From NCBI GenBank assembly GCA_002862465.1, contig PKDD01000092.1, positions 1 through 55,196 on the forward strand: a stretch of 55,196 nucleotides of DNA, written 5' to 3'. Below, in pieces: positions 1 to 55,196 of this stretch. The DNA is from Haliea sp. Its GTDB lineage: Bacteria; Pseudomonadota; Gammaproteobacteria; Pseudomonadales; Halieaceae. The notes beneath the pieces are model-generated. The model made no database searches, had not been told where the DNA came from, and saw nothing but the letters and a program-made list of their open reading frames with translations. A program made the translations under genes and the position numbers. The stretch's first letter is position 1, and every line of letters starts with the position of its first letter.

Positions 1-357
1 CACGAGGACAACTCGCTGGTAAAGCAATGTGTCGAGGAGCCTGGGCTGGGCCGCGTTATCGTAGTGGATGGCGGGGGTTCTATGCGGCGTGCCCTGTTGG
101 GCGACCTGCTGGCAGAGAAAGCGGCAGCCAATGGCTGGAGTGGACTGATTATCAATGGGGTCATCCGTGACGTGGATGAAATTGGCCGCACCTTGGTCGG
201 TGTGCAGGCATTGGGTAGTTGTCCCATCAAGACTGAAAAGCGCGGCGTGGGGGAGCGTGATATCGACATTCACATCGGTGGCGTAGATATCGCACCGGGT
301 GATTATATTTATGCCGATAATAACGGGGTGATTACCAGTAAGCGGTCTTTGCGCTAG
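1..357 (+). CDS. rraA: RraA family protein, 5' truncated by window edge
   Basis: The reading frame is open from the first base and ends at TAG 355-357, so only the last 118 codons are present. The segment matches the C-terminal two thirds of the RraA/HMG-aldolase-like fold: [15 protein letters not shown], then [18 protein letters not shown] and a final [19 protein letters not shown]. In this family these loops form the subunit interface and the ligand pocket. RraA in E. coli binds and inhibits RNase E; related proteins are 4-hydroxy-4-methyl-2-oxoglutarate aldolases, and this fragment alone does not separate the two roles with certainty, although the GxGGS-type core is closer to RraA. It is convergent with nadC and 27 bases separate the two stop codons. 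Confidence 0.85.
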
Positions 358-384
358 CGCTGACCCCTACTGCGGCGCGCGGCT

Positions 385-1239
385 TTATAGCAGCCGCATG
401 GACAGATCGAGCGCTTTACAGTCCTTGGTCAGTGCACCAATTGAAATAAAGTCCACACCGGTTTGTGCAATGCCAAGAAGGGTAGCGTCGGTGACATTGC
501 CAGACGCTTCTAACTCTGCGCGCCCATTAGATAGGTTGACGGCCTGCACCGTGTGCTCAATAGAGAAGTTGTCCAACATGACTCGGTCGCAGGCTGCACC
601 TAGCGCCTCTTCGAGCTCTGCAAGATCTTCGACCTCCACCTCTACTGGTTTTCCGGGCGCATAGTCCCTTGCTGCAAGCACCGCCGCTGCGATGCCACCG
701 CAGGCTGTAATGTGATTTTCCTTGATTAAAAAGGCGTCATACAACCCGATGCGGTGATTGTGGCAGCCGCCGCAGCGCACAGCGTATTTTTGTGCCACGC
801 GTAATCCGGGAATGGTTTTACGCGTGTCTAACAATTTGACGCCGGTTCCACTGACGACGTCGGCATAGCGACGACTGATTGTTGCTGTACCCGACAGCAG
901 CTGCAGAAAGTTAAGCGCACAGCGCTCACCGGTGAGCAAGCTTCGAGCAGGCCCTTCAAGCGTGAGGAGGGTATCGCCTGTGTTGATGGTTTGCCCATCA
1001 TGACAGTGCCAGTCAATGCTTACTGTCGCATCCAAAGCAGCGAAAACAGCATCCACCCAGGCCTGACCACATAGCACGCCTTGTTCGCGGCTGATGACAC
1101 GGCCTGTTGCTCGCGTCTCTGGCGCAATTAACGCGGCGGTGATGTCACCAGTGCCGACATCCTCCGCCAAAGCCGTGCGGACATTCAGTTGCACCACTGC
1201 GGGATCGGGGGCGACGATTTGGGTGTCGGATTGACTCAT
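385..1239 (-). CDS. nadC: nicotinate-nucleotide pyrophosphorylase (carboxylating)
   Basis: NadC (quinolinate phosphoribosyltransferase) converts quinolinate and PRPP to nicotinate mononucleotide in de novo NAD synthesis. At 284 residues it has normal length. The family core is visible: [39 protein letters not shown], then [15 protein letters not shown] and VMLDNFS, which carry the basic and acidic residues that bind quinolinate and PRPP. I placed the start at ATG 1237-1239; a GTG six codons upstream is also in frame, but the N-terminus of the shorter form (MSQSDTQ) fits the family better. It is divergent from ampD across about 175 bases, an arrangement also found in Enterobacteria and Pseudomonas, which supports both calls. 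Confidence 0.96.
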
Positions 1240-1415
1240 AAAACAACGGCGTGTCACAAAAAGTCTAACGATTGTAGCAGTTACTGATGCCGGCTGTTAA
1301 CTTCGATTCCCATACGCTCGAGTTCTCCCTACACACAGCTATTCGGAGTAGACTATGCGTCAGTAATAATATACTCGGTTTCAGTTGAGACTGTTGTTCA
1401 GGAATAACACCAAGC

Positions 1416-1979
1416 ATGCAATACATACTGGAAAATGGTTGGTTGCGCGAGGCAAGGCGTCTGCCATCACCTAATTGCGAGTTGCGCCCACCGGGCTGCA
1501 TCCCAGAACTATTGGTTATCCACAGTATTTCTCTCCCCCCGCGATGTTACGGTGGGGACAGCATAGAGCGATTTTTCACTAATCGTCTGGATTGGGACGA
1601 GCATCCTTTCTTCGAAGAGATCCGTGGAATCAAAGTGTCGGCACATCTGTTGATACAACGCGATGGCGGTCTTGTGCAATTTGTTGATTTTAGTGCACGT
1701 GCTTGGCATGCCGGACGGTCGACATATAAAGGGCGCAGCAATTGCAACGACTTCAGCGTCGGCATTGAGCTTGAGGGCACGGATGATGACCCGTATACCG
1801 ATGCGCAGTACGACGTCCTATCGGGGGTGACGAATAGATTGATTTCAGAGTACCCGGGTATCGGTAGAGATAAAATTGTCGGCCACAGCGATATTGCACC
1901 GGGGCGAAAAACCGACCCGGGCCCAGCATTTGACTGGCACCGTTATCGGCAGCAATTGAAGTCAACAGACCACGGCTGA
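1416..1979 (+). CDS. ampD: 1,6-anhydro-N-acetylmuramyl-L-alanine amidase AmpD
   Basis: This is the cytoplasmic zinc amidase of cell-wall recycling; it removes the peptide from anhydro-muropeptides and so lowers the inducer level for AmpR-controlled beta-lactamases. It has 187 residues, the usual AmpD length. Zinc ligands of the N-acetylmuramoyl-L-alanine amidase type 2 fold are visible as His36 (LLVIHSIS), His157 (VGHSDIAPG) and Asp167 (KTDPGP), with catalytic Glu118 in SVGIELEG and Lys165. ATG 1416 is preceded by AGGAA about 11 bases upstream. The ampE gene that often follows ampD is missing; instead an FHA-type sigma-54 activator begins 108 bases downstream. Confidence 0.95.
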   Translation: MQYILENGWLREARRLPSPNCELRPPGCIPELLVIHSISLPPRCYGGDSIERFFTNRLDWDEHPFFEEIRGIKVSAHLLIQRDGGLVQFVDFSARAWHAGRSTYKGRSNCNDFSVGIELEGTDDDPYTDAQYDVLSGVTNRLISEYPGIGRDKIVGHSDIAPGRKTDPGPAFDWHRYRQQLKSTDHG

Positions 1980-2087
1980 GGTCCCTTGCAGTAATTGTTG
2001 CGTTAGGAGGGCATTTTTAGGAATAACTGCTAAGCTTTATCATTAACGCCCCTATGGTTTGCAACCAGTCGACGGATACCAAAATCC

Positions 2088-3653
2088 ATGATGAGGTCTG
2101 CTGACACGGAATTGACACTTCCTTCCATCGTTGCCGCGTTGGGAGGTGCGCCCGCCGAACTAGATCTCGTGCTTACAATTATCTTTCATGCTGATACTTC
2201 GCGTATTGGGCACAAGGTTGTGGTTCCGCTGCAAAGTGGTGATGTCCCTTGGGTGTTGGGACGCTGGACGCCCGAGTTCATCGGGACCTGTGGTCATGCT
2301 CCGGCCCCACTGGATGACGTCCATGTCAGTCGTCAAGCATTACAATTTAACTATCAGGGTAAGCGCCTTACGATTCTTCGGTTTAATTCAGCCAGTCGCT
2401 GCCGCGTTGGTTCCACCGAGCTATACAGCAGTCTTGAACTGCATAAAGACACGTTGCTCGAGGGGGTACCTCTGCTGCTGGGACACAGTGTTGTACTTAT
2501 GCTGCGACTGGCTAGGCGGAGCAATGCAAAGTGCCAAACAAGCCCTTTGAGTGATCCTCTGCGCGGGCAAAGTGCTTGTATGGATACGCTTCGAGAGCAG
2601 GTCACGTGCACCGCCAAAAGTGACATAGACGTCCTAATCCGAGGTGAAACAGGGACCGGCAAGGAATTGGTAGCGACTGCTATACACCAGGCGAGTGACC
2701 GCGCCTGCGGCCCCATGGTCCGCGTTAATATGTCTGCAATTCCCAGTGGGCTGGCGGCGTCCGCTTTGTTTGGCAGCATGCGCGGCGCCTTTACTGGTGC
2801 GGATAGGACAACCCTCGGTTATTTCGAGCAGGCGCGGGGTGGAAGCTTATTTTTAGATGAGATTGGGGATGCCGCTTTGGATGTGCAACCGCTATTGTTG
2901 CGTGCTCTAGAGCAGCGTGAAATCCAGGCGGTCGGTGGCTCAATCAGAGATGTGGATGTGCGCGTCATATCTGCGACGGATGCAGCGCTCGAGGGTGAAG
3001 GTTGCCATTTTAAAGCAGCGTTGCGTCACCGTCTTGGGACCTGCGAAATAGTACTTCCGCCGCTACGGAAACACCCGGAAGATATCGGTGAATTGTTATT
3101 GCATTTTCTTCAGCGGTTTACAGCAAAGGCCAAACGCATTGAGCTTTTACCAGATATAAAGAGCCTCGAGCGGGAAATTGCTGCCTGGGCAGTACTGTTT
3201 TTCCGCCTTGCGAATTATAGCTGGCCGGGAAACGTGCGTGAGCTAGGCAACTTCGCGCAACAGATCGTTCTCGCAAGTGAGTATACCCCGATTCTCAATG
3301 AAAGCCTGCAGTTAGCACTGCTCAGCAAAACCACTAAAGCGGGTTTGTCAGAAGCGCTTCCGGCACGCCGTAAAATACACGATATTGACGATGAGACGTT
3401 TGATCAGGCGATGGTCTCTAACGGCAGTGAAGCGTTGCGCGTTGCTTTGCAGCTAGGTGTTTCGCGCGGCGCAGTGTACCGGCGCATTAAAATGTCATCC
3501 CGCTATCGCTTGGCCGCGGAAATTTCACTGGAGGAACTGCAGCGTGCATTGACGCTGTACGATGGTGATAGTGGAGCGGTTGCTAAGCAGTTGCAGGTTT
3601 CGGTGAACAGTTTGCGCTGCCATTTGCGCAATTTACAGCTATGTCACCACTGA
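2088..3653 (+). CDS. FHA-domain sigma-54-dependent transcriptional activator
   Basis: A 521-residue bacterial enhancer-binding protein. Residues about 45-140 look like a forkhead-associated domain (VLGR at 56-59, VSRQ at 80-83, Asn100), although the usual SxxH histidine is replaced by alanine. The AAA+ domain follows, with Walker A GETGTGKE (186-193), the sigma-54 contact loop GAFTGA (233-238), Walker B SLFLDEIG (253-260) and sensor II WPGNVREL. The C-terminus carries Fis-like helices, one around LGVSRGAVYRRI and one around LQVSVNSLRCHL. There is no receiver domain, so activity is probably controlled through the FHA domain, which in this family binds phosphothreonine. The kinase gene starts four bases after the stop codon, so it is the obvious candidate partner. 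The target promoters are unknown. Confidence 0.9.
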   Translation: MMRSADTELTLPSIVAALGGAPAELDLVLTIIFHADTSRIGHKVVVPLQSGDVPWVLGRWTPEFIGTCGHAPAPLDDVHVSRQALQFNYQGKRLTILRFNSASRCRVGSTELYSSLELHKDTLLEGVPLLLGHSVVLMLRLARRSNAKCQTSPLSDPLRGQSACMDTLREQVTCTAKSDIDVLIRGETGTGKELVATAIHQASDRACGPMVRVNMSAIPSGLAASALFGSMRGAFTGADRTTLGYFEQARGGSLFLDEIGDAALDVQPLLLRALEQREIQAVGGSIRDVDVRVISATDAALEGEGCHFKAALRHRLGTCEIVLPPLRKHPEDIGELLLHFLQRFTAKAKRIELLPDIKSLEREIAAWAVLFFRLANYSWPGNVRELGNFAQQIVLASEYTPILNESLQLALLSKTTKAGLSEALPARRKIHDIDDETFDQAMVSNGSEALRVALQLGVSRGAVYRRIKMSSRYRLAAEISLEELQRALTLYDGDSGAVAKQLQVSVNSLRCHLRNLQLCHH

Positions 3654-3657
3654 GCGC

Positions 3658-4596
3658 GTGAGCCTGAAGAGCAAAGTAGGGCCGTATCATATTCTGCGAT
3701 TGATTAACAATGGCGGGCAGGGGCGCGTACTCCTAGGCTACGACGAGCGACTCCAGCGGCGAGTGGCCATTAAAATCTGCACATTGCCAGCCAAGCACGA
3801 CTTGCGGAAACAGCTACGGAGCGAAGCGCGATTATTGGCACATGTGCGTAGTCACAGGGTTGTAAAGCTCTATGATGTTATAGAGTCTAGTAAATACCTC
3901 GCTCTCATTATGGAATATGTTCCAGGGCTGGACCTTGAAGAGTTGCTCGCGGCGGTTCGTCTCTCACTGGCAAGTGTGCTGACAATAGGCGCTGACATTG
4001 CTGGCGCCCTGGCCATTGCACAGCGACAGCACATCGTGCATGGCGACGTGAAAGCTGGAAACGTTTTAATTACTGACTTCGGGCGAGCGAAGCTTGCAGA
4101 CTTCGGGATTGCGAGAAACATTGCGGGCCAGTTATCACGGCAATGGGGGGCGGGGAGCTTTGATGCCCTTTCTCCTGAGCAGTGCTTGGGCTATCCGCTC
4201 GATGGACGCGCTGATCTGTTTGCTTTGGGTTGTTTATTTTACCGCATGCTGAGTGGTGAGCAGCCTTTTTTTCGCAACGGTCGTCCTGATCCGAATTTGT
4301 TATTGACACAGTCGGCGCGTCCCTTGATGGACATAGTTGGCGGTGCTGTAGTATTGCCAGAGCAACTGCTGGAACTAATTGATAGGCTGTTGCAAAAAGA
4401 GCCTGCTAATCGGCCCAATGACGGGCACCAGGTGCGACAGGTATTGAAATCCTTGTTGCGAACACTGTCGCCAGTATGCAGTGATAGCCTAGTGATGCAG
4501 GCTCGGCCCTTCTTTCGAGACGAGTCTCCCACTCCTATGCTGACTTTGATACGGAGGGGCTTGGCGCATCAGGGGCCGATGACACTGCAGCTATAG
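3658..4596 (+). CDS. Hanks-type serine/threonine protein kinase
   Basis: A 312-residue protein that is almost only a kinase domain. A degenerate glycine loop NNGGQGRV (17-24) is followed by VAIK with Lys39, Glu56 in the C-helix, catalytic loop HGDVKAGN (128-135), DFG at 148-150 and SPE at 172-174 in place of APE. The usual HRD arginine is glycine, which places it among non-RD kinases that often do not depend on activation-loop phosphorylation. I see no membrane helix or extracellular sensor domain, so it should be cytosolic. The GTG start is four bases after the stop of the FHA activator, indicating translational coupling and a shared job; phosphorylation of the activator is inferred from that, not shown. 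Confidence 0.9.
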   Translation: MSLKSKVGPYHILRLINNGGQGRVLLGYDERLQRRVAIKICTLPAKHDLRKQLRSEARLLAHVRSHRVVKLYDVIESSKYLALIMEYVPGLDLEELLAAVRLSLASVLTIGADIAGALAIAQRQHIVHGDVKAGNVLITDFGRAKLADFGIARNIAGQLSRQWGAGSFDALSPEQCLGYPLDGRADLFALGCLFYRMLSGEQPFFRNGRPDPNLLLTQSARPLMDIVGGAVVLPEQLLELIDRLLQKEPANRPNDGHQVRQVLKSLLRTLSPVCSDSLVMQARPFFRDESPTPMLTLIRRGLAHQGPMTLQL

Positions 4597-4708
4597 CATT
4601 GACAGATTTTGGTATCGTACAACAGCATCTACGTGGCGAGTTCGCTAAGTAATCATGCTTGCCATTGTCATTAATGCTAGCGGTAGTGAGGCCATTAACG
4701 ACAGAGTT

Positions 4709-5647
4709 TCAGTGTGCATTGTTTTTTATATCCTGAATCAATGCACGGTTGTAAGGAGCATCAATGCCAAACTGATCGGCGACACGCAGCAGAAAGCCAG
4801 TGATGTAGTCAATTTCGGTCCGTCGACCGCCCTCGACATCCTGTAACATAGAGGAGCGGTTGCGCGCGGTTCCCGCGATCACGCTTGCAACTCGCTGTGG
4901 CAGTGCTGCTGCAATCTGTTCAAAGCCAGCTGCGTGAGTGATGTTTGAGACCTCATTACACAATGTTGCGACGTGTTCGGTTAATTCCTGACGCTGGCCC
5001 AACTCGCCGTTTGAGCAGTTGTGCAAGGCAGTCAGTGGGTTGATGACGCAATTCACAGCCAGTTTTGCCCACAGTGCAGACTCGATATTATCGTCCCAAA
5101 AGCAGGAATCAATCGCGCGCGACCATTGATGGAACCAAGGGGGAGGTGCATTTTGGCCCTGCCGGCCAATGCGGGTCTCGCCTTGACCCGTATGCTGTAT
5201 GTGTTGTGGCGCTATCGAGTAAGCACCCTCGGTCGTGGTGCTTAAATAAAAGTGCAGATGCGGCCAGTCCTTGCGCAACTGCTCGGCAATACCCATGCCG
5301 TTGACCATTAGCACTGCGGTGCTGTTTTTACGCAGTAGGTGGCCAATGCTCGCCACTGCATCGTGGACATCATAGGCTTTAGTCGTTATCAAGAGATGGG
5401 AGATCGGTTTACAATTGTCAGGGGTTACAACCGGTAGCCGTTGTGTTGTGCGTGTTCCGTCGCGGTCAATGATGATTGGCAGCGATGTTTGCAGTGTTCC
5501 TTTGCGCATTAGCAGCGTAACATTGCAACCACTGCTGCTTAAACGTCCAGCATTCAAGCAACCAATCGCGCCTGCGCCCAGTATATACCAGTTTGGATTC
5601 TGCGCAGTCAAAATAGGTGGAATAGGATTGAAAGCGGCTTGCGGCAC
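4709..5647 (-). CDS. panE: ketopantoate reductase family protein (2-dehydropantoate 2-reductase)
   Basis: The protein has 312 residues and the ApbA/PanE layout: an N-terminal Rossmann fold with GAGAIGC (24-30), an LITTKAYD motif around residue 90, and a C-terminal helical domain with LWAKLAVNCVINPLTAL, whose lysine and asparagine are catalytic in PanE. It would reduce 2-dehydropantoate to pantoate with NADPH for coenzyme A synthesis. The start used is GTG at 5645-5647; the first 19 residues precede the fold and an internal TTG start cannot be excluded. It is divergent from yajQ, and panE-yajQ adjacency is also seen in E. coli, which supports the PanE call over other ApbA-like oxidoreductases. 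Confidence 0.87.
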   Translation of the reverse strand: MPQAAFNPIPPILTAQNPNWYILGAGAIGCLNAGRLSSSGCNVTLLMRKGTLQTSLPIIIDRDGTRTTQRLPVVTPDNCKPISHLLITTKAYDVHDAVASIGHLLRKNSTAVLMVNGMGIAEQLRKDWPHLHFYLSTTTEGAYSIAPQHIQHTGQGETRIGRQGQNAPPPWFHQWSRAIDSCFWDDNIESALWAKLAVNCVINPLTALHNCSNGELGQRQELTEHVATLCNEVSNITHAAGFEQIAAALPQRVASVIAGTARNRSSMLQDVEGGRRTEIDYITGFLLRVADQFGIDAPYNRALIQDIKNNAH

Positions 5648-5692
5648 ATTATGATGTGACCTCTATATTTAGCAGAGTTGGAGAGCGACACT

Positions 5693-6175
5693 ATGCCATC
5701 GTTTGATGTTGTTTCGGAAGTGGATTTGCACCAGTTGTCTAATGCTGTCGATCAGGCAGCAAGAATTGTAGGTAACCGTTTTGATTTTAAGGGCGTTGAA
5801 GCCTCCTTTGAGCGGGAAGAGCGCAGTGTGGTGATCACCGCTGAAGCGGAGTTTCAGGTCAGTCAGATGGAAGATATGTTGCGCGCTGCGCTGATCAAAT
5901 GTGACATTGACCCCGCCGCTATGGATGTTTCAGACATGCAGGCGACCGGCAAGACTGTGCGCGCAACGGTGGTACTGCGACACGGACTAGAATCCAGTCA
6001 GTGTAAGGCGATGGTTAAGCGTATTAAGGATGCAAAACTGAAAGTTCAGGCTCAGATTCAGGGTGATCAGGTGCGAGTTACTGGCAAGAAGCGCGACGAT
6101 TTACAACAGGTGATGGCGCTGTTGCGGGAGGAAGACAACGGCGCACCGATTCAATTCAACAATTTTCGCGACTAG
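5693..6175 (+). CDS. yajQ: YajQ family nucleotide-binding protein (UPF0234)
   Basis: A 160-residue match to YajQ across its whole length: MPSFDVVSEVDLHQL at the start, RFDFKGVEASFE in the first repeat, KAMVKRIKDAKLKVQAQIQG in the second and the terminal FNNFRD. YajQ proteins bind nucleotides or RNA, and in Xanthomonas and Pseudomonas they bind cyclic di-GMP; a ligand cannot be assigned from sequence alone. The ATG at 5693 is preceded by GGAG at 5680-5683 and gives exactly the family N-terminus; an in-frame TTG five codons upstream is therefore unlikely to be the start. Confidence 0.95.
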   Translation: MPSFDVVSEVDLHQLSNAVDQAARIVGNRFDFKGVEASFEREERSVVITAEAEFQVSQMEDMLRAALIKCDIDPAAMDVSDMQATGKTVRATVVLRHGLESSQCKAMVKRIKDAKLKVQAQIQGDQVRVTGKKRDDLQQVMALLREEDNGAPIQFNNFRD

Positions 6176-6944
6176 GTTGGTTGTTGTGAGAGAAGGCTCA
6201 ACAGTGCCGCGGGTTTTTTCGACAACCTTCGCGTTTAAAACTGGCTTTTCCAGAGCGAGGTACTACAACACTTCTGAGTACCGTTAGATGCAACCGTATT
6301 GATACAGAAGAGTTCGCCCCCCGGGCATTGGGTGCTGTCCCAAGATAGCTGTATAAAAGTAGTATGGATGGAGTGCCAGTCCTGCGAGCAGTTGACAAAC
6401 GTGCGCCATTTCGTTTGTCAATTTATTGCATCGGATGCGGGGTCTAGCCCGTCGATATGAACTACGAAGGACAGCTCCGCTTTAACCAACACGCTCCAAT
6501 TGCGGCTGCCGGAATAGGATGCGCACTACCTCCGAGGCCCGTGTCGGTTGGGGAATACGATGCCAGCGGCGACTGCGAGAGCGTCTGCTCTGGTTTCAAC
6601 TGAAGGTTACGCGGCAGTGCGCGGACCATTGGCATTACGCCTCGTGATTGCATGATTAGTATAGGCCGCTTACACTCATATCCAACAGATTCAAGGGCCG
6701 CTATGTTGCATTTTGTGAATTAAAAAGTCGGTTACGAGGTGGTGGCATTAGCGCTTAATTTTTTCGAGCAATCTGGGCTGTGCTGTCGGTAAAGCAGACC
6801 GATTGCGGGCGTCTACCGCACAGACGCTCGACGGCAAAAATATAGACGACGCAAGCATCGAACCAGTGGCAACGTTTTTTATACTGTGACTTAAATGTGT
6901 TGTCTCGGCAAACGGGCTTTGTGGCAAAGAGGTAATATCCCTCA
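6176..6944 (+). other. 769-base region with no recognisable gene
   Basis: No open frame here has a ribosome binding site plus recognisable protein content, and the short minus-strand frames have low-complexity, arginine/serine-rich products typical of non-coding sequence. The stretch holds one perfect 10-base inverted repeat (listed separately) and a TATACT hexamer at 6880-6885 that could be a -10 element for the downstream oxidoreductase, without a good -35. It may contain a small RNA or the remains of a decayed gene; I cannot tell which. Confidence 0.5.
6392..6421. repeat. perfect 10-base inverted repeat
   Basis: TTGACAAACG at 6392-6401 and CGTTTGTCAA at 6412-6421 are exact reverse complements separated by ten bases. 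It is followed by TTTATT, which is too weak a T-run for a convincing terminator. It could be a regulator operator or a hairpin in a transcript of the otherwise empty region. Confidence 0.6.
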
Positions 6945-9062
6945 ATGTATAATCATTTGTTATCCAGCGGGAAAATAGGGCAACTGGAGTTGCGTAATCG
7001 TATTGTCATGACCCCTATGGGCAGCAATCTGTCCGAGGCGAATGGCCATTGTAGTGAGCGGATTCAGGCTTACTATGAGGCGCGCGCCGAAGGCGGCGCG
7101 GGCATGCTGATCGTTGGTGTGGCGTCGATTGCGTGGCCGGTCGGTGCCTGTAACCCCAATCAGGTGGCGATATCGTCTGATGCGTTTTTGCCGGGTCTAT
7201 GTGAACTGGCATCGCGTATTCAGCGGCATGGCTGCCGAGCAGCGATACAGTTACAACATGCGGGCAAGGTGGCGGTCTGTGATATTGCCGCGGGCCGCCC
7301 AATGCTGGTGCCTTCTATCCCAGATAAATCGCGCGATGAAATGAGCGCAGCTTTGACATCGGTGGAAATGTCAGCATTCGTTAAATCTTACCAAAAGAAG
7401 GGCGCCAAAGCTGAGTATAAGGTTGCAGATTGTGATGATATTCGTGACCTTATAGAGCGGTTTTCCGAAGCCGCTGAGCGCGCGCGCCGTGCAGGTTTCG
7501 ATGGTGTTGAGCTACATGCCGGTCACGGCTATATTTTGTCTGAATTTCTGTCTCCGAGTATCAATCGTCGCGACGATGAATATGGCGGTTGTCTAGAGAA
7601 TCGTGCGCGTCTGCTTGTAGAGGTCATTGAGGCGGTGAAGATTAGGGTAGGCAATGATTTTCCCGTATGGTGCCGTATAGATGCGCAAGAATATAAGATT
7701 GAGGGAGGAATTTGCCTTGCCGATGCGGTTGCAACGGCTGCGTTAGCTGAGGCGGCGGGTGCCGATGCAATACACGTTAGCGCTTACGCGAATCCATCTT
7801 CCGGTGCGGCTTTTACCGAGGCGCCACTAGTGCATCGCAGCGGTGGTTACTTGTCGTTTGCAGCGACGATTAAGGCCCGCTTGCGGATTCCGGTTATCGC
7901 CGTCGGGCGCATTGAGCCTGACGTTGCCGAGCAGGTATTGGCGCGCGGCGATGCTGATTTTATTGCCATGGGCCGTAAGTTACTTGCCGATCCACAGTTG
8001 CCGAATAAGTTAATGCGTGGGCAACAGGAGACTATACGCCCCTGTATATATTGCTATACCTGTGTCAGTCGTATTTTCGTCAATGAGCATGTGCACTGCG
8101 CAGTGAATGCTCGCACTGGCTACGAACATGAAATCGTGCTGTCGCCTGCGCTGCAGTCACGGCATGTGCTCGTAGTGGGGGGAGGTCCGGCGGGCATGGA
8201 AACTGCGCGCGTAGCGGCACTTCGCGGGCATCGAGTTACGCTGGTTGAGCAACGCACAGATTTGGGAGGCACCGTTTTTTTTTCCTCTATTGTTTATCCG
8301 GAGAATGGCAAACTGATTGATTATCTGGCCGGGCAAATAAGGCAACTGGGTGTGGATATTCGCCTGAGCACAACAGCCGATGTTAAGTGTCTGCGATTGC
8401 TGGCGCCTGATGTCGTGGTGGTTGCCACAGGCGCGCGCAGGGATACACTGTCGATTCCCGGTGCAGAGCAGCCGCACGTGTTTAGTGGCGATCAATTGCG
8501 CGCGGTGATGACGGGTAGCAACCCTGCTGCAGTGCGCGATAAACTCGCTGGTTGGCAGGTCGCGCTCTTGTCACTGGCGGTCTCATTGGGAGTCACTAAA
8601 AATGCGCACTGGTTGCGACGCCTCAGTCATCTGTGGATGCCAGTGGGGAAACGCGTGAGTATTGTTGGCGGCGGACTTGTAGGTTTGGAGTTAGCGGAGT
8701 TTTTGCTACAGCGTGGACGTGAGGTGACTGTGGTGGAAGCCGGTGAAAAATTTGGTACTGAACTGGCCATCGTAAGACGTTGGCGGTTGCTCGAGGACTT
8801 AAAGCAATTGGGCGCTGTGCTCATTAACAGGACTGACGTGTCGTGCATCAAAGCCAAATCTCTGGCATTGCTGTGCGACGGAGATGAGGCGGAGGTTCAA
8901 ACTGACACCGTCATTTTGGCGAGCGGTGCAACTGGTGATGTGTCCTTGGCGGACCTGAGCCATAGCTGTGGTTATGAAACCCATGTCGCGGGCGACTGCA
9001 ATGGGATAGGCTACATTGACGGAGCTATCCACAGCGGTCATGCTGTAGCGCGGTCGTTGTAG
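6945..9062 (+). CDS. NADH:flavin oxidoreductase / 2,4-dienoyl-CoA reductase-like (FadH family)
   Basis: A 705-residue, three-part enzyme of the old yellow enzyme superfamily. Residues 1-370 form the FMN barrel (LRNRIVMTPMGS near the start, VELHAGHGYILSEFLSP, then FIAMGRKLLADP). A 4Fe-4S binding cluster CIYCYTC, followed by a fourth cysteine in HVHCAVN, comes next. The C-terminus carries FAD/NAD(P) folds, with VVGGGPAGMETA and a second nucleotide motif SIVGGGLVGLELAE. Electrons flow from NAD(P)H through FAD, the iron-sulfur cluster and FMN to an unsaturated substrate. FadH acts on 2,4-dienoyl-CoA; relatives act on steroids or bile acids, so the substrate stays open. It lies upstream of a CoA-transferase and a kinase that also handle acyl groups. 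The catalytic barrel carries the unusual insert QKKGAKAEYK. Confidence 0.9.
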   Translation: MYNHLLSSGKIGQLELRNRIVMTPMGSNLSEANGHCSERIQAYYEARAEGGAGMLIVGVASIAWPVGACNPNQVAISSDAFLPGLCELASRIQRHGCRAAIQLQHAGKVAVCDIAAGRPMLVPSIPDKSRDEMSAALTSVEMSAFVKSYQKKGAKAEYKVADCDDIRDLIERFSEAAERARRAGFDGVELHAGHGYILSEFLSPSINRRDDEYGGCLENRARLLVEVIEAVKIRVGNDFPVWCRIDAQEYKIEGGICLADAVATAALAEAAGADAIHVSAYANPSSGAAFTEAPLVHRSGGYLSFAATIKARLRIPVIAVGRIEPDVAEQVLARGDADFIAMGRKLLADPQLPNKLMRGQQETIRPCIYCYTCVSRIFVNEHVHCAVNARTGYEHEIVLSPALQSRHVLVVGGGPAGMETARVAALRGHRVTLVEQRTDLGGTVFFSSIVYPENGKLIDYLAGQIRQLGVDIRLSTTADVKCLRLLAPDVVVVATGARRDTLSIPGAEQPHVFSGDQLRAVMTGSNPAAVRDKLAGWQVALLSLAVSLGVTKNAHWLRRLSHLWMPVGKRVSIVGGGLVGLELAEFLLQRGREVTVVEAGEKFGTELAIVRRWRLLEDLKQLGAVLINRTDVSCIKAKSLALLCDGDEAEVQTDTVILASGATGDVSLADLSHSCGYETHVAGDCNGIGYIDGAIHSGHAVARSL

Positions 9063-9101
9063 GCATGCGTCTTTTGGCTTCAATGTGCGGGGGAATAGCT
9101 A

Positions 9102-9278
9102 CTGAATACTGTATTGTTGATTCTGTTTCTGATTTTCGGCGGTGTCGCGTTGATGGTGGTGCTGGGTGAGCGATTTACCAAGCCGGAAGTCCCACAGCGC
9201 TTAGCAAGACTGCAGCGCTGGTTAACCCCGCTAGTTGGGCTCATGTTGCTACTGTCCTTATTAAACTACTACCTTTAG
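9102..9278 (+). CDS. small membrane protein, 58 residues, non-ATG start
   Basis: This frame has no ATG start but gives a very protein-like product: a hydrophobic helix (about residues 4-21), a charged loop GERFTKPEVPQRLARLQRW, and a second hydrophobic helix ending NYYL at TAG 9276-9278. Upstream, GGGGGAA at 9089-9095 is a good ribosome binding site six bases before CTG 9102; TTG 9114 or 9117 are alternative starts. It would sit in the inner membrane as a hairpin with both ends on one side. It lies between the oxidoreductase and the CoA-transferase on the same strand, with 23-39 bases on either side, so it is probably part of the same operon. I do not recognise a family and assign no function. 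Confidence 0.65.
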   Translation: MNTVLLILFLIFGGVALMVVLGERFTKPEVPQRLARLQRWLTPLVGLMLLLSLLNYYL

Positions 9279-9303
9279 CCCCTTTATCTGCCGGGACGAC
9301 GTG

Positions 9304-10503
9304 ATGAATAAACCACTGGTTGGCGTGCGTATATTGGACTTAACACATATGTTAGCGGGGCCGTATGCAGGAATGATTCTGGCGGATCTGGGGGCGGAGA
9401 CTATTAAAGTTGAACCGCTTGCTGGAGAAGCAACGCGCGCGCTGCTGGCGACTGACGCTGAGCACTCATTGAACGGGATGGGTGCCTACTATCTGACGCT
9501 AAACCGTAACAAGAAAAGTGTCGCGATTGATTTGAAGTCTGAACGCGGCATGACGGTATTCAATCGGTTGGTGGAAGCGTCGGATATCGTATTAAGTAAC
9601 TTTGCAGCGGCGGTGTCGCCGCGTCTAGGACTGGACTTTGAGACGCTCAGTCAAGTCAACCCACGCATCATTACCTGTACAGTTACAGGGTTTGGTTCAG
9701 ATGGCCCGGGAGCCAACCGCCCTGCCTTTGATCAGGTCGCGCAGGCCAGTGGCGGCGGCATGTCTATTACGGGTTCCGATTGGGAGCATCCTGTGCGAGC
9801 GGGGATTCCTATTGGCGATCTTGGTGGCGGTATGTTCGGCGTTATGGGTATTTTGGCGGCGCTTTATGAAAGAGAGCGCAGCGGCCTTGGTCAACATGTG
9901 GACATCGCTATGGTCGACTGCCAGATATCCATGCTTAATTACATAGCGACTATGCACTGCCTATCTGGGGAAAACCCCTACCCTGTGGGCAATGCGCATG
10001 TCGTTCATGTGCCTTACGATACATTTCGCTGCGCAGATGGAATTATCGTTATTGCAGTGGTTACCGATAACTTTTGGCAACATCTGAAGAGCGTGGTGGA
10101 CTGTCCCCAGTTTGATAACCCATCGTATGACACGCAGCCCGGACGTTGGAAGGACAGAGCGCTCATCAACAGTTGGCTCAATGATGCACTAGAGCGGGAA
10201 AGTTGCGCTTACTGGCTAGAAAAACTCGAGAAACGCCGTATTCCTTGTTCCCGCGTCAACACCATCAGCCAGGCTTTGTCCGATCCTCAGGTGTTGCATC
10301 GAAACATGGTGGTAGAACTTCGCCACCCTGATGGGGGCAGCACTCGAGGACCGGGTAATCCGATCAAGTTGTCACGTTCCAAGGAGGAGAGCTTTAGTCC
10401 AGCGCCTTTGCTGGGCGCGCATACGGACAGTGTTTTGGCGGAACTGCTCGGTCTGACGGCAACAGAAATCAAGGCATTGAAAGCACAAGGAGTAATAGCG
10501 TGA
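9304..10503 (+). CDS. CaiB/BaiF family (class III) CoA-transferase
   Basis: The protein has 399 residues and the class III CoA-transferase pattern: GVRILDLTHMLAGPYAGM near the N-terminus, ADLGAETIKVEP, YYLTLNRNKKSV, SNFAAAVSPRLGLDFETL, and the loop GIPIGDLGGGMFG, whose aspartate is the covalent CoA-ester carrier in the family. It moves CoA between carboxylic acids. GTG 9301 directly precedes ATG 9304; I prefer the ATG because GGGAC lies seven bases before it. Its stop overlaps the GTG start of the downstream APH-like kinase by four bases, so the two are translationally coupled and probably act on the same acyl substrate. Confidence 0.92.
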   Translation: MNKPLVGVRILDLTHMLAGPYAGMILADLGAETIKVEPLAGEATRALLATDAEHSLNGMGAYYLTLNRNKKSVAIDLKSERGMTVFNRLVEASDIVLSNFAAAVSPRLGLDFETLSQVNPRIITCTVTGFGSDGPGANRPAFDQVAQASGGGMSITGSDWEHPVRAGIPIGDLGGGMFGVMGILAALYERERSGLGQHVDIAMVDCQISMLNYIATMHCLSGENPYPVGNAHVVHVPYDTFRCADGIIVIAVVTDNFWQHLKSVVDCPQFDNPSYDTQPGRWKDRALINSWLNDALERESCAYWLEKLEKRRIPCSRVNTISQALSDPQVLHRNMVVELRHPDGGSTRGPGNPIKLSRSKEESFSPAPLLGAHTDSVLAELLGLTATEIKALKAQGVIA

Positions 10504-11543
10504 TTGCAGAAACGCCAACCGGAAGACCCGGAGTTAAGGCAATGGCTAGCGGCCTTCAGGCGGCGCTTCTAGGCGCCGAGCAAAACGCGGCAACGAGTGG
10601 TGCACGCATTGATGGTCTGACACGTCTGTCCGGCGGGGCTAATATGGAGACTTGGTCTTTTGATTGGGTAAAGGTGTCTGGTATTGAGCCTTTGATTCTG
10701 CGACGGTCGCCCGGCGAGCCCCGAGACTTTGATAATGCGGTCGGTGAACTCACGCTAAAGGATGAGGCTGCACTGATCAACGTGGCAGGCCGATACGGGG
10801 TCCCGGTGCCTGTCGTGCGCTTGGTTCTAAGCTCCGATCATGCTCTGGGGCAGGGTTACATCATGAGTCGAGAGCGCGGCGAGGCGCTGCCTTTTCGCCT
10901 GCTGGCGGACGATTGTTATCGAGACGCGCGTGAGGGGTTGGCTTTTCAGTGCGGCCAAACATTGGGTCGTATCCATAAGATTCCACTGGAAGCACTGCCG
11001 GTAGGCTTGTCGGATCATACAGGTGAGCTTCTGTTCAAGCGTGCTCAGGACATGCTCGACGCACACGGAAACCTATCACCTGTCCTGCAACTGGGACTCA
11101 ACTGGTTGCGTGATAGACCGCCTCAAGAGTCCTCGCGCACGCTAGTGCATGGCGATTTTCGCAATGGAAATTTGCTAGTAGATGAAGACGGACTGGTCGC
11201 CGTGCTGGATTGGGAGCTAGCGCATCTGGGCAATCCTGTTCAAGACCTCGGTTATCTCTGCGCCAATGTCTGGCGCTTTGGCTCGTCTAAGCCGGTAGGC
11301 GGATTTGGTGAGTATGCAGATCTCTTGGCAGGCTATAAGTCCGTAGCCGGTGCCGCGCCAACGCTGGCGGATATTCACTATTGGCAGGTGCACGCCGCGC
11401 TATCCTGGGGAATGGTCTGTCTGCGCATGCTGGAGATGTATCGAAATGGTGAGGATTCCAGCTTGGAGCGGGCGGCGGTAGGGCGGCGCCTATCGGAGGC
11501 AGAAATTGATCTCCTGCTGTTGATGGAAGGAGAATATGTATGA
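10500..11543 (+). CDS. APH-family phosphotransferase, LvaA/ACAD10-like acyl-CoA kinase candidate
   Basis: A 347-residue aminoglycoside-phosphotransferase-fold kinase. The catalytic loop LVHGDFRNGNLL (215-226, Asp219 and Asn224) and the metal-binding LDWELAHLGNP (Asp237) are intact, and SGGANMETW (44-52) provides the nucleotide loop. It starts at GTG 10500 with AAGGAG at 10487-10492, overlapping the CoA-transferase stop. Proteins of this type next to a DUF6285 partner resemble LvaA of Pseudomonas putida levulinate catabolism, which phosphorylates 4-hydroxyacyl-CoA, and the kinase part of eukaryotic ACAD10/11. It is very unlikely to be a drug-resistance enzyme, because it sits in an acyl-CoA operon. 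The exact substrate is inferred only. Confidence 0.85.
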   Translation: MIAETPTGRPGVKAMASGLQAALLGAEQNAATSGARIDGLTRLSGGANMETWSFDWVKVSGIEPLILRRSPGEPRDFDNAVGELTLKDEAALINVAGRYGVPVPVVRLVLSSDHALGQGYIMSRERGEALPFRLLADDCYRDAREGLAFQCGQTLGRIHKIPLEALPVGLSDHTGELLFKRAQDMLDAHGNLSPVLQLGLNWLRDRPPQESSRTLVHGDFRNGNLLVDEDGLVAVLDWELAHLGNPVQDLGYLCANVWRFGSSKPVGGFGEYADLLAGYKSVAGAAPTLADIHYWQVHAALSWGMVCLRMLEMYRNGEDSSLERAAVGRRLSEAEIDLLLLMEGEYV

Positions 11544-11911
11544 GTGGAACTGAGTCGACAGAGCTCTTGGCGGCCGTGCGTCAGTTTTTACGGGAGGAAA
11601 TATTGCCCGAGTTGGATGGCTTCAAGGCTTACACTACTCGGGTGGCGGCAAATGCACTGGGTATCGTGGCCAGGGAGTTGGAGATGGGTTCTGCACTAGC
11701 GGATTTCGATCAACAGATAGCCTCAACACTTGGACTCGATATACAGGCGGGCCCCGTTCCGCAACAAATTGCGCTTGCCCTTCGCGATGGCACTATGGCT
11801 CAAGATGCGCTCATACTCGATTATCTGAGGCAGCGGACACTGCATGCTTGTGCTATTGATAATCCAAAATATTCCGGGCTGCAGCAGGCCAGGGCCCGCT
11901 GGACGCAATAG
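11540..11911 (+). CDS. DUF6285 (LvaB-like) small partner protein
   Basis: A 123-residue helical protein: LLAAVRQFLREEILPEL at the N-terminus, then YTTRVAANALGIVARELEMG, then ALRDGTMAQDALILDYLRQRTL and a terminal IDNPKYSG. This pattern fits the DUF6285 family that follows APH-type kinases; in P. putida the small LvaB protein is needed by the kinase LvaA. Its ATG overlaps the kinase stop (ATGA), with AAGGAG just upstream, so the two should be made in a fixed ratio. It has no signal peptide or membrane helix. The link to LvaB rests on size, position and general sequence character; a profile search is needed to settle it. Confidence 0.72.
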   Translation: MSGTESTELLAAVRQFLREEILPELDGFKAYTTRVAANALGIVARELEMGSALADFDQQIASTLGLDIQAGPVPQQIALALRDGTMAQDALILDYLRQRTLHACAIDNPKYSGLQQARARWTQ

Positions 11912-12269
11912 CCCTCCATTCACGAGTTGCAGCTTACGGGCACTCTTTTCCGCCTCGTGTTAGGGGCATGTTCTGCTGCAATTTCCGCAAACAGCTTTGA
12001 TTGTCCAGCATTTGCACTGAGAAAATAGATAGGTATTTTTTTAAATCGTTGATTTTATTGGATTATTTTTACTTTTTGTCTCTCTGTAGGTGAAGTCGCG
12101 GCGATATCACCGCTTGGTTTTTTAAAAATCTAAATATAAATTAGGAAACTGCCCAAAAGTACAATGTTTGTGTTGTTTGGCAGCGGTAGGATTACACCCT
12201 GAGATGACCAAATGATGTGACAAATTTAGAATACAAGTGAACACAAGAGAATATAAGAGAGTAGCAATT
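11912..12269 (+). other. AT-rich 358-base intergenic region upstream of the PEP-CTERM-like gene
   Basis: The region is strikingly AT-rich from about 12030 to 12160 compared with the flanking genes. GCGG and CCGC arms at about 12097-12114 followed by TTGGTTTTTT are a weak terminator candidate for the preceding operon. A promoter candidate lies at 12204-12232. No coding frame with convincing content was found. Confidence 0.5.
12204..12232 (+). promoter_or_regulatory. candidate sigma-70 promoter of the PEP-CTERM-like gene
   Basis: ATGACC (12204-12209) and TAGAAT (12227-12232) are separated by 17 bases, with four of six and five of six matches to the consensus -35 and -10. Transcription would begin about 30 bases before the ATG at 12270. 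Confidence 0.4.
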
Positions 12270-12851
12270 ATGATAAACAGAATGATTTTTTTAAGTATTT
12301 TGTTCTTCACCGCAGGCGCCGTGAACGCAGCGACAACCACGCTATCGCAGTCTTTCAATCAAACGGTTGATGGTGAAAATTTCACCTTTAGTTTCGCTCC
12401 TGGTGCTTATCAATCGGGCAGTCTCAGTAGCTTTACCATCTCTTTACAGGGCGATTTTGAAAATACACCGACAGAGTTTGCCTCCATTGCTATCGGTGGC
12501 GACGACAAGGGAGACTTTAACCGCCTTTCCACCGAAGCTTATAATGTTTCTTTTAAAGGCTTCAATAACACGAATGCCTACCGCTACGACTTAGATTTTA
12601 GTCTGGACGCTACACAGACGGCCGCGTTTATGAACAACAGCAATGTGGTCGTTGACTTTGCCGACGGGGTGCTGGCGTTGTGTGGATGGTGGAACTATGG
12701 AAATTGTGTAGCCAACAATGATGTAGCGCCCTTTGCCACGGTCGATTTTACTTACGACGCCGTGAGCAATATTCCTGTCCCTGCGGCAGTTTGGCTGTTC
12801 GGTTCGGCCTTGCTTGGCTTGGCCAGCATCGCCAGACGCAAGAAGAGTTAG
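12270..12851 (+). CDS. PEP-CTERM/VPLPA-type sorting-domain surface protein
   Basis: A 193-residue exported protein. It starts with a signal peptide (MINRMIFLSILFFTAGAVNA) and continues into a beta-rich, Asn/Asp/Ser/Thr-rich central part with one possible disulfide pair (CGWWNYGNC). It ends with a classic sorting tail: VPVPAAVWLFGSALLGLAS followed by the basic IARRKKS. This tripartite tail is recognised and cleaved by exosortases in EPS-producing Gram-negative bacteria. I chose ATG 12270 because it begins exactly at the signal peptide and has AAGAGAG eight bases upstream; an ATG-like start eleven codons earlier adds a charged leader. No exosortase gene lies in the window. It is monocistronic, with its own terminator, between a catabolic operon and the type II secretion genes. 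Confidence 0.85.
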   Translation: MINRMIFLSILFFTAGAVNAATTTLSQSFNQTVDGENFTFSFAPGAYQSGSLSSFTISLQGDFENTPTEFASIAIGGDDKGDFNRLSTEAYNVSFKGFNNTNAYRYDLDFSLDATQTAAFMNNSNVVVDFADGVLALCGWWNYGNCVANNDVAPFATVDFTYDAVSNIPVPAAVWLFGSALLGLASIARRKKS

Positions 12852-12871
12852 ACAAGACTGTCAGCCAGCAA

Positions 12872-12894
12872 AGCCCGCCTCGGCGGGTTTTTTA
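12872..12894 (+). terminator. rho-independent terminator
   Basis: CCCGCC and GGCGGG (12874-12887) form a GC-rich hairpin flanked by AA on the left and a run of six T on the right (12888-12893). It lies 20 bases after the stop of the PEP-CTERM-like gene and separates it from the convergent acyl-CoA dehydrogenase gene. Confidence 0.88.
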
Positions 12895-12983
12895 TTGCTT
12901 GGAATTTGATGCCTGCAATTGTGGCAATTCTGCTGTTGTAACCGAGCGATGCAATAGAACGCGAAGTCTCTTCAATATCGCAA

Positions 12984-14255
12984 TTAGGTGCTGACCCCCT
13001 TGGGTGCCCTTCTATCCATGAATTTGAACATATAGCCAGCGACTCGACGCTTCTGTATCTCTTCGGTACCCTCGGTGATTCGGTAGCGTCGGTGATGGCG
13101 GTAAATATGCTCGAAAGGGGCATGACGAGAATAGCCTAACCCGCCATGCACCTGCATGGCCTGGTCAGCGGCATCGCAGCACAGTCGGTTGGCGACAAAG
13201 TTGCACATTGATATTTTGTCAGACACCGAAAAGGCACCATTTGTATCCATTTGCCATGCCGTTTTATGTATGAGGGCGCGCAGCATTTCTGCCTGAGTTT
13301 GAAGTTCCACCAAAGGAAATTGAATACCCTGATTAGTGGACAAAGGTTTACCGAAGGGTGCTCGCTGCATTGCATAGTTTACGGATTGGTCAATACAGTA
13401 TTGAGCCGCACCCAGGGAAGAGGCCGCTTGACGGATGCGATTTTCATTAAAAAAATGCTGTACCACTTGCAGGGCCTTACCTTCGCTGCCGAGGATGCAG
13501 TTGTGCGGCACCTCCATCTCTGTAAAAGACACCCTGCCGTGATCCGTCGGCATGTTGAACGTCCATAGCATCTCCTCAATTTTAAACCCCTGCGTGTCAG
13601 TCGGCACGAGAAAGGCCGTCAAACCAGCAGCGTCGCCAGCCTCGCCGCTTGTTCGGGCAATGACCAGTATGTGACCCGCACGATGAATGCCGGTATTCCA
13701 AGACTTCTCGCCATTGATTGTCCAGGTATCGCCATTGCGTGTGGCAAAGGTTCTCATATGGGTCGCGTCTGATCCATGCGCCGTCTCAGTAATGCCGAAT
13801 GTAAAGTAGCGGCGACTTTCACACAGATCGTCTATCCAGTCGATTTTTTGTTGCTCCGACCCGTACTCAATCATCAGCAACAGTCCGATATTGTTCCCGA
13901 CGATGGAGTGCTCATTCTGTAAATCGTTATGGAGCCCCAGTCCTCTGCACGCGAGGTGCTCGCGGATGATCGCCATTTCCAAATTGCTGCCGTCTTTGCC
14001 TCCGTACTTTTTGGGGGAGGAAAATCGAAAGTGTCCGGCGGCATCGGCCCGCCGCTTGGCCTCCATAAGTAGTTCTTCCCATTGCTCGTTGGGTATCCCA
14101 TTCTTGTCCCAGTTTGTGCGCGCATCCTCGCGACGGTGATCAAAGAATCGATTGTTATCATCTTGCATTTGTAGAGGGAGAATCTCCTTGTCAATAAAAT
14201 TATCGAGGTCTTGTAGGTAGTTCATTAAGTATTTGGGGATGTCAAAGTTCATCAT
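12984..14255 (-). CDS. acyl-CoA dehydrogenase
   Basis: A 423-residue FAD-dependent acyl-CoA dehydrogenase that introduces the alpha-beta double bond of an acyl-CoA. The typical order is present: an N-terminal helical domain, FTFGITETAHGSDATHMRT in the beta domain (FAD/substrate contact), WTINGEKSWNTG, then the C-terminal domain with QAMQVHGGLGYSRH and YRITEGTEEIQKRRVAG, whose glutamate-containing loop contacts FAD and the catalytic site. It is monocistronic on the minus strand, with a 385-base upstream region shared with the secretion operon. It could serve the kinase pathway next door in the LvaC position, but its C-terminus is not obviously LvaC/ACAD11-like, so I leave the chain specificity open. 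Confidence 0.93.
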   Translation of the reverse strand: MMNFDIPKYLMNYLQDLDNFIDKEILPLQMQDDNNRFFDHRREDARTNWDKNGIPNEQWEELLMEAKRRADAAGHFRFSSPKKYGGKDGSNLEMAIIREHLACRGLGLHNDLQNEHSIVGNNIGLLLMIEYGSEQQKIDWIDDLCESRRYFTFGITETAHGSDATHMRTFATRNGDTWTINGEKSWNTGIHRAGHILVIARTSGEAGDAAGLTAFLVPTDTQGFKIEEMLWTFNMPTDHGRVSFTEMEVPHNCILGSEGKALQVVQHFFNENRIRQAASSLGAAQYCIDQSVNYAMQRAPFGKPLSTNQGIQFPLVELQTQAEMLRALIHKTAWQMDTNGAFSVSDKISMCNFVANRLCCDAADQAMQVHGGLGYSRHAPFEHIYRHHRRYRITEGTEEIQKRRVAGYMFKFMDRRAPKGVST

Positions 14256-14640
14256 GGTTTTTCTCGCTGGTTCGTAGGCTGCTACAAGAGGTGTCAGTGT
14301 CTTTCGCTCAGTCGGTAACCCATGCGCGGGTGCGCATCATCAAGTGAACAAATTGAAGTTTTGAGGGTCATAAGACAACGCATATGTGCAATTCCTGCAC
14401 AAACACTCCTCAAGCCAGTCATTGTTATTACCGTCTGAGTATTGATGAGGCAGGATCAAAAGTCACGCATACTCTCCAGTAAGGCGCTGGATATGTTAAG
14501 TTAGACGCGGAGAGACGGACAGCGCGTTCGGCAGTTTGTTAGGTATACGGGAGTTTAAACTTTGGACAGCCCGCCCTATAATTGTGCTTGGTAGCAAGCC
14601 CCGGAAAATAACGGCTGCGGGGGCCTAAAGGGAGTAGTTG
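14256..14640. promoter_or_regulatory. divergent intergenic region with two perfect inverted repeats
   Basis: This 385-base region separates the acyl-CoA dehydrogenase (minus) from the type II secretion operon (plus). Two perfect palindromic sites are visible: ATGCGC-GGGT-GCGCAT at 14322-14337 and TGTGCA-ATTCC-TGCACA at 14385-14401. Both lie 65-150 bases upstream of the dehydrogenase start, where a repressor or activator would bind. I cannot assign either to a known regulator. No coding frame was found. Confidence 0.45.
14554..14582 (+). promoter_or_regulatory. candidate sigma-70 promoter of the gsp operon
   Basis: A perfect -10 TATAAT (14577-14582) lies 17 bases after TTTAAA (14554-14559), a weak -35. 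The distance to the gspC start is about 60 bases. It is the only strong -10 in the interval and is placed to drive the whole secretion operon. Confidence 0.55.
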
Positions 14641-15663
14641 GTGCCAACTGATTGGCTCAGTAATTCTAGTGCGGTGTTAGGGCGAGTAGTTTTGGCTGCA
14701 ATGGCCGCACTGAGCGCAATGGCGCAACCGGCCCGCGTGCGTCGTATGCGTCAGATTATCTTGTTGATCGTTATCGTGTGGATGCTGTTGTCGCTCACTC
14801 AACTGCTGTGGGCGCTTGTCCCCAATGCGGTGAGCACTAATGCTGTACCGGCTAATGTAATTAACCCATTATCAGCTAGCAGTTCCCGGGCTATCGTAGC
14901 GCCTGTTGATATCGATCGCATGGTGGCTTGGCATTTGTTTGGGGAGGTTGGAGCAACAGCTCAGGCAGTCATTGAAGCGGCAACAGAGGCAGAGGCTGAT
15001 TCCCGTGAGGGCATAGAGGAAGGAGCACGGCAAACCGCGCTGCAGTTAAAGTTGCGCGGTATCGTAGCCTCTACGGAGGACGGTCTGGGGTACGCTATTA
15101 TTGAAAATGCAAATCAACAGGCGATTTATGCGGTCGAGGACAAGTTGCCTGTTCGGGGCAATGTGTTGTTAGCCAAGGTAATGCCGCGACAGGTTGTGCT
15201 GGACAATGGTGGGACCTATGAATTACTGGTGCTGTTTGAGGAATCCGCTTTGGGTACCGCGGAGCCAAGGTCTGCTCGGTCGGCGCCGGCGCCTGCGGTC
15301 GGCGAGAACATTGATAAGCGCGGCGATGATCAGGCTACCCGATTGGCGCAGAGTTATCGGCAGCGCCTGTACCAGAATCCTCAGTCGCTTGCCGAAGTCG
15401 TTAATGTCAGTGCTGTGCGCGAAAACGGCGAGTTGCTGGGTTATCGAGTAAGTCCTGGGAAGGACCAGATACAGTTTGAGCAGTTGGGGTTCAAAATGGG
15501 CGACGTGGTGACATCCGTCAACGGGGTAAGCCTCGATAATCCGACCAATACCATGGTCCTGTTTAATGATATGCGCACAGCCCAAGAAGCGGTATTTGAG
15601 TTGCAGCGTGACGGGCAGGCGACTACATTGAGTGTTAATTTAGACAATGGTGGCGCGCAGTGA
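14641..15663 (+). CDS. gspC: type II secretion system protein GspC
   Basis: A 340-residue inner-membrane clamp protein that links the inner-membrane platform to the secretin GspD. One transmembrane helix (about residues 38-60, IILLIVIVWMLLSL) is followed by a periplasmic Ala-rich linker. The homology region contains AWHLFGEVG and LKLRGIVAS...AIIE, which binds the N0 domain of the secretin. A C-terminal PDZ domain ends the protein (GYRVSPG, LGFKMGDVVTSVNGVSL). I chose GTG 14641 because AAAGGGAG lies six bases upstream; TTG 14638 is less well spaced. The stop overlaps the gspD GTG by four bases. This is the first gene of the operon, behind the 14554 promoter. Confidence 0.93.
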   Translation: MPTDWLSNSSAVLGRVVLAAMAALSAMAQPARVRRMRQIILLIVIVWMLLSLTQLLWALVPNAVSTNAVPANVINPLSASSSRAIVAPVDIDRMVAWHLFGEVGATAQAVIEAATEAEADSREGIEEGARQTALQLKLRGIVASTEDGLGYAIIENANQQAIYAVEDKLPVRGNVLLAKVMPRQVVLDNGGTYELLVLFEESALGTAEPRSARSAPAPAVGENIDKRGDDQATRLAQSYRQRLYQNPQSLAEVVNVSAVRENGELLGYRVSPGKDQIQFEQLGFKMGDVVTSVNGVSLDNPTNTMVLFNDMRTAQEAVFELQRDGQATTLSVNLDNGGAQ

Positions 15664-17729
15664 AACTTGTTGAAAGGATACCATTTTTTGTGAGAGCGAT
15701 AACTCGGTTCCACCCTGTGACTGTGATTGTATTGCTGCTGAGTTTGATGTTCAGTAGCAGCTCGGCGCTGGCGCAGGATTATACGGTCAATCTGAAAGAT
15801 ACTGATATTAGGGAGTTTATACAGTTCGTGTCTGATGTAACCGGAGCGACCATAGTGGTCGACCCCGTTGTCAAGGGTAAGGTCAGAGTGATCTCCTCAG
15901 AGCCCGTATCAGCAAGTGAGCTGTATGAACTTTTTTTGTCAGTGTTGGAAGTTCATGGATACACCGCGGTGCGTTCAGGTGACATAGTGCGTGTTATCCC
16001 GGCTAAGGATGCGCGGTCGGCGCCGCTTGATGTTAGCGATGCTCGTGCTACCACAGTCTCCGATGAGTACATGACGCAGGTTATTCGGCTTGAGAATATT
16101 TCAGCCGCGAAACTTATACCGGTGCTAAGACCATTGGTGCCGCAGCAGGCCCATATGGCGGCTTATGCTCCTAGCAATGCCATTATTATCTCGGATGTCT
16201 CGGCCAATATCGACAAGATTAGGGACATTATCGAGCGCATGGACAAATCTGCCGTGCAAAAGACAGATATTATTAAGTTGCGCTATGCAGTGGCAGAGGA
16301 TGTGGTAAGGATGCTGGAGCAGCTTAACAAATCGGCGGCCCAGCAGAGCGGTAGTGAACAAGACGTGCTGCTGGTTGCCGATGCGCGCACCAATAGTGTG
16401 CTTGTCAGCGGTGATGAGTTAGAGCGGGCGAGACTGCGAAAATTGGTCACTCATCTAGATACGCCATTGGAGCAAAGCGGCAATGTTAAGGTTATATACC
16501 TTCAATACGCCCAGGCCAAAGACCTTGCTGAGGTATTGACCCGAGTCATGAAGAATATCTCAGAGTTGGACACCGGTGATGGAACGCAAGCGGCAAGCAG
16601 AAGCGGCAGTAAAACTTCAACAATAGAAGCAGACGAAGGCACCAATGCTTTAATTATCACCGCCGATGCGGACGAGATGGCATCTTTGGAGGCGGTCATT
16701 CAGCGCCTAGATATTCGCCGCGCTCAAGTGTTGGTGGAAGCAATCATTGTAGAAATGGAAGTGATTGACGGACAAGAATTGGGGTTACAGTGGTTGTTTG
16801 CCGATAACGATGGTGTGTTTGGCAGTAACATTACGCGGGGGGATGCTCGGCTGGGGGGTATTGCGGGCTCGCAGCTACCCGAGGGCGGTGGGGATTCTCC
16901 AGACGGCGTTGATTTAGGAGGTTTGGCTGCTGCTTTGGCCGGAACGGGGGGCGTGTCCCTTGGCTGGGCTCAATTGGATCGGATGGGTTTATCCATGACG
17001 GTCATTCTCAATGCTCTCAATGAAACGGCAAATACAAATATCCTGTCCACGCCCAGTATACTGACATTGGATAATCAGGAGGCTTACATTACGGTGGGCC
17101 AGCAGGTGCCTTTCGTGACTGGTTCGTTCACTAATACCGGTGCGGGCGGCGATGGTGCGCAGAATCCTTTCCAGACGATCGAGCGAGAGAATGTCGGTAT
17201 TACCCTGACTGTGACGCCACATATTAATGACGGTGATTCGGTGGTGCTTGATATTATGCAGGAGGTTTCCAGTATCAGCAGTGTGTCCGTGGTTGCATCG
17301 GACGTGATTACTAACGAGCGTAAAATACAGACCAAGGTATTGGCGATGGACGGCCAAGTGATCGTTCTGGGTGGGCTGATCAAGGACGATGTGCAGGACG
17401 CGCAGCAAAAAGTGCCATTATTAGGTGACATTCCTTTTCTTGGTAGGCTGTTCCGCAGCGATGCAGAAAGGGTCAATAAACAAAACTTAATGGTGTTTAT
17501 ACGCACGACGATTATTCGCGACGACGAGCAGTTGGCGGGGGCTAGCGCGGAGAAATATCGCTATATTCGCGACCAGCAAGCGTTGCGCAAAGAAAAAGGA
17601 CTGCTGTACCTGGGCGACGCGAATCTACCTATGATGTCGGAGTGGGAAGATCAAATGCAGCAATTGGATCAAATTAAGGCGAGTGCCAATGCACCGGGTG
17701 CGCCCGCGTCACCGGTAGATGGGCGGTGA
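15660..17729 (+). CDS. gspD: type II secretion system secretin GspD
   Basis: The outer-membrane secretin forms the exit channel for folded exoproteins. It has 689 residues: a signal peptide ending near SSSALA (about residue 38), an N0 domain (YTVNLKDTDIREFIQFVSD), three ring-building N domains (NAIIISDVSANIDKIRDII, TNSVLVSGDELERARL, TNALIITADADEMASL), and the secretin core with VEAIIVEMEVIDGQELGLQW, TPSILTLDNQEAYITVGQQV and VIVLGGLIKDD...PLLGDIPFLGRLFR. The start is a GTG overlapping the gspC stop. A short C-terminal tail could be the pilotin-binding S domain; no pilotin gene is visible here. Confidence 0.97.
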   Translation: MKLVERIPFFVRAITRFHPVTVIVLLLSLMFSSSSALAQDYTVNLKDTDIREFIQFVSDVTGATIVVDPVVKGKVRVISSEPVSASELYELFLSVLEVHGYTAVRSGDIVRVIPAKDARSAPLDVSDARATTVSDEYMTQVIRLENISAAKLIPVLRPLVPQQAHMAAYAPSNAIIISDVSANIDKIRDIIERMDKSAVQKTDIIKLRYAVAEDVVRMLEQLNKSAAQQSGSEQDVLLVADARTNSVLVSGDELERARLRKLVTHLDTPLEQSGNVKVIYLQYAQAKDLAEVLTRVMKNISELDTGDGTQAASRSGSKTSTIEADEGTNALIITADADEMASLEAVIQRLDIRRAQVLVEAIIVEMEVIDGQELGLQWLFADNDGVFGSNITRGDARLGGIAGSQLPEGGGDSPDGVDLGGLAAALAGTGGVSLGWAQLDRMGLSMTVILNALNETANTNILSTPSILTLDNQEAYITVGQQVPFVTGSFTNTGAGGDGAQNPFQTIERENVGITLTVTPHINDGDSVVLDIMQEVSSISSVSVVASDVITNERKIQTKVLAMDGQVIVLGGLIKDDVQDAQQKVPLLGDIPFLGRLFRSDAERVNKQNLMVFIRTTIIRDDEQLAGASAEKYRYIRDQQALRKEKGLLYLGDANLPMMSEWEDQMQQLDQIKASANAPGAPASPVDGR

Positions 17730-19252
17730 ATATGCAGGTAGGGCGGGCGCCCGCGGAAACGCCTGTAGCAAGCGTTGCGGCAGTGCCGGGGCTGCCGTTT
17801 ACTTTTGCTCAGCAATACGGCGTGTTGTTGGATGCGGCTGACGACGGTTCGCCCGTGGTAGTGCACGCTGGGCAGCCAAAGGCGTTAGTCTTAACTGAAT
17901 TGCGTCGTGTTATTGGTAGGTCATTCACGTTGCAAGATGTATCAGAGAGCGATTTCAAGCGGAGGCTGACGCTGGCGTATCAGCGTAATAACAACGAAGC
18001 CGTACAAATGGCTGAAGACATTGGTGCGGATGTTGACCTCAGCCGCCTAGCGGACGCGATTCCTGATTCAGGCGATCTGATGGATACCGAAGACGATGCG
18101 CCCATTATTCGTCTGATTAACGCCATACTGTCGCAAGCCGTGCGTGAGCAGGCCTCAGATATTCATGTTGAAACCTTCGAAGACCGGCTAAGTGTCCGTT
18201 ACCGTGTTGACGGGGTCTTGGCCGAGGTGCTCTCGCCCAAGCGTATGTTGGCACCGTTGCTGGTGTCACGGTTAAAAGTGATGGCGAGGCTGGATATTGC
18301 CGAGAAGCGTATCCCTCAGGACGGCAGAATTTCAGTGAAAATAGCGGGTCATTCGGTGGACATTCGTATGTCAACTATACCTTCTGCTCACGGGGAAAGG
18401 GTGGTTTTGCGATTGCTTGATACCGCGGCCGGACAACTAGAGTTGGCGCAGTTGGCCATGAACGCTCAGGTTCTTGCTGCTTACAAAAAGCACCTGCACA
18501 GTCCCCATGGCATTATCCTTGTCACTGGCCCTACCGGTTCAGGTAAAACGACGACTTTGTATGCCGGGCTTGGTGATATCAACGAGACTTCGCGTAACAT
18601 CCTTACTATTGAAGATCCTGTCGAATATATGTTGCCAGGCATTGGTCAAACTCAGGTTAACGCCAAGGTTGATATGACCTTTGCACGCGGATTGAGAGCT
18701 ATTTTGCGTCAGGACCCAGATGTGGTAATGGTGGGTGAGATCCGGGACCGTGAAACCGCAGAAATTGCAGTTCAGGCTTCACTCACTGGGCATCTCGTAT
18801 TGTCCACCCTACATACGAATACGGCCATAGGCGCGATCACACGTCTCAAGGATATGGGGATTGAACCTTTTCTGTTGTCATCCAGTTTGATAGCGGTGAT
18901 GTCTCAGCGACTTGTGCGCTTGCTGTGCACCGATTGCAAAGAGCCGGCTGATCTGAAGCCTGCAGAACGGGAACTGTTGAGTATTGGACCCGACGATGAT
19001 TACCAGGGCGTCTGTCAGGCCAAGGGTTGCGAGAGCTGCAAATACACTGGATATCGCGGCCGCACGGGCATTTATGAAATAATTGAGATTGATGATGCCA
19101 TGCGCCAAATGGTTTACGGCGGTGCCAATGAGCAGGATATTTTGCAGGTGGCACGCCAGCATTACCCAGGAATAGAAACCGATGGTCGGCGTCGGATAAT
19201 GGCAGGTGAAACCAGTATTGAGGAAGTCATGCGTGTGACTTCCATCGTCTGA
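17726..19252 (+). CDS. gspE: type II secretion system ATPase GspE
   Basis: The cytoplasmic hexameric ATPase drives pseudopilus assembly. It has 508 residues. An N-terminal GspE N-domain (VGRSFTLQDVSESDFKRRL) binds GspL. The catalytic domain carries Walker A GPTGSGKT (about 268-275), an Asp box and a His box (TGHLVLSTLHTN), Walker B LRQDPDVVMVGEIRDRETAE, and a tetracysteine zinc site formed by LLCTDCKEP and GCESCKYTGYRGRTG, typical of GspE rather than of PilB-like proteins. The GTG start overlaps the gspD stop; ATG 17732 two codons later is an alternative. Confidence 0.97.
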   Translation: MNMQVGRAPAETPVASVAAVPGLPFTFAQQYGVLLDAADDGSPVVVHAGQPKALVLTELRRVIGRSFTLQDVSESDFKRRLTLAYQRNNNEAVQMAEDIGADVDLSRLADAIPDSGDLMDTEDDAPIIRLINAILSQAVREQASDIHVETFEDRLSVRYRVDGVLAEVLSPKRMLAPLLVSRLKVMARLDIAEKRIPQDGRISVKIAGHSVDIRMSTIPSAHGERVVLRLLDTAAGQLELAQLAMNAQVLAAYKKHLHSPHGIILVTGPTGSGKTTTLYAGLGDINETSRNILTIEDPVEYMLPGIGQTQVNAKVDMTFARGLRAILRQDPDVVMVGEIRDRETAEIAVQASLTGHLVLSTLHTNTAIGAITRLKDMGIEPFLLSSSLIAVMSQRLVRLLCTDCKEPADLKPAERELLSIGPDDDYQGVCQAKGCESCKYTGYRGRTGIYEIIEIDDAMRQMVYGGANEQDILQVARQHYPGIETDGRRRIMAGETSIEEVMRVTSIV

Positions 19253-19269
19253 TCTAGGCCGCCTGAATT

Positions 19270-20493
19270 GTGACCGCATATCGCTATCAAGCGCTTAACG
19301 CCGCAGGGAAACTCATCAAGGGTGTGCTCGAGGGCGATTCCGAGCGGCAGGTTCGCTCACAGCTGCGTGGCCAGGATATGCGACCGGTGGAGGTCGCTGA
19401 GGCCAACAACACGGCGCAGTCTGGTAAGTCGGGATGGAACCTTTCACTCTTTTTTTCTCGTATCAGTGTCAGCGATCTGGCGCTTATTACTCGCCAGTTG
19501 GCCACGCTAGTAGACGCAAATCTGCCGCTGGATGAAGCGCTGCAAGCAGCGGCAGAGCAGAGCCGCAGCAGTCGCATCAAAGGCATGCTGTTGCAGGTGC
19601 GCTCCCGAGTTGCTGAGGGGCACACATTGGCCTACGCGATGGGTGAGTTTCCGAGTGTGTTCAATGAAATGTACCGTGCAATGGTAAATGCGGGAGAGCA
19701 TGCGGGTTATCTGGGTCCGGTGTTGCAACAGCTGGCAGACTATACAGAGCAGCGCCAGTATACCGGGCAAAAATTGCAAATGGCGATGATATATCCTTTT
19801 ATCCTGCTCGGGGTGGCGGTTGCGGTGGTGCTGTTGCTACTGGTTTTTGTCGTGCCTGAACTGGTCGGTATTTTCGCGCATAGCAATCGCGAGTTGCCTG
19901 CGCTGACACGCGGTCTTATTGCCACGAGCGATTTTTTTCAGCACTACGGTCTCTGGTTAGTGATAGGAGCGGTCGCAGTGCTTTTTATCGCGCGGCGCCT
20001 ACTGCGAGATCCACAGCGTAAGAAACGCTGGCATCGTTTTCTGCTTGGCACTCCAGGCATATCACGGGTGCTGATCTCTATGGATACGGCGCGCTTTGCT
20101 TCTACGCTAAGTATTCTAATGGCTAGCGGCGTGCCCTTGCTTGAGTCCCTACGTATTGCAGGACAAGTGCTGACCAACCTGGTCCTGCGAGAAGACAGTG
20201 AGGCGGTGTCTGAACACGTGCAAGAGGGAGCAAGCTTAAATCGCGCTTTGCGCGAAAGTGGTCGCTTTCCGCCCATGATGGTGCATATGGTTGCCAGTGG
20301 AGAGGCCAGCGGCGAGTTGGAAACCATGCTTGATCGCTCGGCGACTAATCAGGAGCGAGAACTGGAAATGACGCTAGGCACTATAATGAGTCTGTTTGAG
20401 CCGCTGATGGTGGTTTTCATGGGCGGAATGGTGCTAACGATCGTCCTCGCTATCCTATTACCTATATTTGATCTTAATACAATGGTGAAGTAA
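19270..20493 (+). CDS. gspF: type II secretion system inner membrane platform protein GspF
   Basis: A 407-residue polytopic platform protein on which GspE acts. It has two homologous GspF domains, the first with LALITRQLATLVDANLPLDE and the second with RFASTLSILMASGVPLLESL, and three membrane segments: after residue 165 (IYPFILLGVAVAVVLLLLVF), near 230, and close to the C-terminus (LMVVFMGGMVLTIVLAILLP). The GTG start lies 17 bases after the gspE stop. Length and layout fit GspF rather than PilC because of the operon, though the two families are close. Confidence 0.96.
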   Translation: MTAYRYQALNAAGKLIKGVLEGDSERQVRSQLRGQDMRPVEVAEANNTAQSGKSGWNLSLFFSRISVSDLALITRQLATLVDANLPLDEALQAAAEQSRSSRIKGMLLQVRSRVAEGHTLAYAMGEFPSVFNEMYRAMVNAGEHAGYLGPVLQQLADYTEQRQYTGQKLQMAMIYPFILLGVAVAVVLLLLVFVVPELVGIFAHSNRELPALTRGLIATSDFFQHYGLWLVIGAVAVLFIARRLLRDPQRKKRWHRFLLGTPGISRVLISMDTARFASTLSILMASGVPLLESLRIAGQVLTNLVLREDSEAVSEHVQEGASLNRALRESGRFPPMMVHMVASGEASGELETMLDRSATNQERELEMTLGTIMSLFEPLMVVFMGGMVLTIVLAILLPIFDLNTMVK

Positions 20494-20496
20494 ACG

Positions 20497-20931
20497 ATGA
20501 AAGCAAAACGTAGTGCGGGGTTCTCCCTAGTAGAAATTTTGGTAGTGCTGGTCATTATGGGGCTGCTAATCAGTGTGGTTGCACCCACTGTGCTGAACCG
20601 TGCTGATGATGCCAGAGTGCAGAAGGCGCAAGCCGATTTTAATGCGATAGAAACGGCACTTAAAATCTATCGGTTGGATAATTATGTTTATCCGACGACA
20701 GAGCAGGGCCTGCAGGCACTCGTAGAGCCCAGCACGCTTGCACCTGAGCCAAGGAATTTTAAGGTTGGAGGTTATCTTGGTGAGGTCCCGGTTGATCCTT
20801 GGGGTCGGCCCTACCTTTATCTGAGTCCCGGTGAGCAAGGTGCAGTGGATATTTACTCTCTGGGTGCCGATGGTCTGTCTGGCGGTGAAGATCAGAGTGC
20901 CGATATCGGCAACTGGAAAGAAGAGGACTGA
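20497..20931 (+). CDS. gspG: type II secretion system major pseudopilin GspG
   Basis: The main subunit of the pseudopilus, 144 residues before processing. A basic leader MKAKRSAG is followed by the prepilin peptidase site G8/F9 and the conserved FSLVEILVVLVIMGLL helix with Glu at position +5. The globular part ends in YSLGADGLSGGEDQSADIGNW, the calcium-binding loop that stabilises GspG in this family. The start lies three bases after the gspF stop. Processing requires a GspO/PilD peptidase that must be encoded elsewhere. Confidence 0.97.
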   Translation: MKAKRSAGFSLVEILVVLVIMGLLISVVAPTVLNRADDARVQKAQADFNAIETALKIYRLDNYVYPTTEQGLQALVEPSTLAPEPRNFKVGGYLGEVPVDPWGRPYLYLSPGEQGAVDIYSLGADGLSGGEDQSADIGNWKEED

Positions 20932-20948
20932 TTTTCGATGCGCAGCTG

Positions 20949-21539
20949 TTGGGCGACCACCTGCTACAGGTGCCGACCGCGGTGCTGAAGCGGCAGCGTG
21001 GCTTTAGCCTACTAGAGCTGTTAGCAGTTTTAGTTGTCATTGCGTTGTTTACGTCACTGGCTAATCTTACGGTCACGTCCGGTGGTCAAGACATCGAACT
21101 GCAAAGCACCGTGTATAAGCTTGCGGATGTGGCTGGCTACGTGCTGGACGAAGCGCAGATCACGGGTGTCGACTACGGGCTGTTGCTGCAGGAGGAACAG
21201 GAAACGGGCGAGACCATCTACAGCTATCGTTGGTTGGAGCGTGGCATCGATGGCTGGGCCGTGCCTAAAGTCGGTCAGGAACTGTTTGCGCAGCAAAGAC
21301 TGCCGCCCGGTGTGGCACTTGAACTGGTGTTGGAGGATGCGCCGTTGACTGAATTATCACTGGATGATCAGTCAGAGGATCTAAGCCCGCAGGTGGTATT
21401 TTATGCGAGTGGCGAGGTAACGGTCGGCTGGATCAACATGATTCAACAACAGGATGGCGATTTACTGTGGCGCATCGAATGGGATCTATTTGGCCGCTTT
21501 GAGGTGCTGCGACGTGGCGAAGCAGAGGTGGAAAACTAG
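20949..21539 (+). CDS. gspH: type II secretion system minor pseudopilin GspH
   Basis: A minor pseudopilin with processing site RQRG/FSLLELLAVLVVIAL and Glu at +5. The C-terminal part is acidic (LTELSLDDQSEDL) and ends in a beta-rich segment as in GspH. The start is uncertain: TTG 20949 gives 196 residues, but GTG 20970 (11-residue leader) or GTG 20982 (7-residue leader) would give leaders of the more usual length, and the 20970 site has ACAGG upstream. GspH caps the pseudopilus tip together with GspI, J and K, whose genes follow in order. Confidence 0.9.
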   Translation: MGDHLLQVPTAVLKRQRGFSLLELLAVLVVIALFTSLANLTVTSGGQDIELQSTVYKLADVAGYVLDEAQITGVDYGLLLQEEQETGETIYSYRWLERGIDGWAVPKVGQELFAQQRLPPGVALELVLEDAPLTELSLDDQSEDLSPQVVFYASGEVTVGWINMIQQQDGDLLWRIEWDLFGRFEVLRRGEAEVEN

Positions 21540-21946
21540 TGCGTGGGAGAGGTTTTACACTGGTCGAGGTCATGGTGGCACTGGCGATTGTCGCTGTTGT
21601 CTTGCCTGCGGTATTGGTTTCGCTGTATCAGCAGGTAGACGATACCGCCTATTTGCGTGATAAGTCTCTAGCTCACATGGTGGCGCAGAATAAGCTAGCA
21701 GAAATACGTCTTGTGATTGGCGCGACTCGGAATCTGTCGGCTGGGAAAGATAGCGGCTTCGCTTCCATGGCAGATCGAGATTGGTATTGGTGGGTTGAGA
21801 CGAAAGCAACCGAGGTGGCTAATTTTTTTCGTGTTGAAATTACTGTGTCGCTCGAAGAGGAGCAGCGCGAGCAGCCTTTGTATGCTCTGACGGCCTTTAT
21901 GTCAGGGGATTTAGAAACAGACTCCGAGAGTTCGTCCGATGAATAA
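21539..21946 (+). CDS. gspI: type II secretion system minor pseudopilin GspI
   Basis: A 135-residue minor pseudopilin with the very short leader MRGRG, cleavage before FTLVEVMVALAIVAVV and Glu at +5. AHMVAQNKLAEIRL just after the helix is the standard GspI segment that contacts GspJ and GspK. The GTG start overlaps the gspH TAG by one base. The C-terminus is rich in Asp, Glu and Ser (SGDLETDSESSSDE), an acidic tail somewhat longer than usual. It nucleates the tip complex of the pseudopilus. Confidence 0.94.
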   Translation: MRGRGFTLVEVMVALAIVAVVLPAVLVSLYQQVDDTAYLRDKSLAHMVAQNKLAEIRLVIGATRNLSAGKDSGFASMADRDWYWWVETKATEVANFFRVEITVSLEEEQREQPLYALTAFMSGDLETDSESSSDE

Positions 21947-22592
21947 TCGACGCTCAAAGGGTTTCACGTTGTTGGAGGTGTTAATTGCAATGGCGATTAC
22001 GGCCTTTGTGGCCCTGATCGCCACCACTAGCCTCTCTAGGGTAATGGACGGCGTCCAGAGTCTGCGTGCAACGGCGGATCGAACCTATGAAGTGAATCGT
22101 GCATGGATGATTATCTCGCGCGACCTGCGTCATTTTTCGGAGCGGCCTGTACGGGACGAATTTGGACAGATTGAGCCAGCCCTTAGCGGTGGAGTTTTGG
22201 CGCGCTTCATATTGAGTTTTACTCGAGCGGGTTGGCACAACCCGAACGCCCACCCGCGCAGTAATCTGCAGCGCGTCAATTATCGTCTTGAAGAAGATGC
22301 CCTGTGGCGTGACAGCTATCCTGTATTGGACCGAGCAGGGGATACTGAGCCCTACAGCGTGATGCTGCTAGACGGGGTAGAGGATATGCAGTTGGCTTTT
22401 CTGGGATCGCTGCAGAATCTGGAGATTCTGCCGGGCGGTGCGGTGCCCGATACTAGCAATTGGGTGACGAACTGGGTGGTTGATGTTGGTTCGCCAGACG
22501 CGGAGTTGGAGCGTCCGATCGGTGTTGAAATCAGTCTGCGATTGCAGGGCTGGGGTGAAATGAGGCGCCTGTATGCATTACCGCCGCTGTGA
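21939..22592 (+). CDS. gspJ: type II secretion system minor pseudopilin GspJ
   Basis: The protein has 217 residues with leader MNNRRSKG, cleavage before FTLLEVLIAMAITAFVAL and Glu at +5. The globular domain contains WMIISRDLRHFSERPVRDEFG and LARFILSFTRAGW, which match the GspJ family, and a later segment (RVNYRLEEDALWRDSYPVLD) matches the same family. It overlaps the end of gspI by eight bases and the start of gspK by 20 bases. It sits between GspI and GspK at the pseudopilus tip. Confidence 0.95.
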   Translation: MNNRRSKGFTLLEVLIAMAITAFVALIATTSLSRVMDGVQSLRATADRTYEVNRAWMIISRDLRHFSERPVRDEFGQIEPALSGGVLARFILSFTRAGWHNPNAHPRSNLQRVNYRLEEDALWRDSYPVLDRAGDTEPYSVMLLDGVEDMQLAFLGSLQNLEILPGGAVPDTSNWVTNWVVDVGSPDAELERPIGVEISLRLQGWGEMRRLYALPPL

Positions 22593-23628
22593 GCCTCAGC
22601 TTTCGATCTCGCGTCAACGCGGTGCCGCGCTAATTTTTGCTATGCTAGTGTTTGCGCTTGCGACAGCACTGGTAGTTGCCATGAAGGGCGAGTTTGAGCG
22701 TTTCTATCAGCGCACTGGCAATATTCTGTTGGACGGCCAGGCACAGGCTTATCTGCGAGGAGCGGAAGACCTCGCTGGAATATTGTTGTTAACCGATTAT
22801 GATATGGATAAAAGAGCGGGCGTGTGGCGCGATGACTTGAATGAGATTTGGTGGACTAAACCGGGCGCCCCGCCGCCCACTTATGCGTTAGACGGCACTG
22901 GCTGGATGAGTGGTTCCCTAGAGGATCTGCAGGGACGCTTCAATCTAAACACGCTAGGAAGAAGCGTGTCTGGTCAGAGAACGTCAGACTTAAAAAAGCG
23001 GTTCACCGCGGAGCAGGAGCAGTTTATTCGATTATTGCAGGCGTTGGGGGATCCGCTCGTGAGTCGGCAAGAGGCAATAGCGATTACCGAGTCTGTAAGC
23101 GATTGGCTTGATGTTGATCGGGAACCTCTCCTCGATGGAGCGGAGGACGATTATTATTACGGGCAGACGCCGGCGTATCGCGCTGCTAATCGCAATATGT
23201 CTAGCGTCAGTGAACTGCGTGCCGTTGCCAACATGACGCCAGAAATTTATCGAGCATTATTGCCTTGGATTACAGTTTGGCCTGAGGAACCGGTAGCGTT
23301 GAATATACACACGGCACCCGCGATGGTGTTACGCAGTATTAATGCCAAAGGAGACCTTAACCCACTAACGGAAGCAGAGGGGGCATCTCTTGTTGAGTAT
23401 CGTGAAGAGACGGGCTTTGAGGACAAGAAAGATTTTCAGGCGAATCCGGTATTCGATGGAAAACGGGATGATATGAAGGATGTTTTGGCGTTGCTAGGCG
23501 AAAATAGCGATTACTTTTTACTGCAGGCACAGGTGGAGGTTGCCGGCAGGAACATGCGCTTGTACAGTGTGATCAATCGCAGCGGTCGTAACATTGCTAC
23601 CGTCGCTAGAGCCAGTGGTAGCCTGTAG
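22573..23628 (+). CDS. gspK: type II secretion system minor pseudopilin GspK
   Basis: The large tip pseudopilin, 351 residues. The processing site is RQRG/AALIFAMLVFALATAL; there is no Glu at +5, which is typical of GspK because it is the outermost subunit. Signature parts of the GspK globular domain are SLEDLQGRFNLNTL, EAIAITESVSDWLDVDREPL, and MSSVSELRAVANMTPEIYRALLPWITV, followed by LNIHTAPAMVLRSI. The ATG lies inside the 3' end of gspJ, giving translational coupling. Confidence 0.95.
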   Translation: MHYRRCEPQLSISRQRGAALIFAMLVFALATALVVAMKGEFERFYQRTGNILLDGQAQAYLRGAEDLAGILLLTDYDMDKRAGVWRDDLNEIWWTKPGAPPPTYALDGTGWMSGSLEDLQGRFNLNTLGRSVSGQRTSDLKKRFTAEQEQFIRLLQALGDPLVSRQEAIAITESVSDWLDVDREPLLDGAEDDYYYGQTPAYRAANRNMSSVSELRAVANMTPEIYRALLPWITVWPEEPVALNIHTAPAMVLRSINAKGDLNPLTEAEGASLVEYREETGFEDKKDFQANPVFDGKRDDMKDVLALLGENSDYFLLQAQVEVAGRNMRLYSVINRSGRNIATVARASGSL

Positions 23629-23690
23629 ATGCCCCCTTGTTCAAATAGCGAGAGATATCAGGAGAAGTCCTTAGTGGGGAAGACACAGGT

Positions 23691-24893
23691 GTGCGCAGTA
23701 TGGCCATAGTGCGTTTGGTCGGAGGACGCCTCGCATGGTATCCGCCCGGCGCCAACACTGAGCCTCAGTGGTTGGATGATGACGCCGCGCGAGAACACCT
23801 GCGCGCGACATTGGCACAGCGACGGATTAAAGTTTGTTTTGCGGTGCCGGGTGAAGACATTCTTTTGCTAACGTTATCAGTCACATCTGATGAAAAAAAA
23901 CACATCAGTAAATCTTTGCCTTTTATGCTGGAAGAGCAGGTCGCGGCGGACGTTGACGCACTGCACTTTGCTTACAGTCTGCTGCAGGAGCATGAGTATG
24001 CTGTGGCCATTACGGCGCAGGAGAAAATGGCGCAGTGGCAAGTGCTGCTTGCAGATTTTCCCGATATCCAGTGGTGGCTACCCGAGCCATTGTTGCTGCC
24101 ATGGGAGCCTGGAGAGTGGTGTATCCTGTTGGAAGGAGACCGTGTTGTTTTTCGCGTTGGTCAATGTAAGGGTTTTACTGCTGAAACGGGTTTGCTAGAG
24201 GTCCTGGTGAAGGCAATGCTGAGCGAGGCTGATCCGCCGGCTGCGGTAATTATGTACGGTATAGATCAAGAGGCCGACACGAACATGTTGCCGGTTGAAT
24301 TGCGTGATCGGGTGCAGTGGCGTCGTGGCAATCTGAGCGCTGCCATGATGCTGAGTAAAACCGAAGAGGTGAACCTGAACTTCCTATCTGGCGACTTTGC
24401 TCCGCGGTTGCCAGTTGGGCTGTGGTGGCGTCAGTGGCGTGCGGTTGCCGCGGTATTTGCGGTGGCGTTTCTCCTGCAACTGGGTGCGGTTTATGCCGAA
24501 TACCGCGCTCTTTCAGCGCAAAATATAGCGTTGCGTAGCGCGGTTCAGGATAGCTATCGCTCGGTGTTTCCCGCGGGAGTGGTAGTAGACGCAGAGAAAC
24601 AGCTGCGTCGACAACTAGACGCTCTCGGAGGAACGGGTAAAGGCGCCGGTTTTGTTAGTCTGATGGAACGTGTTGGTGCTGCCATTGCTGGGATGCCGGG
24701 TACCACGATCGCGAGTATTAACTACAACGACAAGGGTGGTGAAATGCGGCTTAATATTGTTGCCGCAGATTTTGAAGGTGTCGAGAAGTTACGTAGTCGA
24801 ATGAATGAAGTTGGACTAGAAGCGGTGACGGAAAGTAGTAATACAAAAGGCGATCGTGTTAGCGCTAGGTTGCGAGTTAAGGAGAGATCGTGA
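23691..24893 (+). CDS. gspL: type II secretion system protein GspL
   Basis: A bitopic inner-membrane protein that recruits GspE. It has 400 residues: a cytoplasmic actin-like domain (KVCFAVPGEDILLLTLSV, KHISKSLPFMLEEQVAADVD), a transmembrane helix near residues 248-266 (AVAAVFAVAFLLQLGAVYAE) and a periplasmic ferredoxin-like domain. The start is ambiguous. GTG 23691 and ATG 23700 both have poor ribosome binding sites, while an excellent AGGAGA at 23660-23665 points to GTG 23674, which is out of frame by two bases. A 62-base gap, unusual in this operon, separates it from gspK. Confidence 0.92.
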   Translation: MRSMAIVRLVGGRLAWYPPGANTEPQWLDDDAAREHLRATLAQRRIKVCFAVPGEDILLLTLSVTSDEKKHISKSLPFMLEEQVAADVDALHFAYSLLQEHEYAVAITAQEKMAQWQVLLADFPDIQWWLPEPLLLPWEPGEWCILLEGDRVVFRVGQCKGFTAETGLLEVLVKAMLSEADPPAAVIMYGIDQEADTNMLPVELRDRVQWRRGNLSAAMMLSKTEEVNLNFLSGDFAPRLPVGLWWRQWRAVAAVFAVAFLLQLGAVYAEYRALSAQNIALRSAVQDSYRSVFPAGVVVDAEKQLRRQLDALGGTGKGAGFVSLMERVGAAIAGMPGTTIASINYNDKGGEMRLNIVAADFEGVEKLRSRMNEVGLEAVTESSNTKGDRVSARLRVKERS

Positions 24894-25363
24894 AGGAGTG
24901 GTTTTCGCAACTGAACCAACGCGAGCAGTTGAGTCTAGTCTTACTCACTGTGGCACTGCTTCTGTACCTGCTTTACATACTGGTTTTAGCTCCGCTGAAG
25001 AGTGAGCGAGAGCAACTAATCGCGCAAAACAGCGCCGTTACCGAATCTCAGGGCCGCGTAGATGCGATGGTGGCGCAGTTGTTACAGTTGCGTCAAGGCA
25101 CTGCCAAGAGCGGTGCAAAGCGTAATCTGACGTCAGTGATTAATCAGTCCACGTCTCGCCTGCAACTGCCCGTTATTCGTCTGCAACCTAACAGTCGTGG
25201 CGAAATTCAAGTGCGTATTGAAAACGCGTCTTTTAATGATGTATTGAAGTGGCTAAATGAGATGGAATATACCGAGAGTTTGCTGGTCCGTGAGGTCTCT
25301 GTGACTCCGGCTGCCGCTGCCGGTCGTATTAACATCACCGTACGAATTGCAGAGGCTGGATAA
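24890..25363 (+). CDS. gspM: type II secretion system protein GspM
   Basis: A 157-residue bitopic inner-membrane protein that partners GspL. Residues 1-15 are cytoplasmic, 16-36 form one transmembrane helix (LSLVLLTVALLLYLLYILVL), a heptad-like segment follows (KSEREQLIAQNSAVTESQG), and the periplasmic ferredoxin-like domain contains IRLQPNSRGEIQVRIENASF and VLKWLNEMEY, both standard for GspM. The GTG start overlaps the gspL stop by four bases. Confidence 0.94.
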   Translation: MKEWFSQLNQREQLSLVLLTVALLLYLLYILVLAPLKSEREQLIAQNSAVTESQGRVDAMVAQLLQLRQGTAKSGAKRNLTSVINQSTSRLQLPVIRLQPNSRGEIQVRIENASFNDVLKWLNEMEYTESLLVREVSVTPAAAAGRINITVRIAEAG

Positions 25364-25364
25364 A

Positions 25365-26114
25365 GTGGAAAAATCTCGTCTTCTGTGGATTGCAGCCTTG
25401 GCGCTGTTATTTTTTATCAGTCTTTTGGTGTCGGCCCCCGCTCGCTTGCTGAGTCATCTTGTTCCGGCTGAGCAGGTATTGATGCGCGGGTTAACGGGCA
25501 CAATTTGGCAGGGTAGCGCCAGCAGTGTCATTGTGCGTCTGCCACAGGGTTATCTGCAGTTGGGCTCAGTGCAGTGGTCACTAAAGCCGCTGTCCTTGTT
25601 GCTGTTGGCACCGCATCTCACCGTGAGCACTGAGTGGGGTGCACAGACATTTTCTGGTGAAGTGGTGGCGCGCGGTCAGAAAGATTTAGAGGTATCTAAC
25701 GTAGAGGCTCAGCTAAGTGCGAGCCTATTGGGCCGGTTTGCGCCAGTGTCCGTTGTTGGAATGTTTAACTTGCAGTTGGATCGGCTGCAGTTACGTCAGG
25801 GTTTGCCTTATAGCGCTTTGGGTCGTTTGGTTTGGCAGGATGCTGGCTGGGAGTCTGCCCGTGGCCTTGTGCCCCTGGGGAGTTATGCCTTGGATTTCGA
25901 GCAGGCGCCCGCAGAAGCTCTGCGCGGTCAGGTGATTACATTATCGGGACCACTGGAGGCTAGTGGCAGCTTAGAGTTAAAAGACCGGCGCTATGATGTA
26001 GGTATACTGTTGGGTAGTGAAGATACGCTGGATGCTCAATTGCAGGCAATGCTGTCTTTGATCGCTGTCCCAGAGGATGAGCGTTATCGTATTAGTTTAG
26101 CGGGAAACTTTTAG
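25365..26114 (+). CDS. gspN: type II secretion system protein GspN
   Basis: A 249-residue protein of the T2SSN family, the last gene of the operon and present only in some type II systems. An N-terminal membrane anchor (LLWIAALALLFFISLLV) is followed by PARLLSHLVP and GLTGTIWQGSASSV, then a beta-rich periplasmic part ending in YRISLAGNF. The function of GspN is not essential in several species and is not well defined. I chose GTG 25365, one base after the gspM stop with AGAGG ten bases upstream; an in-frame TTG 18 bases earlier overlaps gspM and is less likely. Confidence 0.9.
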   Translation: MEKSRLLWIAALALLFFISLLVSAPARLLSHLVPAEQVLMRGLTGTIWQGSASSVIVRLPQGYLQLGSVQWSLKPLSLLLLAPHLTVSTEWGAQTFSGEVVARGQKDLEVSNVEAQLSASLLGRFAPVSVVGMFNLQLDRLQLRQGLPYSALGRLVWQDAGWESARGLVPLGSYALDFEQAPAEALRGQVITLSGPLEASGSLELKDRRYDVGILLGSEDTLDAQLQAMLSLIAVPEDERYRISLAGNF

Positions 26115-26214
26115 CCTCGGGTCTAAATCTGCTGGCCGTGATGGTATTATCGTTTTGGCGGCGTGGCATATACTGTGTTGTTTTGGTTAGATTTATTATA
26201 AGAGAAAGGCGAAT

Positions 26215-26394
26215 ATGGGCGATACCGATTATCAGAAATACGAGTGTGTGATTTGCGGTTTCATTTATGATGAGGCGGAGGGCTTGCCTGACGATGGTTT
26301 CCCCCCGGGGACACTCTGGAAGGATATACCAGAGGACTGGGAGTGCCCAGATTGTGGGATAGGGAAAGCAGACTTTGATCCTTATGTGGCCTAG
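26215..26394 (+). CDS. rubA: rubredoxin
   Basis: A 59-residue one-iron electron carrier. Iron ligands are Cys11 and Cys14 ([10 protein letters not shown]) and Cys44 and Cys47 ([11 protein letters not shown]), with the conserved [21 protein letters not shown] between them. In gammaproteobacteria rubredoxins pass electrons to alkane hydroxylase or to oxygen-detoxifying enzymes; no such partner lies next to it, so its role here is open. The ATG has GAGAAAGG upstream. It lies 100 bases after gspN and is probably transcribed separately. Confidence 0.96.
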
Positions 26395-26483
26395 TTTTTG
26401 ATCGTTTACCGTGCTCACAGGTTGTTATTTTTTGCACACTTTAGCTGCGATTACATTCAAATACAGTCTCAGCAGAAGCGCTT

Positions 26484-28271
26484 GTGACAGTGAGTGAAGA
26501 GCGCTTGGCTTTAGTGCGCGAGTTGATGGCGCAGAAAAATTATGATGCCCTGTTTGTGCCCCGAGCGGATGAGTATCTCGGAGAATATATTCCTGCGCAC
26601 AACGAGCGTTTGTACTGGATTACAGGGTTTACGGGATCTGCCGGTATGGCCCTGGTGCTGCGTGATCGAGCTGCGATCTTTGTGGATGGTCGCTATACGG
26701 TGCAGATACGCTCACAAGTACCTTCTCATCTGTTTGAATATTATCATCTAGCTGACAACCCTCAGGCTCAGTGGCTGGCAGCCGCGCTCCCAGCGGGCAG
26801 CAGAGTAGCTTTTGATCCGCGTCTGCACAGTCTGCGATGGTATAGGGAGACAAAGCACACCTTGGCCGATGCCGGTGTGGAGCTTTTGCTCGATACTGAT
26901 AACCTTATTGATCGCTGCTGGCTGGATCGCCCCGAGCCCGTGTGTAACCCTGCGCTACTGTTAGGTGACGACTTTTCTGGGGAGTCTAGTAAAGAAAAGC
27001 GTCAGCGTATCGCCGCAAAAATTAGAGCCCAAGGTTGTGACGCAGGGCTTATTTTTGCTCCTGACTCCATCAGCTGGTTATTAAATATTCGTGGTACCGA
27101 TATGCCGCAGTTACCGGTATTACAAAGTGTCGCGATACTGGACGTCTCGGAAAAAATGACACTATTTGTCGATGCTCGCCGTCTGCCGGAGGCGTTTTAT
27201 CAGCACGTTGGCGATGACGTTACCGTGATGGATGAGTCGAATTTTGCTGTCATATTTGCCCTCTATGAAAATCATAAGGTATTGGCTGATGCTGACAATG
27301 CGGCCGCCTGGGTGCAGATGGAGTTAGCCCGCAACGGTGCGACGCTGGTGCACGGAGAAGACCCCGTACTGCTTCCTAAGGCCTGTAAAAATGCGGTTGA
27401 ACTGGCAGGTACCCGCAGAGCCCACATTCGCGACGCTGTAGCGGAAATTCGTTTTCTGGCCTGGCTGGACGGCGAGGTTGCCGCAGCAAGGCTGCACGAT
27501 GAAGCTGAATTGTCAGACTATTTATTCAGTCTGCGGAAACAGGGCGAGTATTTCCATGCGTGCTCCTTCGACACAATTTCTGCTGCCGGTGCAAATGGCG
27601 CTATGTGTCATTACAACCATCTTAATGGTGTTCCCGCTCGCTTAGTAATGGACACCGTCTATTTGTTCGACAGTGGCGGTCAGTATACGGATGGAACAAC
27701 TGATGTTACGCGCACCGTGGCTATTGGCGACCCTGGGGCTGAGGCCCGGAGGATGTTTACGCTCGTGCTAAAGGGCCATATAGCCCTCGCAGTGGCTCGA
27801 TTCCCCAGTGGTACCACGGGCACGCAACTAGACGCACTGGCGCGGCAGTATCTGTGGCGCGAGGGCTACGATTATGACCACGGCACAGGTCACGGCGTCG
27901 GTGTCTTTCTTAGCGTTCATGAGGGCCCTCAGAGGATTTCCAAGCACCACAATGGTGTCGCGTTGCAGCCAGGCATGATCGTGTCGAACGAACCGGGTTA
28001 CTACCGTGAAGGCTTTTTCGGAATGCGATGTGAAAATTTGCAGGTGGTGCGCCCTTGTAAGTCCGATTTGGGAGCAACGCCGATGTTAGAATTTGAAACG
28101 CTGACGCTTGTGCCCTTCGATGTTCGGATGTTGAATACAACGCTGATGGACGTCGAGGAAATAGAGTGGCTCAACAGTTACCATCAGCGCGTGGCCGCAA
28201 CTATCGGTCCTTTATTATCCGGTTCCGATCAGGACTGGCTGCGGCAGGCCACCGCAAGAGTCAGTGCCTGA
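26484..28271 (+). CDS. M24B family Xaa-Pro aminopeptidase
   Basis: A 595-residue metallopeptidase of the three-domain APP1 type: two N-terminal creatinase-like domains (ITGFTGSAGMALVL, FVDGRYTVQIRSQVP) and a C-terminal pita-bread catalytic domain. Metal ligands of the family are visible in DSGGQYTDGTTDVTRT (two Asp), HGTGHGVGVFLSVHEGP (His), SNEPGYYREG (Glu) and RCENLQVV (Glu). It removes an N-terminal residue in front of proline. The length and the C-terminal extension separate it from the shorter PepP/PepQ. The start used is GTG 26484 with only a weak upstream ribosome binding site; a nearby GTG two codons later is equally possible. Confidence 0.93.
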   Translation: MTVSEERLALVRELMAQKNYDALFVPRADEYLGEYIPAHNERLYWITGFTGSAGMALVLRDRAAIFVDGRYTVQIRSQVPSHLFEYYHLADNPQAQWLAAALPAGSRVAFDPRLHSLRWYRETKHTLADAGVELLLDTDNLIDRCWLDRPEPVCNPALLLGDDFSGESSKEKRQRIAAKIRAQGCDAGLIFAPDSISWLLNIRGTDMPQLPVLQSVAILDVSEKMTLFVDARRLPEAFYQHVGDDVTVMDESNFAVIFALYENHKVLADADNAAAWVQMELARNGATLVHGEDPVLLPKACKNAVELAGTRRAHIRDAVAEIRFLAWLDGEVAAARLHDEAELSDYLFSLRKQGEYFHACSFDTISAAGANGAMCHYNHLNGVPARLVMDTVYLFDSGGQYTDGTTDVTRTVAIGDPGAEARRMFTLVLKGHIALAVARFPSGTTGTQLDALARQYLWREGYDYDHGTGHGVGVFLSVHEGPQRISKHHNGVALQPGMIVSNEPGYYREGFFGMRCENLQVVRPCKSDLGATPMLEFETLTLVPFDVRMLNTTLMDVEEIEWLNSYHQRVAATIGPLLSGSDQDWLRQATARVSA

Positions 28272-28327
28272 ATCCGCTCCATATTCTGTGTAGACTATGC
28301 CAATAACACTCGTCAGGGAAGCGTAAC

Positions 28328-29698
28328 ATGGCAACGGTAGCTGGTGCTCACTGGTCTTCGCGGTTTGCTTTTATCATGGCGTCAGTGGGTTTTGCTGTCG
28401 GGCTTGGAAATATTTGGCGGTTTCCCTATGTCACTGGTGAAAATGGTGGCGCAGCATTTGTGCTGGTTTACCTAGCGTGTGCTTTTGGCATTGGCGCTCC
28501 TATTTTGATTGCAGAAATGCTAGTCGGTCGCAGAGGGCAGGGCAGTCCGCCAACGGCGATGGCAGCCGTTGCAAAGGAAAGCGGTCAGTCTAGACAGTGG
28601 CTTTTAGTCGGCACCATGGGTCTGGTTGCTGCATATACCATTGAAATAATCTATGCGGTGGTCGTGGGTTGGGTGCTATGGTACTTATTTAAAGCAGTTT
28701 CTACTGGTTTTGCAGGCTTTGATGGCGTTGTCGCCAATGCTGAGTTCGCGGCAGTATTGGACAGTAACCTAGGCATGCTTGTCTGGACCTTGGTTGGTCT
28801 TAGTATTACAGGCTTGATCGTATTCGCCGGGGTGAAGAATGGTATCGAACGCGCGGTCATTGTGATGATGCCTTTGATGTTTACCCTGCTGCTGGGGCTG
28901 GCGATTTACAACTATTTTGTCCCAGCAATCGACTCTCAGACGCACGGGTTTTCGCAGGCCGTCACTTGGCTGTTTACCCCAGACTTCAGTAAAATTGGTT
29001 TTGGTACCGTGTTGGCGGCTATAAGTCAGGCGTTCTTTTCTTTGGGTATCGCGATGGCGGGAATGATGGTCTACGGCGCTTATCTGCCGCAATCGGTTTC
29101 CATTACTCGATCGGTCTTAATTATTGTTATGGTTGATACAGGCGTTGCACTGCTTGCCGGTCTCGTTATTTTCCCGGTGGTGTTTCATAACGGCCTGGAT
29201 CCGGCAGTTGGTGCTGGGCTGATCTTCCAGACTCTGCCAGTGGGGTTTGCGCAAATGCCCGGGGGTTACTGGTTTAGTGTGCTGTTTTTCCTAATGCTTT
29301 CTGTAGCTGGTATTACGTCTATGGTCGGGCTTGTTGAGGCAGTTACTGCGTGGATAGAAGAGCGCTTTAACCTTCCGCGACACCAGAGCACGATTCTGGT
29401 GGTGGGTTCGATCGCTGTGTTCAGTATTTTTTCAATTCTGTCTTATAATATAGTGTCCCACTGGACCGTTGCAGGCAGTAATTTCAATGACCTTATGGAC
29501 GTGTTTTCCAATCAAATCCTGCTTCCTCTTGGAGGCTTACTGATTGCAGTGTTCGCCGGTTGGGTGATGAAAAAGCAAGCTACCCATGATGAATTGAACC
29601 CGCTTTCGTTTGCTCAGCATACACTCTGGTACTTTTTGATTCGGTATATCGTGCCGCCTGCACTGTTGGTGATATTTATAATGGGCATCATTGACTAA
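28328..29698 (+). CDS. sodium-dependent neurotransmitter:sodium symporter family transporter
   Basis: A 456-residue NSS/SNF family transporter with 11-12 predicted membrane helices. The signature of transmembrane helix 1 is intact (GFAVGLGNIWRFPYVTGENGGAAF), containing sodium- and substrate-binding backbone positions known from LeuT. VGRRGQGSP in the first cytoplasmic loop and SQAFFSLGIAMAGMMVYGAYL in helix 6 also fit. It takes up an amino acid or related amine with sodium; marine bacteria often carry several. AGGGA lies nine bases before the ATG. It follows the aminopeptidase by 56 bases on the same strand, which is consistent with amino acid uptake and peptide use together. Confidence 0.94.
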   Translation: MATVAGAHWSSRFAFIMASVGFAVGLGNIWRFPYVTGENGGAAFVLVYLACAFGIGAPILIAEMLVGRRGQGSPPTAMAAVAKESGQSRQWLLVGTMGLVAAYTIEIIYAVVVGWVLWYLFKAVSTGFAGFDGVVANAEFAAVLDSNLGMLVWTLVGLSITGLIVFAGVKNGIERAVIVMMPLMFTLLLGLAIYNYFVPAIDSQTHGFSQAVTWLFTPDFSKIGFGTVLAAISQAFFSLGIAMAGMMVYGAYLPQSVSITRSVLIIVMVDTGVALLAGLVIFPVVFHNGLDPAVGAGLIFQTLPVGFAQMPGGYWFSVLFFLMLSVAGITSMVGLVEAVTAWIEERFNLPRHQSTILVVGSIAVFSIFSILSYNIVSHWTVAGSNFNDLMDVFSNQILLPLGGLLIAVFAGWVMKKQATHDELNPLSFAQHTLWYFLIRYIVPPALLVIFIMGIID

Positions 29699-29741
29699 AG
29701 TCGACCCGGACCATAGGAACCAGTTCGGGCCCTAGCAGGAA

Positions 29742-30965
29742 TCAGACAGGTGCCGTCGGGATATCCTGAAATGCGATACCTTTGTCCGCCCGAGGTTCCT
29801 GTGGCAATCCCAGTACTTGTTCAGCCAGAATATTACGCATGACCTCATCTGTGCCCCCTGCTAGGCGCACGCCCGGGGAGAAGAGTACCTGCTCTTGAAA
29901 GTGGGCCCGCTCCGGGCTCAACTGTGCGTCTTGAATGATACCGGCCGGGCCAAATATCTGGCACGCAAAATTCGCAATTTCTTGATTCATCACCGCTCCG
30001 ATGAGCTTCCCCAGTGACGCTTCTGCGCCCGCAATACCGCCTTTCGCAACGGCGGTTAACATCCGTTTGTTAACTGCCTGAAGGCCCGCATACTGACTGT
30101 ACCAAGTCGCCAATCGATCGCGAACGATGGGGTCGTTGGCGATTGGCTGTCCGTTCAGTTCTAGAGATTTGACTAGGTCTAAAAACTGTGGGAAACCAGT
30201 CGGTTGAACGCCGCTGATCGCTAGACGTTCACTCATCAATACGGTCAGCGCTCCGGTCCAACCGCCGCCGACCTCACCTAGTCGATAGTCGTCAGGTACG
30301 ATGGCATCATGAAAGAAGACTTCGTTGAAGTGTCCTCCGCCATCCATTTGTTTGATGGGGCGAACCTCAACGCCACTTTGACGCATGTCGATCATAAAGA
30401 GGGTAAGCCCTCGATATTTCGAAATAGTGGGATCATTGCGGGTCAGCACGACGCCATAATCTGAGTACTGAGCGCCGGAGGTCCAAATCTTTTGACCATT
30501 CAGAATCCATTTGTCTCCGTCGAATTCTGCGCGGGTTCGGAGTCCAGCTACGTCGGAGCCCGCACTGGGTTCGCTGAACAATTGGCACCAGACATCTTCT
30601 GCACTAGCCATCCGCGGCAGCAACTGACGTTTCATATCTTCACTGGCAAAGTGCATGATTGCAGGACCGCAATTACCGATGCCGATAACAAAATGTGCAT
30701 CCCGTGTTTTGTAGTGTTCCACCTCCTGCGTCCATACCACCTCGTGCAGCGAAGTGAGTCCCGCGCCGCCATATTCTTTGGGCCATGTCAGGCAGGCAAA
30801 GCCATCATCAGCCTTCTTTTTGTACCAAGCCTTCGCCTCATGAAACGCGGTATCGCCTTCCATGCCCATATGAAGTTTATCAGTGCGTGGGGTGGCGTTG
30901 GCGTCTAGCCAGGTTTTCACGTCGCTGCGAAAGGCTGCCAGTTCAGGTGTGTCTTGAAAATCCAT
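29742..30965 (-). CDS. acyl-CoA dehydrogenase, catalytic-type subunit of a pair
   Basis: A 407-residue FAD acyl-CoA dehydrogenase. It starts MDFQDTPELAAFRSDVKTWL, followed by FACLTWPKEYGGAGL, CQLFSEPSAGSDVAGLRTRAE, WILNGQKIWTSGAQYSDYG, MSERLAIS and the FAD-loop LAGGTDEVMRN. The N-terminus and the KIWTSGAQYSDY-type loop resemble the alpha subunits of heteromeric dehydrogenases such as those of actinobacterial steroid side-chain degradation. It follows a second, shorter dehydrogenase gene by 19 bases on the same strand. It is convergent with the symporter gene. The substrate is unknown. Confidence 0.93.
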   Translation of the reverse strand: MDFQDTPELAAFRSDVKTWLDANATPRTDKLHMGMEGDTAFHEAKAWYKKKADDGFACLTWPKEYGGAGLTSLHEVVWTQEVEHYKTRDAHFVIGIGNCGPAIMHFASEDMKRQLLPRMASAEDVWCQLFSEPSAGSDVAGLRTRAEFDGDKWILNGQKIWTSGAQYSDYGVVLTRNDPTISKYRGLTLFMIDMRQSGVEVRPIKQMDGGGHFNEVFFHDAIVPDDYRLGEVGGGWTGALTVLMSERLAISGVQPTGFPQFLDLVKSLELNGQPIANDPIVRDRLATWYSQYAGLQAVNKRMLTAVAKGGIAGAEASLGKLIGAVMNQEIANFACQIFGPAGIIQDAQLSPERAHFQEQVLFSPGVRLAGGTDEVMRNILAEQVLGLPQEPRADKGIAFQDIPTAPV

Positions 30966-30984
30966 GATGTTCTCCGCAAACCGG

Positions 30985-32070
30985 CTATAGCAGGCGTTGT
31001 GTGATGTTTTCTTTCCACGTTAGCTGGGTGCCGATTAATCCCGACAACAGCTGAGCTCGGCGGTAATAAAGGTGGCAGTCGAACTCCCAGGTAAAGCCCA
31101 TACCGCCGTGAGCCTGAATATTTTCCTTGCTGATAAGGTAGTAGGCATCGGTCGCGCTAACTCTGGCGACGGCGGCGGCTAGAGGCAGGTCAGGTGCGTC
31201 GCTGGAAAGCGCACACACGCCGTAATAAGCGTTGGCTCTGGCTAACTCAAGTGCCACATACATGTCAGCGAACTTGTGCTTGATAGCCTGAAACGACGCA
31301 ATCGCACGGCCGAAGGCGAATCGCTCTTTGGTATAAGCGATACCCATGTCTAGTGCTGCCTGGCAGCCGCCGATCTGTTCAAAAGCCAGCAGAACTGCTG
31401 CTCGATCCAAAAGCTCGGTCAACTGAGCCTCTCCAGCCTCCCCCAAAGCCTGCGCTGGCGTGGCATCACATGTTACCCGCGCCTGAGAGCGAGTCGGGTC
31501 CATGCTGGCGACTACCTCGCGCGTTATAGCGATATCGGTTAGGTCGACTACATATAAGCCAACACGGTTATTTTCATCACGTGCTGTCATTATAACAAAG
31601 TCAGCGATGTCGCCATCTGGTACCGGTATTTTGCCGCCGCAAGCCTTGCCGTCAATTATTCGCATAGCGACAGACTGTGCGCCCAATCCCTCATTTATTG
31701 CCAGCGTGCCAATCAATTTACCTGCCGCAAGTTTAGGCAGATAGTGTTGTTTTTGTGCCTCTGTTCCCCAGCTTTTTATGGCTTCGGTCGCCAAATAGAC
31801 GCTTGAAGAGAAGGGCACCGGCGCTAAAGAGCGACCGAGTTCCTCTGCGATGACACAGAGCTCTAAATAGCCGAGGCCAAGGCCACCATACGTCTCGGGT
31901 ATCGACATAGCGGTCCAGCCTAAGTCTACAATTTTTTGCCACAGTGTCTGATCGAATGACGTTTCGGTATCGATAACGCTGCGCACCACATCGGCCGAAG
32001 ATTCTTGGCTCAGAAAAGCACGCGCCTGATTACGGATAAAAAGTTGTTCTTCAGAAAATTCTAAATTCAT
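30985..32070 (-). CDS. acyl-CoA dehydrogenase, shorter partner subunit
   Basis: A 361-residue protein with the acyl-CoA dehydrogenase fold: MNLEFSEEQLFIRNQARAFL, LGWTAMSIPETYGGLGLGYL, GRSLAPVPFSSSV, FGRAIASFQAIKHKFADMYV and IQAHGGMGFTWEFDCHLYYRRA. It lacks the GG(T/N)xE loop that the neighbouring dehydrogenase has, and its middle domain is short. In known heterotetrameric dehydrogenases of steroid catabolism one subunit of this shorter kind binds part of the FAD but lacks a full active site, which is the role I infer here. It is the first gene of the two-gene unit. Confidence 0.9.
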   Translation of the reverse strand: MNLEFSEEQLFIRNQARAFLSQESSADVVRSVIDTETSFDQTLWQKIVDLGWTAMSIPETYGGLGLGYLELCVIAEELGRSLAPVPFSSSVYLATEAIKSWGTEAQKQHYLPKLAAGKLIGTLAINEGLGAQSVAMRIIDGKACGGKIPVPDGDIADFVIMTARDENNRVGLYVVDLTDIAITREVVASMDPTRSQARVTCDATPAQALGEAGEAQLTELLDRAAVLLAFEQIGGCQAALDMGIAYTKERFAFGRAIASFQAIKHKFADMYVALELARANAYYGVCALSSDAPDLPLAAAVARVSATDAYYLISKENIQAHGGMGFTWEFDCHLYYRRAQLLSGLIGTQLTWKENITQRLL

Positions 32071-32380
32071 GCTGAGCTACCTTGGTGTCTTATTGCGCCA
32101 ACGTATGACACGCAGACAGTGGTGCCGACGTGGAGAGAGTTGAAACTCTTCTCCTGCCATACGCCTTTAAAAGCCTTTCATTATAGTCTATGGTATTGTT
32201 TGCCTCAACCGGCCGAGGCGTTGGAGCAATGCGCAAAGCAGTTCAAGAATTGTTTTCAGTTATTAAAAGCCTAAGGCTCTGCGTCTAGCATCAAAACTGA
32301 TGGTGACATGCATCCGTTTGCCGTTTTAATCATGCTTTATTATGTCAATTGTCAAAATTAGCGGACAAGGGGTACACACT
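32071..32380. other. 310-base divergent intergenic region
   Basis: This region lies between the dehydrogenase pair and the DUF2058 gene. Short palindromic elements are visible: GCCTC and GAGGC around eight bases (32202-32219) and AGCCT-A-AGGCT (32268-32278). A purine/pyrimidine hairpin GGAGAGAGTT/AACTCTTCTCC with one bulge lies at 32132-32154. None is strong enough to name, and I see no coding frame. Confidence 0.4.
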
Positions 32381-32917
32381 ATGGCATCGCTACAAGACCA
32401 ACTCCTCAATACCGGGCTTGTTGGAAAAAAAAAGGCCAAGCAACTTAAGCAAGATCGTCGTAAGGAGGCCAAGGTTCGGCAGAAAGGTCAGATTACGGTT
32501 GACGACAATAAGGAGCAGGTTAAGCAAAACTCGCTCGAAAAGGCTGACCGCGATCGTCAATTGAATAAAAAGAAACAGGAGGGGATTGAGGAAAAGGCAG
32601 TGCAAGCTCAAATTTCACAATTGGTTATGATGAATCGGATTAAGCGTGAGAGTGGCGAGATCGCTTACCAGTTCAAGGACGGCACCCGGATAAAGAAAAT
32701 ATATGTTACCGAGCAATTGCAAAAAGATTTGGCGAATGGGCGACTGGCTATTGCCAAGCTGGGGAATGAGTTTGAATTGTTACCATGTGCTGCGGCCAAA
32801 AAAATAATGCAGCGTGATCCACACGTTATTGTGTTGTTGAATACCTGCGAGATCAGCGGCACTGATGAGGATGATCCATACGCAGAATTCCAGATTCCCG
32901 ATGATTTGATGTGGTAG
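32381..32917 (+). CDS. DUF2058 family nucleoprotein (YaiL-like)
   Basis: A 178-residue highly charged protein matching the DUF2058 family across its length: MASLQDQLLNTGLVGKKKAK at the start, a Lys/Arg/Gln/Glu-rich helical middle (about residues 17-85) likely to form a coiled coil, and a C-terminal domain with FKDGTRIKKIYVTEQLQ and the acidic end DDPYAEFQIPDDLMW. E. coli YaiL, the reference member, has been described as nucleic-acid associated; no enzymatic activity is established. ATG 32381 has ACAAGGGG eight bases upstream and gives the canonical N-terminus, so I prefer it over an ATG 13 codons earlier. It is convergent with the YeeE-like gene pair. Confidence 0.9.
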   Translation: MASLQDQLLNTGLVGKKKAKQLKQDRRKEAKVRQKGQITVDDNKEQVKQNSLEKADRDRQLNKKKQEGIEEKAVQAQISQLVMMNRIKRESGEIAYQFKDGTRIKKIYVTEQLQKDLANGRLAIAKLGNEFELLPCAAAKKIMQRDPHVIVLLNTCEISGTDEDDPYAEFQIPDDLMW

Positions 32918-32947
32918 TAATAGTTGGAGCGGTAAACGGTTTAAGAG

Positions 32948-33358
32948 TCAGTTCTCTTTAATTTTGTTTGCCAGTGTCATGCCAATCAGCATAGCAGCAA
33001 GGAAGATTGCGGTTTTCCAATCTTGGTACACTAAAGATGACATTGCTGAGCTTGGGAAATAGCCATAGAGTCCCCATCCGATACCATAAATAGCAGCACC
33101 GCCGACGAGCCTGCCGTTGATAAATTTGGTTGTAGGCAGTAAAAATCGCGGAGACATTAGGGGATTCTCACGGCGCATAATAAATGAAAATGTCAGTAGA
33201 ATGACGCAAGCTGCTGCGCCTATTGCAAATGCCAAGTCGGGAATCCAGTTACCTAGTACATCTAGAAGCCCCAAGGTCTTGGCGGTATCCGTAATGCCAG
33301 AAGCTGCAAGACCAACACCAAAGACAAGACCACACAGCAGTCCGACTATATTTCTCAT
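32948..33358 (-). CDS. YeeE/YedE (DUF6691-type) membrane protein, second of a pair
   Basis: A 136-residue membrane protein with four hydrophobic stretches. GLLCGLVFGVGLAASGITDTAKTLGLLDVLGNW is the characteristic opening of the second half of the two-gene YeeE/YedE transporters, and GGAAIYGIGWGLYGYFPSSAM is the matching later loop. Full-length YeeE proteins move thiosulfate or other sulfur compounds; the split form is usually called a sulfur transport pair. It starts directly after the stop of the partner gene (33359), so the pair is one translational unit. The only cysteines (near residues 9 and 51) are not in the expected positions for substrate contact. Confidence 0.85.
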   Translation of the reverse strand: MRNIVGLLCGLVFGVGLAASGITDTAKTLGLLDVLGNWIPDLAFAIGAAACVILLTFSFIMRRENPLMSPRFLLPTTKFINGRLVGGAAIYGIGWGLYGYFPSSAMSSLVYQDWKTAIFLAAMLIGMTLANKIKEN

Positions 33359-33778
33359 TTATAACCCCGGCATTAAATAGCGAACAACGTAAAGAGTGGC
33401 GATTCCCGTGCTCAAAAATATCACAGCAGCCGCTAGATAGCGTACAGAGAGCCAAACGATCCTCAATACCCCATGACTGCTTGTAAAGCCAGCGCCTAAC
33501 TGCAGACCAAAGCCAATTAGCAGTCCGCCGATGGCGGCGTACCACCATGGTAAAGTGCTTGCTTGTGGGTAGGGTATATCGAGCAGTATGTGATAGAGGA
33601 GTGGGCCAATTACTAGTCCAACAACAAATAGCCATCGCCAAGCATTGTCAGGCTGAGCGGAAACGGCCCCCCAGACAATGCCCCCGCCATCTGCAATTCG
33701 GCCAAGGAAAAAAAAGAGACAAAAGGCCGAGATGCCAATAAGCATGCCGCCAGTGAGTGGTGTGATATAGGCTAGCAT
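33359..33778 (-). CDS. YeeE/YedE family membrane protein, first of a pair, cysteine motif lost
   Basis: A 139-residue protein with four predicted membrane helices; FLGRIADGGGIVWGAVS and WRWLFVVGLVIGPLLYHIL are family segments. The signature loop of the family usually reads GCTSGHGVCG, with two cysteines; here it is GFTSSHGVLR, so both cysteines are absent while the flanking residues remain. In characterised thiosulfate transporters cysteines of this type contact the substrate, so this pair may have changed specificity. The gene is followed without a gap by its partner and preceded by cti on the same strand, about 25 bases away. Confidence 0.85.
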   Translation of the reverse strand: MLAYITPLTGGMLIGISAFCLFFFLGRIADGGGIVWGAVSAQPDNAWRWLFVVGLVIGPLLYHILLDIPYPQASTLPWWYAAIGGLLIGFGLQLGAGFTSSHGVLRIVWLSVRYLAAAVIFLSTGIATLYVVRYLMPGL

Positions 33779-33803
33779 CGGTACCCCTTTTTAAGCGTCG
33801 GCG

Positions 33804-36050
33804 CTATCGGTTTTCATAGCGGTTCAAATCAAACAATCCCGCCTCAATAGGCTGGTTTTTCTTATACTGCGCGTTTAGCCGATCGGACAATGGCCAGAAT
33901 AATGGAACGTTGGTGCGGCGCACCCCATAGACAGTGACCAGACTAGCGTAGTCTGTCTCACTGCGCATCGACATTATAGCTTCTACAAAATTGTCTAAGT
34001 TTTGCTCGGACAATCGAAAGAAGACATTAGGATATGCGCCAATAAAACCTTTGACTACGGTCAAGTAGTCTTCTTCCGGAATACGTCGTTTTTGCTCTTC
34101 AAAAATTTGTGCGTTGTTTGAATAACTATCGTTGTGCAAGATAGTAAATACGTTTGCGCTATTATCTTTTGCTAATACTTCCACAAAAGCGACTTCTGGC
34201 ATTAGACTGAATGGCTTTCCCTGAAGCGTTTGCAGTCTAGAAAAACGCGGATCAGCTGGCTGATATCGGGGTGCTTTGCCTCCCGGTTGACGCTGTTGCA
34301 GCATGCTTAATAGTTCTCGCTTAGGGTTGTCAGTAAGATAATGGATGTCCGTTTTTTGGCTATTGGCGACTGACTCGGTCATGACATGATTTTTAGTCTC
34401 CTCAGTGGCGCCTCGATACCAGAAGTTTCGCAGTGGAATGCGATCTTTTTCTGGTAGAAAAAATAGAAAGTTCTGTTCCCCTTCCATGCGCAGAAAATCC
34501 ATGTAAAGCCGGGTTTCAAGCTGGTGCGCTACGTTACCAAAAACATCAAAGTCCGCGACCAACAAATAGTGAATACGCTCCAACAGTGAGTAGTTGATTA
34601 CCCATGCCGTCTTGGGTTGTTGGCCTACGAGACCCTTGACGACAGAAGCGCTGTTAATGTGCCTGAAAACCGTGAGGGCAGAATTATCGTTATAGCCGTC
34701 ACCATCCCATATCAGGTCTAAGTTAACTTTTGTGCCGTCAGGCCCAGCCGTTATACGGGCAATAAATTCCGTTTTGGCTTCCAGAAACTTCAATTGCCCC
34801 TTGGAATAATCGCGCCATTCTAATAGGGATATTACGGCGCCTTGTTTAGTTTTAGGAAGGCGCATGTTGTCACTTTCATTAGCGAGAAATTCCGCCATTA
34901 AAAGGCTGTCTTTACTGTTAGGTTTGACAAAGACAATCCAAAAATGGTCGTCGATTACGTTTAATGCTATTTGGCCGCGGCAGACCGGCCCTTTGATATA
35001 GCCCATTATGGTAAAATGAGCTTCATCTAGCATAAATTTATAGCGGGCACTTTGCGGCAGTTCCCGATAGGCGATAAAGGGGTTGACCGCGACATCGATA
35101 CCGTACGGTGGAAGAGTAGTAACCTCGTAGTTCGGATCGAGAAACAGCGCTTGCCAGCGCTGCATACGTTGCGTGTTCAATGGATAAGGCATATGCCGCT
35201 TGGCAAGCGCAACCGAGCGCTGTTGTTGCAAGCGATAGTAGAATCTCGCTGCACCCGGACTATTATAGGGGCGTCTGGTAGCGATAATGTCAATAGGCTG
35301 ACCTGGCGGTGTGCGTGAACGCACTAAGTTGTAGTAGCGGCTCTTCGATTCAAGGTCGGAAAAGTAAAGATCGCCTATGAACAGGTGTTCATACATATAG
35401 CGCGCCGTTAATTGCTGTTTCAAACTCCGACCATTAAAAAATGCTTCCCAGCGTTGCACTGCGCCTAATTCTGCCGCAGAGGGTGACACCATTGGCACAC
35501 CTAGAGCGCCATCGTTCAGCCATTGAATGACCGTGGTATGTTCTTCTTCGTTGAGTTCAGGTAGGCCATAGGGCATCCCCCAAAGCGGGTATTTATCAGC
35601 AAACGCATTGAAGTCTTCAGGCTTGGTGCACTGTTGCTTGCGATCTAAACCGAGTGTAATGGTATCTGGCAGTAGTTTCTCACGAGGTAGTGGGTGTTGT
35701 TGTTTCAGCTTGAGCATGCGAGCCAGCAGGCCCTGTTCTGGCGTTTCTTCGTTTAATACAGGATAAAACCCTTTTTGACGCCACTGTTGCACCGTCTGAG
35801 CATCCTCAAATAGGCGTGTAGGGACAGCGTCTCTGATCCGCGTGCCGTCGTAGACTACTTCCTTGCTCGCACCTCTCGGCACCCCAGCCCAGGCATCCAT
35901 CTTTAGCTGGCAGGGGGCATCGTAACACCCATGGCACACCATGCATCGCTGTTCTACGACAGATTTGACCTGAGGAGGGTAATCGCTGTCTGCAAAAGCG
36001 CAAAAAGGTAGTAGCAGCGATGCTAATGTGAGGATGAATCTATAGATCAT
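33804..36050 (-). CDS. cti: fatty acid cis/trans isomerase
   Basis: A 748-residue periplasmic heme protein. It begins with a signal peptide of about 20 residues (ending FCAFA), followed by a cytochrome-c-type heme site, Cys36-Met-Val-Cys39-His40 in VEQRCMVCHGCYDAPCQLK. Further family blocks include YGLPELNEEEH, YEHLFIGDLYFSD and GQIALNVIDDHFW. Cti converts cis to trans unsaturated fatty acids in membrane lipids during solvent or heat stress, known from Pseudomonas and Vibrio, and its heme is required. Length is normal. It is the first gene of a three-gene minus-strand run with the YeeE-like pair; that neighbourhood has no obvious functional link. Confidence 0.95.
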   Translation of the reverse strand: MIYRFILTLASLLLPFCAFADSDYPPQVKSVVEQRCMVCHGCYDAPCQLKMDAWAGVPRGASKEVVYDGTRIRDAVPTRLFEDAQTVQQWRQKGFYPVLNEETPEQGLLARMLKLKQQHPLPREKLLPDTITLGLDRKQQCTKPEDFNAFADKYPLWGMPYGLPELNEEEHTTVIQWLNDGALGVPMVSPSAAELGAVQRWEAFFNGRSLKQQLTARYMYEHLFIGDLYFSDLESKSRYYNLVRSRTPPGQPIDIIATRRPYNSPGAARFYYRLQQQRSVALAKRHMPYPLNTQRMQRWQALFLDPNYEVTTLPPYGIDVAVNPFIAYRELPQSARYKFMLDEAHFTIMGYIKGPVCRGQIALNVIDDHFWIVFVKPNSKDSLLMAEFLANESDNMRLPKTKQGAVISLLEWRDYSKGQLKFLEAKTEFIARITAGPDGTKVNLDLIWDGDGYNDNSALTVFRHINSASVVKGLVGQQPKTAWVINYSLLERIHYLLVADFDVFGNVAHQLETRLYMDFLRMEGEQNFLFFLPEKDRIPLRNFWYRGATEETKNHVMTESVANSQKTDIHYLTDNPKRELLSMLQQRQPGGKAPRYQPADPRFSRLQTLQGKPFSLMPEVAFVEVLAKDNSANVFTILHNDSYSNNAQIFEEQKRRIPEEDYLTVVKGFIGAYPNVFFRLSEQNLDNFVEAIMSMRSETDYASLVTVYGVRRTNVPLFWPLSDRLNAQYKKNQPIEAGLFDLNRYENR

Positions 36051-36240
36051 TCTGATACCTGTGTTAACGCGCCTATTAAAGACAATATTACCGATCAGAA
36101 CAAGGTGCTGCCTGCTTTGCTTCCATGTTTTTTGTGTGTAGGGTCCTCGTCATGCGTAGTGAGTTGAATGACGCAATTCGATTGTGACGGAGTGCCCATG
36201 ATGGCAGCGTGCTGACGGTGACCGCGAAGGATACAGTAAG

Positions 36241-37461
36241 TTAGTAAGTGCCGACGATATTTTCCTGCGCAAAGCGTTCTATCTCGGTTGGGGTGTATCC
36301 AGCCTCTCGCAGTACTTCTTTCGAGTGCTCTCCCAAACGGGGAGGATGGCGGTGGACGGCGGCAGGTGTTTCGGATAAGTGTCCGGGATAGCGCACGTAA
36401 CGCAGTGTTCCTGCCTCGGGGTGCTCAACGTCAAAAATAGTGCGATTGTGTTTCGCCTGTGGATCCTCAGCAAATTCGCGCACAGTTTTGACTGGGCCGA
36501 AAGGCACACCTGATGCATCCAGTCTTGAGAGCAAGTCGTCGGTGGTAAACCGTTTCATTACTTCACCTATGGCATCTAACCATGGACCAAAATCGCCAAT
36601 ACGCTCTCCAACGTTACGCATGCCCTCCCGTTCCAATAGTTCAGTGCATCCCAATGCGTCGCACAAACCTTGAAAATGGTTGTCCTGCAGCGCCATACCC
36701 ACAACAAAGCCATCACTAGTCTCAAAGGTACGCAACACAGCGAGGGGAACTGGATCCGGCATATTATTCGGCATAAAACTATCTACCGATATCATATCGG
36801 CCAGGGAGTTGGCAGCCCAGGCATCTATCATTGGCACATCCACTCGCTGGCCCTTGCTAGTGCCGCCCGGACGATCACGCGCGTACAGAGCGGCCATGGC
36901 AGCGCCGGCCGCTGTTGTCGCTGTTGTCTTGTCGACAATGGCCGATTGAATAAGTTGCGGTTTGCCACCAAAAGGCATGCCTTGAATGGGCATCATGCCG
37001 ACTAGACCCTGTGCGAGCGGGTCATAGGCAGGCTTATGCGAATAGGGACCAGTAGGACCGAACCCAGTAATCGACACAAAAATTAATTTTTCATTAATAA
37101 GACGCAAGTCTTCATAGCCAATGCCAAGACGATCCGGGACCCCGCCACGAAAGTTCTCAACCAATATATCCGCGGTCTCCACCAATTTCTTTATGATGGC
37201 GACACCTTCAGGGTGTTTAAGGTCGACCGACAAGCTACGCTTATTGCGATTCATTTGCGTGTAGAAGCCAGTTAGACCTGATTCTTGAGGGGGAGCCATC
37301 CAACGGGCTACCTCTCCATGGGTTGGCTCGATCTTTATCACGTCGGCGCCCAGGTCACCGAGTTGTTGGCTGCATAGCGGCCCAGTAATCATCGACGTGA
37401 TGTCGATAACGCGAATACCCTGTAAGGGGCCTTGAGGTGACTCTGACAGTTGCACGTCCAA
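36241..37461 (-). CDS. CaiB/BaiF family (class III) CoA-transferase
   Basis: The protein has 406 residues with the class III pattern: GIRVIDITSMITGPLCSQQL, LGADVIKIEPTHGE, FYTQMNRNKRSLSVDL, VENFRGGVPDRLGIGYEDL, SITGFGPTGPYSHKPAYD and QSAIVDKTTA, whose aspartate is the CoA carrier. I chose TTG 37459-37461 because AGGAGA lies six bases before it; the in-frame ATG further upstream adds 23 residues unlike the family (many His, Arg and Ser). Bile-acid CoA-transferase BaiF and carnitine CaiB are relatives, so the carboxylic acid cannot be named. The old yellow enzyme gene next to it on the same strand is a plausible partner. Confidence 0.92.
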   Translation of the reverse strand: MDVQLSESPQGPLQGIRVIDITSMITGPLCSQQLGDLGADVIKIEPTHGEVARWMAPPQESGLTGFYTQMNRNKRSLSVDLKHPEGVAIIKKLVETADILVENFRGGVPDRLGIGYEDLRLINEKLIFVSITGFGPTGPYSHKPAYDPLAQGLVGMMPIQGMPFGGKPQLIQSAIVDKTTATTAAGAAMAALYARDRPGGTSKGQRVDVPMIDAWAANSLADMISVDSFMPNNMPDPVPLAVLRTFETSDGFVVGMALQDNHFQGLCDALGCTELLEREGMRNVGERIGDFGPWLDAIGEVMKRFTTDDLLSRLDASGVPFGPVKTVREFAEDPQAKHNRTIFDVEHPEAGTLRYVRYPGHLSETPAAVHRHPPRLGEHSKEVLREAGYTPTEIERFAQENIVGTY

Positions 37462-37622
37462 AGAAAATCTCCTATGTTGTCGCGATGATTCTACACGCCA
37501 TTGGGTATCGCCGTCATGGTTATGGCCCATCTGCTCGCGCCGAATTAATCAGCGATTTATTCGATAAAATAGGCCCATATCAAGCGCACTGCTGTCCAAC
37601 TCCCGTGCGCAGTGAGTTCATA

Positions 37623-38840
37623 TCAGGTGGGCGCGCCCTCTAGGTTAAGCGGGCAGTAGACTCCACCGGGGGCTTCAATCAAACTGGCACAACGGTTGCA
37701 GTGAATGCAACCGTTTTTATAATTGCGGTCAGCCATTGCATGTTTCACAAACGCAGGATCCTTGATGAGGGGGCGGCCCAGTTGGATAAAATCAAACCCC
37801 TCTGCCATGACTTTTTCTATACTGGCAATATCTGTGCAGCCACCGATATACACCATCTGACAGTTGACGCGATCACGCACACGTTTAGCATCGTTAAGGA
37901 AATAGAGTTCTTCATAAGGATAGTAATGAAACATTTTTGACCCGATAATCTTCAGGCCCATTTTCATGATCGGATTTCTTTCTACCTCGATTAATCCTTT
38001 TTCTAATGTGTCACCGCGAAAATATACCATAGGGTTGAAGCTACTAGTGCCGCCAGAGCAGATAAGGGCGTCAATTCCCCCTGCGTCTAGCATCGCGGCC
38101 ACCTCTATCGCCTCCTCAATATGCAGGCCACCCTTGATGCCATCTGTGAGACCTATTTTACCCAGAATAGGGAAGTCATCGCCTACTGCTCGGCGCACCG
38201 CGTCCATCACACGCAGCGGTAGCCGCATGCGGTTAGCCAAACTGCCACCGTAATTGTCGGTGCGTCGGTTCGTTTTGGGGCTAATGAACTGGCTAATGCC
38301 ATAGCCGTGGCTGAAGTGAATTTCTACCGCATCGAACCCCGTTTTTTTCATCAACAGGGCTGCATCAAAGTAAGTTTTGACCAGATAATCAATGTCAGCG
38401 GTCGACATAGCACCTGCGAAAGGCATGCCAGATGCTGCACCGAGCATATTGAATTGGCGAGAGGGTCCAAGTGGGCGTTTAAGACGCTGCATTTTTCTAT
38501 TTTTGGAAAAGTTTCCGCAATGGGCCATCTGACCTGAAATCGCCACATCCGGGGCCGTTTTTTTAAGTTCGCTGTTCATATGAGCAAGTTGATCGCTTAT
38601 ACCCTCATGAATCCACATCATCTGATCGTTGATGCGGCCATCTGCCTCTGTGGTGCAGTATCCAATAGTAGTCATCGCTGTCCCTCCAGCTACGATGGCC
38701 TGATGAAAGTTAAGCAGAAGATCGCCGGGGACACCGTCTGGCGTTTTACCCTCATAAGTGGCGGCTTTGAGGATACGATTTTTAAGCCGCAGTTTGCCGA
38801 GTGTTGCTGGTGATAGGGCCTTGTGCAGGTTGTCGCTCAT
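37623..38840 (-). CDS. NADH:flavin oxidoreductase, FMN/4Fe-4S old yellow enzyme
   Basis: The protein has 405 residues, the barrel part of an old yellow enzyme followed by a cysteine cluster. LGKLRLKNRILKAATYEGKT marks the N-terminal FMN region, followed by AVEIHFSHGYGISQFISPKTN (active-site His and FMN phosphate contact), GKIGLTDGIKGG, and FDFIQLGRPLIKDPAFV. The C-terminus carries CIHCNRC plus a fourth cysteine in GGVYCPLN, the 4Fe-4S site, but no FAD/NAD domain, unlike the 705-residue relative at 6945. It may need a separate reductase. Family members reduce enoate and dienoyl-CoA double bonds, including steroid enones. ATG 38838-38840 has AAGGTG upstream; an ATG 20 codons earlier is less likely. 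Confidence 0.92.
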   Translation of the reverse strand: MSDNLHKALSPATLGKLRLKNRILKAATYEGKTPDGVPGDLLLNFHQAIVAGGTAMTTIGYCTTEADGRINDQMMWIHEGISDQLAHMNSELKKTAPDVAISGQMAHCGNFSKNRKMQRLKRPLGPSRQFNMLGAASGMPFAGAMSTADIDYLVKTYFDAALLMKKTGFDAVEIHFSHGYGISQFISPKTNRRTDNYGGSLANRMRLPLRVMDAVRRAVGDDFPILGKIGLTDGIKGGLHIEEAIEVAAMLDAGGIDALICSGGTSSFNPMVYFRGDTLEKGLIEVERNPIMKMGLKIIGSKMFHYYPYEELYFLNDAKRVRDRVNCQMVYIGGCTDIASIEKVMAEGFDFIQLGRPLIKDPAFVKHAMADRNYKNGCIHCNRCASLIEAPGGVYCPLNLEGAPT

Positions 38841-39120
38841 TGGACACCTTTTGGTTTGGTATATTTTTGACGTTATACATCCTATGTAGTACAGCCACAT
38901 ATATCAATAAGGGAGTGGTTCAGTGTCGAGTACCGGCTCGAAAAGTCAGGGTCACACCCCAGCCGAGTGCAGAACAGAGTCACGCTAGGCGCCAGCGCTC
39001 AGAGGTCACTGGATGCAGTAACATTTAGAACATCAAAAACGATAAAACGGGGGCTCGTGTTTTGCTACGGAACTGTCATAAGATAACAGGATGTTTAACT
39101 CTTTAAGGAAACATTAGCCT

Positions 39121-40308
39121 ATGTTCGGCGATAATCACAACGACGCTCATCTTAAGGCTAGTTGGAGCGATTTTTGTGATCAACTCAAAGTAGCTGGCGA
39201 TCTTGTGTTTCGTAATACGACGCCTGCGCATGATATCGATCGTGCAAAAGGCTTCCGTTTGCTTGCCCGTAACATTTCCCTCGGATTACAGTTTCACCTA
39301 GAAAATAAAGATCCGGATTTTCCTGAACTGTTGCACTATTTCGATCCGATCAGAAAGCAGGGTGGCGATAATGCTGACGCCCTTTATATCGGAGCGCCGA
39401 TCGACGGCGAAAATTCATATAAAATATCAGGCCATCGCGGGAGCGCACGCTACTTCGCAGTAACGGTCCTTGAGAATGGCGCTACACCCTGGGGTGGCGC
39501 GGCTGTGGGGAGTCTGATTGATAGCGAAATCGTCTTGGAAGCTGATGGCAGCTTTGAGATAATTATCAGTCCCCATGAGCATTCAGGTAATTGGATAAAG
39601 AGCACTCCCAATAGTTGGCGCGTGACGATTCGACAGTTTTTTGCTGATTGGGAAACAGAGGAGCCGATGGTTGCACGTATCGACAGGGTAGGTGAGCAGC
39701 GGCATCAGGCTTCTTTCACGTCTGAGCAACTAGAGCGTGGACTTATGGAGGCGGCATCGTGGGTGCGGGAATCTACAAACTACTGGGCAGACACGCTGGA
39801 CAAGTGGCAGCGACAGCCAAATCATTTTCTTTCTTATCGCCAGTTAGACAAAAACGCCATTGATGCAACGCCGGGTGGAGAGCCATTAATCTGCTACTGG
39901 AAGGTGCCACAGGACGAAGCGCTGGTAATACGTGTGACCCCACCGCAGGCCGACTATTGGTCTGTAGAATTTGGTAATTACTGGTGGGAAACAATGGACT
40001 ACCGCTATCGCCTGTGCAGCACCAATTGTCATCATGCCGTGTTGGAAGATTCCGGTGAACTGATATTGGTAGTTTCGCATCGGGATCCCGAAGTTCCAAA
40101 TTGGCTTGATCCGTCTGGCCACGTTGAGGGCTATGTGACCGTGCGATGGATTGGTGCCGCGCAATATCCTGTCCCACAGTGCTCGCAAATGAAGGTTAAA
40201 AATTTGCTTGTATACTTGGGTGATAACGTAAAAAAGATATCATTGGATGCGCGTAGTGAGCAATTAGCTGCTCGTCGAAGCGGAGCCATTAAGCGTTTTG
40301 GTTGCTAA
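39121..40308 (+). CDS. DUF1214-type protein paired with a sulfotransferase
   Basis: A 395-residue protein without signal peptide or membrane helix. Two regions carry the fold: GGDNADALYIGAPIDGENSY with ISGHRGSARYFAVTV (about 80-120), and YWSVEFGNYWWETMDYRYRL with SHRDPEVPNWLDPSGHVEGY (about 280-345). The NWLD/DPxxPNWL element is typical of DUF1214. The protein at 45635 has the same order of motifs, so the two are homologues. No enzymatic function is established for DUF1214. The gene is monocistronic upstream but overlaps or abuts the sulfotransferase gene downstream, which suggests a shared role; the sulfotransferase ATG lies 13 bases after the stop. Confidence 0.75.
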   Translation: MFGDNHNDAHLKASWSDFCDQLKVAGDLVFRNTTPAHDIDRAKGFRLLARNISLGLQFHLENKDPDFPELLHYFDPIRKQGGDNADALYIGAPIDGENSYKISGHRGSARYFAVTVLENGATPWGGAAVGSLIDSEIVLEADGSFEIIISPHEHSGNWIKSTPNSWRVTIRQFFADWETEEPMVARIDRVGEQRHQASFTSEQLERGLMEAASWVRESTNYWADTLDKWQRQPNHFLSYRQLDKNAIDATPGGEPLICYWKVPQDEALVIRVTPPQADYWSVEFGNYWWETMDYRYRLCSTNCHHAVLEDSGELILVVSHRDPEVPNWLDPSGHVEGYVTVRWIGAAQYPVPQCSQMKVKNLLVYLGDNVKKISLDARSEQLAARRSGAIKRFGC

Positions 40309-40321
40309 GGAAGGGTCATCG

Positions 40322-41575
40322 ATGAAAAAGCCGATCAATCCACGGTGGAACCCGCCGCCGCAACCGCATTGGCTGCAGGCGATGAACGAAGAAGGACGTT
40401 GTTTTGATCTCACAGCGGTGGTGCCTCTGGATGAGATGTCACTGCTGCAGCATGCGCAGCAGGCAACGGGTTTGCGAGACTTTGGTGACGACCTGTGGCG
40501 TGAACCCTTTGCCGTTCTGATAAAAGCTCTAGAACAGGAGGCGAAGCTGACCTTAATGGGTCGACTTATGGCTAGAAGCGATATTGTTTTATGGCTGAGT
40601 ACGCGTCTTCAGGTAACGGATACGCTGAAGAAACACCCTGTAATAGTGGATGAAGAAATTATTGCACCCACAGTTATTGTTGGTCTACCACGTTCGGGCA
40701 CGTCGATATTGTTCGAGCTGCTGTCACAGGATTCGGGAGTTGGTGTGCCGTTGATGTGGGAGGCGTTACAGCCCTGCCCACCGCCGGAAAGTTCAACGTA
40801 CACTACCGATTCGCGCATCGCGCAAGCCGATAAGCTATTTACGCAGTGGAGTCGAGTAGCACCTGAGTTTTCCAGTATGCATGAAATGCGCGGTGACATT
40901 CCCGCTGAATGCGGTCTGCTTATGGCCGCTACCTTTATTAGCGATCACTGTGCCGCACTGCACCAGACTCACAGCTACAGCGCTCTCTGCAGCGTTGCAG
41001 ATTACTTGCCGGTCTATCAGTACCACAAGAAAATATTGCAGATATTACAATGGAAGAACCCACGTAGACGTTGGCTATTAAAGTCACCGGAACATCAAGT
41101 GCACTTGGATACGCTTTTGAACGTCTATCCAGATGCGCAGATCGTGCAGACCCACCGTGACCCTATCAAGTGCATGGCGTCCAGTACCAGTCTTATTGGA
41201 ACTTTATATCATATGCGCAGTAACCAACCCTTCAATGCCGAGCTTTTTGCAAACATTATTACGGGAGAGGCTACTGCTCAGCGCTTGGAATATGTAATTG
41301 ACCAGAGGGCTAAGGGTATTGTTCCAGCAGCATCTATTTTTGATTCGCGTTACCAAGACCTAATGGATAATCCGATAGAGTGTATTGAAAAAATCTATGC
41401 TTTTTTTGATATGCCGTTAACTGACGACACGCGGGGCAAAATGCGCAAGTATTTGCGAGATAGACCCAAGGAAAAGTTCGGTTCCCACACTTATGAGGTC
41501 AGCCAATGTAACGCCCGGGACAGAGAATTCTTCAGGCGCTATCAGACATTGTATGACGTCCCTGATGAAGTATAA
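40322..41575 (+). CDS. sulfotransferase family protein (PAPS-dependent)
   Basis: The protein has 417 residues. The 5'-phosphosulfate loop VGLPRSGTSILFELL and the 3'-phosphate motif THRDPIKCMASSTSL, both hallmarks of PAPS-dependent sulfotransferases, are present, as is the catalytic-region motif RRWLLKSPEHQVHLDTLL. An N-terminal extension contains ATGLRDFGDD and LARSDI-type segments found in all three sulfotransferases of this window, so they form one subgroup. It moves sulfate from PAPS to a hydroxyl or amine; the acceptor is unknown and no sulfatase gene is nearby. ATG 40322 with AAGGG seven bases upstream is the better start than an upstream GTG in the DUF1214 gene. Confidence 0.9.
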   Translation: MKKPINPRWNPPPQPHWLQAMNEEGRCFDLTAVVPLDEMSLLQHAQQATGLRDFGDDLWREPFAVLIKALEQEAKLTLMGRLMARSDIVLWLSTRLQVTDTLKKHPVIVDEEIIAPTVIVGLPRSGTSILFELLSQDSGVGVPLMWEALQPCPPPESSTYTTDSRIAQADKLFTQWSRVAPEFSSMHEMRGDIPAECGLLMAATFISDHCAALHQTHSYSALCSVADYLPVYQYHKKILQILQWKNPRRRWLLKSPEHQVHLDTLLNVYPDAQIVQTHRDPIKCMASSTSLIGTLYHMRSNQPFNAELFANIITGEATAQRLEYVIDQRAKGIVPAASIFDSRYQDLMDNPIECIEKIYAFFDMPLTDDTRGKMRKYLRDRPKEKFGSHTYEVSQCNARDREFFRRYQTLYDVPDEV

Positions 41576-41702
41576 AATTTTTAATCATAGGGTCGGTCGC
41601 CGAAACAGTAGCGCTATCAAGACGCGAATGTCTGATATTAAAAGTATCTTTAAAACAATAGCTTGCGTTCTGATTCTGTCTATAAATATCATATCGCATT
41701 GT

Positions 41703-42590
41703 TTAGCCAACATCACCATTTGATGAAGAAAACGACTCAATTTTTCCAGATTTTTTTAGATGCTGGAAGACTATATCAACTGTGACACGAAAGTTATCCA
41801 GAAGTGCAGCTCGCGCTTTCCCTTCCTTTGTGGCTCGGAAAAGATGTGGTGTCATGCTGAGTAGTTGATGAACCTCTAACTGACTTAAAGGGTCCGTTTG
41901 AAACTGTAGCGTTGAGGTTTTCTCGGGTAAAAAACCGGCAGCGCAAACCTGTTGAAGCATTTTTGAGTCAGAATGATGCACCTGTGGATAGATAACTTTC
42001 CGTAGCTCGATAAGATGCTGTGGTCCCGCATCGACAAGAATCAAGCTTCCACTTGCTTTAAGCACGGATCGAAACGAGTTCAAAATGGGGAACCCAAACA
42101 GACTTAATACGCAATCGACGCTGTTTGCAACTAAAGGAATGTTGCGGTTGCTGGCGACCAGCCACGTAGCGTTGCTTCGGCGTGTTGCGGCTCGTATAGC
42201 CGACTTGGAAATATCGAAGCCAACAAGCGATGGCTTAAGAACGCCAGAGGCTGCAATTTTTTTCGCTAATTGCTGCAGGTAATAGCCTTCGCCGCAGCCT
42301 GCATCTACAATAACCGAGTTATTACTGACAAGCGGTTCAACGAGGCGATTGAGTGCATCTGCTGCGGGTTGGTAGTGACCAGCGTTAAGAAAATCGCGTC
42401 GCGCTGTTACCATCTCTTTACCGTCGCCAGGATTTCGACTCCGCTTGTCGGCAGCGCCAAGCAGGTTGACATAACCCTGACTTGCGATATCAAAAACATG
42501 GCCGTCCGGACAGCGTAGGCAGCCTATATCAAGTTTTAGAGGATGGTGATCTAGTGGGCACCTCAGAACTTCACTGTAAACAAATTTCAT
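41703..42590 (-). CDS. rlmA: 23S rRNA (guanine-N1)-methyltransferase RlmA
   Basis: An S-adenosylmethionine methyltransferase of 295 residues that methylates a guanine in 23S rRNA helix 35. The N-terminal zinc region (CPLDHHPL, CLRCPDGHVFDIA) is followed by GYVNLL, KRSRNPGDGKEMV, ARRDFLNAGHYQP and the SAM motif VIVDAGCGEGYYLQQL, then PGPRHL-like DAGPQHLIELRKVIYP. All of these match RlmA in order. The second zinc cysteine of the first knuckle is replaced by Asp14 (CPLD); Cys11, Cys27 and His31 remain. It is a stray housekeeping gene inside the accessory region and convergent with the sulfotransferase gene. Confidence 0.88.
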   Translation of the reverse strand: MKFVYSEVLRCPLDHHPLKLDIGCLRCPDGHVFDIASQGYVNLLGAADKRSRNPGDGKEMVTARRDFLNAGHYQPAADALNRLVEPLVSNNSVIVDAGCGEGYYLQQLAKKIAASGVLKPSLVGFDISKSAIRAATRRSNATWLVASNRNIPLVANSVDCVLSLFGFPILNSFRSVLKASGSLILVDAGPQHLIELRKVIYPQVHHSDSKMLQQVCAAGFLPEKTSTLQFQTDPLSQLEVHQLLSMTPHLFRATKEGKARAALLDNFRVTVDIVFQHLKKSGKIESFSSSNGDVG

Positions 42591-42639
42591 TCTAATCGTG
42601 CACTCAAGACAAATGATTAAGTGAATACGTAGCGCCTAC

Positions 42640-43410
42640 TCATCGCAGTTGTACAGAAAAATAAGCCAGAATGTCGTCCAAGGCCGATCGAGTAGGATGG
42701 CCGCTACCGTCGACAAAATCGAGCGTGAGCACCGAATGGCCCTTCCCGGGTAACGTATGTGTGATAATGCGCGTTGCCTCAGAGTCGTTAAACGCTTCTT
42801 CAATGGCCTGATATTTTTCAGCGGTGCACATAGGGTCTTCGGCAAACCGGTAGGCATGAATTGGAGCTGTTTTTTCGATACGTCGTCGTATGGCGACTAT
42901 TTCATCTTCTGACATGTGCAACTGCGTTGGTTTGAGTAATGGCATCGACGGTTGGGAGCTGACAGCTGCCAGCACGCTGTCATCGGCCATTAATGAGATC
43001 GCAAAGTTGCCGGTAAGGCACATTCCGATGACGCCGACACCCCTCGTTTGGCTCTGTATTTTTATATCCCGACACAGCGCTTTTAGCCAGTCTACGATCG
43101 GGCTCGAGGAATTCTTCCTGAATAAATTGAACTCTTTACGCATGCAAAATACTCGTATCAGATTGCCCCCGATACTAACTTTCTCTAGTGGCCCAAATAA
43201 GTGCGGCAGTATTACCTCGAAACCTTTGTTCACAAACTCATCTGCCAATCGCATTGTTTCAGGTCCTATGCCGGGCAACTCCTGAATAATTATGACGGGT
43301 GGACCGCTTCCATGGCGATAGACATCATGTTTGATGGTCTGACCTGCGCTGCATCGTGCGCTAAAGGATATTGAACTATAATTTGAAATAGGCGTGTAAG
43401 AATTACTCAT
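42640..43410 (-). CDS. dienelactone hydrolase family protein
   Basis: A 256-residue alpha/beta hydrolase. The nucleophile elbow is GMCLTG with Cys131; the preceding IIQELPGIG supplies Glu44 as in dienelactone hydrolase, and Asp192 with His225 (GKGHSVL) complete the triad. In the beta-ketoadipate-like pathways such enzymes open dienelactones; many other members cleave thioesters or unknown esters. It sits upstream of rlmA on the minus strand and near the LLM oxidoreductase, so it could cleave a ring-opened oxidation product. That link is inference. Confidence 0.82.
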   Translation of the reverse strand: MSNSYTPISNYSSISFSARCSAGQTIKHDVYRHGSGPPVIIIQELPGIGPETMRLADEFVNKGFEVILPHLFGPLEKVSIGGNLIRVFCMRKEFNLFRKNSSSPIVDWLKALCRDIKIQSQTRGVGVIGMCLTGNFAISLMADDSVLAAVSSQPSMPLLKPTQLHMSEDEIVAIRRRIEKTAPIHAYRFAEDPMCTAEKYQAIEEAFNDSEATRIITHTLPGKGHSVLTLDFVDGSGHPTRSALDDILAYFSVQLR

Positions 43411-43486
43411 AGTCTATTCCCTTTGAAGCAAGTCGTTGTAAGTGCCGCGCGGGCAAATTTTTTTAGGATAAAATCGTTACCCTTGG

Positions 43487-44356
43487 TTAGAAGTGGCGTA
43501 GGATACCTTCAGCGTAGGATTCCATAAACTGTTTTTTTTCGTCGATGGTAGAGTGTTTTTTGCCCAGCGCATACTGAAAGGGCGGTGCCACAGTGCTTTC
43601 CAATCCGTCATCAACTAATCGTTGGTAGAGGGTCAGACTAGGTGATGCGCTGATGCCAATCATGGCCTCGAAGGGAAGGTGATCCCGCCCGTTTTTCTTG
43701 CGCAGTTGATCAAGGTTTTGCAACAAAGGCTTTACGTCTGCTGGGGCAGTACCCGCGCCTATATAGCCGCTCCCCACCAGTGCCGCCCGACGCAGAGCGA
43801 TTTCACTGGTCCCTCCGATGTAAATTGAAGGATGTATCTGTGGTGCAGGACTTAATTGTATTTTAGGAAAGTCAAAATGTGCACCGTGATGCTCGACCAT
43901 TCCGCCCGCCCAGAGTTTGTGCAGGATCTCAATAATCTCATCAGTTATTTTTCCTCTCTGGTGAAAATCTACACCGTAGATATCGAACTCTTCTTTCATC
44001 CAGCCGACGCCTACACCCAGAATAAAGCGGTTGTCACTCAGTATCGCTAGAGTAGCGCTTGCCCGTGCAATCTCATGAGGGTTGCGCAGCGGGAGAACGT
44101 ACACCCCACATGTAAAAAGTAGATTGCTTGTTACTGCTGCCATAGCAGCAAAAATAGCCGTTTGGTCAGGGTATTCATCATCGGGTTGCATCGGCGGCTG
44201 ACCGGTTTCGGAATAGGGGTAATTCGGAACGATGGACTGAGGATAAACGGCATGATCACCACTCATTAGTCCGTGAAAACCCACCTCCTCTGCAAATTGA
44301 GCGATCTCAATTAACTGGTCGGTTTCCGCCCACGTTATTGCTTGCCAGAATTTCAT
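43487..44356 (-). CDS. LLM class flavin-dependent oxidoreductase
   Basis: A 289-residue bacterial-luciferase-like barrel. Typical segments are EEVGFHGLMSGDHAVYP, FAAMAAVTSNLLFTCGVYVLPLRNPHEIARASATL, RFILGVGVGWMKEEFDIYGVDF and PSIYIGGTSEIALRRAA. The sequence fits the F420-type subgroup often named TIGR03619, common in Mycobacterium and found occasionally in marine Proteobacteria; use of FMN or F420 cannot be told from sequence alone. Such enzymes reduce or monooxygenate polycyclic or unsaturated substrates. It lies between the hydrolase and a sulfotransferase on the same strand. Confidence 0.87.
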   Translation of the reverse strand: MKFWQAITWAETDQLIEIAQFAEEVGFHGLMSGDHAVYPQSIVPNYPYSETGQPPMQPDDEYPDQTAIFAAMAAVTSNLLFTCGVYVLPLRNPHEIARASATLAILSDNRFILGVGVGWMKEEFDIYGVDFHQRGKITDEIIEILHKLWAGGMVEHHGAHFDFPKIQLSPAPQIHPSIYIGGTSEIALRRAALVGSGYIGAGTAPADVKPLLQNLDQLRKKNGRDHLPFEAMIGISASPSLTLYQRLVDDGLESTVAPPFQYALGKKHSTIDEKKQFMESYAEGILRHF

Positions 44357-44394
44357 GTAGTTGCCGCCATGTGTCGCACCGTGAAGATGTCGAT

Positions 44395-45633
44395 TTATAT
44401 GGATTCTTGCGGGACGTCGAAATATGCCTCATATTCTAAGAATAGATCACGTAGTTCGTCTTCGCCCATTCCCGTATTGGCCAAGCTATACAAATGTTTT
44501 CCGTATTTGTCTGCAGGATTATTGTCGAGAAAAGATTGCATGGCTGTGGCAGCTTCGGCAGATAATTCTATGCCGAAGTGTTCATAGGCGCGGCGAACCG
44601 TGCCTACTTGGTCTGCCATAAAATCGCGGAAGTATAGGTCGACTACCTGACTTGCCGGGAGTTTTCCTGATTTTCGATATGCAACGGTATTATTATAACC
44701 CTGTGCCAAGGCCTTGGCGTAGTAGGCAGTGACCTTACTTAGATCAGCGTGATTACTGGACATAGTATGCAGAGTCGTTGCCAGATTACTGGTAGACACA
44801 ACGATTTTTGCCGGATCGCGATGCGTTTGGACAAAAAGCGCATCTGGATATTCTCTATGAATGTGTTGCAGATGCCAGAGGTGCTGCGGAGATTTTAGAG
44901 CCCAGCGTTTCCCCGGGGCTTTCCACTGCAAGACCTGTAGGAATCGACGATGCCATTTGAGCGCTGATCGCATATCACATTCCATTACCCAGCGGTCATA
45001 CGTAGGTACGAAAAACTGGACCAGATAAATCATTGAAGTGAAATCATGACTTGTCATGGTGACGCACTCTTGCGCCCGTTCAGCGCCCATGGGGTGCATA
45101 GTCTTAAACTCTGGCAAGAGTTTCTCAACCCTCTTCAGGTCTGCTTGCGCCAGCGCGATGCGCGGGTCCGTTCTATACGTCGCTGTCTCGGGCGGCGGAA
45201 ATGGTCGGGCAGTCTCCCACGTTAGAGGTACGCGGTTGTCCGGATCCATTACTAGCAAATCATGAAAAATCGTCGTGCCAGAGCGGGGCGGGCCGACGAC
45301 AAATATGGGCCGCTCTATACTTTGCTTTTCTATGTCCGGCTGTTGTTTGAAAAGAGCAACAAAATTGAGCCTATTTTCCAGTGTACGCAGAAGATCAGAT
45401 TTGGCAATAATGCGACCGAGTAGTGAAAGATTGGCCTCTTTATCTAACCCGTCCAACAGAAGGGTCAACGGCTGCCTAAAGTCGTTCTCACCAAAGTCAG
45501 TGAGGCCGGTATTGTCTGAAGCTTTCTGCAGTAGTTTATCGAGGCTCAGGTTCACCGGTTGAAAACCAAAGGCATTGACGCTGCGACCGACCATATTGAG
45601 AAATCGTACAGGCAGAGGCATTGGTGTTTTCAT
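44395..45633 (-). CDS. sulfotransferase family protein (PAPS-dependent)
   Basis: The protein has 412 residues and the family motifs VVGPPRSGTTIFHDLL for the 5'-phosphosulfate and THRDPAKIVVSTSNLATTL for the 3'-phosphate, with RWALKSPQHLWHLQHI in between. The N-terminal region NTGLTDFGENDFRQPL and LGRIIAKSDLLRTLENRL resembles the other two sulfotransferases here. The DUF1214-type gene at 45635 starts upstream on the same strand and ends one base before this start, so the two are coupled. The order DUF1214 then sulfotransferase is the same as at 39121-41575. Confidence 0.9.
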   Translation of the reverse strand: MKTPMPLPVRFLNMVGRSVNAFGFQPVNLSLDKLLQKASDNTGLTDFGENDFRQPLTLLLDGLDKEANLSLLGRIIAKSDLLRTLENRLNFVALFKQQPDIEKQSIERPIFVVGPPRSGTTIFHDLLVMDPDNRVPLTWETARPFPPPETATYRTDPRIALAQADLKRVEKLLPEFKTMHPMGAERAQECVTMTSHDFTSMIYLVQFFVPTYDRWVMECDMRSALKWHRRFLQVLQWKAPGKRWALKSPQHLWHLQHIHREYPDALFVQTHRDPAKIVVSTSNLATTLHTMSSNHADLSKVTAYYAKALAQGYNNTVAYRKSGKLPASQVVDLYFRDFMADQVGTVRRAYEHFGIELSAEAATAMQSFLDNNPADKYGKHLYSLANTGMGEDELRDLFLEYEAYFDVPQESI

Positions 45634-45634
45634 G

Positions 45635-46750
45635 TCAGGTGCCGAGATCAGCGAGCTTGATTAACTCGGCCTTTGGTGTTTCAGCGTCTCCGGCCACTAG
45701 GAAAAATCGCCAAAACACCAACCCAAAAAAATTGCCCTCAGTGTCTAGCCAGTTTGGGAGGGCTGGGTCGGAGTGGGCGATAATCATTTTAAAACTACCA
45801 TCACTTTCTAATACTGTTTGAGTCCGGTTCAAAGACACGCTGCGATTGCGAAAGTCAAAGGTTTGTTGAAATCGATTCCACAGGCACACATTGCCGAATC
45901 GGCACTCGGGCCATCGGCCGGTAATCACTAATGCCTCATCGGCTCCAATGAAAAACGGTGCCATTGAATAGTGTGCATCATAAGCGGCGAGGCCAAAATC
46001 ACCTGGTGGCTGTGGTTGCGGAAACTCGTTGGGTGTGAGCGATAGGAATGCGGGTGGTACGCTGTTGGCCATCGGGGGCATGCCCAACGTCCTGCCATGT
46101 ATGGCGTTACACACGCGTCGAATACCTGCCGCCACTGTTTCGTCACTGGGTGCTGCAGGCACTCCTTTTGCCGTCAGACATTCGATACGGATACGCGGCT
46201 CTAGGTCCGGATCGGTAGCGGCAGGAGTTGTGTGTTCAAAATAATGCCGCGTTGTAACCCGAGAGGCACCCGGCTCAAGTGGTAGCCAGCCTCTGTCTCT
46301 TGGTTCCCCGCCGAGATACAGTGTGAAATTGCCATTGCTATCAATCTCGAGATTTTCGTCGTTGATCACGCCAGCGGTTCTAGTTGCCATGTGCCCGTCT
46401 TCAGCACCCACCTCAATGGTGAGGGAAAAATAAGCTGCACCATGGATACTGCCATGTATCACGTACGCATGATCTGGGCTTACAGGCGCATCGAAGTAAA
46501 TTGCGTCTGAGTTGTCTCCTGTGAGTTTGCGGCTTGATGTTGTAATGCGCCGGAAGTCCGGCTGACTAGCATCCAGTTCAAAGTTCCCTATCAGAGATGC
46601 CTCTATGATGTGCATTAGCGCACGGTGGGAGCCGACGATGTCCTCTGGAGAATTTAGATTCCATTCAGCGCTCGACCAGCGGGCGTCGATTTCTTGCAAT
46701 AACTCGATGAACTCACCCAAGGCAGTGCGACTTTTTGTTTGAAGGGTCAT
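45635..46750 (-). CDS. DUF1214-type protein, second copy
   Basis: A 371-residue homologue of the protein at 39121. TGDNSDAIYFDAPVSPDHAY and IHGSIHGAAYFSLTIEV mirror the GGDNADALY/ISGHRGSARYFAVTV region, and HSDPALPNWLDTEGNFFGL mirrors the C-terminal HRDPEVPNWLD motif. Sequence identity away from these motifs is low. It has no signal peptide. It lies between two sulfotransferase genes (46769 upstream, 44395 downstream) on the same strand with gaps of 18 and 1 bases. The protein function is unknown; the position suggests it acts on the substrate or product of sulfation. Confidence 0.75.
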   Translation of the reverse strand: MTLQTKSRTALGEFIELLQEIDARWSSAEWNLNSPEDIVGSHRALMHIIEASLIGNFELDASQPDFRRITTSSRKLTGDNSDAIYFDAPVSPDHAYVIHGSIHGAAYFSLTIEVGAEDGHMATRTAGVINDENLEIDSNGNFTLYLGGEPRDRGWLPLEPGASRVTTRHYFEHTTPAATDPDLEPRIRIECLTAKGVPAAPSDETVAAGIRRVCNAIHGRTLGMPPMANSVPPAFLSLTPNEFPQPQPPGDFGLAAYDAHYSMAPFFIGADEALVITGRWPECRFGNVCLWNRFQQTFDFRNRSVSLNRTQTVLESDGSFKMIIAHSDPALPNWLDTEGNFFGLVFWRFFLVAGDAETPKAELIKLADLGT

Positions 46751-46768
46751 AGTGGTTTCCGTAATGCG

Positions 46769-48070
46769 TTAGTTATTGGCTATCGCCATATGTGGGTTGA
46801 TGGATTCGAAAGGGATATTGAATCGTTTACGGTAAAACATCAATCGCTGCTCGACTTCCTGTGGATCAAGCCCAAAATCAGTCAGGCTGTACTTGTGGGC
46901 GCCATGCTGATGTTGTCGATTGCTGTCTAGCCAAGCTTGCATTGCAGTGCGCGTATGAGGCGTGAGCGGTTGCCCTAAGAAGTCGTAAATTCCGCCTATT
47001 GCATTTTCCCAGTCGGCGGTAATGTCAGCGTACAAAACGTCATATTGATTCTGATCAGGAACGCTAGCAGCACGCACTTTGAGGCTTTTCTTTAGCATAC
47101 GTTCAGTTTTATTAAGCCATTCTGTGCCTACCCATTCGGGCGTAACACTCGCACTGTCGCGCACGATGGCATTCCATACCATCGAGCAGGAAGACCCAAC
47201 CACTTTAATTGGATCGCGATGCGGGCAGATTAACTTGGCATTAGGAAAGACGTGTAAAAGCGCGTCTAAGTCCTGCATATGCTGCGGAGACTTGAGAAGC
47301 CAGGGTTTGTCCTCGGGATCGTCCCGAAACCACGAAATGATTTTCAAAAGCATCGCCATATACTCATAGGCCGCCGTCTGGTCATGCGTCATTAACCATT
47401 CGGAGAACGTCGGAATTTTTGCCGAGACCTCAAATAGCTGGGTTGAAAAACCGTGTTGTATCAATCCAATTTCTTCCTCTACTTCAAAGGTGTCCAGCGG
47501 GTGGACCGCTGCAATCTGCGGGCTCATATAGAGAACTGCTTTTAAACCTCTTTCTACTGCGGTGATACGCGGATCGATTTTTCCATCTGCCCTCGCAGTA
47601 AAGCACTCCGGGTCCGGTACTGGATAAACAGATTCCCATGATTTAATGTGCAGAAAGTTTGAATCTGATGCCATGAGGCGCTGTAGTCGGGTCGTGCCAG
47701 AGCGCGCAAGGCCAACAATGACAACAGGGTCAGGCATTGAGCGTGCAAGGATTTCTGGGTGGCGTTTAATGAGATCTTGAGCGTATAGGCGACCTTTTAA
47801 CAGGCGTAGAATGCTAGACTTGCTCATGAACTTACCCAAAGAATTAAGGTCGGCCTCATCCTGAAGTGACTGAATAAGCAGTTTCATGGGTTTTAGAAAG
47901 CTGTCATCGCCGAAGTCAGTTAAACCAGTGTCTTTTTGCGCTGTTGCAATCAGTGCCGATGGGTTCATCTGAAAATCAGTGATACCTAAAGCGCTGAAGC
48001 CACGGAGCGCAGTGTTTAGCATGCGTATGGGGGTGCGCTGGTAATCGATTGCTTGCAGTTTTTTATTCAT
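46769..48070 (-). CDS. sulfotransferase family protein (PAPS-dependent)
   Basis: A 433-residue sulfotransferase. VVIVGLARSGTTRLQRLM and CPHRDPIKVVGSSCSMVW are the PAPS motifs, KPWLLKSPQHMQDLDALL the intervening one. It has the same N-terminal DTGLTDFGDDSFLKPM and GKFMSKSSILRLLKGRL segments as the other two copies, but Pro/Ala differ in the 5' loop. ATG 48068-48070 has CGGAAT six bases upstream; an ATG 11 codons earlier is less likely. It is the first gene of the minus-strand run and divergent from a TetR gene across 130 bases, so TetR control of this run is plausible. Confidence 0.9.
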   Translation of the reverse strand: MNKKLQAIDYQRTPIRMLNTALRGFSALGITDFQMNPSALIATAQKDTGLTDFGDDSFLKPMKLLIQSLQDEADLNSLGKFMSKSSILRLLKGRLYAQDLIKRHPEILARSMPDPVVIVGLARSGTTRLQRLMASDSNFLHIKSWESVYPVPDPECFTARADGKIDPRITAVERGLKAVLYMSPQIAAVHPLDTFEVEEEIGLIQHGFSTQLFEVSAKIPTFSEWLMTHDQTAAYEYMAMLLKIISWFRDDPEDKPWLLKSPQHMQDLDALLHVFPNAKLICPHRDPIKVVGSSCSMVWNAIVRDSASVTPEWVGTEWLNKTERMLKKSLKVRAASVPDQNQYDVLYADITADWENAIGGIYDFLGQPLTPHTRTAMQAWLDSNRQHQHGAHKYSLTDFGLDPQEVEQRLMFYRKRFNIPFESINPHMAIANN

Positions 48071-48200
48071 ATTTATTCCGTGTTGTCCTAAGGCTACTTG
48101 CAAATGATAAGCTTCTGTCCAGTAGGTGCCTATTTACGCTGTCATCTATTTAGCCCAAGATGCCACAATAGGCGTATTCGAAAAAGCGATTATTTTGTCC

Positions 48201-48779
48201 ATGATTGACGCAAAAACCGATCAAGTCGTGTCCATTCTCTCTGCTGCTAGGCGCTGCTATCTTGCCAACGGTATTTCCGCTACTGGCATGAAAGAGGTTG
48301 CTGCCGGTGCCGCTCTGGCGCGTTCTACCCTGTACCGATATTTTCCAAGTCGTGACGATTTGTTGGTCGCGACCATTATGGAGGAGATGATCGAGCTTAA
48401 CGATTGCATCCGTAAGCGGTTGGTTAAATATCCCCATCCTGCGGATCAGGTAGTTGAGGGGTTATTAGTTGCGATCAAGGAAATTCCTCGGCGGCCACTG
48501 CTGCATGCGGTTTTTGCATCCGAACAAGATAGCCGAGCGCGCCGCGTTATCTGGAGTTCGGATGCTATTGTCAGCTTCGGAGAAGAACTTATGGATCACG
48601 TTATCCGGCCTGCTCGCGATGCGGATTTGTTGCAGAACGCGGTGCGTCCTGAAATATTGATAGAGTGGGTTTATCGGCTGCTTTTGTCATTTCTCACGTT
48701 GCCCAGTAACTGGGTCAAAAGCGATAAGCAATTGCGCACTACGCTGCATGCGCTTTTGGTCCCTGTGTTGCTGAAGTAA
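48201..48779 (+). CDS. TetR/AcrR family transcriptional regulator
   Basis: A 192-residue regulator. The DNA-binding part VVSILSAARRCYLANGISATGMKEVAAGAALARSTLYRYFPSRDDLL is a clear TetR helix-turn-helix, with the YRYFPSRDDLL end of helix 3 intact. The ligand-binding domain is variable, as usual. ATG 48201 gives the normal N-terminal length; a GTG 25 codons upstream is in frame but adds an unlikely segment, and neither has a good ribosome binding site. Its 3' end overlaps the convergent FAD oxidoreductase gene by 41 bases. It probably controls that gene, the divergent sulfotransferase or both; 26-base dyad at 50466 is a candidate operator. Confidence 0.88.
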   Translation: MIDAKTDQVVSILSAARRCYLANGISATGMKEVAAGAALARSTLYRYFPSRDDLLVATIMEEMIELNDCIRKRLVKYPHPADQVVEGLLVAIKEIPRRPLLHAVFASEQDSRARRVIWSSDAIVSFGEELMDHVIRPARDADLLQNAVRPEILIEWVYRLLLSFLTLPSNWVKSDKQLRTTLHALLVPVLLK

Positions 48780-50421
48780 TGGTTGATGTGGCCTCCTGTG
48801 TTGGTGCCACTCCCACGACGTTAGAGGCCAATATTTCATGGGCACAGTTGTAGCCGGGCAGAAATGTGACGCCCGGGCCAGGATGACAAGACGCGCCGCA
48901 TAGGAATAGGTTGTCAATCGGTGTTGTGTGGCCTGTGCCGTCAATAAGGCAGCGATCGCCAATCATTTGGTCAGGGTGCAGCAGGCCATGAGTCCAGTCG
49001 CCGTTAGTAACGCCCTGCATGCTGGCAAAGTGATCAGATGAAAAAATAGCTTGATCAACAATTACGTCGCGAAAGTCGGGCATATATAAGCTGATATGAT
49101 CAATGAGCTTTTCGCCCATCTGGTCCCTCAATTTGCCGCGTTGATCTTTATCTGCCTCACAGGGAAAATAAAAGCCATAGGCACTTGCAATATGGTAGCC
49201 GGGGGGTGCAAGTGTTGGATCGACTATTGTGGGAATCTGAAACGCCAGCGGCACATTTTCGGGCAGTTCTCCCCGTAGGCAGGTTTCGTAACTGCGCTGT
49301 AATTCGCTGGGATCAAGAACCATAGCGCCACCGAAGTAAGCACCAGGTATGGCGTCAAGTTTTTTCAGGTGAGGAGAATACGTGGGTCTGCTTTTTAGTT
49401 TAAATAACATATGCACAAACGCGCCTTGATGAGTAAACGCGTCAACTTTTAGTTGGTCGGCTTCATTCAGGGTGTGGTTAGCAAGCAGACCATTGAATGT
49501 CGCTTGTTTGTCTAGGTTTGAAACGATGATATTTGCATGCAGGCGCTGTCCGCTTTTTAGTTCAACAGCCACGGCGCGATTGTCTTCCACAACAATGTGC
49601 GAAACCCGCTGCTTCAGTCTGACTTCGCCACCCAAAGCGGTGATTTGCTCTGCAAGGCAATCTGACAGTTTGCCAATGCCGCCTTTGACACGTTGCATCA
49701 AGCCGTCCGAGCCTTCCTGAGCCATGGTATAAATTAGGCACATGCCTGAACCTGGAGTATACGGACCTTTGTAAGTCGCCTGCACTGCCGCAAAAGCCAT
49801 GCTGGCGCGCAGTTCGCTGTGTTTAATGGGGTCGGGGAAAAATTTATCAATGATATCCATGGCCGAGCCTTTGAAGGCAAGTTCTAGGTGTTCTCGTTGT
49901 TTTGGTGTTTTTGCCTCGGCAATAAGTTCTTCCAGTTTGCGCGGCGCTTTGCGCGCAGTGAAACGATCCAGCACGTTTGCGGGGAACTGGCAGAATTTCA
50001 TCAGCCGGACGAATCCCAGCATGGCACCGGGACCGAAGCTACGCAAGACGTTGAACGCAAGCTTCAGCGGGTCCTTGAAAAATATCAAAGGGCGAGCCTG
50101 AGCGCCTGCTAGATTCACTGCCATTACCGGTAACGGAATTAACTCAACGCCATGCGATTCAAAATCGAAATACGATTTTATCTCTGCAGACAGAGGGAAC
50201 AAGCAGCTAGCACCGACCTCATTAAGACATCCTTTGAGAATTTCTCGTGTGCCGCCCATCCCTCCAACATAATTATTTTTTTCAAGCACAAGCACTTTGT
50301 GTCCGTTGCGAGCTAACACTAAGCCCGCGGCTAGTCCGTTATGCCCGGCACCGATAATGATGCAGTCGTGCTCATCATTCGCTGTTTCGGGCGAGGAATT
50401 GGTTTCAGCCTGCTTGTTCAT
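48739..50421 (-). CDS. NAD(P)/FAD-dependent oxidoreductase, phytoene dehydrogenase-like (CrtI family)
   Basis: A 560-residue flavoprotein. The dinucleotide-binding motif IIIGAGHNGLAAGLVLARNGHKVLVLEK (residues about 21-48) and the C-terminal HPGPGVTFLPGYNCAHEI motif are typical of phytoene-desaturase-like amine oxidases, and QRVKGGIGKLSDCLAEQI is the middle family motif. Carotenoid desaturases and retinol saturases are relatives; no carotenoid gene lies nearby, so the substrate may be another isoprenoid or a lipid. The N-terminal 18 residues before the FAD motif are polar and of low complexity. The last 41 bases overlap the convergent TetR gene. Confidence 0.9.
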   Translation of the reverse strand: MNKQAETNSSPETANDEHDCIIIGAGHNGLAAGLVLARNGHKVLVLEKNNYVGGMGGTREILKGCLNEVGASCLFPLSAEIKSYFDFESHGVELIPLPVMAVNLAGAQARPLIFFKDPLKLAFNVLRSFGPGAMLGFVRLMKFCQFPANVLDRFTARKAPRKLEELIAEAKTPKQREHLELAFKGSAMDIIDKFFPDPIKHSELRASMAFAAVQATYKGPYTPGSGMCLIYTMAQEGSDGLMQRVKGGIGKLSDCLAEQITALGGEVRLKQRVSHIVVEDNRAVAVELKSGQRLHANIIVSNLDKQATFNGLLANHTLNEADQLKVDAFTHQGAFVHMLFKLKSRPTYSPHLKKLDAIPGAYFGGAMVLDPSELQRSYETCLRGELPENVPLAFQIPTIVDPTLAPPGYHIASAYGFYFPCEADKDQRGKLRDQMGEKLIDHISLYMPDFRDVIVDQAIFSSDHFASMQGVTNGDWTHGLLHPDQMIGDRCLIDGTGHTTPIDNLFLCGASCHPGPGVTFLPGYNCAHEILASNVVGVAPTQEATSTITSATQGPKAHAA

Positions 50422-50465
50422 AGTATGCGCTCCAGTACCAAGGAATTACTTGTATAACCCGTCTA

Positions 50466-50491
50466 TCGGACATATTATTTTAAATGTCCGA
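50466..50491. promoter_or_regulatory. 26-base palindrome, candidate TetR operator
   Basis: TCGGACAT (50466-50473) and ATGTCCGA (50484-50491) are perfect reverse complements separated by ten bases. The site sits in the divergent promoter region between the FAD oxidoreductase (minus, start 50421) and the kinase (plus, start 50543), where an operator for the nearby TetR protein is expected. The spacer is AT-rich. Confidence 0.6.
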
Positions 50492-50542
50492 CTACGGCAA
50501 GTTTGTAAAAGCAGTTACTTACATTTTCCACTTAGGGTTGTC

Positions 50543-51760
50543 ATGGCAATACGCAATACGATAGCGATATTCTTGATCGTGATGAAGGGTTTAGGCCGTC
50601 TAGTCTTTGACGCTCTAGGGGATATAACGGAACGCAGTCTTCCGTTCAAAGCCGACGATATCGTTAAGCCAGATATTTTGGCCCGCCTGCTCAACGAAGG
50701 GACTTTGCAACCTCATGCGACACCCGTAGTGATCGACACGGTAGTGCGTCAGGATGTGCCATCGGTCAGCAGCAATTGTCACAACCTCGTACTTACTATT
50801 AAGCAAGCCGGCGACGTTACTTTGCCCCCTAGCTTATTCGTCAAGGTACCTATGGAACCCCTGGCAACTCGCTGGTTTTTTAGTATTATCAATTCTTGGC
50901 AATTGGAGTCGTATTTTTTTCGCCACGTTGCGCAAACTCTTCCTTTGCGAACGCCAGTAACCTACGCCACTGCCTGGCAGAGATCTCGCTTTTACTTGGT
51001 GCAGGAAAATCTGCATGAAGACCCTACGGTCGAATTATTCGTCAATCCAGATATGATGCAGGGCCCGTCGCTTCAGCGAGTTTACGGTTGTCTGGACACC
51101 TTTGCCCGATTGCATGCTTGTCATTACGATCTCAGTCGGGATGAGCGTGAAGCGATACTGCCGATTGATTATCACCTGTTTCTATCTCCTACGATGGGGT
51201 TGGTGGCGAGAAATTTGAATCGTCTGGCATTAGTGCCTTGTTTAAAAAAGCGCCCCGGTGAGATACCAACTGAGGTGTCAGAGGCGTATCGGCTTACCAT
51301 CAGTCACTGGGACGATTTACTAGAATACTGGTTTTCTGGCCCCTTATCGTTGCTGCACGGGGACAGTCATCTCGGTAACTTTTTTGTCTCTGGAGATGAG
51401 ATGGGCATGCTTGATTGGCAAGCTGCGCATTGGGGCAAGGGTGTTCGCGATGTCCAGTACTTCCTTATTGATTCGCTGCCGGCTCCGACACTGGCTGCTC
51501 ATGAGCGAGAACTGGTAGAGTACTATGTGCAACGCAGAGCGCACCACGGCACGGCTATTGACGCTGAGCAGACGTGGCAGGAGTATCGCAGTTTTACGTT
51601 TCACACGCTGATGACTATCGTCGTTACTATTGGCTTTGGCGCTTTGAACGAAGATCAGGATGCGCTCTTTACTGAGGTGCTTAGGCGCTCGGTCGCGGCG
51701 GTACAGCGGGTAGACTATCCAGGCTGGCTGCGAGACTTCCTGACCCCGTCCTCTGGGTAA
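50543..51760 (+). CDS. APH/EcKinase-like phosphotransferase
   Basis: A 405-residue kinase-fold protein. The catalytic loop SLLHGDSHLGNFF and the magnesium-binding MLDWQAAHWGKGVRDVQYFL are clear; NLVLTIKQAGDVTLPPSLFVK supplies the nucleotide lysine. The larger size and the HGDSHLGNFF form fit the DUF1679/ecdysteroid-kinase-like branch of the APH superfamily, which phosphorylates alcohols, in insects steroid hormones. In bacteria such genes occur with isoprenoid or steroid degradation sets, but no reaction is proven. I chose ATG 50543 because AGGG lies five bases before it and because the long upstream extension runs antisense to the FAD gene. No DUF6285 partner follows. Confidence 0.82.
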   Translation: MAIRNTIAIFLIVMKGLGRLVFDALGDITERSLPFKADDIVKPDILARLLNEGTLQPHATPVVIDTVVRQDVPSVSSNCHNLVLTIKQAGDVTLPPSLFVKVPMEPLATRWFFSIINSWQLESYFFRHVAQTLPLRTPVTYATAWQRSRFYLVQENLHEDPTVELFVNPDMMQGPSLQRVYGCLDTFARLHACHYDLSRDEREAILPIDYHLFLSPTMGLVARNLNRLALVPCLKKRPGEIPTEVSEAYRLTISHWDDLLEYWFSGPLSLLHGDSHLGNFFVSGDEMGMLDWQAAHWGKGVRDVQYFLIDSLPAPTLAAHERELVEYYVQRRAHHGTAIDAEQTWQEYRSFTFHTLMTIVVTIGFGALNEDQDALFTEVLRRSVAAVQRVDYPGWLRDFLTPSSG

Positions 51761-51879
51761 AGTTCTCGGCTGCAGGTTGCGCTGCATGGATTGCTTATGC
51801 AAACACATAGAAGGGTTGGCAGCCCCATTCGTGCAGGGATACTTAAGTCTAGTCAGATTATTGATGCAGGACATAGCCC

Positions 51880-52818
51880 ATGAAAGCAGTTCGATGTTGT
51901 GATAAAAAAATTCACGTGGTGGAGGTGCCCGCTCCAACCGGTGAGGGTGTCATTGTTGATGTGCGTTCGGCAGGTATATGTGGATCTGACCTGCACATGC
52001 TTGATGCGGGTTTCACTCTTAGCGCTACGCTGGGTCATGAGGTCGCGGGGACATTAAGTGACGGACGCGGTGTCGCATTAGAGCCGATTGCGCCTTGCGG
52101 CCACTGCGACATGTGCGTTCAGGGCGATTACAGTCTTTGCCGTTTGGGTGCTGGGATGGTTTACGGTGTTGGTCGTGATGGGGGAATGGCGGATAAAATG
52201 ATTGTGCCTGCTCGCTGCGTTGTGCCCCTGCCGAATAATGTCAGTGTTGCTGATGCCTGTCTTGTGGAACCCTTGGCGGTCGCAGCGCACGGTATACGTA
52301 TGCTAGACATCAGGCCCAGCAGCCGGATTGCTATCATTGGTGCTGGTGCAGTCGGCCTTGCGGTTGCCGCAATTTTAGCGCCGCTTGTGGCCGAAGTAGA
52401 TGTCGCTGCCAGGCATGATGCGCAAAGAGATGCTGCGGCGCGTTTGGGGGCAGGCCTTGATCCTACAGGTGAGTATGATGCCATAGTAGAATGCGCCGGA
52501 AATTCTGAGGCCTTAATGCAGGCAGCGAGACTGTGTAAACCCAGCGGTATTATTTTGCTGCTCGCGACGTACTGGGATGGTGTCAGCCTGCCTGCTTTTG
52601 AGGTCACGATGAAGGGGCTGAAAATTTATGCCTCTTCAATGTATGATCGCAGTGGCTTGGTGCGCGATGTTGATGTGGCGGCTCAGGTACTAGCACAGCG
52701 CCCTGAGTTGCCAGGCATTCTTATTACTCACCGCTTGCCGCTCGACGCTGCTGCAGAGGCATTTTCTATTGCGGCGAACCGCAAGGGTGGGGCAATCAAG
52801 GTCGTATTGGAGCCTTAG
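51880..52818 (+). CDS. zinc-dependent alcohol dehydrogenase (MDR family)
   Basis: A 312-residue medium-chain dehydrogenase. Cys34 in GICGSDLH and the GHE motif (His53, Glu54) bind catalytic zinc; the structural zinc cysteines are Cys73, Cys76, Cys79 and Cys87. The NAD(P) fold contains IAIIGAGAVGLAVAAIL and the C-terminal half matches sorbitol/threonine dehydrogenase-like enzymes. It oxidises a secondary alcohol or polyol. It is shorter than typical members (about 340) because the interdomain region is compact. It follows the kinase by 119 bases on the same strand. A GGACAT half-like element at 51868-51873 near its start resembles one arm of the 50466 palindrome. Confidence 0.9.
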   Translation: MKAVRCCDKKIHVVEVPAPTGEGVIVDVRSAGICGSDLHMLDAGFTLSATLGHEVAGTLSDGRGVALEPIAPCGHCDMCVQGDYSLCRLGAGMVYGVGRDGGMADKMIVPARCVVPLPNNVSVADACLVEPLAVAAHGIRMLDIRPSSRIAIIGAGAVGLAVAAILAPLVAEVDVAARHDAQRDAAARLGAGLDPTGEYDAIVECAGNSEALMQAARLCKPSGIILLLATYWDGVSLPAFEVTMKGLKIYASSMYDRSGLVRDVDVAAQVLAQRPELPGILITHRLPLDAAAEAFSIAANRKGGAIKVVLEP

Positions 52819-52862
52819 GTGACGCGGCAAGTCTAGGCGTATTACCCTTTAACAATTCTTAA

Positions 52863-52888
52863 CTAAAGTATTCCCTACTTTACTTTAG
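52863..52888. promoter_or_regulatory. palindromic element upstream of the Spy-like gene
   Basis: CTAAAGTA (52863-52870) and TACTTTAG (52881-52888) are perfect reverse complements, and an extra copy TACTTTA lies at 52876-52882, so the left arm can pair with either. The site lies about 45 bases before the ATG and could be an operator or part of the promoter. Confidence 0.45.
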
Positions 52889-52931
52889 GTTTTGCTTGAA
52901 TAGAGTCTCGAAACATAATTGGAGATTAGAG

Positions 52932-53378
52932 ATGAGAGCGTTCATTTTAGCATTAAGTATGGTTGTGGCTTCCAGCAGCGTGGTTGCGCAATCTGAGAGT
53001 GCGTCGCCCGGCATTGCCAGAGTTGCTAAGCTGCAGCAAATGAAAAACAACTTGGGGCTTACAGATGAGCAAGTGAACCAGATGCGCGAAATCCGCCAAG
53101 CAGGCGGCACCCGTGAGGACGTGCGCGCCGTGCTCAGCCCAGAGCAGCAGGCAAAGGCGGTTAAACTTCGTCAGTCTCAGAAGGGTAAAGACATGAAGCG
53201 TAAGGGTCGCCTGCAGCATTTAGATCTGGGCGACGAACAAGTGGCGAAAATTCAAAGCATTCGGCAGAGTGGAGGGTCAAGAGAAGAGATCCGGGCTGTC
53301 CTGACGCCGGAGCAGCGGGCAGAATTGGATGCATCGCACGATAGGCGTCCCAGTGCAGGTGCGTCCCCTGAGCATTAG
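52932..53378 (+). CDS. Spy/CpxP-like periplasmic protein with internal duplication (LTxxQ-type)
   Basis: A 148-residue exported protein. Residues 1-20 form a signal peptide ending SSVVAQ. The rest is helical and rich in Gln, Arg, Glu and Lys. Two copies of one repeat are visible: LTDEQVNQMREIRQAGGTRE...LSPEQQAK (43-75) and LGDEQVAKIQSIRQSGG...LTPEQRAE (99-131), identical at about 20 of 33 positions. LTPEQ/LSPEQ motifs are hallmarks of Spy/CpxP-like proteins, which bind misfolded proteins in the periplasm. ATG 52932 has GGAG upstream. The chaperone role is inferred; a metal- or stress-response role is also possible. Confidence 0.75.
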   Translation: MRAFILALSMVVASSSVVAQSESASPGIARVAKLQQMKNNLGLTDEQVNQMREIRQAGGTREDVRAVLSPEQQAKAVKLRQSQKGKDMKRKGRLQHLDLGDEQVAKIQSIRQSGGSREEIRAVLTPEQRAELDASHDRRPSAGASPEH

Positions 53379-53420
53379 AGGAATGCGGCGGTCCACTCGG
53401 AGATCAGTTTGGCCGTTTTT

Positions 53421-53726
53421 CTAGCGGTGCGATGTGTCCTCTGTCAGCACGCTGTCTATTTTTTCGGCAAGATCGAAATCCTGCATTGTGATCCCGCCAG
53501 CATCATGGGTCGTTAAGTTTATTTCGACCCGATTGTACACATTTGACCACTCAGGATGGTGGCCAGCGGCTTCGGCTAGCACGGCCACTTTGCTCATGAA
53601 TTCAAATGCTGTAATAAAGTCGGGAAATCTTAGTTGCAGATGCAACTTTTCATGGCGTAGTGTCCAGTCCCCCATTCTAGTCAGTTGTTCTGTTACTGCT
53701 GCGGGTGACAATTTTTCACTGGGCAT
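53421..53726 (-). CDS. phhB: pterin-4a-carbinolamine dehydratase
   Basis: A 101-residue enzyme that recycles the oxidised pterin cofactor of aromatic amino acid hydroxylases. The family pattern is complete: GHHPEWSNVYNRVEINLTTHDAGG with His56, His57 and His74, followed by ITMQDFDLAEKID. In Pseudomonas this gene is beside phhA (phenylalanine hydroxylase); no phhA is present here, so it may serve a hydroxylase encoded elsewhere. The start MPSEKLS is normal. It is convergent with the Spy-like gene. Confidence 0.92.
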   Translation of the reverse strand: MPSEKLSPAAVTEQLTRMGDWTLRHEKLHLQLRFPDFITAFEFMSKVAVLAEAAGHHPEWSNVYNRVEINLTTHDAGGITMQDFDLAEKIDSVLTEDTSHR

Positions 53727-54129
53727 AATGTGTCTCTTGATGTTAGGTGGAGTGCCACATTAGCACTCTTGTGCCCATGTTATCCAATTGCGGTAATATA
53801 TGAGAGTCGGCCATGCCGTCGCTAAAGGTTATTGTCTAAGGGTGTGACAGGATAGCCCGGTGGCAGATAAAATAGTGACACTGTCAGGAAGTTTGATTGC
53901 TATGATCGTCTCGGTGTGAAACAACTTGGCGATATTATAGGGGTATAGAGATGCAGTCAGAGGTGCAGTCGCGGCGGTTGATGAAACCGGCCTGACAGAT
54001 ATTGGCTTCGTTGGTTGTCCGCTGGAGCTCGAGAGGTAATGTAAGGTATGGCTAGATTGATGCGCACGAGTCGGTGAGAGCAATTGTGCTGCCGATGCGT
54101 TCGGTATCAAGCGCCAAGAGGATGTTACG
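53727..54129. other. 403-base region with no recognisable gene
   Basis: I find no coding frame with a ribosome binding site and convincing content. The 93-codon frame on the minus strand is rich in Ser, Thr and Ala and has no family-like motif. TGACA-C-TGTCA at 53876-53886 is a short perfect palindrome that might bind a regulator of the downstream SDR gene. Confidence 0.45.
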
Positions 54130-54909
54130 ATGAAACGATTAAGTCAGCTCAGTCGCTCCATTAGTGGGAGTGTCGCGATAGTTACCGGTGCGGCGAGTGG
54201 CATGGGCCGTGCAACGGCTCACCTGTTTGCTGATGAAGGCGCACGACTGGCGATTATGGATATCAATGAGAACGGCCTTGAGTTGGTGGCGGACGAAGTT
54301 CGTTCAGTCGGCGCAGAGGTACTCGCGCTCGCGGTTGATTTGTCATCTCGGGAGGCGGTGGAGCAGGCTGTGTCAGAGGCTGCGGCCCATTTCGGTGTAA
54401 TTGATATTCTGGTGAACAATGCGGGGCTGGTGATTCCAACGACCGTAGATGCCGACAATTTCGGAGAGGCTTGGGATATGTCCTTGGCGGTGATGGCTGG
54501 GGCACAAGCGTGGGCTATTCGCGCGGCATTACCAAGTTTGCGTCAATCTGCTCATCCTCGTATTGTAAATATTGCGTCGACTGAGGCGCTAGGCGCGACG
54601 CGCTACGGCAGTGCCTATGCCGTAGCCAAACACGCCAGCGTGGGTTTGACCCGCGCTATGGCGGTTGATCTCGGAAAAGAAGGCATCACAGTAAACTGCG
54701 TTTGCCCAGGGCCAATTCGCACTGCGATCACCGATGGGATACCGGAGGGAGACAAAGCGACCTTTGCCAATCGTCGCACGGTGCTGCGGCGTTATGCCGA
54801 TCCTGAGGAAGTTGCTCATGCCACGCTGGGGCTTGTATTGCCCGCTGCGGGGTTTATGACGGGAGCGACCATAGTCGTAGACGGTGGCGTGACGATTCGT
54901 AACGCTTAA
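54130..54909 (+). CDS. short-chain dehydrogenase/reductase (SDR)
   Basis: A classical SDR of 259 residues. The cofactor motif is TGAASGMG (19-26), NNAG is at 96-99, the active site has Ser150 and Tyr163-x-x-x-Lys167 in SAYAVAKH, and the C-terminus ends in ATIVVDGGVTI. It converts an alcohol and a ketone using NAD(P); Asp at the end of the second strand (MDIN) favours NAD(H). The substrate is not evident. ATG 54130 is preceded by GAGGATGTT. It is the last complete gene; another SDR begins 135 bases later. Confidence 0.93.
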   Translation: MKRLSQLSRSISGSVAIVTGAASGMGRATAHLFADEGARLAIMDINENGLELVADEVRSVGAEVLALAVDLSSREAVEQAVSEAAAHFGVIDILVNNAGLVIPTTVDADNFGEAWDMSLAVMAGAQAWAIRAALPSLRQSAHPRIVNIASTEALGATRYGSAYAVAKHASVGLTRAMAVDLGKEGITVNCVCPGPIRTAITDGIPEGDKATFANRRTVLRRYADPEEVAHATLGLVLPAAGFMTGATIVVDGGVTIRNA

Positions 54910-55043
54910 GCAAAGGGCCGTATGTTGCAAGAATCACCGTCTTCGAGTCTTGATTGAGCTCAGTAGAGTCGGGCTGCTGCTAACCGCGTTGTCACTACTC
55001 TGCGAATGTTCTTAGCCATACTTCACAAGGCAGGGACAGCATC

Positions 55044-55196
55044 ATGCAAGCTGATTTAACCGCGCATCACTTTGATCCCACTGACAAGGTGATTTCGGTT
55101 ACCGGAGGTAGCCGGGGCTTAGGGTTTGAGATGTGTAGAGCCTGTTGCCAGTCGCGCCTAGCGCACCGGAGCTACCTTATGCTGCAGCTCAGGTTG
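55044..55196 (+). CDS. SDR family protein, truncated by window end (or disrupted)
   Basis: From ATG 55044 the frame reads into a clear SDR N-terminus, KVISVTGGSRGLGFEM, the TGxxxGxG cofactor motif. After about residue 32 the expected alanine/glycine-rich helix is replaced by CRACCQSRLAHRSYLMLQL, which does not look like any SDR, and the frame stays open to the window edge. AGGGACAGC upstream is the ribosome binding site. The start looks real; the disruption could be an assembly edge, a small rearrangement or a frameshift. Confidence 0.6.
   Translation, partial: MQADLTAHHFDPTDKVISVTGGSRGLGFEMCRACCQSRLAHRSYLMLQLRL

Follow-up and report, generated by a model that had tools for sequence, protein, structure and literature searches.

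DUF1214 proteins paired with predicted PAPS-dependent sulfotransferases: a candidate sulfation branch of bacterial steroid catabolism

Putative steroid degraders repeatedly keep a sulfotransferase (ST) gene beside a gene of the DUF1214 family, which suggests an undescribed sulfation side branch of steroid breakdown. We describe the pairing in a contig of Haliea sp. (PKDD01000092.1, 55,196 nucleotides, referred to as the window), where it occurs twice, and in relatives of its genes.

Two modules in the window

The original prediction placed an ST gene next to each of two DUF1214-type genes; the open reading frames are found where it had them, profiles assign them to these families (Table 1), and the pairing of DUF1214 and ST in the window is confirmed as real. 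Module 1 (DUFa–STa, 39121–41575, plus strand) has an overlap of 11 nt as called, and module 2 (STc–DUFb–STb, 48103–44395, minus strand) has gaps of 18 nt between STc and DUFb and 1 nt between DUFb and STb. Neither lies inside a steroid cluster, as no linkage to KshA, HsaC or IpdAB was seen within the window.

Table 1. Genes of the two modules and their neighbours in the window. The 53 clustered sources are 49 relatives, L093–L095 and the window.
Feature	Coordinates	Strand	Evidence
CaiB/BaiF-type CoA-transferase, neighbour in some relatives	36241..37530	-	matches below cut-offs; synteny L044, L077, L085
Old-yellow-enzyme-type flavoprotein, adjoins module 1	37623..38900	-	best matches partial, below cut-off; synteny L077, L085, L089
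DUFa, DUF1214-family protein, 395 aa, module 1	39121..40308	+	PF06742 E 2e-11; AF2 model; 6ans match
STa, predicted PAPS-dependent sulfotransferase, module 1	40298..41575	+	Sulfotransfer_3 E 9e-32; GLPRSGT
LLM-class (F420-type family) oxidoreductase, downstream of STb	43487..44356	-	Bac_luciferase; TIGR03619 above cut-off; kept near modules in 11/53 clustered sources, window counted
STb, predicted sulfotransferase, module 2	44395..45633	-	Sulfotransfer_3 E 7e-42; GPPRSGT
DUFb, DUF1214-family protein, 371 aa, module 2	45635..46750	-	PF06742 E 9e-8; 6ans E 5e-26
STc, predicted sulfotransferase, first gene of module 2 run	46769..48103	-	Sulfotransfer_3 E 1e-34; GLARSGT
TetR regulator, divergent to STc	48126..48779	+	TetR_N; 6/53 clustered sources
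CrtI/CrtO-like FAD oxidoreductase, module 2 syntenic neighbour	48739..50421	-	NF045689 E 5e-49, below cut-off; 7/53 clustered sources
Ecdysteroid-kinase-like (EcKL/APH) protein, syntenic neighbour	50540..51757	+	PF02958 E 1e-11; 5/53 clustered sources; ORF 50297-51760, translated from 50540

The DUF1214 and sulfotransferase families

The PF06742 profile places DUFa and DUFb in the same family (44.7 and 33.1 bits, Pfam gathering cut-off 25), and both motifs claimed for them, GDNxDAxY and DPxxPNWLD, are present in the two proteins, which share 28% identity over 327 aa (E-value 6e-29). The AF2 model of DUFa (pLDDT 89.5, pTM 0.86) matches the structure 6ans over 361 aligned residues (Z 41.8, rmsd 2.9), and for DUFb the relation to 6ans comes from sequence comparison. 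Conserved residues of the family include N84, D86, R171, W328 and R342. DUFa also has structural matches with Z below 7, to RetS, a viral capsid and CBM and MAM domains, which we take to be common beta arrangements. In the tree of DUF1214 proteins, DUFb sits with two paralogues from its own genome that have no linked ST (own_C6b, own_C16) and not with DUFa, so that the two pairings do not stem from a recent duplication, an explanation also ruled out by the placements in the ST tree. The ST-linked label requires 9 changes on the DUF1214 tree (at least 7 of them forced); as few were reached in 88 of 500 shuffles, and the label is therefore not clustered.

STa, STb and STc all exceed the Sulfotransfer_3 cut-off, and each has a PRSGT-type loop (ARSGT in STc), of which GLPRSGT of STa is presumably the 5'-PAPS loop; on these sequence features the three are predicted to be PAPS-dependent sulfotransferases. 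They had been grouped into one subgroup by an N-terminal TGLxDFG motif. The motif is indeed found in all three, but it marks no subgroup, because it is also carried by three STs from this genome for which no adjoining DUF1214 gene was found (own_C58, own_C95, own_C125), and in the ST tree STa, STb and STc fall in separate parts with DUF-unlinked STs in between.

Linkage and co-occurrence in relatives

Adjacency is kept in related genomes, and the order of the paired genes differs among them. In 49 loci retrieved by the DUF profile alone (33 of DUFa, 16 of DUFb), an ST gene lies within 5 kb in 38 (29/33 and 9/16, respectively; 20/22 and 5/7 for loci with at least 5 kb present on both sides), against an expectation of ~0.06 ST per 10 kb from the 20 ST matches in 3.30 Mb of the own genome; the pairing across loci is not by chance. 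Within the own genome it is not the rule: an ST adjoins three of the 11 DUF1214-type genes (C10 twice, C65), and 4/20 STs adjoin a DUF1214 gene. In a plasmid collection, where 28 records were matched and nine regions inspected, four of the nine (L093, L100, L101, L102) had an ST no more than 5 kb from the DUF gene that had been matched.

Among 115 genomes of the order, DUFa is present in 11 (12 copies), and relatives of STa with at least 46% identity occur in all 11 and in none of the 104 others, where the best match has 37% (Fisher 1e-15, kinship ignored, with the 46% line set after the gap had been seen). DUFb occurs in eight genomes, each among the same 11. Four of the 12 DUFa copies are unlinked to STa (in G002, G007, G044 and G108), and one is ~8 kb away. 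The trees had been proposed as a test of congruence, and the distances of DUFa and STa do correlate over 20 pairs (r 0.515, a value reached by none of 9999 permutations), but kinship between the species could by itself produce such a correlation.

We consider it very improbable that the two genes are neighbours by habit, each being separately common in the catabolic islands of steroid or terpenoid degraders and taking part in no joint reaction. Such a habit would agree with the scatter of ST-linked DUF1214 genes and of STs over their trees, with the just moderate correlation of distances, with the eight own-genome DUF1214-type genes that have no adjoining ST, and with L053, whose ST groups with those of L061 and sphingomonads while its DUF1214 protein groups with the Halieaceae ones. 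It fits poorly with how closely the two genes are set (in 6/12 DUFa copies they overlap or lie less than 100 bp apart) and with a co-occurrence of STa and DUFa that is exact even where the two genes are unlinked.

Steroid and PAPS gene context

A KshA homologue is present in 9/11 genomes with DUFa vs 9/104 others (genus-level Fisher 1e-5), and an IpdA homologue in 10/11 vs 18/104 (genus-level Fisher 3e-4); at the cut-offs used, two of the 11 lack KshA and one lacks IpdA. As 18 genomes with IpdA and nine with KshA are found among the 104 without DUFa, the module does not belong to the core of the steroid pathway. In the own genome, a KshA homologue, an APS kinase homologue and a group of IpdA/B/C and FadD3-like genes (the latter together on one contig) are all located on contigs other than that of the window.

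Few of the 33 DUFa loci show physical linkage to steroid genes. In L061 the ST–DUF1214 pair is flanked on one side by HsaC-like and IpdA-like genes and on the other by a homologue of KshA, whose best relatives among solved structures are 3-ketosteroid 9α-hydroxylase (3e-54); the gene order of L076, with IpdAB-like, HsaC-like and KshA neighbours, is the same, and as the two loci are near-identical they are not independent. L059 has the order DUF–KshA–ST, with KshA as the only such gene, and L070 has FadD3 and steroid-isomerase homologues upstream and CysQ, CysN and CysD homologues downstream. Genes of PAPS synthesis or PAP recycling lie near the DUF1214 gene in only four loci (L070, L093, L095, L101), with the order DUF–ST–VOC–CysQ–CysD–CysN in L101. 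A short-chain dehydrogenase (SDR) accompanies DUF1214 and ST in many relatives.

These PAPS genes bear on an alternative that we regard as rather unlikely, namely that sulfation serves solubility, detoxification or export; here the ST would conjugate hydrophobic alcohols, sterols among them, and DUF1214 would do no more than bind or carry the conjugate. The DUF1214 fold, with two beta-sandwich-like domains and weak lower-ranked matches to binding-type CBM, MAM and lectin domains, would suit a carrier; in L099 and L102, MFS transporters are annotated close to the DUF1214 genes, and the window contains a gene related to ecdysteroid kinases, another family that conjugates steroid alcohols. Metabolic flux is nevertheless the better fit to the co-encoded PAPS and PAP genes of four relatives, two of which also have steroid-type catabolic genes; moreover, Rv3531c (see below) is listed as required on cholesterol and the ST is not.

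A linked sulfatase was considered as the desulfating partner, but it is not general. When ORFs over 350 aa from the 53 clustered sources were scanned, a type I sulfatase-like signature turned up once, in L053, and none of the ORFs contained an HxHxDH motif. Outside these sources, an annotated MBL-fold hydrolase follows ST–SDR in L100.

KstR-like boxes and mycobacterial genes

In ~210 kb of a Tsukamurella record, a KstR-derived 16-mer (≤3 mismatches) has just two matches, one 37 bp before a DUF–SDR–ST operon and the other 55 bp before cysD; 0.03 are expected in the 17 kb stretch, and two were reached in 2/200 shuffles. The first box could serve a divergent HTH gene. Tsukamurella gave the sole match among seven loci and the window, as no KstR-like box was found in the window or in the six other loci scanned, and a shorter form of the motif showed no enrichment in L093 (3 found vs 1.3 expected). 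The Tsukamurella DUF protein scores 22.3 bits, below the Pfam cut-off, and is clear with a two-row profile (5e-37). The accompanying ST matches PDB 2zq5, which we take to be STF1 (Rv3529c), with 573 bits.

Binding of KstR to the Rv3531c/Rv3532 site in vitro is reported in PMC1995591. A cholesterol gene table in PMC6429209 gives Rv3531c as a hypothetical protein, Rv3530c as a possible oxidoreductase and Rv3529c as a conserved hypothetical protein; the title of one reference ascribes a host-response role to Rv3529c. Judging by gene order and by the kinship of the Tsukamurella ST to 2zq5, Rv3531c would be the DUF1214 protein, and Rv3531c–Rv3530c–Rv3529c look like the DUF1214–SDR–ST module.

That the product is a lipid with a structural or signalling role and no tie to steroid catabolism (a sulfolipid, sulfated quinone or hopanoid) is in our view quite improbable. 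Other mycobacterial STs do work on such lipids: Stf3 acts on menaquinone, and the ST that initiates Sulfolipid-1 biosynthesis is presumably Stf0. The latter step is attributed to a mycobacterial ST in the title of a reference in PMC3141025. The module also lies outside steroid clusters in Halieaceae loci. Against a lipid product stand the co-occurrence of DUFa with KshA and IpdA, the physical linkage of KshA in three loci and the KstR-like boxes of Tsukamurella.

Proposed function

We lean towards the view that DUF1214 and a PAPS-dependent ST, joined by an SDR in many relatives, serve the aerobic catabolism of steroids or sterols as an accessory branch for sulfation, in which DUF1214 acts on the sulfated product. 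A functional unit working perhaps on a sterol had been guessed from the window; adjacency, matching presence, the steroid and PAPS context of some relatives and the KstR-like boxes of one speak for it. The ST would move sulfate from PAPS, supplied by CysD/CysN/CysC, onto a hydroxyl group, either of a steroid or of an intermediate derived from one, and the by-product PAP would be removed by CysQ. The DUF1214 protein, with its two linked beta-sandwich-like domains, would then act on the sulfated product, sulfate release or ester turnover being favoured over mere storage. We infer both the steroid substrate and the action of DUF1214 after the ST; the chemistry of DUF1214 is the least certain part. 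As the window modules are of different ancestry, they probably serve two substrates or positions.

In a more specific form, which seems unlikely to us, sulfation would be a chemical activation: the ST would make the sulfate ester of an unreactive ring or side-chain hydroxyl and DUF1214, as a sulfate-ester lyase, would eliminate the sulfate and so produce an alkene, the two proteins together constituting a dehydratase. Were this true, it would be the first function for DUF1214.

If the proposed sulfation branch is real, it would provide the first role for DUF1214 and for a set of orphan bacterial sulfotransferases, explain three genes of the mycobacterial cholesterol regulon that lack an assigned function, and bring sulfation into aerobic steroid degradation, for which we know of no such step.

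Comparison with known systems

A relative of known structure is 6ANS, an uncharacterised DUF1214-type protein of Burkholderia cenocepacia related over its whole length (E-value 8e-65 with the A1 profile). VPA0735 and VPA0106 (2p3y, 3vb9, 3u07) resemble DUFa in their two-domain beta fold (Z 13 to 14), but at an identity of only 9 to 14%.

Retinol dehydratase (1fmj), which has the sulfotransferase fold and weakly matches the window STs (3e-4), dehydrates an alcohol via its sulfate ester; this is the chemistry imagined above for elimination by DUF1214, but a single enzyme performs both steps, without a DUF1214 partner. CurM-type sulfotransferase–thioesterase of the curacin pathway likewise uses sulfate as a leaving group, in polyketide chain termination and with an unrelated partner domain.

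The original prediction knew of no described system of this composition; among the matches listed, our literature search found no description as DUF1214 plus sulfotransferase, but the statement has to be qualified by Rv3531c–Rv3529c. These genes of the mycobacterial KstR cholesterol regulon are likened to the module by gene order, which fits the DUF1214-like–SDR–ST operon of Tsukamurella. Unlike that operon, the window modules have no internal SDR, and compared with the mycobacterial genes the window, which lacks a KstR-like box, has a second module of the form ST–DUF–ST.

The DUF1214-sulfotransferase modules and their genome

The genome that holds the window as its contig C10 (3.30 Mb, 182 contigs, 97.8% complete) yielded 7 PF06742 matches and 8 matches with the two-row DUF profile A1, combined 11 DUF1214-type genes, and 20 Sulfotransfer_3 matches. 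In the profile search of the window, DUFb scored above the PF06742 cut-off, and STb and STc above that of Sulfotransfer_3. A third DUF1214-sulfotransferase (ST) pair lies on contig C65 (L039), and the own-genome profile search placed the remaining 8 DUF1214-type genes on contigs without any Sulfotransfer_3 match. By their module genes, the closest fetched relatives are the Halioglobus records L085 and L089 (~90% identity). The run of module 2 is followed on its 3' side by genes for an LLM oxidoreductase, a dienelactone-hydrolase-like protein and a methyltransferase; the ecdysteroid-kinase-like protein of this block is possibly a second conjugating enzyme for hydrophobic alcohols. Fatty acid cis/trans isomerases, one of which is encoded in the window, are membrane-stress enzymes.

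Features of the window and of related loci
Feature	Source	Position	Strand	Remarks
DUFa	window	39121-40308	+	module 1; above PF06742 cut-off
STa	window	40298-41575	+	module 1; above Sulfotransfer_3 cut-off; 11-nt overlap with DUFa as called
STc–DUFb–STb	window	48103 down to 44395	-	module 2; tight run, gaps of 18 and 1 nt
Acyl-CoA dehydrogenase pair	window	29742-32070		best models pimC_large and IpdE2, below cut-offs
Fatty acid cis/trans isomerase	window	33804-36050	-	PF06934, E 3e-260; a few kb off the module
Ecdysteroid-kinase-like protein	window	50540-51757	+	PF02958; synteny with module 2 conserved
Run resembling type II secretion (gsp) operon	window	14638-26114	+	judged from translations alone
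Two ~535 aa proteins	L059	1777-3372 and 5843-7456	+	alike signal-peptide-like starts (by eye); no Pfam match; flank TonB-receptor-like ORF, adjoin DUF1214–KshA–ST
Second DUF1214–ST pair	L058, Novosphingobium naphthalenivorans	11182-13801	+	very different; 24% identity to DUFa
ST–SDR–DUF1214-like–VOC	L099, Croceicoccus plasmid	1-2277	+	DUF1214-like gene annotated hypothetical
Rieske–TetR pair, twice	L094, Prescottella plasmid	~1-9482		same protein accessions; beside DUF1214-like gene, no ST within the stretch

Conservation of the pairing

The DUF1214-ST pairing is real, conserved and recurrent. A scan of genome contigs that used only the DUF profile, with sulfotransferases playing no part in the selection, returned 49 loci (chiefly Halieaceae plus other gammaproteobacteria, sphingomonads and Myxococcota), and an ST gene lies within 5 kb of the DUF1214 gene in 29 of the 33 loci of DUFa type and 9 of the 16 of DUFb type (20/22 and 5/7, respectively, among loci with at least 5 kb on both sides); the expectation from own-genome ST density is ~0.06 per 10 kb. 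Gene orders vary (DUF1214 before ST, ST before DUF1214, divergent, or with 1-2 SDR genes in between), and among the neighbour families of 53 clustered sources (the 49 loci, L093–L095 and the window) ST is the commonest (35/53) and SDR the second (23/53).

In the DUF tree, DUF1214 proteins with a linked ST sit beside unlinked proteins in most major branches (9 changes of the label, at least 7 of them forced), and the partner STs are spread throughout the ST tree. Given this scatter, the association either is ancient and was lost in places or came together repeatedly; by its placement in the two trees, locus L053 looks like a partner swap.

Among 115 genomes of the order (one draw), DUFa was found in 11 and DUFb in 8, each of them one of the 11 (E <=1e-90 for both). 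STa relatives of at least 46% identity, a line set after the gap had been seen, are present in all 11 DUFa genomes and in 0 of the 104 others (best there 37%). Seven of the 12 DUFa copies lie <1 kb from this relative and one ~8 kb away, while 4 are on other contigs (G002, G007, G044, G108). The KshA homologue (E <=1e-60) occurs in 9/11 DUFa genomes versus 9/104 without DUFa, and the IpdA homologue in 10/11 versus 18/104 (Fisher tests were run per genome and per genus, with relatedness beyond genus uncorrected). The module appears to be an accessory, outside the core, in genomes that resemble those of steroid degraders.

Steroid-catabolism and PAPS genes in the neighbourhood

Locus L061 encodes, in order, HsaF (TIGR03217), HsaG (TIGR03215), a KshA homologue, an ST, a DUF1214 protein, HsaC-like, IpdA-like, IpdB-like, IpdC-like and EchA20-like proteins and two acyl-CoA dehydrogenases. 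The top solved relatives of its Rieske protein are 3-ketosteroid 9α-hydroxylases (3e-54; next molecule 1.5e-21), and those of the IpdA-like protein are named probable CoA-transferase alpha subunit (6e-80), entries that we take to be IpdA structures. HsaC and IpdE2 are the best models, both below cut-off, for the HsaC-like protein and one acyl-CoA dehydrogenase, respectively; no NCBIfam model matches the IpdB-like protein, and the names IpdB, IpdC and EchA20 are presumptive, assigned from gene order. L076 shares eight genes of this series with L061 at 91–96% identity and is thus not independent of it; L059 has the order DUF1214–KshA–ST. The window's genome contains a KshA homologue (52%), an APS kinase and, on one contig, IpdA, IpdB and IpdC homologues (IpdC cut by the contig end) with a FadD3-like gene. 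We take the OM60 clade to be the Halieaceae. The literature describes action of IpdC, EchA20 and IpdAB on the last steroid rings (PMC5380842) and includes the OM60 clade in a survey of steroid degraders (PMC4810484).

Four loci in all showed Cys homologues in the gene-neighbourhood comparison. Paraburkholderia sprentiae has consecutive DUF1214–ST–VOC–CysQ–CysD–CysN genes; L070 has ST–SDR–SDR–DUF1214 and one reverse ORF, then CysQ, CysN and CysD homologues on the opposite strand, and its upstream side carries homologues of FadD3 and steroid isomerase; in Tsukamurella, DUF1214-like–SDR–ST adjoins cysD–cysC; and Novosphingobium pNL2 carries a DUF1214 gene and CysQ near FadD3, IpdAB-like and HsaC-like genes, with no ST found in the stretches examined. 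The best reading of this context is a putative sulfation branch accessory to steroid catabolism.

Structure and conserved residues of DUF1214

The predicted DUFa model (pLDDT 89.5, pTM 0.86) aligns with 6ans along its whole length (Z 41.8); VPA0735/VPA0106 are more remote matches (Z 13 to 14). In each half of DUFa, an Arg stands 13 to 14 residues after an NW motif (W158/R171, W328/R342); DUFb has GW in place of the first NW, which Tsukamurella lacks. Residues invariant in the 12-row alignment A3 include N84, D86, Y89, R171, N302, N327, W328 and R342, and no cluster of invariant metal-type residues was seen.

A possible mycobacterial counterpart

The Tsukamurella ST matches PDB 2zq5, presumably M. 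tuberculosis STF1 (Rv3529c), with 573 bits. Its record NZ_LR134464.1 (L115-L118), labelled plasmid 22, is probably a chromosomal contig, since it carries ribosomal-protein, secY and tuf genes. A 16-base motif derived from published KstR sites (PMC1995591) has exactly two matches at <=3 mismatches in ~210 kb of this record, one 37 bp ahead of the DUF1214-like gene, between it and a divergent HTH gene, and the other 55 bp ahead of cysD. For the 17 kb stretch 0.03 matches are expected, and two were reached in 2/200 shuffles; allowing 4 mismatches adds 15 sites elsewhere in the record, and a shorter form of 10 bases shows no enrichment (3 found versus 1.3 expected). No 16-base match (<=3 mismatches) was found in the window, L059, L061, L070, L095, L097 or L101. 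The same paper reports a gel-shift in which the Rv3531c/Rv3532 site is bound by KstR (PMC1995591). If Rv3531c is the DUF1214 protein, the greater need for it relative to the ST would fit an enzyme that consumes the ST product.
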